Source of the DNA: an uncultured Flavobacteriales bacterium
Lineage (GTDB): Bacteria; Bacteroidota; Bacteroidia; Flavobacteriales_D; Sanyastnellaceae
Direction of reading: 5' to 3'
Length of the DNA: 44,641 nt
NCBI GenBank assembly: GCA_913051865.1
Contig: CAJXHE010000005.1
Span: 1 to 44,641, forward strand
Positions 1 through 44,641 of this stretch are shown here, one piece after another. Below the pieces are notes generated by a model. That model was not told the DNA's origin. It did not search any database and saw only the letters and a program-made list of their open reading frames with translations. Positions within the stretch are counted from its first letter, which is position 1. Every line of letters starts with the position of its first letter. The position numbers and the translations under genes are program-made.

Positions 1-19
1 AATAATAATTTTCTCATAA

Positions 20-418
20 TTATTTATTCTTTGTTTTTACGTGATAATTAATAAGGAAACGTTCGTAAACTTTATTGAAAGTAACAGTGGATGACACCAC
101 GACATAACTTCCATCTTCTAGAGAGAAAAATTGTACCTCAGGCTGAGGTGTGACTCCCGACATTAAAAGGCGTTCAGCAATTCCATCACCTGTATTGGAC
201 AATTTTTGGGCGATTTGACTCGATTTTAACACTGGACTTTGATGCCAGCCATAAGCGGCAAAACAACAAAGTTCAGCAGCAGAATCAGTGCCTAAAACCT
301 CCTGACCAAAAACCTTAGCAACGACTTCGCTTCCAGGAAGGTCTGCTTGAGCAGAAAGATTTGGCACCAAAATCATGAGCAGTACAATGCTCGAAAACAC
401 AGAGAATATTTGTTTCAT
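20..418 (-). CDS. Small secreted protein of unknown function
   Basis: This 132-residue protein has a clear N-terminal signal peptide: a lysine at position 2, a hydrophobic stretch over about residues 6-20, and a likely cleavage after SAQA around residue 24. The predicted mature part is about 108 residues and has one Cys-Cys pair (AELCCF). I recognise no domain. The ATG at 416-418 is the natural start because it places the signal peptide at the N-terminus. The neighbouring tRNA genes diverge from it, so it is not in an operon with anything visible here. A periplasmic or exported location is inferred from the signal peptide only, and no function is proposed. Confidence 0.6.
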   Translation of the reverse strand: MKQIFSVFSSIVLLMILVPNLSAQADLPGSEVVAKVFGQEVLGTDSAAELCCFAAYGWHQSPVLKSSQIAQKLSNTGDGIAERLLMSGVTPQPEVQFFSLEDGSYVVVSSTVTFNKVYERFLINYHVKTKNK

Positions 419-497
419 AATGCAGGTAATGATTACGCAATATAATCAACTAAAGGCGGACATTGAAAAGGAATAAATTAATTCTATCAAAAGTTTT

Positions 498-526
498 TTG
501 CAGAATAAAGATTCTGACTATCTTTG
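498..526 (+). promoter_or_regulatory. Bacteroidota-type promoter of the tRNA-Lys/tRNA-Leu unit
   Basis: TTG at 498-500 is followed after 18 bases by TATCTTTG at 519-526. This matches the Bacteroidota sigma-A consensus (TTG, about 19 bases, TAnnTTTG). The predicted transcript would start near 530, some 16 bases before the tRNA-Lys, and its leader contains a C-run followed by AAAT and a G-run that could fold back. Confidence 0.7.
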
Positions 527-546
527 CCCCCCCAAATGGGGAATAT

Positions 547-620
547 GACTTGGTAGCTCAGCTGGTTAGAGCATCTCACTTTTAATGAGAGGGTCCTGGG
601 TTCGAGTCCCAGAGGGGTTA
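547..620 (+). tRNA. tRNA-Lys (anticodon TTT), odd acceptor stem
   Basis: The D-arm (GCTC/GAGC), the anticodon arm (TCTCA, loop CTTTTAA, TGAGA) and the T-arm (CTGGG, loop TTCGAGT, CCCAG) are all well formed, and the anticodon is TTT. CCA is not encoded, like the other tRNA genes in this window. The acceptor stem is unusual. The 5' strand GACTTGG (547-553) faces AGGGGTT (613-619), which gives only two Watson-Crick pairs, three G-U pairs and two mismatches next to the stem base. A strong promoter lies upstream, so the gene is probably transcribed. It may be a degraded copy or a real variant. Confidence 0.75.
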
Positions 621-629
621 CAAAAAAAG

Positions 630-652
630 AAGGTGTCAAAGTCACCTTTTTT
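630..652 (+). terminator. Possible weak terminator between tRNA-Lys and tRNA-Leu
   Basis: AAGGTG at 630-635 pairs with CACCTT at 643-648, and the T-run continues to 652. The stem is short (6 bp), so it may only attenuate transcription or mark a processing site between the two tRNAs. Confidence 0.4.
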
Positions 653-660
653 AATGCACT

Positions 661-744
661 GCCCAGGTGCTGAAATTGGTAGACAGGCATGGTTGAGGGC
701 CATGTGTCCGTTAGGGCGTGCGGGTTCGACTCCCGCTCTGGGCA
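661..744 (+). tRNA. tRNA-Leu (anticodon GAG)
   Basis: The 7-bp acceptor stem (GCCCAGG with TCTGGGC) is complete. The long variable arm is typical of class II tRNAs. The anticodon stem is CATGG/CCATG around the loop TTGAGGG, which gives anticodon GAG. The T-arm is GCGGG/CCCGC around TTCGACT. The discriminator base is A at 744. It is followed by CC but not by a complete CCA, so the 3' end is probably finished by the CCA-adding enzyme. Confidence 0.93.
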
Positions 745-749
745 CCTAG

Positions 750-778
750 ACGAGTTGCAAGAAGCAGCTCGTTTTTTT
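750..778 (+). terminator. Rho-independent terminator after tRNA-Leu
   Basis: ACGAGTTGC (750-758) pairs with GCAGCTCGT (764-772) over 9 bp with one G-U pair, loop AAGAA, followed by a run of T to 778. It separates the tRNA unit from the sulP operon, whose -7 box begins at 807. Confidence 0.8.
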
Positions 779-806
779 ATTACACCTTTCTGAGCCTCTA
801 CTTCTA

Positions 807-814
807 TATCTTTG
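807..814 (+). promoter_or_regulatory. -7 box of the sulP operon, 4 bases from the start codon
   Basis: TATCTTTG matches the Bacteroidota -7 consensus TAnnTTTG exactly. Only GCTT separates it from the GTG start at 819. The expected transcription start therefore falls on or next to the start codon, giving a leaderless mRNA. No TTG -33 element is seen at the right distance. Confidence 0.6.
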
Positions 815-818
815 GCTT

Positions 819-2558
819 GTGCTAAAACAGTTATTCCCGATACTTTCTTGGCTACCTCGATATTCAAAAAAGTATTTCTTCAATGATCTTTCCGCCGGAA
901 TCACAGTCGGCATACTCCTTATTCCACAAGGGATGGCATACGCACTTATTGCGGGACTGCCGATAGAGTTTGGACTGTATGCATCATTGGTCCCTCAAAT
1001 GATTTACGCGTTAACAGGTACATCAAGACAACTATCTGTCGGACCAGTCGCCATGGACTCACTCCTCGTCGCAGTGGGCTTAAGTGCAATCGCTGCAATT
1101 GGATCGGACAGATACATCGAATTGGCCATAGGTCTTGCATTCATGATTGGGGGCATTCAATTGTTGCTGGGTTTTCTTAGAGCAGGATTTGTTGTGAATT
1201 TCCTTTCCCGCCCCATTATAAGTGGATTTACATCTGCTGCTGCATTAATTATCGGGCTAAACCAACTATCAAACCTATTGGGCATAGAGATTCCGAGGAA
1301 CAGTCACATTCAAAATTTCTTTTTTTCTTTAGGCCACTCAATCGCAGACATACACTTCGCAACGTTCGCAATAGGCATCGTGTCCATTGCTCTGTTCCTT
1401 GTTGTATCGAAATACCGAAATAAAATAAAGATTCCTGCAGCGCTTATCGTCGTGGGTCTTGGGATCATCACCGTATTTGGTTTGGAGCTAGAGCAAACCG
1501 GAGTCGCGATCGTAGGCGCCATCCCTGAAGGACTTCCAGTTTTTCGCATCCCTTCATTAGATCACACCGGTTTTTACGAATTACTCCCAATAGCGATCAC
1601 ACTCGCATTGGTTTCATTTGTGGAAGCATATTCTATTGCGAAAGCGCTAGAAGAAAAACACGGATATAAAATCAATCCAAATCAGGAACTTAGAGCCTTG
1701 GGGCTCTCAAATATCATCGGCTCGCTGTTCCAATCATACCCTACTACTGGGGGCTTTTCTCGATCGGCAGTCAACGACAAAGCTGGGGCGGTAACCCCAA
1801 TGGCGTCATTCGTCGCTGCGTTATTAATTGCCCTTACATTGCTGTTTCTTACACCCCTGTTTTACCATCTACCAAAGGCAGTATTGTCGGCAATCATTAT
1901 TGTATCCGTGATCGGATTAATTGATGTCAAGCTGCCTATTGCACTTTGGAAGAGCCACAAGATTGATGCAGGACTGCTCTTAGCGACATTTATAGTCACG
2001 GCAACAGTGGGCATGATTGAAGGCATCGCATCGGGTGTGGGTTTATCAATTGTTGTTTTGGTCTACAAGCAGATGCGTCCTCATTTTGCGGAACTTGGAG
2101 AAATAGCAGGTGTTTATCGAAATATTAATCGGTTTCCAGAAGCAAAAATCAGACCCGGAGTATTGATTGTCCGATTTGACGCCGCGTTGCATTTTGCAAA
2201 TCATCGGTTTATGGCGACGTCCATAGAAGATCAAATCGCTCAGAGAACTGATGGAGTTCAAATCATCATTTTGTGTGCCGAATCGATTGGATATATTGAT
2301 GCGTCAGGCATTAGCGCACTCGAAAACATCATCGATGATTTGGAAGAAAGAGGAACGAGTTTCCGACTGGCTGCGGCGATAGGTCCCGTAAGAGACATCA
2401 TTGAATCATCCAAACTCATTACGCGGATAGGCAAAACAAGGTGCTTCACAAGCATTGAAAAGGCCGTTGAAGACATTTACAAACCAGGATCTATTGATGC
2501 GGATTTAAAGAGAATTGCCACTCAAGTAGACCATCCCGAGTTAGGCGACAAAGAATAA
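819..2558 (+). CDS. SulP family anion (sulfate-type) transporter with STAS domain
   Basis: This 579-residue inner-membrane protein belongs to the SulP/SLC26 family, which moves sulfate, bicarbonate or related anions. The N-terminal transport domain begins with the typical segment around DLSAGITVGILLIPQGMAYA and has many hydrophobic helices to about residue 420. The cytosolic C-terminus (about 445-555) is a STAS domain with the characteristic YIDASGISALENI segment. The start is the GTG at 819, because it gives a normal-length N-terminus and lies 4 bases after a perfect -7 box. Eight bases downstream begins a persulfide dioxygenase/rhodanese fusion. From that context I infer that the cargo may be sulfate, sulfite or thiosulfate, since members of this family are often found beside sulfur enzymes. 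The exact substrate cannot be read from the sequence. Confidence 0.9.
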   Translation: MLKQLFPILSWLPRYSKKYFFNDLSAGITVGILLIPQGMAYALIAGLPIEFGLYASLVPQMIYALTGTSRQLSVGPVAMDSLLVAVGLSAIAAIGSDRYIELAIGLAFMIGGIQLLLGFLRAGFVVNFLSRPIISGFTSAAALIIGLNQLSNLLGIEIPRNSHIQNFFFSLGHSIADIHFATFAIGIVSIALFLVVSKYRNKIKIPAALIVVGLGIITVFGLELEQTGVAIVGAIPEGLPVFRIPSLDHTGFYELLPIAITLALVSFVEAYSIAKALEEKHGYKINPNQELRALGLSNIIGSLFQSYPTTGGFSRSAVNDKAGAVTPMASFVAALLIALTLLFLTPLFYHLPKAVLSAIIIVSVIGLIDVKLPIALWKSHKIDAGLLLATFIVTATVGMIEGIASGVGLSIVVLVYKQMRPHFAELGEIAGVYRNINRFPEAKIRPGVLIVRFDAALHFANHRFMATSIEDQIAQRTDGVQIIILCAESIGYIDASGISALENIIDDLEERGTSFRLAAAIGPVRDIIESSKLITRIGKTRCFTSIEKAVEDIYKPGSIDADLKRIATQVDHPELGDKE

Positions 2559-2566
2559 AGTAGAGT

Positions 2567-3970
2567 ATGGAAATTAAACAGATATACACAGGCTGCCTTG
2601 CGCAAGGCTCATATTACGTGAAGTGTAGTGGCGAAGCTGTCATCATAGATCCATTGAGGGAAGTACAGCATTATATTGATCTTGCTGAAAAAGACAATGT
2701 GAAAATTAAATACATTTTCGAAACGCATTTCCATGCTGATTTCGTGTCGGGACACGTGACTTTGGCTGAAAAAACGGGCGCTCAAATTGTTTATGGTCCT
2801 ACGGCACAAACAGCGTTCGAGTCGATAAAAGCGACAGATGGGCAACGTTTTAAAGTGGGAAAATTAGAGATTGAGGTCTTACACACACCCGGCCACACCA
2901 TGGAAAGCGCTTGTTTTTTAGTGTATGATAAAAATGGCAAGCAACACGCATTGTTCTCTGGGGACACCGTATTCCTAGGAGATGTCGGACGTCCTGATTT
3001 GGCCCAAAAGGCAGAAAACATGACGCAAGAAGATCTTGCAGGAATGCTCTTTGACAGCATCCAAACAAAAATTATGCCTCTTAAAGATGATGTGATTATT
3101 TATCCGGGACATGGCGCGGGATCAGCGTGCGGGAAGAACATGAGCAAAGAAACGGTCGGTACGGTCGGGCATGAAAAAGCAAACAACTATGCACTGAGAC
3201 CGGGCATGACACGTGAGGAGTTTGTCAATGAAGTACTCGAGGGTCTGTTGCCACCGCTTGAATATTTCGGTTTTAATATTCAAATGAACAAGCAGGGCTA
3301 TGTCTCTATTGATGAAGTGATCAAGAATGGCACGAACTTGCTTGATCCTGATCAGTTTGAGATTGCGGCAAATGACACCGACGCTGTCATCCTAGATGTA
3401 AGGCATGAATCGGAATTTGTAAAAGGATTCATTCCTCGTTCTGTATTCATCGGATTGGATGGCGGTTTTGCACCCTGGGTCGGAGCGTTATTGGTGGATG
3501 TGAAGCAGCCTATTTTACTTGTCGTTGAAGAGGGAATGGAGGAAGAGGCTGTCATCAGGCTCTCCAGAGTTGGATTCGACAATGTCATCGGTATTCTTCA
3601 AGGTGGATTTAAGAACTGGATTGATTCCGGCAAAGAAACCGACCGCATAGAGACCATTGAAGCAAGTCAACTAGAAGGGCTAGACTCCCCGTCAGTATTC
3701 GATGTCAGAAAGACGGGAGAGTATACGGCTGGACATATCGAATTTGCGAAATCGACACCTCTTGACTTCATCAACGAATACTTAAGCTCATTTCCCAACA
3801 AGGGTGACTTTTATATTCATTGTGCTGGAGGATATCGATCTGTGATCGCAAATTCTATCTTGAAAAAGCATGGGATTCACAATGGCATAGATGTATTGGG
3901 GGGATACGATGCAATCACAATTACAGATATGCCCGTCACAGACAATGTGTGTCCTTCAACATTAAAATAA
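2567..3970 (+). CDS. Persulfide dioxygenase-like MBL protein fused to two rhodanese domains
   Basis: This 467-residue protein has the architecture of the CstB/ETHE1-like family: an iron-dependent metallo-beta-lactamase domain that oxidises glutathione or CoA persulfide to sulfite, followed by rhodanese domains for sulfur transfer. The motif THFHADF (53-59), HTPGH (106-110) and SGD (131-133) supply the expected 2-His-1-Asp iron site (H54, H110, D133). The fourth zinc-type His of classical MBL enzymes is Phe59, which fits a mononuclear-iron dioxygenase. The first rhodanese domain (about 255-350) has VVEEGMEEE where the active-site Cys loop should be, so it looks inactive. The second has CAGGYRS with Cys419 and looks active. 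It lies 8 bases after the SulP gene and its stop overlaps the next start (TAATG), so the three genes form one operon. Confidence 0.88.
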   Translation: MEIKQIYTGCLAQGSYYVKCSGEAVIIDPLREVQHYIDLAEKDNVKIKYIFETHFHADFVSGHVTLAEKTGAQIVYGPTAQTAFESIKATDGQRFKVGKLEIEVLHTPGHTMESACFLVYDKNGKQHALFSGDTVFLGDVGRPDLAQKAENMTQEDLAGMLFDSIQTKIMPLKDDVIIYPGHGAGSACGKNMSKETVGTVGHEKANNYALRPGMTREEFVNEVLEGLLPPLEYFGFNIQMNKQGYVSIDEVIKNGTNLLDPDQFEIAANDTDAVILDVRHESEFVKGFIPRSVFIGLDGGFAPWVGALLVDVKQPILLVVEEGMEEEAVIRLSRVGFDNVIGILQGGFKNWIDSGKETDRIETIEASQLEGLDSPSVFDVRKTGEYTAGHIEFAKSTPLDFINEYLSSFPNKGDFYIHCAGGYRSVIANSILKKHGIHNGIDVLGGYDAITITDMPVTDNVCPSTLK

Positions 3971-4368
3971 TGGGCCTAGAGACCTCACATTTATTGACAA
4001 TACTGAGTTGCAAATGCCCGAGCTGTGCTCAGGAAGGACTGTTCGAGGTTTCTAATCCTTATAAACTCCGTTCGTTCACAAAGATGCACAGAGCCTGCCC
4101 AAACTGCAATGCAGACTTTGTCAAAGAACCGGGATTTTATTTTGGGGCTGCATATGTAAGCTATGGCATCACGGTAGGCTTGTGGATTGCTATCCTGGTG
4201 GCATTAATCACCCTTGACGCTTTGCAGCTTATTGAGTTTGGATTCCTGACGCATCCCGGCACATTTATAATCTGTGGGGTCAGTTCGCTCTTCATTCTCC
4301 TTCCTTTAATATATCGAGTATCAAGGTCAATTTGGCTCTCGCTGTTTACAAAACGAATCAGCAAGTAA
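3970..4368 (+). CDS. DUF983 family zinc-ribbon membrane protein
   Basis: This 132-residue protein has an N-terminal pair of Cys-x2-Cys knuckles (CPSC near residue 17 and CPNC near residue 44) that probably bind zinc. The sequence KEPGFYFGAAYVSY and two transmembrane helices follow, the pattern of DUF983. A longer in-frame ORF begins at 3820, but its extra part overlaps the rhodanese domain in another frame. The ATG at 3970 is preferred: it overlaps the previous stop by one base (TAATG, suggesting translational coupling) and gives the usual family N-terminus. DUF983 has no established function. Its position suggests a membrane role linked to the sulfur genes, but this is only contextual. Confidence 0.85.
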   Translation: MGLETSHLLTILSCKCPSCAQEGLFEVSNPYKLRSFTKMHRACPNCNADFVKEPGFYFGAAYVSYGITVGLWIAILVALITLDALQLIEFGFLTHPGTFIICGVSSLFILLPLIYRVSRSIWLSLFTKRISK

Positions 4369-4384
4369 TGGTTTTGATGGGCAT

Positions 4385-4421
4385 AAAAAAAAGGGCCCTC
4401 ACGTTTGAGGTGCCCTTTTTA
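4385..4421. terminator. Bidirectional rho-independent terminator
   Basis: A long hairpin (AAAGGGC-CCTCA, loop, TGAGG-T-GCCCTTT) is flanked by an A-run on the left and a T-run on the right. It can end the SulP operon on the plus strand and the purB-ABC-DAHP synthase operon on the minus strand. The rest of 4422-4559 shows no gene. Confidence 0.85.
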
Positions 4422-4559
4422 AACCAAATCGCCTGATTCTAGCGTCATTTAAGACGCGGTTAACCAAAACCTGAGTCTATTACGTGTCTCGTTCTTGTTA
4501 GGTTACAAAAAGGGCAAAGTTTTTTAAGAAAAAAAGCGCCATCACGCTTGTAACCCCAA

Positions 4560-5615
4560 TTAACGCTCGGAATTTAATATTTCAGTTTGTATCCGAATAC
4601 TCTCCTTATGAACTTGCTCTAATACAAGTTTTAAGAATTCTTCTTCTAAACCCATCTCCTCTGACCACATCTTTCTAGTTTTTATTATTTCTTTCCAACG
4701 CGCCAATTGAAGGACTGTCAGTCCATGTTCTTTTTTATAGTCACCTATCGCTCGAGCGACATTCATTCTCCCACTTAAAAGTTCAACCAGTTGTTCATCG
4801 ATAGAATCCATTTTCAACCTTAGATCCCGAATATCTGAAGTCTGTGACAGATCTAAGTTAAGATCTCTGATTGTCAGATTGTCTAGTAATTGAATTAAAT
4901 CAGATGGCAACAATTGCTGTGCGGCATCGCTCAATGCTTCGCTGGGGTTGTGATGCGTTTCTATCATTAAACCTGACATCCCCAGATCCATGGCTTTCTG
5001 AGACACCGGTTGTATCAATTCTCGTTTGCCTGAGATATGACTCGGATCACAAAACAATTGTATGTCTGGCATTTCTTCTTTGAGTCCAATGGGGACTTCC
5101 CACATGGGGGCATTCCTGTATTTTTTTAAACCATAGCTTGAAAAACCCCTGTGAAGTGCACATACCTCCCCTTTTGTCGAATGACTCACCCTTTCTATCG
5201 CCCCCATCCACAGCTTTAAGTCTGCATGCATAGGGTTCTTTACCAAAACTGGGGTGTCTGTTCCTTTTAGTGCATCCGCGATGTTTTGGACAGCAAATGG
5301 ACTTACTGTCGTTCGCGCACCTATCCAAACCGCATCTATACCATTCTTAAGCGCAAGCTCCACATGTTTGGCATCCGCCACCTCTGTCATCACAGGAAGC
5401 CCGACTTCTTTCTGGACATCCACGAGCCATTTCAACCCATCTTCACCTACGCCTTCAAAAGAATTCGGACGCGTTCGTGGCTTCCACAATCCCGCACGGA
5501 AATAGTGCGCATGACCTTTAAGCGCATTTGCTATAGCAAGGACCTGAGTTCTTGATTCTGCACTACATGGGCCCGCAATAACGGTAGGCCTGGTGTTTTT
5601 TAAGTTATTAGTCAA
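4560..5615 (-). CDS. Bifunctional DAHP synthase / chorismate mutase
   Basis: This 351-residue enzyme starts the shikimate pathway by condensing phosphoenolpyruvate with erythrose 4-phosphate, and its fused tail converts chorismate to prephenate. The DAHP synthase core (about 1-245, short AroA-beta/KDO8PS-like type) shows AGPCSAES (14-21), KPRTRPNSFEGVG and DPSHISGKRE. The chorismate mutase AroQ-type domain (about 255-351) shows RLKMDSIDEQLVELLSGRMNVARAIGDYK. Such fusions are typical of Bacteroidota, where the mutase acts as a feedback sensor for prephenate. The start is a TTG at 5615, because a stop lies just upstream in frame and no earlier ATG exists. It follows the ABC transporter after 9 bases and ends the purB operon. 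Confidence 0.92.
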   Translation of the reverse strand: MTNNLKNTRPTVIAGPCSAESRTQVLAIANALKGHAHYFRAGLWKPRTRPNSFEGVGEDGLKWLVDVQKEVGLPVMTEVADAKHVELALKNGIDAVWIGARTTVSPFAVQNIADALKGTDTPVLVKNPMHADLKLWMGAIERVSHSTKGEVCALHRGFSSYGLKKYRNAPMWEVPIGLKEEMPDIQLFCDPSHISGKRELIQPVSQKAMDLGMSGLMIETHHNPSEALSDAAQQLLPSDLIQLLDNLTIRDLNLDLSQTSDIRDLRLKMDSIDEQLVELLSGRMNVARAIGDYKKEHGLTVLQLARWKEIIKTRKMWSEEMGLEEEFLKLVLEQVHKESIRIQTEILNSER

Positions 5616-5624
5616 GTTGTGAAG

Positions 5625-7448
5625 TTATGAAGAGAAAGACTGAAGATTAACCAATTCTGCATACCCTCCATTTAATGCAATAAGCTCATCATGTGTGCCA
5701 CTCTCCTGAATGCGACCTTCAGAAAGGAGAACGATTCGATCTGCTTTTGATACTGTAGAGAGTCGATGTGCTATAACCAGAACTGTTCTATTTTTCATTG
5801 CGGCATCTAACGCTTTTTGGACTTCGTGCTCAGAAGCCGCATCGAGCGCAGAAGTGGCTTCATCTAGAACGAGTATCGAAGGATTGCGGTAAAGTGCACG
5901 CGCAAGGGCCACCCTTTGCCTTTGCCCCCCCGAAAGACGCGCTCCCCCATCACCGACTGACGTTTGAAGCCCATCAGGCATTTTACTCGCAAACGCCATC
6001 ACTTGAGCGGCCTTCGCGGATTGTAGCAAGCGGTCTTGATCCACCTCATTTTCACCAAGAGATATATTCGACGCAATCGTGCCATGAAATAAAATCGACT
6101 CTTGGGTAACGACCCCTAATTTTTGGCGCCAAGATGACACGGGAATGTCGCGAAGGTCACGGCCATCAATTTCAACGGCGCCCTGTGTAGGATCATCAAA
6201 CCTGATGAGCAAGTTAGAAAGTGTCGTTTTACCTGACCCAGAAGCCCCTACGAGAGCGATAACTTCCCCTTTTTTAATCTCTAGCGAGAGCTCTGCAAGC
6301 ACAGCTTGATCACCATAGAAATAACTCACATTGTTAAACGAAATTGCCGTTTCGAGTTCCACAAAAGGAGGGGCGTCTTCAGCTGCATTTGGTACAGGGT
6401 GAGAAACCACAAGCATGTCTTCCAATCGATCAAGAGATGCCACGCCTTTATTTATTCTAAACCAACCATCACTGAAAGCACGGGCAGGCGGAATAATCTG
6501 TGAAAAGACAACCAGGTATCCAATAAACCAATCCCCGGTCAGCCCAGTACTTCCATCAAGAACAATGTGACCTCCATAACCGAGAAGAATTGCCATTACC
6601 GTTAACGATATCACTTCACTGACAGGTGAACTAAGATACTCGCGTCTAAACATCTTACGCATGGCCATAAAATGCTTTTGGTTGCGTGCATTAAAGCGGT
6701 CTGAAAAGAACTTTTCTACCCCAAATGCCTTAATAAGTCGAACACCACTTAACGTTTCATCCAGAATATTAACCAAAGACCCCAACTCCTCTTTCCCTCG
6801 TTTCGCTGAATGCTTTAGTTTTTTTGCAATTCTGCTTATAAGGATTCCACTGACCGGAAGAAAAACCAATGCAAAAACAGTAAGCTCCCAGCTGAGCGCA
6901 AAGAGTGCAGCGATTGAAATAAACACGATAAGGGGGGATTTAAACATCACCTCTATCGACCCCACAATACTGACCTCCACTTCATTCAGGTCAACAGTAA
7001 GTCGACTCAAAACATCTCCCTTACGTGAATCAGTAAACCACCCCATACTCATTCCTAGTACGCGGCCATACATTTTATCTCTCAAGTCTCTACTTACACC
7101 CGTACGAATCGTCGCGAGACTATACATGGCAAGGTATGACACCAAATTCTTTAGAACAGCCAATATTACAACAGCAATACACACCATGATTAAGGCATGA
7201 GAATCTCCCTCTTCAAGCACATAACCATCAAACCAAGCACCTATTTTACCAGGAATGTCATCCGCCAAGGGGATTCCTTCAACCTTGGTAGGTGTGGATT
7301 TTCCTGAGAATAAAATGCGGAGAAATGGCACAACACTGAGAAACGAGAAAAGAGACAAAACAGCACCTATTGCATTCAATAATGCGTTGGAAACAAGATT
7401 CCAACGGTAGGCTTTGAATAGAGGGAATAAGACAGATAATCGCTTCAT
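5625..7448 (-). CDS. ABC exporter, fused permease and ATPase (MsbA-like)
   Basis: This 607-residue half-transporter dimerises in the inner membrane and uses ATP to export lipids, lipid-linked molecules or drugs. The N-terminal membrane domain (about 15-330) has six hydrophobic helices. The ATPase domain shows Walker A GASGSGKT (401-408), the Q-loop near Q449, the signature LSGGQ (505-509), Walker B ILVLDE (525-530) and the H-loop His561. The permease resembles MsbA-type lipid flippases of Bacteroidota, but the cargo cannot be decided. The ATG at 7448 follows purB after 18 bases, and the DAHP synthase starts 9 bases after its stop, so these three genes are probably co-transcribed although their functions differ. 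Confidence 0.9.
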   Translation of the reverse strand: MKRLSVLFPLFKAYRWNLVSNALLNAIGAVLSLFSFLSVVPFLRILFSGKSTPTKVEGIPLADDIPGKIGAWFDGYVLEEGDSHALIMVCIAVVILAVLKNLVSYLAMYSLATIRTGVSRDLRDKMYGRVLGMSMGWFTDSRKGDVLSRLTVDLNEVEVSIVGSIEVMFKSPLIVFISIAALFALSWELTVFALVFLPVSGILISRIAKKLKHSAKRGKEELGSLVNILDETLSGVRLIKAFGVEKFFSDRFNARNQKHFMAMRKMFRREYLSSPVSEVISLTVMAILLGYGGHIVLDGSTGLTGDWFIGYLVVFSQIIPPARAFSDGWFRINKGVASLDRLEDMLVVSHPVPNAAEDAPPFVELETAISFNNVSYFYGDQAVLAELSLEIKKGEVIALVGASGSGKTTLSNLLIRFDDPTQGAVEIDGRDLRDIPVSSWRQKLGVVTQESILFHGTIASNISLGENEVDQDRLLQSAKAAQVMAFASKMPDGLQTSVGDGGARLSGGQRQRVALARALYRNPSILVLDEATSALDAASEHEVQKALDAAMKNRTVLVIAHRLSTVSKADRIVLLSEGRIQESGTHDELIALNGGYAELVNLQSFSS

Positions 7449-7466
7449 GTTCAGTCTAACAGCAAA

Positions 7467-8828
7467 TCACGATACCAACTCCTCCGAAAATCCGATGTAA
7501 GTCGAAGGTGTAATCTGCCTTAACTCATCTTTAACGGCATCGGATACATTTAAAGTATCTATAAAAGCACGCATCGAAGATGCATTGATTTTTTCACCCG
7601 TTCTCGTAAGATCTTTTAACGCCTCATAAGGCTTGGGGTAGTTCTCACGACGCAGAATTGTTTGAATCCCTTCGGAGACTACAGCCCAGTTGTCTTCCAA
7701 CGCTGCTTCTAATGCAGGTGTATTCAGGACAAGCTTTCCCAACCCTTTTAACAATGACCGCAATGCGATAAGACCATGACTCATCGGAACACCAATATTC
7801 CGAAGCACTGTAGAGTCTGTTAAATCACGTTGCATTCTAGATATGGGCAGTTTTTCTGAGAAATGTCCCAAAACTGCGTTTGCCACCCCAAAGTTCCCTT
7901 CGCTGTTTTCGAAATCTATGGGATTCACCTTGTGAGGCATTGCAGAAGACCCTACCTCGCCCTCCACAATCTTTTGTTTGAAGTAATCCATCGATACATA
8001 TGTCCAAATATCTTTGTCCAAATCCATCATTACTGTATTCGCACGCCTCATCGCATCACACCATGCCGCGAGGTGATCGTAATGTTCAATCTGAGTTGTC
8101 ACCTTGCTCCGAAACAGTCCCAAATTACCTTCTACAAACTGCGTCCCAAAGGCAGGCCAATCTATGTCTGGATAGGCTACTTTGTGCGCGTTAAAACCTC
8201 CTGTTGCACCGCCAAATTTGGCTGCATAAACAGCATTTGAAATCGCATCACGTTGCACCCTAAGTCGGTTTTCAAAAACACTGATTTCCTTCCCCAAAGT
8301 CACAGGAGAAGCTGACTGACCATGTGTTCTTGCGAGCATAGGCACAGACTTCCAATCGTTTGCGAGACCACTTAATTTGGCGATAACCTCATCGATAATG
8401 GGCAAATAGACCTCTTCTGTAGCACGTTTAAGAGACAATGGAATGGCTGTGTTGTTAACGTCCTGCGAAGTCAATCCAAAATGTATGAACTCACTCCACT
8501 GGCTTACACCCAATTTTACCATCTCTTCCTTAATCCAATATTCAACCGCCTTAACATCATGGTTCGTCGTGGACTCAAGATCTTTAATCCTTTTCGCGTC
8601 TGCTTCTGAGAAATTGAGATACAACCCCCTCATGTCTTCAAATTTGTCCTTAGGAAAACCATCTAGCTGGGGAAGCGGTAGACACACCAAATCAATGAAG
8701 TACTTTACCTCCACCTCCACTCTATGCTTAATTAACCCAAACTCGGAAAGAAGGGATCCAAGAATATGAGTATGTCTGTGATATCGTCCGTCAACTGGAG
8801 AAATGGCATTCAAAGAAGAAAGCGGCAT
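7467..8828 (-). CDS. purB: Adenylosuccinate lyase
   Basis: This 453-residue cytosolic enzyme of the fumarase/aspartase superfamily removes fumarate from SAICAR and from adenylosuccinate, acting twice in purine synthesis. The superfamily signature loop appears as GSSAMPHKVNPIDFENSEG, and THGQSASPVTLGKE carries a conserved catalytic-site histidine. The N-terminus LNAISPVDGRY is typical of the PurB type found in E. coli. The length is normal. The ATG at 8828 lies 33 bases after a perfect TATCTTTG box (8869-8862), so unlike several neighbours this gene has a short 5' leader. It heads an operon with an ABC exporter and the DAHP synthase. Confidence 0.96.
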   Translation of the reverse strand: MPLSSLNAISPVDGRYHRHTHILGSLLSEFGLIKHRVEVEVKYFIDLVCLPLPQLDGFPKDKFEDMRGLYLNFSEADAKRIKDLESTTNHDVKAVEYWIKEEMVKLGVSQWSEFIHFGLTSQDVNNTAIPLSLKRATEEVYLPIIDEVIAKLSGLANDWKSVPMLARTHGQSASPVTLGKEISVFENRLRVQRDAISNAVYAAKFGGATGGFNAHKVAYPDIDWPAFGTQFVEGNLGLFRSKVTTQIEHYDHLAAWCDAMRRANTVMMDLDKDIWTYVSMDYFKQKIVEGEVGSSAMPHKVNPIDFENSEGNFGVANAVLGHFSEKLPISRMQRDLTDSTVLRNIGVPMSHGLIALRSLLKGLGKLVLNTPALEAALEDNWAVVSEGIQTILRRENYPKPYEALKDLTRTGEKINASSMRAFIDTLNVSDAVKDELRQITPSTYIGFSEELVS

Positions 8829-8861
8829 AGGGAAGTATTATTCAGTTCTTATATCAAAAGA

Positions 8862-8878
8862 CAAAGATACTACCTTAG
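8862..8878. promoter_or_regulatory. Back-to-back divergent -7 boxes for purB and the MBL gene
   Basis: On the minus strand 8869-8862 reads TATCTTTG, an exact -7 consensus pointing at purB. On the plus strand 8871-8878 reads TACCTTAG, a one-mismatch -7 box pointing at the MBL gene, whose ATG is 4 bases further on. One base separates the two boxes, so each promoter's upstream region lies in the other gene's leader or coding start. Two polymerases could not occupy both at once. Confidence 0.5.
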
Positions 8879-8882
8879 ACGC

Positions 8883-9740
8883 ATGCAACTTCATACTATT
8901 CACAACGGTAATTTTAAATTGGACGGGGGAGCCATGTTCGGCGTTGTGCCGAAAAAACTATGGTCAAGAACGAACCCGTCTGATGCAAATAATTTATGCC
9001 CTTGGGCGATGCGCTCATTGCTGATCGAAGACGGCGACAAATTAACATTAATCGATTGTGGATTAGGCGACAAACAAAGTGAGAAGTTCTTTAGTCATTA
9101 TCACCCGCATGGTGACAATTCATTGGACAAATCACTTTCAAAAGCTGGGTTTTCTCGTGACGACATTACTGACGTTTTCCTCACCCACTTGCATTTCGAT
9201 CATGTGGGTGGTGCAGTCGAATGGAATGACTCCCGCAACGGCTACCGTCCCGCTTTTAAAAATGCGACTTTCTGGAGCAATTCAAGGCACTGGAAATGGG
9301 CCACTGAACCAAATCAGCGCGAACGCGCAAGTTTTCTCTCTGAAAACATCAAACCCCTTCACGAATCTGGACAGCTCAAGTTTGTAGATGCATCTGATGA
9401 CGATCTGCGCATTAATACGGGACTCGGTTTTGATGCATTTGTCGTCAACGGTCACACTGACGCTCAAATGTGCCCCATCATTAAAGTAGGTGACACCACG
9501 GTTGTCTTCATGGCCGACCTTCTTCCCTCAGTAGGACATATCCCGATACCCTATGTCATGGGGTACGATACACGTCCATTGTTAACACTGGAAGAACGCA
9601 GTCGGATTTTTAACGAAGCAGCAAACAAAGGGTATCACCTTTTTTTAGAACACGATGCCGCGCATGAAGTTTGTACTTTAATTCAAACGGAAAAAGGGCC
9701 TCGACTCGATCGGGTGATGCAATTAAGTGAATTGGGGTAG
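8883..9740 (+). CDS. MBL-fold metallo-hydrolase (AHL-lactonase-like)
   Basis: This 285-residue protein carries the dinuclear zinc motif THLHFDHVGG (His102, His104, Asp106, His107) plus later GHTDAQ and MADLLPS elements. It resembles the MBL group that includes quorum-quenching lactonases of the AttM/AiiB type and other small hydrolases. Family membership is clear, but the substrate is not. The open frame reaches upstream to 8766, but that part overlaps purB antisense and is basic and non-conserved in look. The ATG at 8883 starts the natural MBL N-terminus and lies 4 bases after the box TACCTTAG. It has no signal peptide, so it should be cytosolic. It converges on pyrD with only 3 bases between the stop codons. 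Confidence 0.85.
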   Translation: MQLHTIHNGNFKLDGGAMFGVVPKKLWSRTNPSDANNLCPWAMRSLLIEDGDKLTLIDCGLGDKQSEKFFSHYHPHGDNSLDKSLSKAGFSRDDITDVFLTHLHFDHVGGAVEWNDSRNGYRPAFKNATFWSNSRHWKWATEPNQRERASFLSENIKPLHESGQLKFVDASDDDLRINTGLGFDAFVVNGHTDAQMCPIIKVGDTTVVFMADLLPSVGHIPIPYVMGYDTRPLLTLEERSRIFNEAANKGYHLFLEHDAAHEVCTLIQTEKGPRLDRVMQLSELG

Positions 9741-9750
9741 AAACTACCCC
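9734..9750. repeat. Palindrome spanning both stop codons of MBL and pyrD
   Basis: GGGGTAG (9734-9740), AAA, CTACCCC (9744-9750) form a perfect 7-bp hairpin. The left arm ends in the TAG stop of the MBL gene and the right arm carries the TAG stop of pyrD on the other strand. The T-content after it is moderate on the plus side only (CCCTTTTCTT), so it may be a weak terminator or an RNA 3'-end stabiliser. Confidence 0.5.
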
Positions 9751-10781
9751 TGCAGCCCTTTTCTTATCTCCCTCACCAAGGCAGGACCTCTGTAAATAAA
9801 TCCGCTATAAATTTGGACCAAAGAGGCGCCAGCATCCATTTTCTCTCTTGCAGAGGAGAGCGAGTCTATGCCTCCTACACCTATAATAGGGAAAGCACCA
9901 GCGGATTTTTGAGATAAGTATGAGATGACTTCTGTAGAGCGAGAACACAAAGGCGCACCAGACACACCACCATTGCCCAAATCATCAATTGATTTTGTTT
10001 TCAAATGAGACCGTGATATCGTCGTGTTTGTTGCGATGACCCCATCCACCTTTTCTGAAATGACAATTTCTATGACATCATCTAATTGAGCATCTGTCAT
10101 ATCAGGTGCGATCTTTAAGAAAACAGGTCTACGCTTAGCACCTGGTGGAAGATGAGCATCATTGTTGCGCTTGACAACCGCCTTAAGTAACGCAGAAAGT
10201 GGCGCTTTGTCCTGTAGCGCTCGAAGACCAGGCGTATTGGGTGAACTTACATTCACTACAAAATAATCGACGTAGGGATGAAGCGCATCAAAGCACGTGA
10301 TGTAATCTGAAGTTGCATCCTCATTAGACGTTATCTTATTTCGACCTATGTTCCCCCCAACAATTAATCCAACAGGTCGTCTTTTAAGCCTTGAAACTGC
10401 GTCATTTACACCTCCATTATTAAACCCCATACGATTGAGAAGAGCTGCATCTCTTTTTAAACGAAAAAGTCTTGGCCGGGGATTACCTGATTGGGCAATG
10501 GGCGTGAGTGTACCTACTTCTACATGACCAAATCCGAGTACTTGAAGTTCTCTAAGGTATCGCGCGTCTTTGTCAAAACCGGCAGCGACACCTACCGAAT
10601 TCGGAAACGCAATACCACAGATGTTTACCGACGAATCAGAGATGCCTGAGTTAAAGCATTGCTTTAACACCCAAGCCATCCCAGGAATTGCAATTGCAAA
10701 TCTCAATATCGTCATAGAAAAGTGATGGGCTCTTTCCGGAGACAATAGGAACAACAAGGGTTTCAGGACATTTTGATACAT
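9744..10781 (-). CDS. pyrD: Dihydroorotate dehydrogenase (quinone), class 2
   Basis: This 345-residue flavoenzyme oxidises dihydroorotate to orotate at the membrane with quinone as acceptor, the fourth step of pyrimidine synthesis. The N-terminal amphipathic segment (KPLLFLLSPERAHHFSM) that attaches class 2 enzymes to the membrane is present. So are GFGHVEVGTLTP, NRMGFNNGG, VNVSSPNTPGLRALQ (active-site Ser region), ATNTT and IGVGGIDS. The frame is open to 10817, but I choose the ATG at 10781. It gives the usual family N-terminus and lies exactly 4 bases after the -7-like box TACCTTCG (10793-10786), the same spacing seen at other genes here. Confidence 0.94.
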   Translation of the reverse strand: MYQNVLKPLLFLLSPERAHHFSMTILRFAIAIPGMAWVLKQCFNSGISDSSVNICGIAFPNSVGVAAGFDKDARYLRELQVLGFGHVEVGTLTPIAQSGNPRPRLFRLKRDAALLNRMGFNNGGVNDAVSRLKRRPVGLIVGGNIGRNKITSNEDATSDYITCFDALHPYVDYFVVNVSSPNTPGLRALQDKAPLSALLKAVVKRNNDAHLPPGAKRRPVFLKIAPDMTDAQLDDVIEIVISEKVDGVIATNTTISRSHLKTKSIDDLGNGGVSGAPLCSRSTEVISYLSQKSAGAFPIIGVGGIDSLSSAREKMDAGASLVQIYSGFIYRGPALVREIRKGLQG

Positions 10782-10785
10782 TTTA

Positions 10786-10793
10786 CGAAGGTA
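10786..10793 (-). promoter_or_regulatory. -7-like box of pyrD, 4 bases from the start codon
   Basis: The minus strand reads TACCTTCG, one mismatch from TAnnTTTG, followed by TAAA and the ATG at 10781. It supports the downstream start and suggests a leaderless pyrD mRNA. Confidence 0.45.
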
Positions 10794-10820
10794 AGCACAT
10801 GTCAACGAACTGCACATAAT

Positions 10821-10829
10821 TGTGGATAA
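10821..10829 (-). promoter_or_regulatory. Single perfect DnaA-box-like site (TTATCCACA)
   Basis: The plus strand reads TGTGGATAA, the reverse complement of TTATCCACA, in the pyrD upstream region. Only one site is seen, and about 0.3 are expected by chance in this window, so a role is uncertain. Confidence 0.25.
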
Positions 10830-10865
10830 CCCTGTTAATAGCGATCATAAAAGTGCACGAGAAAC

Positions 10866-10889
10866 CATGATTTATCATGATTAACTTTG
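10866..10889 (+). promoter_or_regulatory. Palindrome and -7 box upstream of the 193-residue protein
   Basis: The 14-base perfect palindrome CATGATTTATCATG (10866-10879) sits 2 bases before TAACTTTG (10882-10889), an exact -7 box. The ATG follows 10 bases later. The palindrome lies in the spacer region of the promoter, where a repressor dimer could bind. Confidence 0.45.
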
Positions 10890-10899
10890 AATCCCAAGG

Positions 10900-11481
10900 A
10901 TGATAAACAAGGGATTACTCAGCTGGCTATCTAAAAAGAAGCTCACCGATGAAAAGGTGGCCAACATCTTCGTCAACTCATCTTTCGAGACGGTTGAAAA
11001 AGGATGGCCTGAAGTTGCATCGATGCTAAATGCATCTCCCGGTTTTGACACATGCCCTGATTTAGATGAAACAGACTACGGTCGATTCTTAATGATCGTC
11101 GTCTCAGCTAATCTCAGTTTGGTTCACAAATACTTTGAACCCGGTGTAGATCGAGCCATCATAAAAAGATGTTGTGCAAAGTTTGGACTTGCCCTAGGCG
11201 TTCCGAAAAAAGACTTTGCGCTTAAGGTGAAAGAGAACCGAGATTTTATGAAGAAAATCAACCACCCTTCAAAAAACAATGTCACAGCAATGACGCGGGC
11301 TGTTTTCTATAAATACGGACTCATTAACAAACAAGACGTGTACTTCAGGGACATGAATGTTCCGAATCCTATCATCATGAAGAGCCTTCGAGATGTAATG
11401 GATCACTTTGCTTGGGAATGGGAAGACATCAGCGATCACTACAGAGTTACCGTTTCAAACGAGATGGAACCTGTCACATAA
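10900..11481 (+). CDS. Hypothetical protein, 193 residues
   Basis: I do not recognise this protein family. It lacks a signal peptide and membrane segments and is probably cytosolic. It is mixed charged and hydrophobic, with a central segment DLDETDYGRFLMIVVSANLSLVHKYF and a positively charged middle (KENRDFMKKINHPSKNN). It begins MINKGLLSWLSKKKLTDEKVANIFV. The ATG at 10900 lies 10 bases after an exact -7 box, so it has its own promoter. Its last 8 bases overlap the 3' end of smpB on the opposite strand. Codon use looks like that of its neighbours, which argues for a resident gene. Confidence 0.7.
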   Translation: MINKGLLSWLSKKKLTDEKVANIFVNSSFETVEKGWPEVASMLNASPGFDTCPDLDETDYGRFLMIVVSANLSLVHKYFEPGVDRAIIKRCCAKFGLALGVPKKDFALKVKENRDFMKKINHPSKNNVTAMTRAVFYKYGLINKQDVYFRDMNVPNPIIMKSLRDVMDHFAWEWEDISDHYRVTVSNEMEPVT

Positions 11482-11911
11482 GTCGATCTAAATCACGGGC
11501 AACGTCTTTTTCCTTTAACGTAGCCCTCTTATCATGCATCTTCTTGCCCTTGGCAACACGGAAACGTAGTTTTGCATATCCCGAAGGCGCAATAAACATA
11601 AGAGTGGGAACTAATGTAACCCCTGTATTCTTAAGTTTTTTATCGAGCTTTTTTAATTCCTTCTTCTGAAGGAGTAATTTTCTCTGGCGACGAGGTATCT
11701 GAATCGTATAACCCGCATTTTTATACTCCGACACATACATGTTAAACACATAAAGTTCGCCCTTATCGAAACGACAATAGGATTCACCAATACTGGCCTT
11801 TCCGTTTCGAATGGATTTTATTTCTGCGCCATTCAATTGAATGCCAGCAGTAAACTCATCCTCTAGGAAATAAGTGTAAGATGCTTTTTTATTTTTTATT
11901 TCGACAGCCAC
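11474..11911 (-). CDS. smpB: SsrA-binding protein SmpB (trans-translation)
   Basis: This 145-residue basic protein binds tmRNA and helps rescue ribosomes stalled on broken mRNAs. The beta-barrel start EIKNKKASYTYFLEDEFTAGIQLNGAEIKSIRNGKASI matches the family; the common G-T-E-V-K-S is GAEIKS here. The C-terminal tail is strongly basic, with MHDKRATLKEKDVARDLDRLM. The start is GTG at 11911, placed 4 bases after the exact -7 box TACCTTTG, so the mRNA is probably leaderless. Its 3' end overlaps the convergent 193-residue gene by 8 bases. Confidence 0.95.
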   Translation of the reverse strand: MAVEIKNKKASYTYFLEDEFTAGIQLNGAEIKSIRNGKASIGESYCRFDKGELYVFNMYVSEYKNAGYTIQIPRRQRKLLLQKKELKKLDKKLKNTGVTLVPTLMFIAPSGYAKLRFRVAKGKKMHDKRATLKEKDVARDLDRLM

Positions 11912-11915
11912 GACA

Positions 11916-11923
11916 CAAAGGTA
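11916..11923 (-). promoter_or_regulatory. -7 box of smpB, 4 bases from the start codon
   Basis: The minus strand reads TACCTTTG, an exact TAnnTTTG match, followed by TGTC and the GTG at 11911. Confidence 0.6.
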
Positions 11924-11931
11924 AACTTATT

Positions 11932-11960
11932 TTGCGGGGGAGGAATAAGCACTAACTTGT
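11932..11960 (+). promoter_or_regulatory. Promoter of the adenosine-deaminase-like operon
   Basis: TTG at 11932-11934, an 18-base spacer and TAACTTGT at 11953-11960 form a full two-element promoter with an imperfect -7 box. CAAG then separates it from the ATG at 11965, again a 4-base gap. Confidence 0.5.
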
Positions 11961-11964
11961 CAAG

Positions 11965-12984
11965 ATGAATTTGGATGAGATAAACGAACAGTTATTCAAC
12001 ATACCTAAGGTTGAGTTACATTGTCATTTGGAGCTTGCTTTCAGGCCCTCAACGATGATAGAATGGGCGATAGAGGACGGTTTGAAGATAAAATCCAAAG
12101 AAGATTTCGCAAGGGAATTTTTGATTTTAGAACCGATGGCAGATCTCCCAACGGTATTAAATAAATTTCTGCATACCAGAGATCGCTTGTCATCCCTAGA
12201 AAGAATTGAACGACTCGCATTTGAAGCGTGTGAAGACATGTATCTGAAGAGCAATGTCCGATTGCTTGAACTTCGATATGCACCAAGTTTTACACTAGAT
12301 ACATTTCCATACCTGGGCGCTGAGAATTTACACGGTGCAATCATGAAGGGCTGTGTGCGGGCAGAAAAGATGTACCCAATGGCTGTGGGACTTATTTGCT
12401 TGTTGCAAAGAATAAAATCCCACAAAGAGAATATGTACTGGTGTGACTTTGCAATTGCACATAAGGGAGAATTTATCGCCGTTGATCTTGCAGACAATGA
12501 AGTGGACTACCCTCCCAAACAGTTTGCGCCCATGTTTGACAAGGCCAAGGCAGCTGGACTAGGTATTACAATACATGCAGGTGAACCAGCTTTGCCTGGA
12601 TCCCCAAACAACATCCTGGCTTCTATCGATTATTTACATGCCGACAGAATAGGTCATGGGGTTCAAGCCATTCACGATGAAAAGGTAATCACAAGACTCG
12701 TGGATGAAAAAATACCTCTTGAAATGTGTCCTACCAGCAATTGGTTAACCCAAGCTGTACCTGACTTAGCGTCACATCCACTTAAACAATTAATGGACTT
12801 AGGTATTAAAACCACAGTCAATAGTGACGACCCAGGAGTGATGGGCATCACGCTCATGGATGAATACCACATCGCTCACAAGACATTAGGAATGAGTATT
12901 GATGAATTAAAGCGCTGTAATTCCTGGGCCGCTGAAGTTTCTTTTATACCTCAGAAAAAGAAGGACCATGTTTGGAAGAAATAA
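11965..12984 (+). CDS. Adenosine/adenine-deaminase-like purine deaminase
   Basis: This 339-residue protein belongs to the adenosine deaminase branch of metal-dependent hydrolases. The metal and catalytic residues are present: HCH (His19, His21), ITIHAGE (His204, Glu207), RIGHGV (His231) and VNSDDP (Asp288, Asp289). Substrate-pocket motifs differ from classical adenosine deaminase. HLDGA is HLELA here, and DLAGDE is DLADNE. The following YPPKQFAPMF is closer to adenine-deaminase-type members. It probably deaminates an adenine-containing compound, but adenosine itself is not certain. It has no signal peptide, so it is cytosolic. The next gene, a secreted protein, begins 17 bases before this stop, so the two are likely translated together. 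Confidence 0.8.
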   Translation: MNLDEINEQLFNIPKVELHCHLELAFRPSTMIEWAIEDGLKIKSKEDFAREFLILEPMADLPTVLNKFLHTRDRLSSLERIERLAFEACEDMYLKSNVRLLELRYAPSFTLDTFPYLGAENLHGAIMKGCVRAEKMYPMAVGLICLLQRIKSHKENMYWCDFAIAHKGEFIAVDLADNEVDYPPKQFAPMFDKAKAAGLGITIHAGEPALPGSPNNILASIDYLHADRIGHGVQAIHDEKVITRLVDEKIPLEMCPTSNWLTQAVPDLASHPLKQLMDLGIKTTVNSDDPGVMGITLMDEYHIAHKTLGMSIDELKRCNSWAAEVSFIPQKKKDHVWKK

Positions 12985-14635
12985 AAGATCAACGAACAAG
13001 ACGTTACTTATATGTGCTTCAGCCATATGCTTAATGGCATCTAATCTTCATTCCCAAACTCAGACTGTTGGCACATTTATAAACAACACCGAGGCCTTTG
13101 AAGGCTACAACTTACTGGCACCAAATAGCTCCGACTACACTTACTTGGTTGACAATTGTGGGCAAGTGATCAATCAATGGGAGAGTGAATACCGCACCGG
13201 CCTTTCTGCATACATACTTGAAGACGGTAGTTTGTTAAGAACTGCACAACTAAGCTCATCTGCAACCCCTCCTTTTTCAGGAGGCGGCACAGGAGGAAGG
13301 GTTGAAAGATTCAATTGGGAAGGTGAATTAATTTGGTCCATGAACTGGGCTGACACATTACAACACCAGCATCACGATATTGAATGGATGCCCAATGGAA
13401 ATCTGTTAATCTTAGGGTGGGAAAGACATTCCTACCAGGAAGCATTGGACATGGGGAAAACGCCCAATGCTTCCGAAAACGATGTGTGGTGTACTCAAAT
13501 AACAGAAATCCAACCTACTGGAAGTTTTGGAGGAGAAGTTGTTTGGCAGTGGTGCGCATGGCATCATTTGGTTCAAGACACCGATGCATCTCTTCCAAAT
13601 TATGCTGAAATTTCAAATGCGCCTAGACGTATAAACATCAATTACACAGCGAACAATGGTGCCAATGGTTTAAACCCTGACTGGATGCATTCAAATTCTA
13701 TCGCATACAATGAATCATTAGATCAAATCATCATAAGCGCAGGGAAATTTAACGAAATCTTCATTGTCGATCATTCTACAACAACAGAAGAAGCGGCGGG
13801 GCCTGCAGGTGATCTTTTGTGGAGATACGGAAACCCCATGGTCTACGATAGGGGCACAATTGAGGATCGCACACTGTTTTTTCAGCACAATGCACACTGG
13901 ATAGATGAAGACCACCCTGGAGGGGGCAATGTGTTGTTATATAACAACGGGCGCAACAGGCCAAGCATAGAGGCTTCATCTGTAGAAGAAATTACACTCC
14001 CTGAAATGGCAAACGGAACATATCCCATTGATGGTGCACTGCCATTTGGTCCTGCAACCTATTCCTGGAGATATCCTGAGACATTAGATGAGACGTTTTA
14101 TTCCTCGAATGTTTCTGGTGCAGAGAGACAACCCAATGGAAATACACTCATTGCAAATGGTCAAAACGGTATCGCATTTGAGGTTAATTCTGAAGAAGAA
14201 ATCGTGTTCAGATATGTCAATCCCATCACGGTTTTCGGGGCAACCACTCAAGGGAATGACCCTGGCAACAATGGCATATTCAGATTCCCCAGATATGCAT
14301 CCGATTACCTAGGATTTGTAGGGAAAGACATGACGCCTGGGGACGTCCTTGAAGCCAACAGCTGGCTGACAGGGTGTGACAGTGAAATCATTGCCGTGGA
14401 ACGTTCTTCTTGGGAAGCATACCCAAATCCCTTTAAAGATGTTATGGCAGTAGACTTCAAAGAAAAAGGAACATGGATTATTTACTCAACCAGCGGTGTA
14501 ATGCTAGAAATGGGAGAAGCGAAGTGTGGGGAAACTGTTAAAATAGGGGAGAAACTTAATGCTGGTTTTTACATTCTTAATTTCTTTCCTAAGTTTGCAA
14601 ACGGCTCTTTCACTAGAAGAATAGTGAAATTATAG
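12968..14635 (+). CDS. Secreted arylsulfotransferase-like beta-propeller with T9SS tail
   Basis: This 555-residue protein has a signal peptide (about 1-30, ending near LHSQ) and a beta-propeller of the arylsulfotransferase (ASST) type. The histidine-rich landmarks of that family are HHDIEWMPNGNLLI, WMHSNSIAYN, FQHNAHWID and ERQPNGNTLIANG. ASST enzymes transfer sulfate between phenols in the periplasm, but many Bacteroidota members are untested. The C-terminus has YPNPF followed by a beta-rich segment ending in RRIVKL, the pattern of a type A T9SS sorting domain, so it should be exported to the cell surface. The ATG at 12968 overlaps the previous gene by 17 bases and is needed for the signal peptide. 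The next gene is a paralogue. Confidence 0.8.
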   Translation: MFGRNKRSTNKTLLICASAICLMASNLHSQTQTVGTFINNTEAFEGYNLLAPNSSDYTYLVDNCGQVINQWESEYRTGLSAYILEDGSLLRTAQLSSSATPPFSGGGTGGRVERFNWEGELIWSMNWADTLQHQHHDIEWMPNGNLLILGWERHSYQEALDMGKTPNASENDVWCTQITEIQPTGSFGGEVVWQWCAWHHLVQDTDASLPNYAEISNAPRRININYTANNGANGLNPDWMHSNSIAYNESLDQIIISAGKFNEIFIVDHSTTTEEAAGPAGDLLWRYGNPMVYDRGTIEDRTLFFQHNAHWIDEDHPGGGNVLLYNNGRNRPSIEASSVEEITLPEMANGTYPIDGALPFGPATYSWRYPETLDETFYSSNVSGAERQPNGNTLIANGQNGIAFEVNSEEEIVFRYVNPITVFGATTQGNDPGNNGIFRFPRYASDYLGFVGKDMTPGDVLEANSWLTGCDSEIIAVERSSWEAYPNPFKDVMAVDFKEKGTWIIYSTSGVMLEMGEAKCGETVKIGEKLNAGFYILNFFPKFANGSFTRRIVKL

Positions 14636-14662
14636 AAAACACTATCAAATTATAGAATACAC
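14627..14662 (+). repeat. Tandem direct repeat between the two ASST-like genes
   Basis: AAATTATAGAAAACAC (14627-14642) is followed 20 bases later by AAATTATAGAATACAC (14647-14662), a 15/16 match. The first copy spans the stop codon of the upstream gene. It looks like a local slippage duplication. Confidence 0.6.
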
Positions 14663-14668
14663 AATCTC

Positions 14669-16585
14669 ATGAAACTGCAATACATAATTGGTCTCATCCT
14701 TCTAATGTTCATCAATTTCAGCATCGCTCAAGAAAACACAGTAGGCACAATCGTCTACGACGAGTCAGCAACAGATGGGGGATACAACTTAATTTATCCC
14801 CACAATCAACCTGATGCCTTCCTCTTAGATATGTGTGGAAATGTCGTTCATAAATGGGAGAATGCTGATTCTCTTAGACCGGCAAATGTCATTTACATTC
14901 TTGAAAATAGTGATGTGATGACAACTTATCGTCCAGCTAGTTTTCAAAATGATGCCATTTGGGCCGGTGGAGGTGGAGCTACAATTGAACGCAGAACATG
15001 GGACAACGAGCCTATTTGGTCATTCACTCGCAATGATGCCGAGTACCGATTGCATCACGACATTCAACCAATGGCAAATGGCAACGTTCTTGTCACTGCT
15101 TGGGAACAGCGAGACTCTCTAGAGTGCATCGAAGCTGGACGTAATCCTGAAAACTTAACAGGTGCAGGTATGTGGTCAGAAGTTGTTTGGGTAATCGCGC
15201 CAGGTGATGATGGATTGGGAGAAGTTGTCTGGGAATGGGCTGTTTGGGACCACTTGGTACAGGATTTTGACGCTACCAAGGAGAACTATGGGGTCATTGC
15301 AGATAACATCGATAAAATCGACATTAATTTTGGTTCTGTGTCAAATGCTGTTGCTGACTGGTTGCATATTAATGCCATTGATTTTGATGAGTTTAGTCAA
15401 CACATTATGTTGAGCGTTCCAACATTTAATGAGATATGGGTGGTTGATTACGGAAATACAACACCTGGTGAACTGAAATGGCGCTGGGGCAATCCCATGG
15501 CTTACGACAGAGGTGACAGTACAGACATGAAGTTGGGGTACCAACATCATACCCACTGGCTAGACCTTGCTTTAAGCACTAACAGTCCTGATTACGGAAA
15601 AGTAGGTGTTTTTAACAATAGAGTGCAAGGAGAAAGCGGTGAGTATAGCACTGTTCACACACTTTTGCCGATTTATGACGAATATGAGAATGAATACATC
15701 GTTAACAGTGAGACAGGAACATACCTCCCAACTGATTTCGAATGGACATTTGAATCACCTAATCCTAACACAATATACTCGAACATCGTTTCTTCTTTCC
15801 AACGTTTAGAAAATGGAAATAGTCTCATTTGTTCGGGAAGACCTGGGGACACTCGAGAGTACACTCAAGATGGAGATCTCGTTTGGCATTATAAAACACC
15901 CTTGTTAAATACGTCTGGCGTGAGTTCCCCTGTGAATCAAGGCACAGTCCTTTTGCCAACTCAGAATTTGACATTTAGAGCCTCCAGATATCCTGCAGAT
16001 TACCCAGGGTTAGCGGGTAAAGAACTTGTTTCTGGGTCGCCAATTGAGCTTAACCCTACTCCCCTACCACCTTGCTTGGTGTGTGACCTTGAGCTTTCGC
16101 TAGACAGCATTTCATTTGACACCCTAGGGGCCACGGTCCAAGTTTCAGCTGAAGGATCATTTGATATCAATCTGATCGAATGGATGTCGCTTACGGATAG
16201 CAGCGTACTACCTATGAATTCTGAGCTTATTTTCACTACAATGGAGTCAGGAGATTATATGATAACGGTCACTGATGAATTGGGATGTATGGATTCACTT
16301 GTTGTTTCTGTCATTATTGATGAGGTGAACAATCCGAATCAACTTGCTTTTGGCGTTTATCCCAACCCGACGAATGGGGCGTTAAATGTGACGCTTTCAC
16401 AACATAGCCACAATGCAAGCATAGACATCTATGACATGCAGGGAAGATTGGTTTTCAATCGTGAGAGATTAACGCACTCAGGAAATATTGCGCTCGACAT
16501 ACAAGGCTTAGAGAATGGAACATATGTGCTGGTGATACGCACAAACGAAGGTTCTGGAAATTCAAGAATAGTTATACAGAATTAA
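14669..16585 (+). CDS. Second secreted arylsulfotransferase-like protein with T9SS tail
   Basis: This 638-residue paralogue of the preceding gene starts with a signal peptide (about 1-20, ending near SIAQ). It shares the same landmarks: LHHDIQPMANGNVLV, WLHINAIDFDEF, YQHHTHWLD, RLENGNSLICSG and YPADYPGLAGKE. An extra segment (about 465-550) resembles a small Ig-like or SprB-like repeat with the Bacteroidota-type motif ELGCMDSLVV. The T9SS sorting domain starts at VYPNPTNGALNV (about 560) and ends RIVIQN. It follows the first copy after 33 bases and is followed by a strong terminator, so the pair forms the tail of the deaminase operon. The sulfate-transfer function is inferred only from the family. 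Confidence 0.8.
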   Translation: MKLQYIIGLILLMFINFSIAQENTVGTIVYDESATDGGYNLIYPHNQPDAFLLDMCGNVVHKWENADSLRPANVIYILENSDVMTTYRPASFQNDAIWAGGGGATIERRTWDNEPIWSFTRNDAEYRLHHDIQPMANGNVLVTAWEQRDSLECIEAGRNPENLTGAGMWSEVVWVIAPGDDGLGEVVWEWAVWDHLVQDFDATKENYGVIADNIDKIDINFGSVSNAVADWLHINAIDFDEFSQHIMLSVPTFNEIWVVDYGNTTPGELKWRWGNPMAYDRGDSTDMKLGYQHHTHWLDLALSTNSPDYGKVGVFNNRVQGESGEYSTVHTLLPIYDEYENEYIVNSETGTYLPTDFEWTFESPNPNTIYSNIVSSFQRLENGNSLICSGRPGDTREYTQDGDLVWHYKTPLLNTSGVSSPVNQGTVLLPTQNLTFRASRYPADYPGLAGKELVSGSPIELNPTPLPPCLVCDLELSLDSISFDTLGATVQVSAEGSFDINLIEWMSLTDSSVLPMNSELIFTTMESGDYMITVTDELGCMDSLVVSVIIDEVNNPNQLAFGVYPNPTNGALNVTLSQHSHNASIDIYDMQGRLVFNRERLTHSGNIALDIQGLENGTYVLVIRTNEGSGNSRIVIQN

Positions 16586-16612
16586 ACCGTAAGCGTTTAT
16601 ATCTTAAATAAT

Positions 16613-16645
16613 AAGCCCGACGAACGTCAACTCGTCGGGCTTTTT
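16613..16645 (+). terminator. Rho-independent terminator after the ASST-like pair
   Basis: AAGCCCGACGA (16613-16623) pairs perfectly with TCGTCGGGCTT (16632-16642), followed by T residues to 16645. The paaG-like promoter box begins only 7 bases later. Confidence 0.9.
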
Positions 16646-16651
16646 CATGCT

Positions 16652-16659
16652 TAACTTTG
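16652..16659 (+). promoter_or_regulatory. -7 box of the paaG-like gene, 4 bases from the start codon
   Basis: TAACTTTG matches TAnnTTTG exactly. CGAT separates it from the ATG at 16664. The region where a -33 element should lie is taken up by the upstream terminator hairpin. Confidence 0.55.
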
Positions 16660-16663
16660 CGAT

Positions 16664-17443
16664 ATGTCTGAATCAATCCAAATAACGAATAAAGGTTCTG
16701 TGAGATACATCACCCTTAACAGACCTCAAGCATTCAATAGCTTTGACAGAGTCATGGGACGTTCTTTCCAAGAAGAGCTTGACAAGGCCGCCATAGATGA
16801 TTCAGTGAGATGTATTGTGATTACGGGTGAGGGACGTGCTTTTTGTGCTGGGCAAGACTTAAAAGAAGTGACCGCACCAGATGCGCCCAATTTTAAAATC
16901 ATTGTTGAAGAAACGTACAATGCAAGTATTCGACGGATTTGCGCAATGAGAAAGCCGATTTTAGCAGCGGTAAATGGCGTAGCTGCTGGAGCTGGCGCAA
17001 ATATTGCGCTTGCGTGCGACCTCACGATTGCAAGTGAAAAAGCTTCTTTCATTCAAGCGTTTTCAAAAATCGGACTTATTCCAGACAGCGGCGGTACATG
17101 GTGGCTCCCTCGTTTGGTAGGCATGCAAAGGGCAAAAGCACTCGCATTCTTCGGTGATAAACTCACTGCGCAGGACGCCATGAATATGGGCTTAATATAT
17201 AAAGCTGTCAGTGAAGATGCGTTCCTCGCAGAAATCGAAGCGACAGCAACAAGGCTATCGGAAATGCCCACTTATGCATTGGGACTTACAAAAGCGGCAT
17301 TTCACAAAGGCATGAATTCAGATTTAGATGAGCAATTGGATTTGGAACTAGATTACCAGTTCCGAGCTGCTGAATCAGAAGATTATGCAGAAGGAGTCGC
17401 TTCATTTTTAGAAAAAAGAGCACCTAAATTCATAGGGAAATGA
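16664..17443 (+). CDS. Enoyl-CoA hydratase/isomerase, PaaG-like
   Basis: This 259-residue crotonase-family enzyme acts on acyl-CoA thioesters. The oxyanion-hole regions are GRAFCAGQDLKEV and AAVNGVAAGAGANIALACDL. The segment IPDSGGTWWLPRLVGMQRA, with Asp in the active-site loop, is typical of the PaaG type (1,2-epoxyphenylacetyl-CoA isomerase of phenylacetate breakdown). No other paa genes are in the window, so it may serve another beta-oxidation role. The ATG at 16664 follows an exact -7 box by 4 bases, predicting a leaderless mRNA. Its stop overlaps the next start (ATGA). Confidence 0.88.
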   Translation: MSESIQITNKGSVRYITLNRPQAFNSFDRVMGRSFQEELDKAAIDDSVRCIVITGEGRAFCAGQDLKEVTAPDAPNFKIIVEETYNASIRRICAMRKPILAAVNGVAAGAGANIALACDLTIASEKASFIQAFSKIGLIPDSGGTWWLPRLVGMQRAKALAFFGDKLTAQDAMNMGLIYKAVSEDAFLAEIEATATRLSEMPTYALGLTKAAFHKGMNSDLDEQLDLELDYQFRAAESEDYAEGVASFLEKRAPKFIGK

Positions 17444-17715
17444 GTGGTTGGATCGACATCGAAAAGGAGATCCCCCAGGATAACCAAAGGATTCTCGCTT
17501 TTATCCCAAACAACAAAGTCTTCTTACCAGGCATGCAATTAGATTATGCAATGAGAGAAGTGGTCATCCTTCATTTTCGCAAAAACTTCTTCGCTGACAA
17601 TCAGGAAAAGAGAAATAAACATGGCCTGCATTTTTGGTCTGGAGAAGGGAATAGCAATCACTATTATCACGATGTGACACACTGGAGAGCCATTCCGGAA
17701 GGTCCCTTAGCTTAA
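17440..17715 (+). CDS. DUF551-like small protein
   Basis: This 91-residue protein begins MSGWIDIEKEIPQDNQRILAFIPNN and ends HDVTHWRAIPEGPLA. The opening W-I-x-(V/I)-x2-x-(L/I)-P pattern and the closing THW-x-P motif are the hallmarks of DUF551, a family best known from phages and prophages with no known function. Here it is not in phage surroundings. Its ATG overlaps the stop of the paaG-like gene (ATGA), so the two are translationally coupled. It lacks a signal peptide. Confidence 0.7.
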   Translation: MSGWIDIEKEIPQDNQRILAFIPNNKVFLPGMQLDYAMREVVILHFRKNFFADNQEKRNKHGLHFWSGEGNSNHYYHDVTHWRAIPEGPLA

Positions 17716-17721
17716 TGAAAA

Positions 17722-18447
17722 CTAGCCCTTAACCTGGGCTGCATTGAAAAAGGTGACAGCAGTCAGTGCTGCGGTTTCTGTTCTTAGGCGCATATCACCT
17801 AGCGTGATTTCCGACCCATTGTGTGACAACATCATTGTGACTTCCTCTGGTGTAAAGTCTCCTTCAGGACCTACAGCGATCACAGCAGATTGACCTTTGG
17901 ACAGCGTATTGAGCAGATGTTTCTTTTCATTTACTTCAATCGCATCCATACAATGCGCGATGAAAAAATGAGGTGACACATCGCTTCTGACTTGAGAGAC
18001 CGTCTTTTCTAGATCTTTAGTAGCCATAAGCTCTGGCAGCCATTTACGCTTACTTTGCTTCATCGCTGAAATAAGAATCTTATTCCACCTCTCAAATTTC
18101 TCGACTTTAAACTCAGATCTTGACGTAAAAACCGGATAGATTCTTTCGATTCCAATCTCAGTTGCTTTTTCTAAAAACCACTCAAAACGTTCTGTTCTTT
18201 TAGTGGGTGCTAAAATCATCGTCAAACCAAACAATGGTCTGTCTTCCACTGAGACCTCACCCACTTTAAGCAAACATGAATTTTTCGTGATCTCAATAAT
18301 CTCGGCCTCAGCAGACCCACCCTTTCCATCCATCAAAGTATAAGAATACCCAACCTTTGCGCGTAACACTTTTACTGCGTGACGCGATTCGTCTTCAGAA
18401 AGATTAAACAGGCCCTCTTTAAGGTTTGGTACATAAAGAGATCGCAT
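17722..18447 (-). CDS. rsmE: 16S rRNA (uracil-1498-N3)-methyltransferase
   Basis: This 241-residue SPOUT-class enzyme methylates U1498 of 16S rRNA with S-adenosylmethionine. An N-terminal PUA-like part with SRHAVKVLRAKVG is followed by LAPTKRTERFEWFLEKATEIGI. The C-terminal trefoil-knot motifs AVGPEGDFTPEEV and LGDMRLRTETAAL bind the cofactor. The length is normal. It starts 14 bases after the pckA stop, so it is probably read from the pckA promoter. The end lies 6 bases from the DUF551-like gene on the other strand. Confidence 0.95.
   Translation of the reverse strand: MRSLYVPNLKEGLFNLSEDESRHAVKVLRAKVGYSYTLMDGKGGSAEAEIIEITKNSCLLKVGEVSVEDRPLFGLTMILAPTKRTERFEWFLEKATEIGIERIYPVFTSRSEFKVEKFERWNKILISAMKQSKRKWLPELMATKDLEKTVSQVRSDVSPHFFIAHCMDAIEVNEKKHLLNTLSKGQSAVIAVGPEGDFTPEEVTMMLSHNGSEITLGDMRLRTETAALTAVTFFNAAQVKG
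17724..17740 (-). terminator. Possible weak terminator at the end of rsmE
   Basis: On the minus strand AGCCC (17740-17736) can pair with GGGCT (17728-17724), followed by AGTTTT. The stem is only 5 bp and lies in the last codons of rsmE. Confidence 0.3.
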
Positions 18448-18461
18448 TAGTAAAACTTCAT

Positions 18462-20075
18462 TTAGCTTTTCACAGCAACCTGAGGACCTCCTGAACGCAT
18501 TGCGTCAGTTGCAGTACCATCAAATTGCGCGAAATTCTCCACAAATCTTTTCGCCAAATTGTTCGCGACTCTGTCAAATTCTTTTTGATCAGACCAGGTC
18601 TCACGAGGCGTTAACAATTCATCTGGGACACCTGGACAAGACGTGGGTACATTTAGCCCAAACACCTCATCTGTGCGCATCTCAACATCGTGCAACTCTC
18701 CATTAAGCGCAGCTGTGATCATCGCACGGGTATACGAAAGTTTCATTCTAGACCCTACACCGTATCCTCCGCCAGTCCAACCCGTATTGACCAACCACAT
18801 TCTGGCCCCGTGACGCTCAATACGTTCACCTAACATATGCGCATAATCGGTAGGGGCGAGTGGAAGGAAAGGCGCTCCGAAACAAGCTGAAAATGTTGTT
18901 TGCGGCTCCTCCACTCCTGCCTCCGTACCTGCAACCTTGGCTGTGTATCCACTTATAAAATGGAACATCGCTTGGTTTGAATCTAACTTACTGATGGGAG
19001 GCAAAACGCCAAAAGCATCACAAGTCAAAAAGAAAATATCCGTTGGATGGCCACCCATGCCGTTTTCTATCGCACCAGGGATAAAATCTACTGGATAAGA
19101 AACACGCGTATTTGGGGTGATTGAGTCATCATTGTAATTGGGTGTCACTCCGTCTTCTTCAAAACCGATGTTCTCTAAAAGCGCACCGTATTTGATTGAA
19201 TTGAATATTTGAGGTTCTCCTTCAGCACTCAGATCTATTGTCTTTGCGTAGCAACCTCCCTCCATATTGAAGACGCCATCATCCGACCATCCGTGCTCAT
19301 CATCTCCAATAAGATTGCGATTGGGATCTGAACTCAAAGTCGTTTTTCCAGTTCCACTTAGACCAAAGAAAACTGCAACGTCGCCTTCCGAACTTACGTT
19401 TGACGAGCAGTGCATGGGCAACACATTATGTAATTCTGGCAATTCAAAATTCATTACAGAGAACATTCCCTTCTTGATTTCGCCAGTATAACCACTGCCT
19501 GCAACGATAATGATTTTACGTGTAAAGTCAATGGCGCTAACATTGCCCTGTCTACATCCATGACGCTCAGGATCAGCCTGGTAACCCGGAGCGCAAATGA
19601 TGTGCCACGCAGGGTCAGCAAGCCAAACCTGTTCTGCATCTAAACGCAAGAACATGTTGTGTACAAATAGATTTGACCACGACTTCTCGGTGACTACACG
19701 AACATTGATACGCGTAGCAGGATCAGCTCCTACAGCGGCGTCTCTTACGTAGACGTTTTTGCCGCCCAAATATTCTTGAACATCTGATAACAGCGTCCCG
19801 AAATGTGATGGTGTCATCTTTTGGTTGATATCACCCCAATCTACCCTAGAAATGGTATTGCTGTCGCCCACTATAAACCTATCCTTAGGAGAACGGCCTG
19901 TGAACTTTCCAGTAGTGATTGCCAGAGCTCCGGAATCGGTAAGGACGCCTTCGCCACGAAGTAGGGTCTGCAAAATAAGTTTCGATGGGGGCAGATTCCA
20001 GTGGGCGCCTGCCACACCTTCTAATCCAATAGCTTCTAGCGAGGCCCTGAACGGGGTATTGCCAATGTGCTTCAT
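18462..20075 (-). CDS. pckA: Phosphoenolpyruvate carboxykinase (ATP)
   Basis: This 537-residue enzyme converts oxaloacetate and ATP to phosphoenolpyruvate, CO2 and ADP, the key step of gluconeogenesis. The kinase-1a P-loop GLSGTGKT (238-245, Lys244), the metal-binding LIGDDEHGWSDDGVFNMEGGCYAK and the conserved TGRSPKDRF near residue 60 are all present. The type with GTGKT and this length is ATP-dependent. The ATG at 20075 lies 34 bases after the -7 box TACCTTTG. The neighbouring rsmE follows in the same direction. Together with mdh at 23390 it covers malate to phosphoenolpyruvate. Confidence 0.97.
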   Translation of the reverse strand: MKHIGNTPFRASLEAIGLEGVAGAHWNLPPSKLILQTLLRGEGVLTDSGALAITTGKFTGRSPKDRFIVGDSNTISRVDWGDINQKMTPSHFGTLLSDVQEYLGGKNVYVRDAAVGADPATRINVRVVTEKSWSNLFVHNMFLRLDAEQVWLADPAWHIICAPGYQADPERHGCRQGNVSAIDFTRKIIIVAGSGYTGEIKKGMFSVMNFELPELHNVLPMHCSSNVSSEGDVAVFFGLSGTGKTTLSSDPNRNLIGDDEHGWSDDGVFNMEGGCYAKTIDLSAEGEPQIFNSIKYGALLENIGFEEDGVTPNYNDDSITPNTRVSYPVDFIPGAIENGMGGHPTDIFFLTCDAFGVLPPISKLDSNQAMFHFISGYTAKVAGTEAGVEEPQTTFSACFGAPFLPLAPTDYAHMLGERIERHGARMWLVNTGWTGGGYGVGSRMKLSYTRAMITAALNGELHDVEMRTDEVFGLNVPTSCPGVPDELLTPRETWSDQKEFDRVANNLAKRFVENFAQFDGTATDAMRSGGPQVAVKS

Positions 20076-20109
20076 GTTGTTGAGGAATTAATCATTGAGA
20101 TTCCTTTTA

Positions 20110-20143
20110 CAAAGGTATGTAACTTGAGACTTCAATATTACAA
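20110..20143 (-). promoter_or_regulatory. Promoter of pckA
   Basis: On the minus strand TTG (20143-20141), a 23-base spacer and TACCTTTG (20117-20110) match both Bacteroidota elements, with a long spacer. The transcript would have a leader of about 30 bases. Confidence 0.5.
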
Positions 20144-20183
20144 TTTTGTTCACAACCTATTCACGACCTTATTCGAATGGAAT

Positions 20184-20191
20184 TATCTTTA
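20184..20191 (+). promoter_or_regulatory. -7-like box of the fasciclin gene, 4 bases from the start codon
   Basis: TATCTTTA differs from TAnnTTTG only in its last base. CAAA separates it from the ATG at 20196. This supports the ATG over the longer open frame that begins at 20067. Confidence 0.5.
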
Positions 20192-20195
20192 CAAA

Positions 20196-20816
20196 ATGAC
20201 AAGATTTATGACTACCCTATCATTTTGCGCATGCATATTGTTCTCATGCAGTTCAATAGATAAAGACACTCCTTTACCCAGCTCTGATAAAAAAGAAATA
20301 CCAGAAGGACTAAAGAATTTAACTGAAGCTGAAAAACGCGGAATGCGACTTATAAAAAGACGTCTGGAGGAAAAGAACAATACAGCTGAAGTGAAAGAGA
20401 AGAACCTTAACAGTGTTTATAAATACCTCACGACTTCAGACGAATACCCCATCTTCACCTCACTCATGCGCAAGTCTGCCATTTCAAAACACATACATAG
20501 CCAAAATGTGACCGTGCTGGCGCCTGTAGATAGAGCATTTGACATCTTTCCAGAATATAAATATCTGCTGCGGCCAGAAAATGAAGCATTATTGAATGAG
20601 TTTATCAGCTATCACGTTATTGATATAGCCTATGACTATAAAGAATTTACTATAAACACGCAATTGACTGTTCATGCTGGGGAAAGTTTAGAACTCACGA
20701 ATAAAAATGGCATTCATTTTAATGGTGCGCACGTTAGATCAGGAAGCATCAATACCAATCTAGGAAGTATCATAGGTATGGATGATCTCATTTTCTATCC
20801 GAAACTTACCAAATAA
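20196..20816 (+). CDS. Fasciclin-domain lipoprotein
   Basis: This 206-residue protein has a lipoprotein signal (hydrophobic about 3-14, lipobox LFSC with Cys near residue 17), so it should be anchored in the membrane by lipid. A charged linker follows. The C-terminal fasciclin (FAS1) domain (about 85-205) shows NVTVLAPVDRAFDIFP, LNEFISYHVID and the closing GSINTNLGSIIGMDDLIFYP, in which the usual F-x-x-x-A-N-I-x-x-x-N is only loosely kept. FAS1 domains mediate adhesion. The ATG at 20196 is chosen over the open frame from 20067 because only the shorter form begins with the lipoprotein signal and follows a -7-like box. Confidence 0.82.
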   Translation: MTRFMTTLSFCACILFSCSSIDKDTPLPSSDKKEIPEGLKNLTEAEKRGMRLIKRRLEEKNNTAEVKEKNLNSVYKYLTTSDEYPIFTSLMRKSAISKHIHSQNVTVLAPVDRAFDIFPEYKYLLRPENEALLNEFISYHVIDIAYDYKEFTINTQLTVHAGESLELTNKNGIHFNGAHVRSGSINTNLGSIIGMDDLIFYPKLTK

Positions 20817-21064
20817 ATTCAGAAGGCGTCAGCCAAATACTTCATATGGTTGTTCGGCAACCGATTCTCAATTGGCCGAGATGTTAACTTCAAATTCGCA
20901 TGATTGATTGGCTGCCCCTTAACTTTATTTAAATTCATTGTCACAATAAGGGAGGAGCATCGGTATTAACTTGGGGACTCAATACTATTTATATAAAAAC
21001 TATATTCTCACTGGCATGGCTTATTTGGCCTTGACTCGGCTTATGGGAATGAAACATTGAATTA

Positions 21065-23371
21065 ATGAAAATATCTTTACGATCAATTGGTATTGCAAAC
21101 ACCCTCCTTATTGTAAGCCTCATATCCGTTGCTGATATTTCAGCGCAGTGGTCCCATGATTTCGAACATGGCGTCATCCCTGTTGTTATAGATGGAGATA
21201 CGCTTCAAAATCCATGGGTGGGGGGATTAACTGCACCTCAATGGTCGCCGATAGACTTTGATTTTGATGAAGATGAAGACCTTTTCGCATTTGACAGAGA
21301 TGGGTCAAGACTCCTCGCATTTGAAAGAACAGACAGTGGATGGATCTATCGACCTGAGTGGGTAAAAGGATGGCCTGAAATTGTTGACTGGTGCCTACTT
21401 CGTGACTATGACTGTGATGGCCGTCCGGATATTTTCACAAGCTACCAGAACGGGATTTACGTGTATCGAAATTTGACAGAAGACCCCAACAATCCTCAAT
21501 TCGAACCCGTGGCGACTCCTCTCATGGCTTCTTACGATTTGGGACAAGGAGCAGACACGCTACCGGTCGTTTGCTTGGGCATAGATCTCCCCGCCATTCT
21601 CGACCACGATGGAGATGGTGATCTTGACATCATATCCTTCACAGAAAACTCAAGCACACTGTATCGTTTTTCTGGAAATACAGAGTGTGGATTAGAATTG
21701 ACATGCACAAATAGATGTTATGGCATGCTCGCTGAAGCCTCTGAAAACAATGCGCTTTTTATTGGAGATGATTTTGACTGTGCCTTCAACGTCGCAGAAC
21801 CCAGGCACGAAATGCATGCCGGAGGATCAATTACAAGTTTACAATTGGATAATTCAGGTCCTCTTGACCTTATCATCGGGGATGTTACGTTTCCGCTTTC
21901 CTTGGCTATACTCATGGAAGATGCCGCCGATGGGCAGGACTCCGCCATCTTTATAGACCAATCTTTCCCCCTACTCACGGGCGGAACAGAAGCGCTAAGT
22001 TGCCAACGATTCCCCGCCTCATACCATATTGACATTGACGAAGATGGGATACGGGATCTGCTTTTCAGCCCTAACACTTACTTAGAAACCGACGATGATG
22101 CCAGTGTTCATTATTTAAAAAATACGGGAAACGAGTCTTCTCCTTCATGGGAATATATCCAAAATGACTTCATCCAAGAAGGCCTGATCGATCTCGGTCG
22201 AGGTTCATATCCCGTTTTAATTGATCTCGATTCAGACGGTCTTCTTGACCTGGTCCTAGCAAATAAAGAGAAATACCAAGGTGTCGACAACACCCCTACA
22301 TCCATATTGCTTTTTAAAAATACAGGATCACTTTCATCTCCCGTATTTAGTCATCAATGGCAAGATACTGTCGATATATCTACATTCGGCATTGAGAGTG
22401 TTTTCCCAGCATTGGGTGACCTCGACGGAGATGGTGATGTCGACTTAATCGTGGGAGATGAATTGGGGAGATTGCACCGATTTGAAAACAATGCAGGAGA
22501 AGGAAACTGGCCTGAATTTGTGGTTTCCGAACTGTCAATTTCAGACAGTGAACAAGAAGTTATTGACGTCGGGCAATTCGCAGCACCTCAGCTTATTGAC
22601 ATCGACGCTGACGGGCTTCTCGACCTGGTGGTAGGTGAGAAAAACGGGACATTAACGCTCTTCCTCAACTGTGGGGACAACCTCAACCATTCGTGGTGTA
22701 GATTAGTAAGCGAGGCCTTTGGAGAAAATTGGGGCGACATACATGTCACAAATACCCTAGGAATCAATGGCTATAGTACACCTGCTCTATATAGAGACCC
22801 TTTAGGCATCCATGTCTTAGTAGCAAACGAAACGGGTACTGTTCAGTCGTTTGGTTTTGTAAACAGTGATTATGAACTCGCGCTTGAAGAAGTGAACTCC
22901 GAAGTGATTGCAAATGGCACAGGAGGCTCTGGATTCAGAGCAGGTGCTGCTTTCGCCGATCTCAACGGAGACTCAATTGTTGACTGTCTCCTCGGAATTC
23001 AAAATGGTGGCGTGAAATGCTATATCTCTTCTGACGATACCACCACCGATGTCACCGAGATTAACACAAATGATGCAGCCCCGAGTCTGAATGTGTTTCC
23101 TAATCCGGGAAAAGACATCCTGAATTGGGAATTTACCTCATCGATAAACCTATTGACATCGCGATATCATGCAGCAATTGAAGTCCGAAATGAACTTGGT
23201 CAAACAATTTTTCAATCTCCAACACTTTCTCCCAACGCGGGGATATTGAGGGGGTCGATCTCAACCAACAATTGGCCAGGTGGCGTTTATATTTTAGCGC
23301 TAGTGGAACTTTCAGGCACGAAAAAAGGAGGCCTGTTGGGACCTCCTCTTCGTTGGGTTAAAATTGACTAG
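21065..23371 (+). CDS. Secreted FG-GAP/VCBS repeat protein with T9SS tail
   Basis: This 768-residue protein has a signal peptide (about 1-28, ending DISAQ). It carries at least seven calcium-binding FG-GAP/VCBS motifs of the D-x-D-x-D-G type spread over about 55-650: DYDCDG, DHDGDG, DIDEDG, DLDSDG, DLDGDG, DIDADG and DLNGDS. Such repeats build integrin-like beta-propellers used for adhesion or as carriers of other activities. The C-terminus has VFPNPGKDILNWEF and a beta-rich segment, the T9SS type A sorting domain, so it is probably displayed on the cell surface. No enzymatic domain is visible. The last codons contain a hairpin that on the other strand works as the mdh terminator. The 248 bases upstream of it (20817-21064) hold no gene that I can see. 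Confidence 0.82.
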   Translation: MKISLRSIGIANTLLIVSLISVADISAQWSHDFEHGVIPVVIDGDTLQNPWVGGLTAPQWSPIDFDFDEDEDLFAFDRDGSRLLAFERTDSGWIYRPEWVKGWPEIVDWCLLRDYDCDGRPDIFTSYQNGIYVYRNLTEDPNNPQFEPVATPLMASYDLGQGADTLPVVCLGIDLPAILDHDGDGDLDIISFTENSSTLYRFSGNTECGLELTCTNRCYGMLAEASENNALFIGDDFDCAFNVAEPRHEMHAGGSITSLQLDNSGPLDLIIGDVTFPLSLAILMEDAADGQDSAIFIDQSFPLLTGGTEALSCQRFPASYHIDIDEDGIRDLLFSPNTYLETDDDASVHYLKNTGNESSPSWEYIQNDFIQEGLIDLGRGSYPVLIDLDSDGLLDLVLANKEKYQGVDNTPTSILLFKNTGSLSSPVFSHQWQDTVDISTFGIESVFPALGDLDGDGDVDLIVGDELGRLHRFENNAGEGNWPEFVVSELSISDSEQEVIDVGQFAAPQLIDIDADGLLDLVVGEKNGTLTLFLNCGDNLNHSWCRLVSEAFGENWGDIHVTNTLGINGYSTPALYRDPLGIHVLVANETGTVQSFGFVNSDYELALEEVNSEVIANGTGGSGFRAGAAFADLNGDSIVDCLLGIQNGGVKCYISSDDTTTDVTEINTNDAAPSLNVFPNPGKDILNWEFTSSINLLTSRYHAAIEVRNELGQTIFQSPTLSPNAGILRGSISTNNWPGGVYILALVELSGTKKGGLLGPPLRWVKID
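23321..23347 (-). terminator. Terminator of mdh, inside the end of the convergent coding sequence
   Basis: On the minus strand AGGAGGTC (23347-23340) pairs with GGCCTCCT (23333-23326) with one G-U pair and a 6-base loop, followed by a T-run (23326-23321). It lies about 43 bases after the mdh stop, within the codons for the C-terminus of the FG-GAP protein. Confidence 0.75.
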
Positions 23372-23389
23372 AAAGGAATGTGAAACTGT

Positions 23390-24322
23390 TTAGGCATTCA
23401 TCCCATCGAGGATGGCCTTGACTTCACGGACTGCTTTCTCGCTATCCGCAAGCATCGCTTTTTCGCCTTCGTTAAGATCTAGCTCAATCACCTTCTCTAC
23501 GCCATTTTTTCCGAGAATCACTGGGACGCCTAAATACATGTCTGAAATGCCATATTCTCCTTGCATCCAAACGCATGCTGGGAATACACGTCTTTGGTCT
23601 TTAACAATTGCCTCAACCATCTGAGCTGCTGCTGCACCTGGTGCATACCAAGCTGATGTGCCAAGAAGATTGACGATCTCACCTCCCCCTTTCTTTGTGC
23701 GATTTACAATGGCCTCTAACTTATCGTCAGCAATCATTTCAGTGACTGGAATCCCTCCAACAGTTGTGTAACGAGGAAGTGGAACCATTGTGTCACCATG
23801 ACCGCCCATAAGAACAGCTTGAATATCCTTGGGACTCACGTTGAGCTCTTCTGCAAGAAAAGAACGGTAACGTGCAGTATCTAGGATACCTGCCATTCCG
23901 ATTACTTTGGTAGAATCTATACCAGCTGTGAGATAAGCACAGTAAGTCATCACATCTAACGGATTAGATACAATCACAAGAATAGCGTCTGGGCTATGAA
24001 CCATGATCTGGGCAGTGACAGATTTCACGATCCCAGCATTTGTTGCAATTAAATCATCACGGCTCATGCCTGGCTTGCGCGGAAGCCCTGATGTAATCAC
24101 GACGACGTCAGAACCTGCGGTCTTTGTGTAATCATTAGTTGAACCCACTGTACGGGTGTCGTACAGGTTTATCGGGGAAGTTTCCCAGATATCGAGTGCC
24201 TTGCCTTCAGCAAAACCTTCTTTAATATCTAATAAGACGACTTCATTGCATACCTCACGTGTTGCGAGAACATTTGCACAAGTGGCACCTACATTTCCGG
24301 CACCTACTACAGTTACTTTCAT
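23390..24322 (-). CDS. mdh: Malate dehydrogenase (LDH-like type)
   Basis: This 310-residue cytosolic enzyme interconverts malate and oxaloacetate with NAD in the TCA cycle. It shows the Rossmann motif GAGNVGA (7-13), substrate-loop sequence GLPRKPGMSRDDL with the arginines that select dicarboxylates, VSNPLDVMTY, and the catalytic histidine in GGHGDTMVP. The length fits the LDH-like MDH group usual in Bacteroidota. The ATG at 24322 follows the exact -7 box TACTTTTG (24354-24347) by 24 bases. It is transcribed alone, with a terminator in the neighbouring gene's 3' end. Confidence 0.97.
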   Translation of the reverse strand: MKVTVVGAGNVGATCANVLATREVCNEVVLLDIKEGFAEGKALDIWETSPINLYDTRTVGSTNDYTKTAGSDVVVITSGLPRKPGMSRDDLIATNAGIVKSVTAQIMVHSPDAILVIVSNPLDVMTYCAYLTAGIDSTKVIGMAGILDTARYRSFLAEELNVSPKDIQAVLMGGHGDTMVPLPRYTTVGGIPVTEMIADDKLEAIVNRTKKGGGEIVNLLGTSAWYAPGAAAAQMVEAIVKDQRRVFPACVWMQGEYGISDMYLGVPVILGKNGVEKVIELDLNEGEKAMLADSEKAVREVKAILDGMNA

Positions 24323-24346
24323 AAGGAGTTATTTTAGTTGGGAGTG

Positions 24347-24354
24347 CAAAAGTA
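24347..24354 (-). promoter_or_regulatory. -7 box of mdh
   Basis: The minus strand reads TACTTTTG, matching TAnnTTTG, 24 bases before the ATG. No TTG is found at the expected distance. Confidence 0.4.
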
Positions 24355-24416
24355 CAGCGGGATGGACAATGGAAAAAAGAAAAGAGTCCCTACTTTCGTT
24401 GTACTTATAAAGAGAC

Positions 24417-25487
24417 ATGAAACTTAAAATATTTATTATCGTACTTTCACTCGCCTTTGTTTGTAAAAGCGCGCTGACTCAATCTCTTCCGACAGCAGTT
24501 GAGTCAAAACCCAATGGTGATGCTGGAATAGATTACAACCTCTCCGACAATGCTGGTAAAAAGCACGGGGTTTGGATAAGAGTTTACCCCGATGGATCTC
24601 TGTATTATGTGGGCGCGTTCAACAGTGGCCAGCCCGAAGGTCAGTTTCTATATTTCTTCGAGACTGGAGAACTTATGTCAAAAATCGAACACCCATCCGC
24701 CTCAAATTTGGCCACCAAGATCTCAGCGATTCACTATCGCACAAATTCATCTGTTCAATCTTCGGGATTCTATATCTCTGTCGATGACCAAGAAACACCT
24801 ATGAAAGATGGCAGTTGGGGGTTTTATGATGAAGGATCCAAGCAGATCAAACAAGAAAGCTACTCCGCAGGCAAACTAAATGGCACCTATTGGATAAAAA
24901 CAAAAAAGGGGAGTTTGGTCGAAGAAGGTGGTTATGTAAATGGGAAACTCGATGGATTAAAAACAACGTATTACGATACTGGCACAGTTCGCCAAAGAAT
25001 CAATTACGTTGCGGACGAGCTAGAAGGCGATTTTAAAGTATTTTATATCAGCGGAATACCAAAAATTGAAGGGAACTATACTGACGGAAAAGAGAATTTG
25101 ATTTGGAAAACATATCAAGAAGACGGTGTGTTAGAACAAATAACACATTACTCATACGGAAACAGAGTGAAAGAAATCAAGGTTAATGGATCTTTTGAAG
25201 AGGCTTTCGCAGACGGTCGTTCAAAAGAAGAATACACCTATAGAAACAAACTGAAGGATGGCCCTTTTAGGATTTGGTATGACCTTGGAGGATATGTGAT
25301 TGAGGACTTTACTGATGATCAAACCGGAGAAATACTTCAACGTCAAGTACTCTTAGGGACGCAAGTCGCAAGCGAGGGAGAATACGTCGAGGGGAAATTA
25401 AATGGCCCCGTATACTATTATAGTGAAAAAGGAAAGATTACGAAAACAGAACATTATCGCGCAGGCGAACTTCTGAATAAAGACTAA
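24417..25487 (+). CDS. Secreted MORN/YwqK-like repeat protein
   Basis: This 356-residue protein has a signal peptide (about 1-21, ending SALTQ). Repeats of the pattern G-x-Y-x2-G-(K)-x-(D/N)-G-x-(W/F)-x-x-Y-x2-G follow, for example HGVWIRVYPDGSLYYVGAF, KLNGTYWIKTKKGSLVEEGGY, KLDGLKTTYYDTG and KLNGPVYYYSEKG. These are MORN-2/YwqK-type repeats. Automated pipelines call such proteins toxin-antitoxin YwqK family antitoxins, but no toxin lies beside it and the signal peptide argues for an exported structural protein. Its function is unknown. The last 4 bases overlap the 3' end of rarA on the opposite strand. Confidence 0.8.
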   Translation: MKLKIFIIVLSLAFVCKSALTQSLPTAVESKPNGDAGIDYNLSDNAGKKHGVWIRVYPDGSLYYVGAFNSGQPEGQFLYFFETGELMSKIEHPSASNLATKISAIHYRTNSSVQSSGFYISVDDQETPMKDGSWGFYDEGSKQIKQESYSAGKLNGTYWIKTKKGSLVEEGGYVNGKLDGLKTTYYDTGTVRQRINYVADELEGDFKVFYISGIPKIEGNYTDGKENLIWKTYQEDGVLEQITHYSYGNRVKEIKVNGSFEEAFADGRSKEEYTYRNKLKDGPFRIWYDLGGYVIEDFTDDQTGEILQRQVLLGTQVASEGEYVEGKLNGPVYYYSEKGKITKTEHYRAGELLNKD

Positions 25488-26776
25488 TACCCATACTTGT
25501 TCTTCCAGAGTGACTGCAAGTATACTCTCATTGACTTTTCTCTCGGATTGACCCCTGGATTATACAACTGTTTGCCCTCCAATCCAACAGGCATACACTC
25601 TTGCTCACTAAATCCTTCAGGAGCATCATGGTCGTATGCATAGTCCTTGCCATAACCCAGCTCCGACATGAGCGCGGTAGGCGCATTTCTAAGATGAAGA
25701 GGCACGGGTATGTCACCTGTTTCTTGCACCAACTGTTGCGCATTTTTTATCGCCATGTATGACGCATTGCTTTTGGGACTCGAAGCGAGATAAACGACAC
25801 ACTGAGACAGTAAAATACGTGACTCCGGCATACCAATTCGCTCTACGGCTTGAAAAGTAGAAGTCGCCAATACAAGGGCAGTAGGATTTGCATTCCCTAT
25901 GTCCTCCGAAGCGCTAATGAGGAGTCTGCGCGCAATGAACTTGGCATCTTCACCCCCTTCAATCATCCTTGCGAGATAATAAACTGCTGCATTGGGGTCA
26001 CTCGCACGTATACTTTTTATAAAGGCACTTATGATATCGTAATGCGACTCGCCTGCTTTGTCATATCCAGCAGCTGTAGACCCTATAAGATCTTTCACAA
26101 TTTCATTTGTGACTTGAACCGTGCCAGAAGGAATACTTTGAACAACCATTTCAAGAACATTTAACAATCTTCGCGCATCTCCCCCACTTGCTCGCATCAA
26201 TGCTTCTTTCTCGACAATCACAATGTCTCGAGAACTTAAAAGAACATCTTCTTCGAGCGCTTGCTTAATTAAGGACTCCAGTTCTTCTAAACTCAAGTGC
26301 TCAAGAATATAAATCTGACACCGAGAACGCAAAGCAGGAATGACCTCAAAAGATGGGTTTTCAGTTGTGGCACCAATTAAAGTAACCCACCCTTGTTCTA
26401 CAGCACCTAACAAACTATCCTGCTGTGATTTCGAGAACCGATGGATTTCATCAATAAAGAGTATGGATTTTCCCGCGAACATTCCACCACTTTTTGCACG
26501 AGCAATGACTTCTCTCACCTCCTTAACACCACTATTTATGGCCGAAAGCTGATGGAAAGGTAATCCTACTTTATCCGCTAAAATCCGAGCCAGAGTGGTC
26601 TTTCCTACCCCTGGAGGTCCCCAAAGAATCATCGAGGGCAAAGTGCCTACATCCGCAGCATTTCTCAATACAGCGCCTGGGCCCACAAGATGTGTTTGGC
26701 CCAAATAATGAGCCAAAGTTTTAGGGCGCATACGCTCTGCAAGAGGCATCACATCAGAATTAACAATATCATTCAC
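25484..26776 (-). CDS. rarA: Replication-associated recombination protein A (AAA ATPase)
   Basis: This 430-residue clamp-loader-like ATPase (RarA/MgsA, relative of eukaryotic WRNIP1) acts at stalled replication forks. Walker A GPPGVGKT (53-60), Walker B ILFIDEIHRFSKSQQD (Asp108, Glu109), sensor sequence GATTENPSFEV and the arginine finger region ALRSRCQIY are present. The C-terminal tetramerisation part includes SESHYDIISAFIKSIRASDPNAAVYYLARM-like sequence. The start is a GTG at 26776 that overlaps the stop of the upstream acyltransferase gene (GTGA). The stop overlaps that of the convergent YwqK-like gene by 4 bases. Confidence 0.95.
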   Translation of the reverse strand: MNDIVNSDVMPLAERMRPKTLAHYLGQTHLVGPGAVLRNAADVGTLPSMILWGPPGVGKTTLARILADKVGLPFHQLSAINSGVKEVREVIARAKSGGMFAGKSILFIDEIHRFSKSQQDSLLGAVEQGWVTLIGATTENPSFEVIPALRSRCQIYILEHLSLEELESLIKQALEEDVLLSSRDIVIVEKEALMRASGGDARRLLNVLEMVVQSIPSGTVQVTNEIVKDLIGSTAAGYDKAGESHYDIISAFIKSIRASDPNAAVYYLARMIEGGEDAKFIARRLLISASEDIGNANPTALVLATSTFQAVERIGMPESRILLSQCVVYLASSPKSNASYMAIKNAQQLVQETGDIPVPLHLRNAPTALMSELGYGKDYAYDHDAPEGFSEQECMPVGLEGKQLYNPGVNPREKSMRVYLQSLWKNKYGY

Positions 26777-27705
26777 GATTCTAAGGTACGCTCAAACATT
26801 CTCTTGTGAAGTTTCATTCCCTCCGGTATCTGATGTTTCCATCTTTTGTGAGACCAAAGCCAATCACATGGCGCGTTAAAAATCTCCTCCTCCAATTCTC
26901 CAAGACATCTGTCCATCACATGTCCTTTCTTTAATGCTTTCACATTTTCCTCCACCAAACGAAAATCAACTACGTAACGTCCTCTACCAACTCTGCGCAC
27001 AGCGCCATAGACAACAGCTGCATCGTATGTATGCGCCCAATGTTCTGCCCCGAAATACACAGGGGTTTCTACACCAAGAAAAGTGGTCCACCACGCTTTC
27101 TTTGGGTCTTGAGGACTTTGATCAAAACCGAAACCAACAGCCACAGGCGCTCCTCCTTCTTTGACATGCTTGTTCATCCACGACTTACATTCTTTCATTT
27201 CAATCATCTCTAGGCCCATTCTTTGTCGAGATTTCCGCATCGCGTCATCCATGATGGGATCACTTAACTTCTTGTATAACGCCATTGTTTTATGCGCTAT
27301 AGCTCCCGGTAGTGTCATCGCATACATTTCCCAATTTGCCATATGGGCGCCCACCAGAATGACGTGTCTTCCTTCATTATTAAGACGATTCATAAGATTC
27401 ACGCCCGCCTCGGAATATTCTACCCTTGAAATGACAGAATGATTTTTTGCACAAAAAAGCTTCATTGATTCTACAGTGATGTCACAGAAGTTATTGTAAA
27501 ATCCTTTGGAAAGCGTTTGCGTTTTTTCCTTGCCAAACACTTTTTCTAAGTTCCCAAGGACGACCCCCTTTCGATATCCACCTATAACTGCCATAAAACC
27601 AGCAATGACAGAAGCCTCAAAGTGCAACATCCACCATGGCTGCATTCCAAACATCTGCATCAATCGCAATAATATTATTGATTTGATTTTATTCATTTCA
27701 ATCAT
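26773..27705 (-). CDS. Lipid A biosynthesis (lauroyl) acyltransferase-like protein
   Basis: This protein of about 310 residues belongs to the LpxL/HtrB family, which adds secondary acyl chains to lipid A at the inner membrane. The catalytic HX4E motif appears as HMANWE, and a hydrophobic N-terminal segment anchors it. GFGFDQSP and KKAWWTTFLGVETPVYFGAE match the substrate-binding region. The frame is open to 27741, but the ATG at 27705, which overlaps the upstream stop, or the ATG at 27696 are more natural starts. I list the former. It is followed by rarA with a 4-base overlap, so three minus-strand genes form an operon with the MBL gene. Which acyl chain it transfers is unknown. Confidence 0.85.
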   Translation of the reverse strand: MIEMNKIKSIILLRLMQMFGMQPWWMLHFEASVIAGFMAVIGGYRKGVVLGNLEKVFGKEKTQTLSKGFYNNFCDITVESMKLFCAKNHSVISRVEYSEAGVNLMNRLNNEGRHVILVGAHMANWEMYAMTLPGAIAHKTMALYKKLSDPIMDDAMRKSRQRMGLEMIEMKECKSWMNKHVKEGGAPVAVGFGFDQSPQDPKKAWWTTFLGVETPVYFGAEHWAHTYDAAVVYGAVRRVGRGRYVVDFRLVEENVKALKKGHVMDRCLGELEEEIFNAPCDWLWSHKRWKHQIPEGMKLHKRMFERTLES

Positions 27706-28474
27706 TTTGAATGACACACCCATCCCATCCAACATAAACACCCTGGGGCAATTGTGCTTGAAAATCTTTATGTTTGCCGATGAGATGACTCAAGTGAGTT
27801 AAATAAGTTGATTCAGCCCCCACTCTTTCAATCACATCTAAAACTTGATCTAGTGAAAAATGACTCGGGTGATGCGTTTTCCTTAAAGCACTTATGACCA
27901 AAACTTTTACGCCTTTAAGTTTTGCATATGTTTCGTCAGGAATGAAGTTAACATCAGTGATATATGCAAAATCGCCTATTCGAAAACCGTACACTTCCAT
28001 AGCGGCATGCATGACTGGCAAAACCGTCCAATTTATTCCTTGTATCTCAAAACCATTAATCAACTCATGGTCACCTAATTTATGAATATCTACCTGAGGC
28101 AATCCCCCATGTGTATTTTGTCCGAATGCATAAAAGAAATCACGACGGAGCGCCTTTTCAACTGCTTCGTTTGCCCAAATCGGCATTGCTTTTGAATGCT
28201 TCTGATTAAACGCCCTCACGTCATCCATACCAGCCACATGATCCTTATGTTCATGCGTATACACGATTGCATCCAAATGATTAACCTCATTTTTAAGCAT
28301 CTGCATTCTAAAATCCGGTCCAGTATCAACAACCACAGACACGTCATTTACTTGTACTAAAATTGACGCCCTTAACCTTTTGTCTTTGGGGTCCCGAGAT
28401 TGACAAACATCACATTTACAAGCTATTACCGGTACACCCTGAGATGTGCCAGTTCCTAACAGGGTAACTTTCAT
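27698..28474 (-). CDS. PhnP-like MBL-fold phosphodiesterase family protein
   Basis: This 258-residue hydrolase of the metallo-beta-lactamase fold has THEHKDHVAGMDD with all metal ligands and the Cys cluster CKCDVCQS that forms a structural zinc site in PhnP. It begins MKVTLLGTGTSQGVPVIACKC, the usual start of this family in Bacteroidota, which fits the ATG at 28474. An in-frame GTG at 28513 lies exactly 4 bases after the exact box TATCTTTG (28525-28518) and would add 13 residues. If the leaderless rule seen at other genes holds, that may be the true start. No phosphonate genes are nearby, so the PhnP activity (cyclic phosphate hydrolysis) is not implied. Confidence 0.88.
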   Translation of the reverse strand: MKVTLLGTGTSQGVPVIACKCDVCQSRDPKDKRLRASILVQVNDVSVVVDTGPDFRMQMLKNEVNHLDAIVYTHEHKDHVAGMDDVRAFNQKHSKAMPIWANEAVEKALRRDFFYAFGQNTHGGLPQVDIHKLGDHELINGFEIQGINWTVLPVMHAAMEVYGFRIGDFAYITDVNFIPDETYAKLKGVKVLVISALRKTHHPSHFSLDQVLDVIERVGAESTYLTHLSHLIGKHKDFQAQLPQGVYVGWDGCVIQND

Positions 28475-28517
28475 AGTTTTAACACCTAAATCATGTTGAA
28501 TTATGTGATTCACCCTG

Positions 28518-28536
28518 CAAAGATACCCTACCTTTA
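28518..28536. promoter_or_regulatory. Back-to-back divergent -7 boxes for the PhnP-like and the 495-residue genes
   Basis: TATCTTTG on the minus strand (28525-28518) and TACCTTTA on the plus strand (28529-28536) are 3 bases apart and face outward. The second lies 5 bases before the GTG at 28542. The same layout occurs at 8862-8878. Confidence 0.5.
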
Positions 28537-28541
28537 CAATA

Positions 28542-30029
28542 GTGGACTTAGAACGCGTCATATTATCTGCAAAGCAAAAGGCACTTCGTATTAATCTGAA
28601 TCAAGATATATACGGGACTTTTGCCGAAGTAGGCGCTGGGCAAGAAGTTGTAAGACATTTTTTCAGAGCAGGTGGAGCTTCTGGAACAATCGCGAAAGCC
28701 ATCAGTGCATACGACAAAGATTTCTCAGACGCGATCTATGGGAAAGAGAAGAAGGACAGGTATGTCTGCAAACAGAGACTTGAGAAAATGCTCAAGCATG
28801 AGTACCAGCTCATTGAAGAACGCATTAATAGAGACAACCATCCTTCCAAAAAATTCTTTGCATTTGCAAATACAGTTGCAACAATCAATTTTCACAAATC
28901 AAGTCAGGGCCACGGATGGTTTGGCCTCAAATTCCAGACAGAACCCGGAAAGGAATCATCAGAGGTGATTCTACATGCGAGATTTCATGAAACGGATGCT
29001 TTACAACAACAGATTTCAACTGGTATTCTTGGCACAAACCTAATTTATGGTTGTTATTTCTTTTATAAGAATCCTAAGGAATTACTGAAGTCATTGTATG
29101 ACAACGTAGACAGAAGTCAGATAGAGATTGATATGATTCATATGAATGGTCCCGATTTCGCCACCGTTGACAATCGACTACTTTCCTTACAACTGGTTAA
29201 AAACGGCATGACAGATGCTGTCATTTTCTCACCTGACGGACGTAATCTACAAGCTGCAGATATTCTTTATAAAAAGAACATCCTCGCAATCAGAGGCAGT
29301 TTCCGTCCAGTGACGAAAGTGAATATTGATATGATTGCGAAAGGCCTCAAGAAATTCAAAGAGGAACCTAAGGTCGATCCTGAAAACATTCAGGTTTTAT
29401 TCGAAATAACGCTTAACAATCTAAAAGCACAAGGAGATATAGACGAACAAGATTTCTTAGATAGAGCAGACATCCTGTGTTCAATAGGACAGACTGTTCT
29501 TATTTCAAATTACAAGAAATACTATAAGCTAGTTGAATTCTTTTCTCGTCATACGAAAAAACGAATGGGCGTCATTATGGGAGCTTCAACACTCGTAGAA
29601 ATTTTTGACGAAAAGTACTATCGGAATCTAAACGGAGGGATTTTAGAAGCATTTGGCATCCTCTTTTCACGTGACTTAAAAATCCTTCTATATCCATGGA
29701 AAGATAAGAAAACAGGAGACCTTTGGAACTCACACACGACACCTATTCACCCACGATTGAAGGCCTTATACAACTATCTAACTTTCAATAGGAAAATCAT
29801 AGATATTGAAGATTACGATGAAGAGGTGCTATCCATCTTCTCTACAGAAGCCTTCAAGATGATCAAGAATGGCGACAATAATTGGGAGCGTATGGTGCCC
29901 ACATTTGTAGACCAAATCATTAAAGAAAAATGTCTTTTCGGGTATTGTGGTGTAAGACCAAATACAAGTGATTCTGAAGACCCTGCTAAAGCAGCTGCAA
30001 AGGCAATCGAACAAGGAAACAACGGATAA
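28542..30029 (+). CDS. Conserved uncharacterised 495-residue protein
   Basis: I recall this as a large protein conserved in Bacteroidota and some other phyla with no experimentally known role, often carrying unreliable automatic names. Its most characteristic part is near the N-terminus (about 22-65): DIYGTFAEVGAGQEVVRHFFRAGGASGTIAKAISAYDKDFSDAIYG. No signal peptide or membrane helix is seen, so it should be cytosolic. A later part (about 330-400) contains MGVIMGASTLVEIFDEKYYRNLNGGILEAFGILFSRDLKILLYPW. The start is a GTG at 28542, 5 bases after a -7-like box, consistent with a leaderless mRNA. It is divergent from the PhnP-like hydrolase. I give no function. Confidence 0.75.
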   Translation: MDLERVILSAKQKALRINLNQDIYGTFAEVGAGQEVVRHFFRAGGASGTIAKAISAYDKDFSDAIYGKEKKDRYVCKQRLEKMLKHEYQLIEERINRDNHPSKKFFAFANTVATINFHKSSQGHGWFGLKFQTEPGKESSEVILHARFHETDALQQQISTGILGTNLIYGCYFFYKNPKELLKSLYDNVDRSQIEIDMIHMNGPDFATVDNRLLSLQLVKNGMTDAVIFSPDGRNLQAADILYKKNILAIRGSFRPVTKVNIDMIAKGLKKFKEEPKVDPENIQVLFEITLNNLKAQGDIDEQDFLDRADILCSIGQTVLISNYKKYYKLVEFFSRHTKKRMGVIMGASTLVEIFDEKYYRNLNGGILEAFGILFSRDLKILLYPWKDKKTGDLWNSHTTPIHPRLKALYNYLTFNRKIIDIEDYDEEVLSIFSTEAFKMIKNGDNNWERMVPTFVDQIIKEKCLFGYCGVRPNTSDSEDPAKAAAKAIEQGNNG

Positions 30030-30074
30030 ACCGTATCTCTCGTAAACCAAATATGTGAATCTGTTACAAGACAC

Positions 30075-30106
30075 AAAAAAGGCCTCCCAAATGGGAGGCC
30101 TTTTTT
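30075..30106. terminator. Bidirectional terminator between the 495-residue gene and rpoC
   Basis: AAAAAAGGCCTCCC (30075-30088) pairs perfectly with GGGAGGCCTTTTTT (30093-30106). The flanking A-run and T-run let it serve both strands. It ends the rpoBC operon on the minus strand, 22 bases after the rpoC stop. Confidence 0.9.
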
Positions 30107-30127
30107 ATTCATATGACAGGGAATCTT

Positions 30128-33100
30128 CTACGCGTCAGCAATCGCCTTCGTAGATTCTTCAACAACATCATCATTTTCAATCCCTTTTAAAGCTGCATCA
30201 AATTCATCTTGAGATCCAACTTTTAATTTTTGGAAATCTCTAGAACCAGTACCTGCAGGAATAAGGTGACCTACAATTACATTCTCCTTAAGACCTAATA
30301 AGTGGTCTTGCTTTCCGCTAACAGCTGCTTCATTCAAGACTTTCGTTGTCTCTTGGAAAGATGCCGCAGATATAAAGGATTTTGTCTGCAATGATGCACG
30401 TGTGATTCCTTGTAAAAGTGGACGAGAAGTCGCTGGGATAGCATCTCTCGCTTCAACTAGTGCAAGGTCTCTTCGCCTTAAAGATCCGTTCTCATCACGA
30501 AGACGACGCGCAGTAATCATTTGGCCTTCAGAAAGCTCTTCACTGTCACCTGCATTAGAAATCACGACCATACCGAATATTCTGTTGTTCTCAACCAAGA
30601 AATCAGCTTTTTCAGCGTTCTGCTTTTCTAAGAACTTCGTATCACCAGAATCTTCAATCACGACCTTCTTCATCATTTGACGAACAATCACCTCAAAGTG
30701 TTTGTCATTAATCTTCACACCCTGAAGACGGTAAACATCTTGAATCTCGTTCACAATGTATTCTTGAACAGCAGTAGGGCCTTTGATGTTAAGGATATCC
30801 TTCGGTGTAATCGCACCGTCAGAAAGAGGCATACCAGCTCTAACAAAATCGTTGTCTTGAACTAAAATGTGCTTAGACAGAGGGACCATGTACTTGTACT
30901 TATCTCCAACACGAGACTCAACAATTACCTCGCGATTACCTCTCTTAATCTTACCATAAGAAACAATTCCATCCACCTCAGAAACAACAGCAGGGTTAGA
31001 TGGGTTACGTGCTTCAAATAGCTCAGTGACTCTTGGAAGACCTCCAGTAATATCACCAGACTTACCAGCAACACGTGGAATCTTACACAGAATCTGACCA
31101 AGTGTTGAACTACTGCCATTCTTCACCATAATGTGGGCACCCACGGGCAAAGAATAAGTACGTAAAGCTTCGCCTTTCTTGTCTACAATTAAAATTGCAG
31201 GGTTCTTCTTTTTGTCTTTTGTTTCAGTAATAACAACCTCACGGAAGCCAGTTTGCTCGTCAAGTTCCTCACGGTAGGTTAAACCTTCCTCAATATTTTC
31301 AAACTTGACAGTACCCAACGCTTCACAGACAATTGCACTGTTGTATGGGTCCCACTTACATACAGAGTCGTTCTTCTTTATTTTATCTCCTGACTTTACA
31401 AAAAGCAAAGATCCATATGGTAAAATAGTTGTAGAAAAAGCAACGCCTGTTTTCGGGTCAACAACTTTGAATTCACTCGAACGAGATACAATGACAGTTT
31501 CCTTTTCGCCGTTCTCATTTTTACGATCGACAGTACGTAAATCTTCAATCTCAGCGACACCATCAAACTTCGTGCGCAACTCACTCTCATCAGAGATTTT
31601 TGACGCTGTACCACCTACGTGGAACGTTCGAAGTGTCAGCTGTGTACCTGGCTCACCGATAGACTGAGCTGCAATAACACCCACTGCAACGCCTTTCTGA
31701 ACCATTCTGGCATCAGATAGATTTCGGCCGTAACATTTGGCGCAAATACCTCTCACAGACTCACAAGTAAGTACAGAACGGACTTCAACTTCATCAACAC
31801 CAGCAGCTTCAATCGTTCGAGATATTTCCGGAGTGATTTCCTCTCCTTCCTTTGCAAGAACTTCACCTGTTTCAGGATGATAAACATCAATCGCGGGAAC
31901 ACGCCCATCTATTCTGTCAGAAATACCCTCAACAATTTCATCGTTTTTACGAAGTGGACTCACCATGACGCCGCGTAACGTACCGCAATCCTCTTCTGTA
32001 ACAATGACATCTTGAGCCACATCTACGAGTCGACGTGTCAAGTAACCAGCATCCGCTGTTTTCAAAGCTGTATCAGCGAGACCTTTACGCGCACCGTGAG
32101 TAGAAATAAAGTACTCTAGGATCGAAAGACCTTCTTTAAAGTTAGAGAGAATTGGATTCTCAATAATATCTTGACCACCGGAGGTAGAAGATTTCTGTGG
32201 TTTCGCCATAAGACCACGCATACCAGATAGCTGTCTAATTTGCTCTTTAGATCCACGTGCACCAGAGTGCATCATCATGTAAATAGAATTAAACCCTTGC
32301 TTGTCTGTCTCAAGCCTATCCATAAGGATATTTGTGAGACGAGAATTTGTGTGTGTCCAAATATCAATGATCTGGTTGTAACGCTCGTTGTTAGTGATGA
32401 GACCCATATTGTAGTTCTCCATAACTTCAGCAACTTCAGACGTCGCTTTAGTGACAAGCTTTTCTTTCTCCGGCGGGATAATTACATCATTCAAGTTGAA
32501 TGAGAGGCCACCTTTAAAAGCCATGTAGAAACCGAGATGTTTAATGTCATCTAGAAACTCAGCTGTTCTTGCAACACCTACTGTTTCCAAAACCTTCGCA
32601 ATAATATCACGAAGTGATTTCTTTGTAAGAAGCTCATTGATATAACCTGCTTCTAATGGAACATGCTCATTAAATAGAACACGACCACAGGTTGTTTCGA
32701 TGATTGAAGATTCACCGTTTATATCAATAAAACGCATTTTAATAGCTGCGTGTAGATCAAGCTTGCCTTCTTGGTGCATAATACTCACCTCCTGAGGAGA
32801 GTAACACACAGTACCTTCACCTTTAACAGGCCATTCTGTTGTGCTCTTACGTTCTTTTGTAATGTAGTATAAACCCAAGACCATATCCTGAGAAGGAACC
32901 GTTATCGGGGCACCATTGGCAGGGTTTAAAATGTTATGGGACGCAAGCATTAACAACTGTGCTTCTAAAACTGCAGCATGACCTAGTGGTAAGTGTACCG
33001 CCATTTGGTCACCGTCAAAGTCAGCGTTAAACGCTGTACAAGCAAGTGGATGAAGTTGTAGCGCCTTACCCTCAATCAATTTAGGTTGGAATGCCTGAAT

Positions 33101-34453
33101 ACCAAGTCTGTGAAGTGTTGGCGCACGATTTAGAAGCACTGGATGCCCCTTCATTACATTTTCAAGAATATCCCAAACAATCGCTTCTTTTGCATCAACA
33201 ATCTTTTTTGCTGACTTGACGGTCTTGACGATTCCACGCTCAAGCATCTTACGAATAATGAACGGCTTGTAAAGCTCGGCTGCCATATGCTTAGGCATTC
33301 CACATTCGTGCATTTTCAGCTTAGGACCTACTACGATAACCGAACGTGCAGAATAGTCAACACGCTTACCGAGAAGATTTTGACGGAAACGACCCTGCTT
33401 ACCTTTTAAACTGTCACTTAAAGATTTTAAAGGCCTGTTGCTTTCTGTCTTAACCGCACTTGATTTACGACTGTTATCGAAAAGGCTATCTACAGCCTCC
33501 TGAAGCATACGCTTCTCGTTTCTTAGAATAACCTCCGGAGCCTTAATCTCAACAAGTCTCTTTAGACGGTTATTGCGAATAATGACACGGCGGTATAAAT
33601 CATTTAAATCAGACGTTGCAAATCGACCACCATCTAGTGGAACAAGAGGACGTAGCTCCGGGGGAATGATCGGAACAACTTTGATAATCATCCATTCAGG
33701 ACGGTTCTCAATTCTCTTTTGTGAACCACGCATGTTCTCAACAACTTGAAGACGCTTTAACGCTTCACTCTTTCGTTGTTGAGAGGTTTCAGTATCTGCT
33801 GAATGACGAAGCTTAAATGAAAGCTCATCCAAGTCAAGATTTGCCAAAAGATCATGTACTGCCTCAGCACCCATCTTTGCGACAAATTTGTTTGGATCTT
33901 TGTCGTCTAAGTATTGATTTTCTTTCGGAAGGGTATCTTGAATATCGAAGTACTCATCTTCAGTAAGGAAATCATTGATTTGCAAATCTTCCCCTTCAGC
34001 ATTTTTTGCAATACCAGGGTTAATAACTGCGTAGCGTTCGTAGTAAATAATCTGGTCTAACTTTTTTGAAGGCAGACCTAGAAGATAGCCGATTTTATTT
34101 GGCAAACTTTTAAAATACCAAATATGAGCCACAGGAACAACAAGTGAAATGTGTCCCATTCTCTCACGACGAACTTTTTTCTCTGTCACCTCAACACCAC
34201 AACGGTCACAAACGATTCCCTTGTAACGGATACGCTTGTACTTACCGCAATGACATTCAAAGTCTTTTACAGGTCCAAATATTCTTTCACAAAACAAACC
34301 ATCACGTTCCGGCTTATAGGTACGATAATTGATGGTTTCTGGCTTAAGCACTTCACCATGTGACTGCTCAAGTATTGTCTCTGGCGATGATAACGAAATT
34401 GTTATTGTCGAAAAATCGCCCGAGGACTGTTGGGGGGTCTTTTGTTGGAACAT
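30128..34453 (-). CDS. rpoC: DNA-directed RNA polymerase beta' subunit
   Basis: This protein of about 1441 residues forms the catalytic jaw of RNA polymerase. The N-terminal zinc ribbon [20 protein letters not shown], the catalytic loop NADFDGDQM with the three Asp residues that hold the active magnesium, and the second zinc site [13 protein letters not shown] are present. The frame is also open with a TTG at 34465. The ATG at 34453 (MFQQKTPQQ) is preferred because it is ATG and gives a family-like N-terminus before the conserved [23 protein letters not shown]. It follows rpoB after 21 bases. The length is typical for Bacteroidota. Confidence 0.98.
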
Positions 34454-34474
34454 ATCAGTTTTCAATGAGGGGTA

Positions 34475-37400
34475 TCAATCTAGTGAAATACTTAGTCCGA
34501 GGCCTTTCAGCTCGTGAAGAAGTACATTAAACGACTCTGGAATTCCAGGCTTAGGCATGAGGTCACCTTTAACGATGGCTTCGTATGCTTTTGCACGTCC
34601 TATAACATCATCCGACTTTACAGTCAAAATCTCTTGTAGGATATTCGCAGCACCAAATGCCTCAAGTGCCCACACTTCCATCTCACCAAAACGCTGACCA
34701 CCAAACTGAGCTTTTCCGCCCAATGGTTGTTGTGTAATCAGTGAGTAAGGTCCGATTGAACGCGCATGCATCTTGTCATCAACCATATGACTTAGCTTAA
34801 TCATATAAATGACACCAACTGTTGCAGGTTGATCGAAACGTTCACCAGTTCCTCCGTCATACAGGTGAGTCACACCACAATCAGGAACACCTGCTTTTTC
34901 TGTCAATTCAGTAATCTCTTCTAAGCTAGCCCCATCAAAGATTGGCGAAGCAAACTTCATCCCTAAGTTTTGGCCTGCCCAACCGAGTACCGTTTCGTAA
35001 ATCTGCCCCAGGTTCATTCTAGACGGTACACCAAGTGGGTTTAAAACAATGTCCACTGGCGTTCCATCTTTAAGGAACGGCATATCCTCCTGACGTACAA
35101 TTCTTGCAACAATTCCTTTGTTACCGTGACGTCCCGCCATCTTGTCACCTACTTTCAATTTACGCTTTTTAGCCACGTAAACTTTTGCCAGCTTGACAAT
35201 TCCATTTGGAAGTTCATCACCTACAGTAACCTGGAATTTTTTGCGCTTATAAGCACCCAGAAGATCGTTGTACTTCATTGTGTAGTTGTGTACCACACGA
35301 TTTATTAGATCACTAACTTCACTATCTCTTACCCAAGCTTCCGAGTTTATGATGAGGAAGTCCAAGCTCAATAGAATTTTTTGAGTGAACTTTATTCCTT
35401 TCTTAACCTGCTCTTCCTTGTAGTAATTGAAAACACCTTGGCTCACCTTTCCAGCAACGAGCTTCATAAGCTTGTCAACTAAGATTTTCTTAAGAGATGC
35501 AGCTTCCTTATCGAAATCAATATCGATTGATTCAATAATTGCCTTATCTGCAGCTTTGGCTTTTCTATCCTTTACTGCACGGCTAAATAACTTCTTGTCA
35601 ATCACGACACCTTTACTTGAAGGTGGCATTTTTAATGAAGCATCCTTTACATCTCCAGCCTTGTCACCGAAAATAGCTCTGAGTAGCTTCTCTTCAGGGC
35701 TTGGATCTGACTCACCTTTAGGTGTAATCTTACCAATGAGGATGTCACCACCACTCACATTTGCACCGATTCGAATTAATCCGTTTTCGTCGAGGTTCGC
35801 TGTAGCTTCCTCACTGACGTTCGGAATATCATTTGTCAACTCCTCAATTCCACGCTTGGTATCTCTTACTTCGAGTGTATACGAATCGACGTGTAAAGAG
35901 GTAAATACATCTTCTCTTACAACACGTTCTGAGATTACAATCGCATCCTCAAAGTTGTATCCCTGCCAAGGCATAAAGGCAACCTTCATGTTTTGGCCCA
36001 ACGCAAGCTCTCCATTGTCGGTACTGTATCCTTCTACAAGAATCTGACCTTTTTCAACACGATCGCCTTTCGATACGATGGGACGAAGGTTCATGCATGT
36101 ACCCTGGTTCGTCCGAGAAAATTTAACGAGGTTATACAACTTCAAATCATCATCAAATGAAACAAGCAAATCGCTCTCATCCATTTTGTGACGAATATGA
36201 ATAACGTCTGAATCAACATACTCAACAACACCGTCCGACTCAGCACGCATAAGAATTCTTGAATCTCTTGCAACAGCTGATTCAACTCCTGTACCAACGA
36301 TAGGCGAGTCAGGAATCATGAGTGGAACAGCCTGACGCATCATGTTAGATCCCATCAAAGCACGGTTCGCATCATCATGCTCCAAGAATGGAATTAATGA
36401 CGCCGCAATAGAGGCTATCTGATTAGGAGCCACATCCATGTACTCCAATTCATTTGCTTGTACAAGTGGATAATCAGCTTGTAACCTTGACTTGATTAAT
36501 GGATCAAGGAAATTTCCATCATTGTCTATTTTCGCATTTGCCTGCGCAATTAAAGACATTGCTTCATCCTCTGCTGATAAGTAAATAACATCCTCAGCTT
36601 TGGTGGCTGCTTTACCATCAATGACTTTACGATATGGTGTTTCAATAAATCCAAGCCTGTTCACTTTGGCATACACACACAATGAACTAATAAGTCCAAT
36701 ATTCGGTCCCTCTGGAGTCTCAATAGTACAAAGACGTCCATAGTGCGTGTAGTGTACATCACGAACCTCAAAACCAGCACGTTCACGAGAAAGTCCACCA
36801 GGCCCTAGGGCTGATATACGTCGTTTGTGTGTCACCTCACTTAGAGGATTGGTTTGGTCCATAAACTGTGACAACTGATTTGTTCCAAAGAAACTATTAA
36901 TCACAGAACTTAACGTCTTCGCATTAATCAGATCCGTCGGCGTAAACACTTCGTTATCACGAACGTTCATACGCTCACGAATTGTTCGTGCCATACGCGC
37001 TAGACCGACACCAAATTGAGAGTATAGCTGCTCACCTACAGTACGAATACGTCTGTTACTTAAGTGATCAATATCGTCAACATCTGCATTAGAGTTAACC
37101 AAATCAATTAAGTACTTTATAATAAGCAATATATCATCCTTCGTGAGTGTTCTGCTCACGACGTCGTCATCCAATCCCAATTTCCTGTTGATACGGAAAC
37201 GACCGACTTCACCCAAATCATAACGCATTTCGGAGAAGAAAAGTTTATCGATTACGCCTCGAGCTGTGTCCAAATCTGGCGGCTCAGCATTTCGAAGTTG
37301 ACGATAGATATATTCTACAGCTTCCTTCTCAGAGTTTGAGCTATCCTTCTGTAGCGTATTGTAAATAATCGCGTAATCAGCTTGATTTATACTCTCCTTG

Positions 37401-38296
37401 TGAAGAATAATAGATTTCGTGCCACTTTCCATGATAAGCGCAACGTGCTCTTTTTCAAGAATCGTTTCTCTGTCAAGGATGACCTCATTTCTCTCAATCG
37501 AAACAACTTCTCCTGTATCCTCATCCACAAAATCCTCAACCCATACTTTTAAGACACGGGCAGCTAGCTTTCTACCTACTGCACGTTTCAGACCTGCCTT
37601 ACTCACTTTTACCTCGTCAGCAAGGTCAAAAATATCTAAAATATCTCGGTCAGTTTCGTATCCAATACTACGTAACAATGTTGTTACTGGAAGCTTCTTC
37701 TTTCGATCGATGTAGGCGTACATAACACCATTAATGTCTGTCGCAAATTCAATCCAAGATCCTTTAAAAGGAATAATTCTTGCAGAATAAAGTTTGGTGC
37801 CATTTGCGTGACGACTTTGGCCAAAAAACACCCCAGGTGACCGGTGGAGTTGATTGACTATGACACGTTCTGCGCCATTTACGACAAATGAGCCTTGAGG
37901 AGTCATATAGGGGATTGTACCCAAATAAACATCTTGAACAATGGTCTCAAAATCCTCATGTTCAGGGTCAGTACAGTAAAGCTTTAGTTTGGCTTTGAGC
38001 GGGACACTGTGAGTAAGACCACGCTCAATACATTCAGTAATGCAATAGCGGGGAGGATCAATAAAGTAATCTAAAAATTCAAGTACGAATTGATTCCTTG
38101 TATCTGTGATAGGGAAGTTTTCGCTGAATACTTTAAATAATCCTTCTGATTCACGATTTTCAGGTTTTGTTTCAAGTTGAAAAAACTCCTGAAAAGAGCG
38201 TAGTTGGATGTCAAGAAAATCCGGATGATCTAGTGGAAGAGCCACTGATGCAAAGTTTTTCCGGGTAGCGACTGGGGTGGTATTGACCAAAGACAT
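34475..38296 (-). CDS. rpoB: DNA-directed RNA polymerase beta subunit
   Basis: This 1273-residue subunit forms the other half of the polymerase active cleft. The rifampicin-binding cluster reads [30 protein letters not shown]. It keeps the Asp, His, Arg and Ser positions (E. coli 516, 526, 529 and 531) whose change causes resistance, so a sensitive type is expected; the residue at E. coli 518 is Thr. The C-terminal [10 protein letters not shown] and the ending [10 protein letters not shown] are typical. The ATG at 38296 is 144 bases after rplL, with a hairpin in between. No insertion or frameshift is seen. Confidence 0.98.
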
Positions 38297-38376
38297 GGAG
38301 GTGGGGTCAAATTAATTTCAGACAAAGACAATGCAGGCACCTATGCCTATTTAACTTACGAAAAGTCATAACAGGC

Positions 38377-38417
38377 AAAAATAGTTCAAGGGCGAAGACC
38401 TGCTCTTCGCCCTGAAC
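38377..38417 (-). terminator. Attenuator-like hairpin between rplL and rpoB
   Basis: On the minus strand GTTCAGGGCGAAG (38417-38405) pairs with the arm at 38397-38384 over about 13 bp with one bulged base. A short T-run on the minus strand follows (38382-38377). It is a plausible partial terminator that sets the ratio of L7/L12 to polymerase, as in the equivalent E. coli position. Confidence 0.65.
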
Positions 38418-38440
38418 CTTAAATAGTTGGGGTTGTGTGC

Positions 38441-38818
38441 TTACTTAAGCTCAACCTCAGCTCCAGCTTCCTCAAGTTGAGTCTTGAGACTTTCTGCTTC
38501 ATCCTTAGGAATTCCTTCCTTGAGGGGAGCTGGTGCAGAGTCAACGATGCCTTTCGCATCCTTAAGGCCGAGGCCTGTTAACTCTTTTACTAGTTTTACT
38601 ACAGCTAGCTTTGATCCACCAGCAGCTTTGAGAATAACGTCAAATTCCGTTTTCTCATCACCGCCACCTTCACTACCGCCAGCAGCGGGTCCTGCAACTG
38701 CAACAGCAGCAGCAGCTGGTTCGATGCCGTGATCATCCTTAAGGATGGTAGCAAGTTCGTTTACTTCTTTAACAGTAAGATTAACGAGCTCTTCGGCCAT
38801 AACTTTTAAATCAGCCAT
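38441..38818 (-). CDS. rplL: 50S ribosomal protein L7/L12
   Basis: This 125-residue acidic stalk protein recruits translation factors to the ribosome. It has the N-terminal dimerisation part, an Ala/Gly-rich flexible hinge (about 37-53) and the compact C-terminal domain with [34 protein letters not shown]. It starts 45 bases after rplJ, and its transcript probably reads partly into rpoB through the hairpin at 38377-38417. Confidence 0.98.
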
Positions 38819-38863
38819 ATTTATTTTTGTTGATTGGTTTTCATATAATTAATAATGTCAAGC

Positions 38864-39385
38864 TCAGCCGCGTTCTTGCAGCGCCTTGACCAGACCAGAA
38901 ACTGTGTTTCCACTTGATTTTAATGCACCCACAACGTTCTTCATCGGAGATTGGAGCAATGCGACTACATCCGCAATAAGCTCGTCTTTCGACTTGACAT
39001 TTGTTAATACATCTATTTGATTGTCACCTAGGTAACAAGACTCTTCTACATAAGCAGCTTTAAGAATAGGCATGCTGTGTTTCTTGCGAAAATCCTTAAG
39101 CAACTTCGCAGGAACATTTCCTACATTGCCTAAGAGTAGCGCTGTCTGCCCTGTTAAAACTTCATACAGTTCACTGTAATCGGCTTCTTCAGAAGAATCC
39201 ATTGCTCTTCGCAGTAGCGTGTTTTTCACAACGCGCACAGTTACATCTTTCTTATAACAAGCACGACGTAGGTTTGTTGTCTCTTCAGCATTTAACCCGG
39301 AGGCATCTGCAAGATAAACAACACTGTTGTCTTGTAATAGTTGCTTTAGCTCGTTGATCTGTAAATCTTTTTCTTGACGTGTCAT
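38864..39385 (-). CDS. rplJ: 50S ribosomal protein L10
   Basis: This 173-residue protein anchors L7/L12 dimers to 23S rRNA. The start NELKQLLQDNSVVYLADASGLNAEETTNLRRACYKKDV and VVKNTLLRRA are typical, and the C-terminal helix for L7/L12 is present. It lies only 18 bases after rplA, leaving no room for a long L10-binding leader of the E. coli type. Confidence 0.97.
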   Translation of the reverse strand: MTRQEKDLQINELKQLLQDNSVVYLADASGLNAEETTNLRRACYKKDVTVRVVKNTLLRRAMDSSEEADYSELYEVLTGQTALLLGNVGNVPAKLLKDFRKKHSMPILKAAYVEESCYLGDNQIDVLTNVKSKDELIADVVALLQSPMKNVVGALKSSGNTVSGLVKALQERG

Positions 39386-39403
39386 ATTTGATGCGTTTAG
39401 GGG

Positions 39404-40096
39404 TTAAACCAAAGATTTGAAATCAATTTTAATACCAGGTCCCATTGTAGAGCTCATAATGATGCTCTTGATATAAGACCCTTTTGCAGAAGAAGGCTTT
39501 AACTTTACTAAAGTTGAAATCAGTTCGTTTGCATTCTCTTCAATTTTAGAAGCCTCAAAAGAGACCTTTCCAACTGAAGCATGAATAATCCCAAACTTGT
39601 CAACTTTAAAGTCAATCTTACCTGCTTTTACGTCAGTAACAGCTTTTGCCACATCCATAGTTACAGTACCCGACTTAGGGTTAGGCATGAGGCCACGAGG
39701 TCCGAGTACACGGCCTAGAGCTCCTACCTTGCCCATAACTTGGGGTGTGGTGATAATTACGTCCACATCGGTCCATCCCCCCTTAATTTTTGCCACATAC
39801 TCGTCGAGTCCTACGTAATCAGCACCAGCATCTAAAGCCTCCTGATCTTTGTCAGGTGGGCAAAGTACTAGTACTTTCACATCTTTTCCTGTTCCGTGAG
39901 GTAAGGAAACGGTGCCACGAACCATTTGGTTCGCTTTACGAGGGTCTACTCCAAGTCGCACGGCGAGGTCTACCGAGGCATCGAATTTCGTCGTAGAGCA
40001 ATCTTTCACAAGTGAAGATGCTTTGTCAAGCGTATAAGGCTTTTCGGCGTCGAATTTCTCGGCAACCGCCTTCTGGTGTTTTGTTAATCGTCCCAT
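39404..40096 (-). CDS. rplA: 50S ribosomal protein L1
   Basis: This 230-residue protein forms the mobile L1 stalk near the E site and, in many bacteria, represses its own operon. The sequence [18 protein letters not shown] and the conserved [17 protein letters not shown] are clear family marks. It starts 18 bases after rplK, so the two are translated as a pair. Confidence 0.98.
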
Positions 40097-40114
40097 TTTT
40101 GTGCGGTTTGTGGC

Positions 40115-40552
40115 TTAAGAAGGGAAAGTTCCAGTGACATTAATACCCATACTTCTTGCTGTTCCTGCGACCACTTTCATGGCAGACTCAATGGAAAAGC
40201 AATTCAGATCAGGCATTTTGTCTTCTGCTATAACGCGGATTTGATCCCAGTTAACACGTCCCACTTTAACTCTATTAGATTCCGGAGAACCACTTTTGAG
40301 TTTTGCTGCCTCCAACAATTGGATGGCAGCAGGGGGTGTCTTAATGACAAAGTCAAACGACTTGTCAACATAGACAGTGATAACTGCGGGGAGTACCTTG
40401 CCAGCTTTATCTTGGGTTCTCGCATTAAATTGCTTACAGAACTCCATGATATTTACTCCTTTCGCACCGAGGGCCGGTCCGACAGGAGGTGCAGGGTTGG
40501 CTGCTCCACCACGTATTTGCAGCTTTATTAGTCCAGCTACTTCTTTCGCCAT
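40115..40552 (-). CDS. rplK: 50S ribosomal protein L11
   Basis: This 145-residue protein forms the GTPase-associated centre on 23S rRNA. The N-terminal proline-rich segment [29 protein letters not shown] and the C-terminal [13 protein letters not shown] are typical. The 89 bases before it (40553-40641) contain a small hairpin that could be an L1 target. Confidence 0.98.
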
Positions 40553-40588
40553 TTTATTTATATATAATGAACAGTCTTGAGATTCGCG

Positions 40589-40605
40589 AGAATGGGAAGC
40601 ATTCT
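40589..40605 (-). promoter_or_regulatory. Leader hairpin upstream of rplK, possible L1 operator
   Basis: On the minus strand AGAATG and CATTCT form a 6-bp stem with a 5-base loop in the nusG-rplK intergenic region, where L1 represses translation in other bacteria. The sequence alone does not show L1 binding. Confidence 0.3.
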
Positions 40606-40641
40606 AGGGGACATGCAAACGTCTCTAACTGTCTGTTCCGT

Positions 40642-41193
40642 TTAATTATCTTTTTCTACTTGTAAATAGCCAAGCTCTACCGGTGTCTTACGACCAAAGA
40701 TCTTTACCATCACTTTTAATTTCTTTTTATCTTCGTTGACTTCTTCGATGTTACCAAGGAATCCATTAAATGGACCATCTATAACCTTCACCAGTTCGCC
40801 AGCTTTATATGGTATGTTGATTTCTTCTTCAGCAGCTGCCATTTCATCGACAACACCTAAAATTCGGTTCACTTCATGCTGACGTATAGGCATAGGGTCG
40901 CCTCTCTTTTCAGCACCAAGAAATCCAATCACATTGGTAACATTTTTTACGAGGTGTGGTATTTCACCAACCAGCGAGGCTTGGATATATACATACCCAG
41001 GAAATAAATTCTTTTCCTTACTTACTTTTTTACCCTTGCGAATTTGAAATACTTTCTCAATAGGAATAAGTACTTGCCCTACATAGTCTTGTAAACCAGC
41101 AGCAGCGACCTCTGTTTCGATGGTCTCCTTTACTCGCTTTTCCTGACCACTAACAGCCCGGACTACATACCACTTTTTCTCTATTTCACTCAT
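40642..41193 (-). CDS. nusG: Transcription termination/antitermination factor NusG
   Basis: This protein of about 183 residues binds RNA polymerase and couples it to Rho or the ribosome. The NGN domain starts WYVVRAVSGQEKRVKE and includes LFPGYVYIQ. The C-terminal KOW domain has GELVKVIDGPFNGFLGNIEEVNEDKKKLKVMVKIFGRKTPVEL. The frame also has an ATG at 41202, but the ATG at 41193 (MSEIEKKWYV) gives the common N-terminus. Confidence 0.96.
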   Translation of the reverse strand: MSEIEKKWYVVRAVSGQEKRVKETIETEVAAAGLQDYVGQVLIPIEKVFQIRKGKKVSKEKNLFPGYVYIQASLVGEIPHLVKNVTNVIGFLGAEKRGDPMPIRQHEVNRILGVVDEMAAAEEEINIPYKAGELVKVIDGPFNGFLGNIEEVNEDKKKLKVMVKIFGRKTPVELGYLQVEKDN

Positions 41194-41208
41194 CGTTTCC
41201 AAAGCGTT

Positions 41209-41427
41209 CTAAAATAAATCATAAATAGTACCAACAACACCTTTCCAGATAGAGTCTGATGTATTTACTCCAAATGCCCAGTCCATAACAAATACTACAC
41301 CCGCAATAAGTAAGGATGCAACAAATACTAGAACTGAAGACTCCTGAAGTTCTTTCCAAGTAGGCCAAGTCACCTTGGTAACAAGCTCACTGTAGGACTC
41401 TTTAATATAATTCGTTATTTGAGACAT
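41209..41427 (-). CDS. secE: Preprotein translocase subunit SecE
   Basis: This 72-residue protein has one transmembrane helix (about 29-50) and the conserved amphipathic ELVTKVTWPTWKELQES. It clamps SecY in the inner membrane. The frame extends upstream into the tRNA-Trp gene, so the ATG at 41427, 14 bases after the tRNA, is the start. Confidence 0.95.
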   Translation of the reverse strand: MSQITNYIKESYSELVTKVTWPTWKELQESSVLVFVASLLIAGVVFVMDWAFGVNTSDSIWKGVVGTIYDLF

Positions 41428-41441
41428 TGTTTCTTTATTTG

Positions 41442-41514
41442 CACGGGCGGTAGGACTCGAACCTACAACCAATGGTTTTGGAGACCACTACTCTGCCAAT
41501 TGAGCTACGCCCGT
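41442..41514 (-). tRNA. tRNA-Trp (anticodon CCA)
   Basis: The acceptor stem ACGGGCG/CGCCCGT is fully paired. The anticodon arm has loop CTCCAAA, which gives CCA, and the T-arm loop is TTCGAGT. It sits between tuf and secE, a conserved position in Bacteroidota, and CCA is not encoded. Confidence 0.95.
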
Positions 41515-41522
41515 AAATACGG

Positions 41523-41553
41523 GAAGAAGGCACCTTAAAAAGGCACCTTCTTC
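41523..41553 (-). repeat. Imperfect hairpin between tuf and tRNA-Trp
   Basis: GAAGAAGG (41523-41530) pairs with CCTTCTTC (41546-41553), and the inner CCTT pairs with AAGG across a CA/CA internal loop. No T-run follows on the minus strand, so it may guide RNA processing rather than end transcription. Confidence 0.45.
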
Positions 41554-41586
41554 TCGAAGATTTGTATAGAGGAGAACCCTCATAAA

Positions 41587-42774
41587 TTAACCGACAATTT
41601 CAGTTACCTGACCAGCACCTACAGTTCGTCCACCCTCACGGATAGCGAAACGAAGCCCCTTGTCCATAGCAACAGAAGCGATTAAATCTACATCGATCGT
41701 AACGTTGTCACCTGGCATTACCATTTCGCGACCTGCTTCTAGAGAGATCTCACCAGTCACGTCAGTTGTTCTAAAGTAGAACTGAGGACGGTACTTGTTG
41801 TGGAATGGGGTATGACGTCCACCCTCTTCTTTCTTAAGGATGTAGACCTCTGCCTTAAACTTTTTATGCGGAGTGATGGTTCCAGGACGTGCTATTACCA
41901 TACCACGCTTAATGTCTGATTTATCGATACCACGAAGTAAAAGACCAACGTTGTCTCCAGCTTCACCTCTATCTAGAATCTTACGGAACATCTCTACTCC
42001 AGTAATTGTAGACTTGACTTTCTCATCTTGCATACCGATAATATCAACTTCATCACCAGTATTAATGATACCTGTTTCAATTCGACCAGTTGCAACTGTT
42101 CCACGACCTGTTATTGTGAAAACATCCTCAATAGACATTAGGAAAGGCTTCTCGTTGTCACGTGGTGGAATTTCAATCCATGTGTCAACAGCAGTCATTA
42201 ACTCCTTAATTGAATCTACCCACTTCGCGTCTCCATTAAGTCCACCAAGAGCAGAACCAGTAATTACCGGTGAGTTGTCGCCATCATAGTCGTAAAACGA
42301 AAGAAGTTCACGAACTTCCATCTCTACCAATTCAAGTAATTCTTCGTCGTCTACCATGTCCGCTTTGTTCATGAATACAACGATACGAGGAATACCAACT
42401 TGGCGTCCAAGTAGAATGTGCTCACGAGTCTGAGGCATAGGGCCATCAGTTGCAGCAACAACAAGAATAGCACCGTCCATTTGGGCAGCACCTGTTACCA
42501 TATTCTTCACATAGTCAGCGTGACCTGGACAATCAACGTGAGCATAGTGACGCGCTGCTGTTGAATACTCTACGTGTGAAGAGTTAATCGTAATTCCACG
42601 CTCCTTTTCCTCAGGTGCGTTGTCAATTTGGTCAAACGAGCTTGCCTCGCTATACCCAGCATCAGCCATCACCTTAGTGATCGCAGCTGTTAAAGTAGTT
42701 TTTCCGTGGTCAACGTGGCCAATTGTGCCAATGTTAACGTGTGGTTTTGATCGGTCAAATTTTTCTTTTGCCAT
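41587..42774 (-). CDS. tuf: Elongation factor Tu
   Basis: This 395-residue GTPase delivers aminoacyl-tRNA to the ribosome. The P-loop GHVDHGKT (19-26), the switch region [24 protein letters not shown] and NKADMVDD are intact. The C-terminal [15 protein letters not shown] is typical. It lies after four tRNA genes and before tRNA-Trp and secE in a single transcription unit. Confidence 0.99.
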
Positions 42775-42835
42775 AATCTCAACGTTTTTATGATTTATAT
42801 ATTATTATTAATTTCTATTCCTCTTTAATGATATG

Positions 42836-42907
<72 letters not shown>

Positions 42908-42915
42908 TTGAATCG

Positions 42916-42988
42916 AGCGGAAGACGAGGTTCGAACTCGCGACATTCAGCTTGGAAGGCTGATGCTCTACCAACTGAGCTACTTCCGC
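42916..42988 (-). tRNA. tRNA-Gly (anticodon TCC)
   Basis: The acceptor stem GCGGAAG/CTTCCGC is perfect. The anticodon loop CTTCCAA gives TCC, and the T-arm is CGAGG/CCTCG-like around TTCGAAC. CCA is not encoded. Confidence 0.95.
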
Positions 42989-43027
42989 TTGGTAATTTCC
43001 ACAAACAGTTTAATGCTTGTGAAAATG

Positions 43028-43110
43028 TGGGGGTAATAGGAATCGAACCTATTCAGTCTAAGACAACAGAGTTACAGTCTGCCCCGGCTCTCCAACTCCG
43101 GCGTACCCCC
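43028..43110 (-). tRNA. tRNA-Tyr (anticodon GTA)
   Basis: This class II tRNA has acceptor stem GGGGGTA/TACCCCC, a long variable arm, and anticodon loop CTGTAAC that gives GTA. The T-loop is TTCGATT. Confidence 0.95.
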
Positions 43111-43154
43111 AAAACATTCTGTAACATATATAATGTACAGGATATTTTTTGGTG

Positions 43155-43227
43155 AGCCGGTGGAGGGATTCGAACCCCCGGCCAGTTGATTACAAATCAA
43201 CTGCTCTGGCCACTGAGCTACACCGGC
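43155..43227 (-). tRNA. tRNA-Thr (anticodon TGT)
   Basis: The acceptor stem GCCGGTG/CACCGGC is perfect. The anticodon arm TTGAT/ATCAA encloses TTGTAA-type loop with TGT, and the T-loop is TTCGAAT. It is the first gene of the tRNA-tuf-rpo transcription unit. Confidence 0.95.
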
Positions 43228-43248
43228 AATAAAGCAAAGAACAAAACA

Positions 43249-43277
43249 CAAAAAAACCCTCCTGAATTTCAGGAGGG
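43249..43277 (-). terminator. Rho-independent terminator of xerC-hpf
   Basis: On the minus strand CCCTCCTGA (43277-43269) pairs with TCAGGAGGG (43265-43257), followed by a run of T (43256-43249). It ends the hpf transcript about 80 bases after the stop codon. Confidence 0.85.
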
Positions 43278-43307
43278 CAAATGTACGATATAATTTGGTC
43301 CAAACAA
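43278..43307 (-). promoter_or_regulatory. Main promoter of the tRNA-tuf-secE-nusG-rpl-rpo unit
   Basis: On the minus strand TTG (43307-43305), exactly 19 bases, then TACATTTG (43285-43278): a perfect match to the Bacteroidota consensus. The expected start near 43273 falls inside the hpf terminator hairpin. Confidence 0.8.
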
Positions 43308-43356
43308 GCAATAGTTGCGCCTAAAATTATATCTATATAATTTCTTAAATATTCAT

Positions 43357-43641
43357 TCAAGAATGTTGCTTTAAAATCTGTCTTCTTAATGCCTCCGTTA
43401 CTTCGTCTGTTGCACCTTCAAAAGTTGTAGCGTTGCGCTTCGCGAAAAGATCTTTCCCTGGCAGATGAAGTTTAATCTCAACGCGCTTATTCTCTCTGTC
43501 ATCGTTTTTCTCAATGCGTAAAAAAGCTTCGCCAGAAATAATTGAATTGTTAAAAGTTGTCAGCTTTTGAATTTTTGCTTTAATAAAAGCTAACAACGCC
43601 TTATCAGCGTCAAAGTGAATGGAATTGATTTGCACCTGCAT
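43357..43641 (-). CDS. hpf: Ribosome hibernation-promoting factor (short HPF/RaiA family)
   Basis: This protein of about 94 residues binds the small ribosomal subunit during slow growth and blocks translation. The sequence QINSIHFDADKALLAFIKAKIQKLTTFNNSIISGEAFLRI and the late KDLFAKRNATTFEGATDEVTEALRRQI fit the short form of the family. The frame includes an ATG at 43650. The ATG at 43641 (MQVQINSIHF) gives the common N-terminus. It follows xerC closely, and a terminator lies 80 bases downstream. Confidence 0.93.
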   Translation of the reverse strand: MQVQINSIHFDADKALLAFIKAKIQKLTTFNNSIISGEAFLRIEKNDDRENKRVEIKLHLPGKDLFAKRNATTFEGATDEVTEALRRQILKQHS

Positions 43642-43665
43642 GGTGAACATATGTGTTTGGGCGCG

Positions 43666-44559
43666 TTACTTTGGACGTTTGTCTAAAGGGCTCGCACGAT
43701 GAAACTCCTTCAACTTTGCTGTCGTGTGGTGCGTGTAAATTTGAGTTGAAGCAAGACTAGCATGACCTAGTAGTTCTTTAACAGCTGCAAGTTCTGCACC
43801 GCGATTCAATAAATGAGTAGCAAAGGTGTGTCGTAAAACGTGAGGACTACATTTCTGCAGCGTACTCACTTCACCAAGGTAATAATTTACACGACGATAA
43901 ACAAATGATGGATAAAGAGATTTACCGGCATCAGTCACAAATAACTCCTCACCACCAACAGGCCTATCCATGACGTGCATCATGATACTTTCTAAAGTAT
44001 TTGGCAACAATGGAAGAAGCCTTTCTTTAGATCCTTTCCCGAGAACCTTCAATGTCTTTCGACTTCCATCCACATCAGAAACGCGTAAACCGATCAACTC
44101 ACTTAACCGAATACCCGTTTCATAAAGGAGCGCCATCATCGACCTATCCCTTCTTCCTTTCCAGTCATCTGCAAAGAGATCTTCATTAAAGAGATCTCTC
44201 ATTGCGTACTCAGTAACTACTTCTGGGAGACGTGTTTGTAATTTGGGCAGAATCACCGATTCGACAGGATTAGAATCCATAATACCTTTCCTTCTGGCAT
44301 ATTTAGAAAATGTCCTGTAGGCAGATACTTTTCTGTGTATGGTGCGTGGCGCTTTTCCCTGCTTCATCATCTCAACCACCCAAGACCTCACCCAATCACC
44401 TTTGATATTACACAAGTCATCCTCTTCATAATGATCGGACATGTACCTAATAATCTGATTCAGATCAGAACGATAGCATCTCAGGGTATGTTCAGACCCT
44501 CGCTTTTCCTTTTGAAGAAAATCAAGGAAATCATCTAATGTGGTTGTGGTTTGTTTCAA
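43666..44559 (-). CDS. xerC: Tyrosine recombinase XerC
   Basis: This 297-residue recombinase resolves chromosome dimers at dif together with XerD. The N-terminal SAM-like domain begins LDDFLDFLQKEKRGSEHTLRCYRSDL. The catalytic domain has ETGIRLSELIGLRVSDVD (first Arg), HVLRHTFATHLLNRG (His-x-x-Arg) and LLGHASLASTQIYTH (His and the Tyr nucleophile). Its place directly before hpf and the tuf tRNA cluster is conserved in Bacteroidota and supports XerC rather than an integrase. The start is a TTG at 44559, since no ATG or GTG lies upstream in frame at a suitable distance. Confidence 0.9.
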   Translation of the reverse strand: MKQTTTTLDDFLDFLQKEKRGSEHTLRCYRSDLNQIIRYMSDHYEEDDLCNIKGDWVRSWVVEMMKQGKAPRTIHRKVSAYRTFSKYARRKGIMDSNPVESVILPKLQTRLPEVVTEYAMRDLFNEDLFADDWKGRRDRSMMALLYETGIRLSELIGLRVSDVDGSRKTLKVLGKGSKERLLPLLPNTLESIMMHVMDRPVGGEELFVTDAGKSLYPSFVYRRVNYYLGEVSTLQKCSPHVLRHTFATHLLNRGAELAAVKELLGHASLASTQIYTHHTTAKLKEFHRASPLDKRPK

Positions 44560-44578
44560 GGCGAAAGTGTCTGAACAT

Positions 44579-44615
44579 AAAAATAGCGAGAAGGCGCTGC
44601 AATCTCGCTATTTTT
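44579..44615. terminator. Bidirectional terminator upstream of xerC
   Basis: AAAAATAGCGAGA (44579-44591) pairs with TCTCGCTATTTTT (44603-44615). It separates xerC from the next gene outside the window. Confidence 0.8.
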
Positions 44616-44641
44616 ATCGACAAAAACAAGCAATTCGTCGA

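Follow-up and report, generated by a model that had tools for sequence, protein, structure and literature searches.

A tandem of arylsulfotransferase-superfamily proteins with T9SS-type tails and an altered active-site arginine position in an uncultured Flavobacteriales bacterium

The closest described systems are two sulfotransferases. AssT of E. coli CFT073 (PDB codes 3elq, 3ets and 3ett) is a periplasmic propeller with an N-terminal β-sandwich domain; Cpz4 (PDB codes 9kf4 and 9kf6), the Streptomyces caprazamycin sulfotransferase, is of the PAPS-independent type and has a role in antibiotic making. An excerpt of PMC13426309 assigns H252, H356, N358, R374, H436 and T501 to the AssT active site, with H436 transiently sulfated, and reports that the active-site residues so identified are conserved across all published members. 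In the excerpts of PMC13426309 and PMC6731281 that deal with Cpz4, the enzyme prefers the sugar hydroxyl of its substrate and takes its sulfate from a donor of the aryl-sulfate type, a pyrone carrier itself sulfated by a PAPS enzyme. A search of one open-access library found no paper on an arylsulfotransferase with type IX secretion (T9SS) in Bacteroidetes, and none on paired subtypes or selective loss of the arginine.

Here we analyse a tandem of two such proteins, ASSTa and ASSTb, encoded in a 44,641-nucleotide stretch of DNA (the window) from an uncultured Flavobacteriales bacterium whose genome assembly comprises 1.97 Mb in 119 contigs and is 82% complete. Named near relatives are uncultured Flavobacteriales and Crocinitomicaceae assemblies.

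Fold and export of the tandem

Three genes follow one another on the forward strand: an adenosine-deaminase family gene of 339 codons (11965..12984, stop codon included), ASSTa (12968..14635, 555 amino acids) and ASSTb (14669..16585, 638 amino acids). Both sulfotransferase-like reading frames are intact and begin with ATG, and ASSTa starts 17 bases inside the end of the deaminase frame (stop at 12984), an overlap that an earlier note on this DNA had described and that the coordinates bear out. A likely intrinsic terminator lies 3′ of ASSTb on the same strand (16613..16647; 11-bp stem, 8-base loop and U run); it was spotted by eye and then folded (−19.8 kcal/mol, z −5.5), being absent from the plus-strand list of a promoter scan. 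The three nearest relatives have an identical stem, in another genus the loci L062 and L065 form different hairpins there, and three further members of this genus show a short gap 3′ of ASSTb with no hairpin there. The scan returned 14 promoter-like sites against 13.4 in shuffles, that is, no excess. Given this hairpin and its U run downstream of ASSTb, the likely unit is deaminase, ASSTa and ASSTb, and the two sulfotransferase-like genes are probably transcribed together with the deaminase in one terminator-closed unit.

The two proteins share 35% identity, and profile and fold alike place them in the ASST superfamily. With scores far outside chance, each exceeds the cut-offs of PF05935 (78.9 bits for ASSTa and 65.2 for ASSTb, cut-off 24.2) and PF14269 (31.9 and 40.9 bits, cut-off 27), and their predicted models (mean pLDDT 86.3 and 85.4) are closest to known sulfotransferases, in line with the earlier description of two tandem arylsulfotransferase-like proteins. 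The best VIA-align match is Cpz4 for both (9kf6; Z 32.2, RMSD 3.0, 328 aligned residues for ASSTa; Z 32.4, RMSD 3.1, 335 aligned for ASSTb), followed by AssT (3ets; Z 25.5 and 25.2), and Foldseek with ASSTa gives the same ranking, Cpz4 and then AssT. The best structure outside the superfamily reaches Z 21.1 with ASSTa and 21.4 with ASSTb; since propellers that are not sulfotransferases score at Z 20–21, the fold alone is no proof of the reaction.

The likeness to either relative is partial. ASSTa and ASSTb share with AssT the propeller and the residues H252, H356, N358 and H436, but lack its R374 and carry T9SS-type tails that AssT does not have. The structural match begins at AssT residue 118, with about 32 residues of ASSTa and about 23 of ASSTb preceding it, so the AssT N-terminal domain is missing from both. 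With Cpz4, the nearest structure to both models, they share the H-x-N and QH motifs, the arginine of the W-R strand and, by prediction, the PAPS-independent type; Cpz4, unlike them, has an Arg374 equivalent. To our knowledge, T9SS is not a Streptomyces system. Given the missing Arg374 and N-terminal domain on the one side and the missing Cpz4 arginine on the other, we file the two proteins as neither AssT nor Cpz4.

Both have signal-peptide-like N termini, as judged from the sequence and from the first helix of each model. The T9SS tails proposed earlier hold firmly for the second protein and less so for the first. The type A sorting tail of ASSTb (16355..16582) scores 58.3 bits with PF18962 (cut-off 27), the best of 62 matches in the genome, and 50 bits with TIGR04183; that of ASSTa (14420..14632) is weak, at 17.9–20.9 bits, under the same PF18962 cut-off. 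Of 40 aligned relatives, 33 match this tail model at E ≤ 0.01, and the family profile matches solved T9SS tails with E values down to 2.5e-9. SprA is present (SprA_N, 535.8 bits, contig 2), for which reason T9SS is the likely export route of both proteins. Between propeller and tail, ASSTb also carries the extra insert described in the earlier note, which in the predicted model is an all-β domain of about 75 residues (residues about 474–548; 16088..16312), Ig-like or SprB-like in look and with no Pfam match over any cut-off.

In the Bacteroidota genomes searched, ASST-family members that carry a T9SS-type tail are common, so the kind is already known by profile. The genome itself encodes two PF05935 proteins beyond the tandem, on contigs 9 and 17. 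The former (G000 contig 9, locus L071) is 46% identical to ASSTa and has all the histidines; it differs from both tandem proteins in retaining Arg374 and in ending in a dockerin-like C terminus with no T9SS tail.

The deaminase and the conserved gene block

The deaminase scores over the cut-off of the NCBIfam equivalog TIGR01430 (237.2 bits, cut-off 216.55) and also matches PF00962. The earlier note had coupled it to the two exported proteins and proposed a search for the pair in other genomes; that search shows that the linkage recurs: of the 36 loci examined, 20, from five genera, have the deaminase immediately 5′ of an ASST gene. Most junctions overlap or are a few bases long, although some start codons are uncertain. 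The same genes, however, belong to a longer block whose order over several genera is purB, pyrD, orf193, smpB, deaminase, ASSTa, ASSTb and ECH, continuing with DUF551, rsmE, pckA, fasciclin and FG-GAP. The coupling therefore stands as short junctions recurring in five genera, and falls as a dedicated partnership, the genes being separable and set in a housekeeping block that is conserved across the family.

A functional unit, in which deaminase and sulfotransferases together handle, for example, sulfated or released nucleosides, would account for these 20 adjacent loci and for the distribution of close deaminase orthologues (E below 1e-100), found, among the family genomes tested, in 8 of 12 that encode these proteins and in 0 of 12 that do not (12 of the 17 same-family genomes lacking a sulfotransferase match were used). 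That association is confounded by shared ancestry, the enzymes would work in different compartments, and the genes come apart: G023 and G042 have the deaminase on a separate contig with the sulfotransferases still in the block, and none was detected in G028, G045, G038 or G040; two genomes other than G023 and G042 hold the pair with no detectable deaminase. We consider such a unit very improbable. Whole-block synteny and the separability of the genes lead us to reject a dedicated deaminase–sulfotransferase system, and we regard the deaminase as a transcription neighbour with no part in the sulfotransferase reaction.

Active-site residues and the two subtypes

The repeated histidine motifs noted earlier are present in both proteins: HHD 135–137, W239-x-H241-x-N243 and Q306-H307-x2-H310-W311 in ASSTa; HHD 129–131, H233-x-N235, Q292-H293 and W297 in ASSTb. 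An alignment of 40 relatives shows no variation in HHD, H-x-N, QH or W311, but some in the second histidine of QH-x2-HW. AssT numbering was transferred through a classic AssT of Bacteroidota aligned to 3elq (whose chain numbers equal the published ones) and through a profile alignment to Cpz4. In this alignment AssT H252, H356, N358 and H436 correspond to H136, H241, N243 and H307 of ASSTa and to H130, H233, N235 and H293 of ASSTb, so that the comparison with AssT proposed in the earlier note finds the catalytic histidine positions coinciding in both proteins. The R374 position is occupied by G259 in ASSTa and P251 in ASSTb. T501 was left out because it varies even within the classic set.

The same pattern extends over 151 relatives. 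The equivalents of H356, N358 and H436, together with R286 and E263, are present in 151/151; at the H252 position 148 rows have His and 2 have Tyr, with one row unreadable. The column of R374, by contrast, holds Arg or Lys in 52, Pro in 59, His in 19 and Ala in 9, with Ser (6), Gly (3), Tyr (2) and Asn (1) as rarer states; position 374 has changed and the neighbouring active-site residues have not. (Rows below 300 bits to the A1 profile were dropped from this set and from the 86-row set used below, as were the repeated loci L097–L100; L151 and L170 were also removed from the 151-row set.) The classic AssT-like proteins of other Bacteroidota (L072–L091) match PF05935 and have the same four residues as ASSTa and ASSTb; unlike these, they carry Arg or Lys at 374 in 20/20 loci when aligned with their own profile. 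ASSTa R286 equals ASSTb R272 and aligns with an arginine of Cpz4; as R286 is found in every row, an arginine near the site persists in both proteins. Comparison with three near relatives gives dN/dS of 0.16–0.20 for ASSTa and 0.09–0.19 for ASSTb, so both genes are under purifying selection.

These counts bear on the suggestion, made in the earlier note, that the proteins may be non-catalytic propellers, in other words secreted proteins with the ASST fold whose sole role at the surface is to bind sulfated or phenolic ligands. The active-site arginine is indeed missing in both, and the β-domain insert and T9SS tail of the ASSTb model would suit a binding protein; a β-domain with a T9SS tail is seen on many surface proteins. 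A dead enzyme would, however, be expected to lose its histidines too, and the H356, N358 and H436 equivalents stand in 151/151 rows of a deep tree, whether or not the clade bears the arginine. With histidines retained where one arginine has changed, a purely binding role is unlikely, and with the catalytic residues invariant over 151 relatives we reject dead propellers as the main reading.

Position 374 also separates the two members of the tandem. In an 86-row tree made without the loop that holds this position (a quick tree with long branches, as are the others), the downstream genes of the family form one clade with Pro in all 25 rows (support 99); the upstream genes form a separate clade, which outside this genus carries Arg or Lys. 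Within this genus, in 14/14 upstream genes read, the position is occupied by Gly, Ala or Pro and the next residue is Lys. A comparison of Arg- with Pro-bearing rows, for which the Pro-bearing upstream genes L056 and L057 were moved to the genus set to leave 57 Pro rows, finds arginine at ASSTb position 127 in 53/57, at 318 in 49/57 and at 391 in 44/57 (with Lys in a further 5), positions at which Arg-bearing rows mostly differ. Pro-bearing rows outside the main clade do not uniformly share them (L102, L160, L213 and L214 lack R318), and the extra arginines also appear in some rows with His at 374. R127, R318 and R391 are thus a signature of the main Pro clade, as read from the alignment, and candidates for compensating the loss of Arg374.

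Tandem pairs were chosen from neighbouring coordinates before their residues were known, scoring at most three matches per genome, and 52 were read among the matches listed. An Arg-bearing upstream gene is followed by a Pro-bearing downstream gene in 34, namely 33/33 fetched family pairs outside this genus and one pair in an uncultured Lewinella (L103). In this genus 8/8 pairs read have no arginine in either partner. Six pairs of one other family consist of a classic Arg-bearing AssT and then a Ser-bearing member of the subfamily, and the remaining four are Pro–Arg (L160), Arg–Val (L161), His–His (L149) and His–Tyr (L200); L199 (Pro then His, with an interrupted frame) and L070 (partial upstream gene) stand outside the 52. 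The Arg-then-Pro group is largely one inherited arrangement, so its size does not count separate origins; mixed pairs in further lineages point to two or three additional ones. The tandem of two subtypes is old. Across 14 genomes of this genus, this one included, the pair occurs in nine, one of which (G004) has a partial upstream gene on the contig concerned; ASSTa stands alone beside ECH in three (L059, L060 and L061), and the contig ends in two.

Inherited duplication would explain much of this with no meaning attached to adjacency: the two partners would act independently, which is compatible with the reaction proposed below. The order of the block from purB to FG-GAP is conserved, most pairs derive from one origin, and those three of 14 genus genomes keep ASSTa beside ECH without ASSTb. 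Against it, fixed and differing signatures lie side by side, in an order shared by several genera as well as by Lewinella (L103), and separate tandems of Arg-bearing and other copies occur elsewhere (the six classic-Arg-then-Ser pairs, L160 and L161). We put duplication with independent partners a little short of an even chance.

Predicted reaction and its meaning

By analogy with AssT and Cpz4, we read ASSTa and ASSTb as exported, surface-located, PAPS-independent sulfotransferases of the ASST superfamily that would act by a sulfo-histidine ping-pong mechanism, with pockets that differ between the partners, and we give this reading a probability of about 0.58. The two proteins probably work as those enzymes do, from which the steps are inferred: a donor aryl sulfate would bind in the propeller and pass its sulfo group to H307 of ASSTa or H293 of ASSTb, helped by H136/H130, H241/H233 and N243/N235, and a hydroxyl acceptor would then take the group from the histidine. 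Loss of Arg374 would re-shape donor or acceptor binding and alter the hold on the sulfate or the leaving group; R286/R272, joined in the downstream clade by R127, R318 and R391, probably help to hold the sulfate. That one residue is lost and the histidines are intact argues for altered specificity and against dead propellers.

A different reaction in the same histidine pocket, such as hydrolytic desulfation or the transfer of some other group, is another way to read the missing arginine, which in AssT helps to hold the sulfate. This genome has no PF00884 sulfatase over the cut-off, its sole match falling below it, so that it could profit from a further means of desulfation, and an unrelated reaction is known from a propeller (CylK, which appears in the Foldseek list). 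The nearest solved structures are nevertheless all sulfotransferases, and the pocket residues other than Arg374 are of the sulfotransferase type. We hold this reading to be improbable, if slightly less so than a purely binding role.

For the proteins as sulfotransferases, PAPS would presumably be out of reach at the cell surface, and an aryl sulfate, external or exported by the cell, would thus be needed. This genome has one match to a PAPS-type sulfotransferase family and one to an APS-kinase family, which makes it possible that the cell has its own route to such a donor. As with Cpz4, hydroxyls of sugars or glycans are more likely acceptors than free phenols; the algal phenolics or polysaccharides named in the earlier note are a guess at the substrates. 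The tandem might also form a surface sulfate relay or hetero-oligomer, in which ASSTa loads from aryl sulfates, the re-charged pocket of ASSTb serves a bulky surface or environmental glycan, and Arg374 is dispensable for sulfo-histidine chemistry. This we offer as speculation, and as no more probable than the different reaction above.

The relatives assembled here form a large natural set in which the arginine is lost and the histidines are fixed, as against the published view that all active-site residues are shared. Arg-bearing and Arg-lacking copies side by side provide a direct route to the role of the arginine. The tandem points to secreted enzymes that could sulfate surface glycans without PAPS.

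Variation around the tandem sulfotransferase-like genes

Three genomes of the window's genus (L059, L060 and L061) lack ASSTb, the downstream member of the sulfotransferase-like pair; in these loci the enoyl-CoA hydratase gene lies directly 3' of ASSTa, the upstream member, and DUF551 likewise went undetected. In three genomes of one genus, DUF551 and rsmE are separated by an additional ASST-like gene that lies on the opposite strand (L062 14148–16400, L063 3259–5334 and L065 13540–15717). The insert that precedes the tail of the downstream ASST protein is far longer in L062, L063 and L064 than in the window, and contains 'ACNYD'-type stretches.

Further paralogues and tandems

The source genome (G000) encodes a third ASST paralogue on the minus strand of contig 9 (8111–9667 of locus L071, which spans 12000–30000), which retains the active-site arginine of E. 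coli AssT, Arg374. Its C terminus has no T9SS tail and carries a dockerin-like stretch of repeated Asp-rich motifs with Cys; matches of similar length occur in several genomes of the window's genus. Six genomes of one other Bacteroidota family (L075, L076, L078, L081, L083 and L085) hold a classic AssT gene followed directly by a member of the ASSTa/ASSTb subfamily with Ser at the position of Arg374.

Other genes of the window

Two very long ORFs of 1445 and 1273 aa adjoin each other on the minus strand (30128–34465 and 34475–38296). The FG-GAP repeat protein (21065–23371) has a weak T9SS tail, and its gene belongs to the conserved block beside the sulfotransferases.
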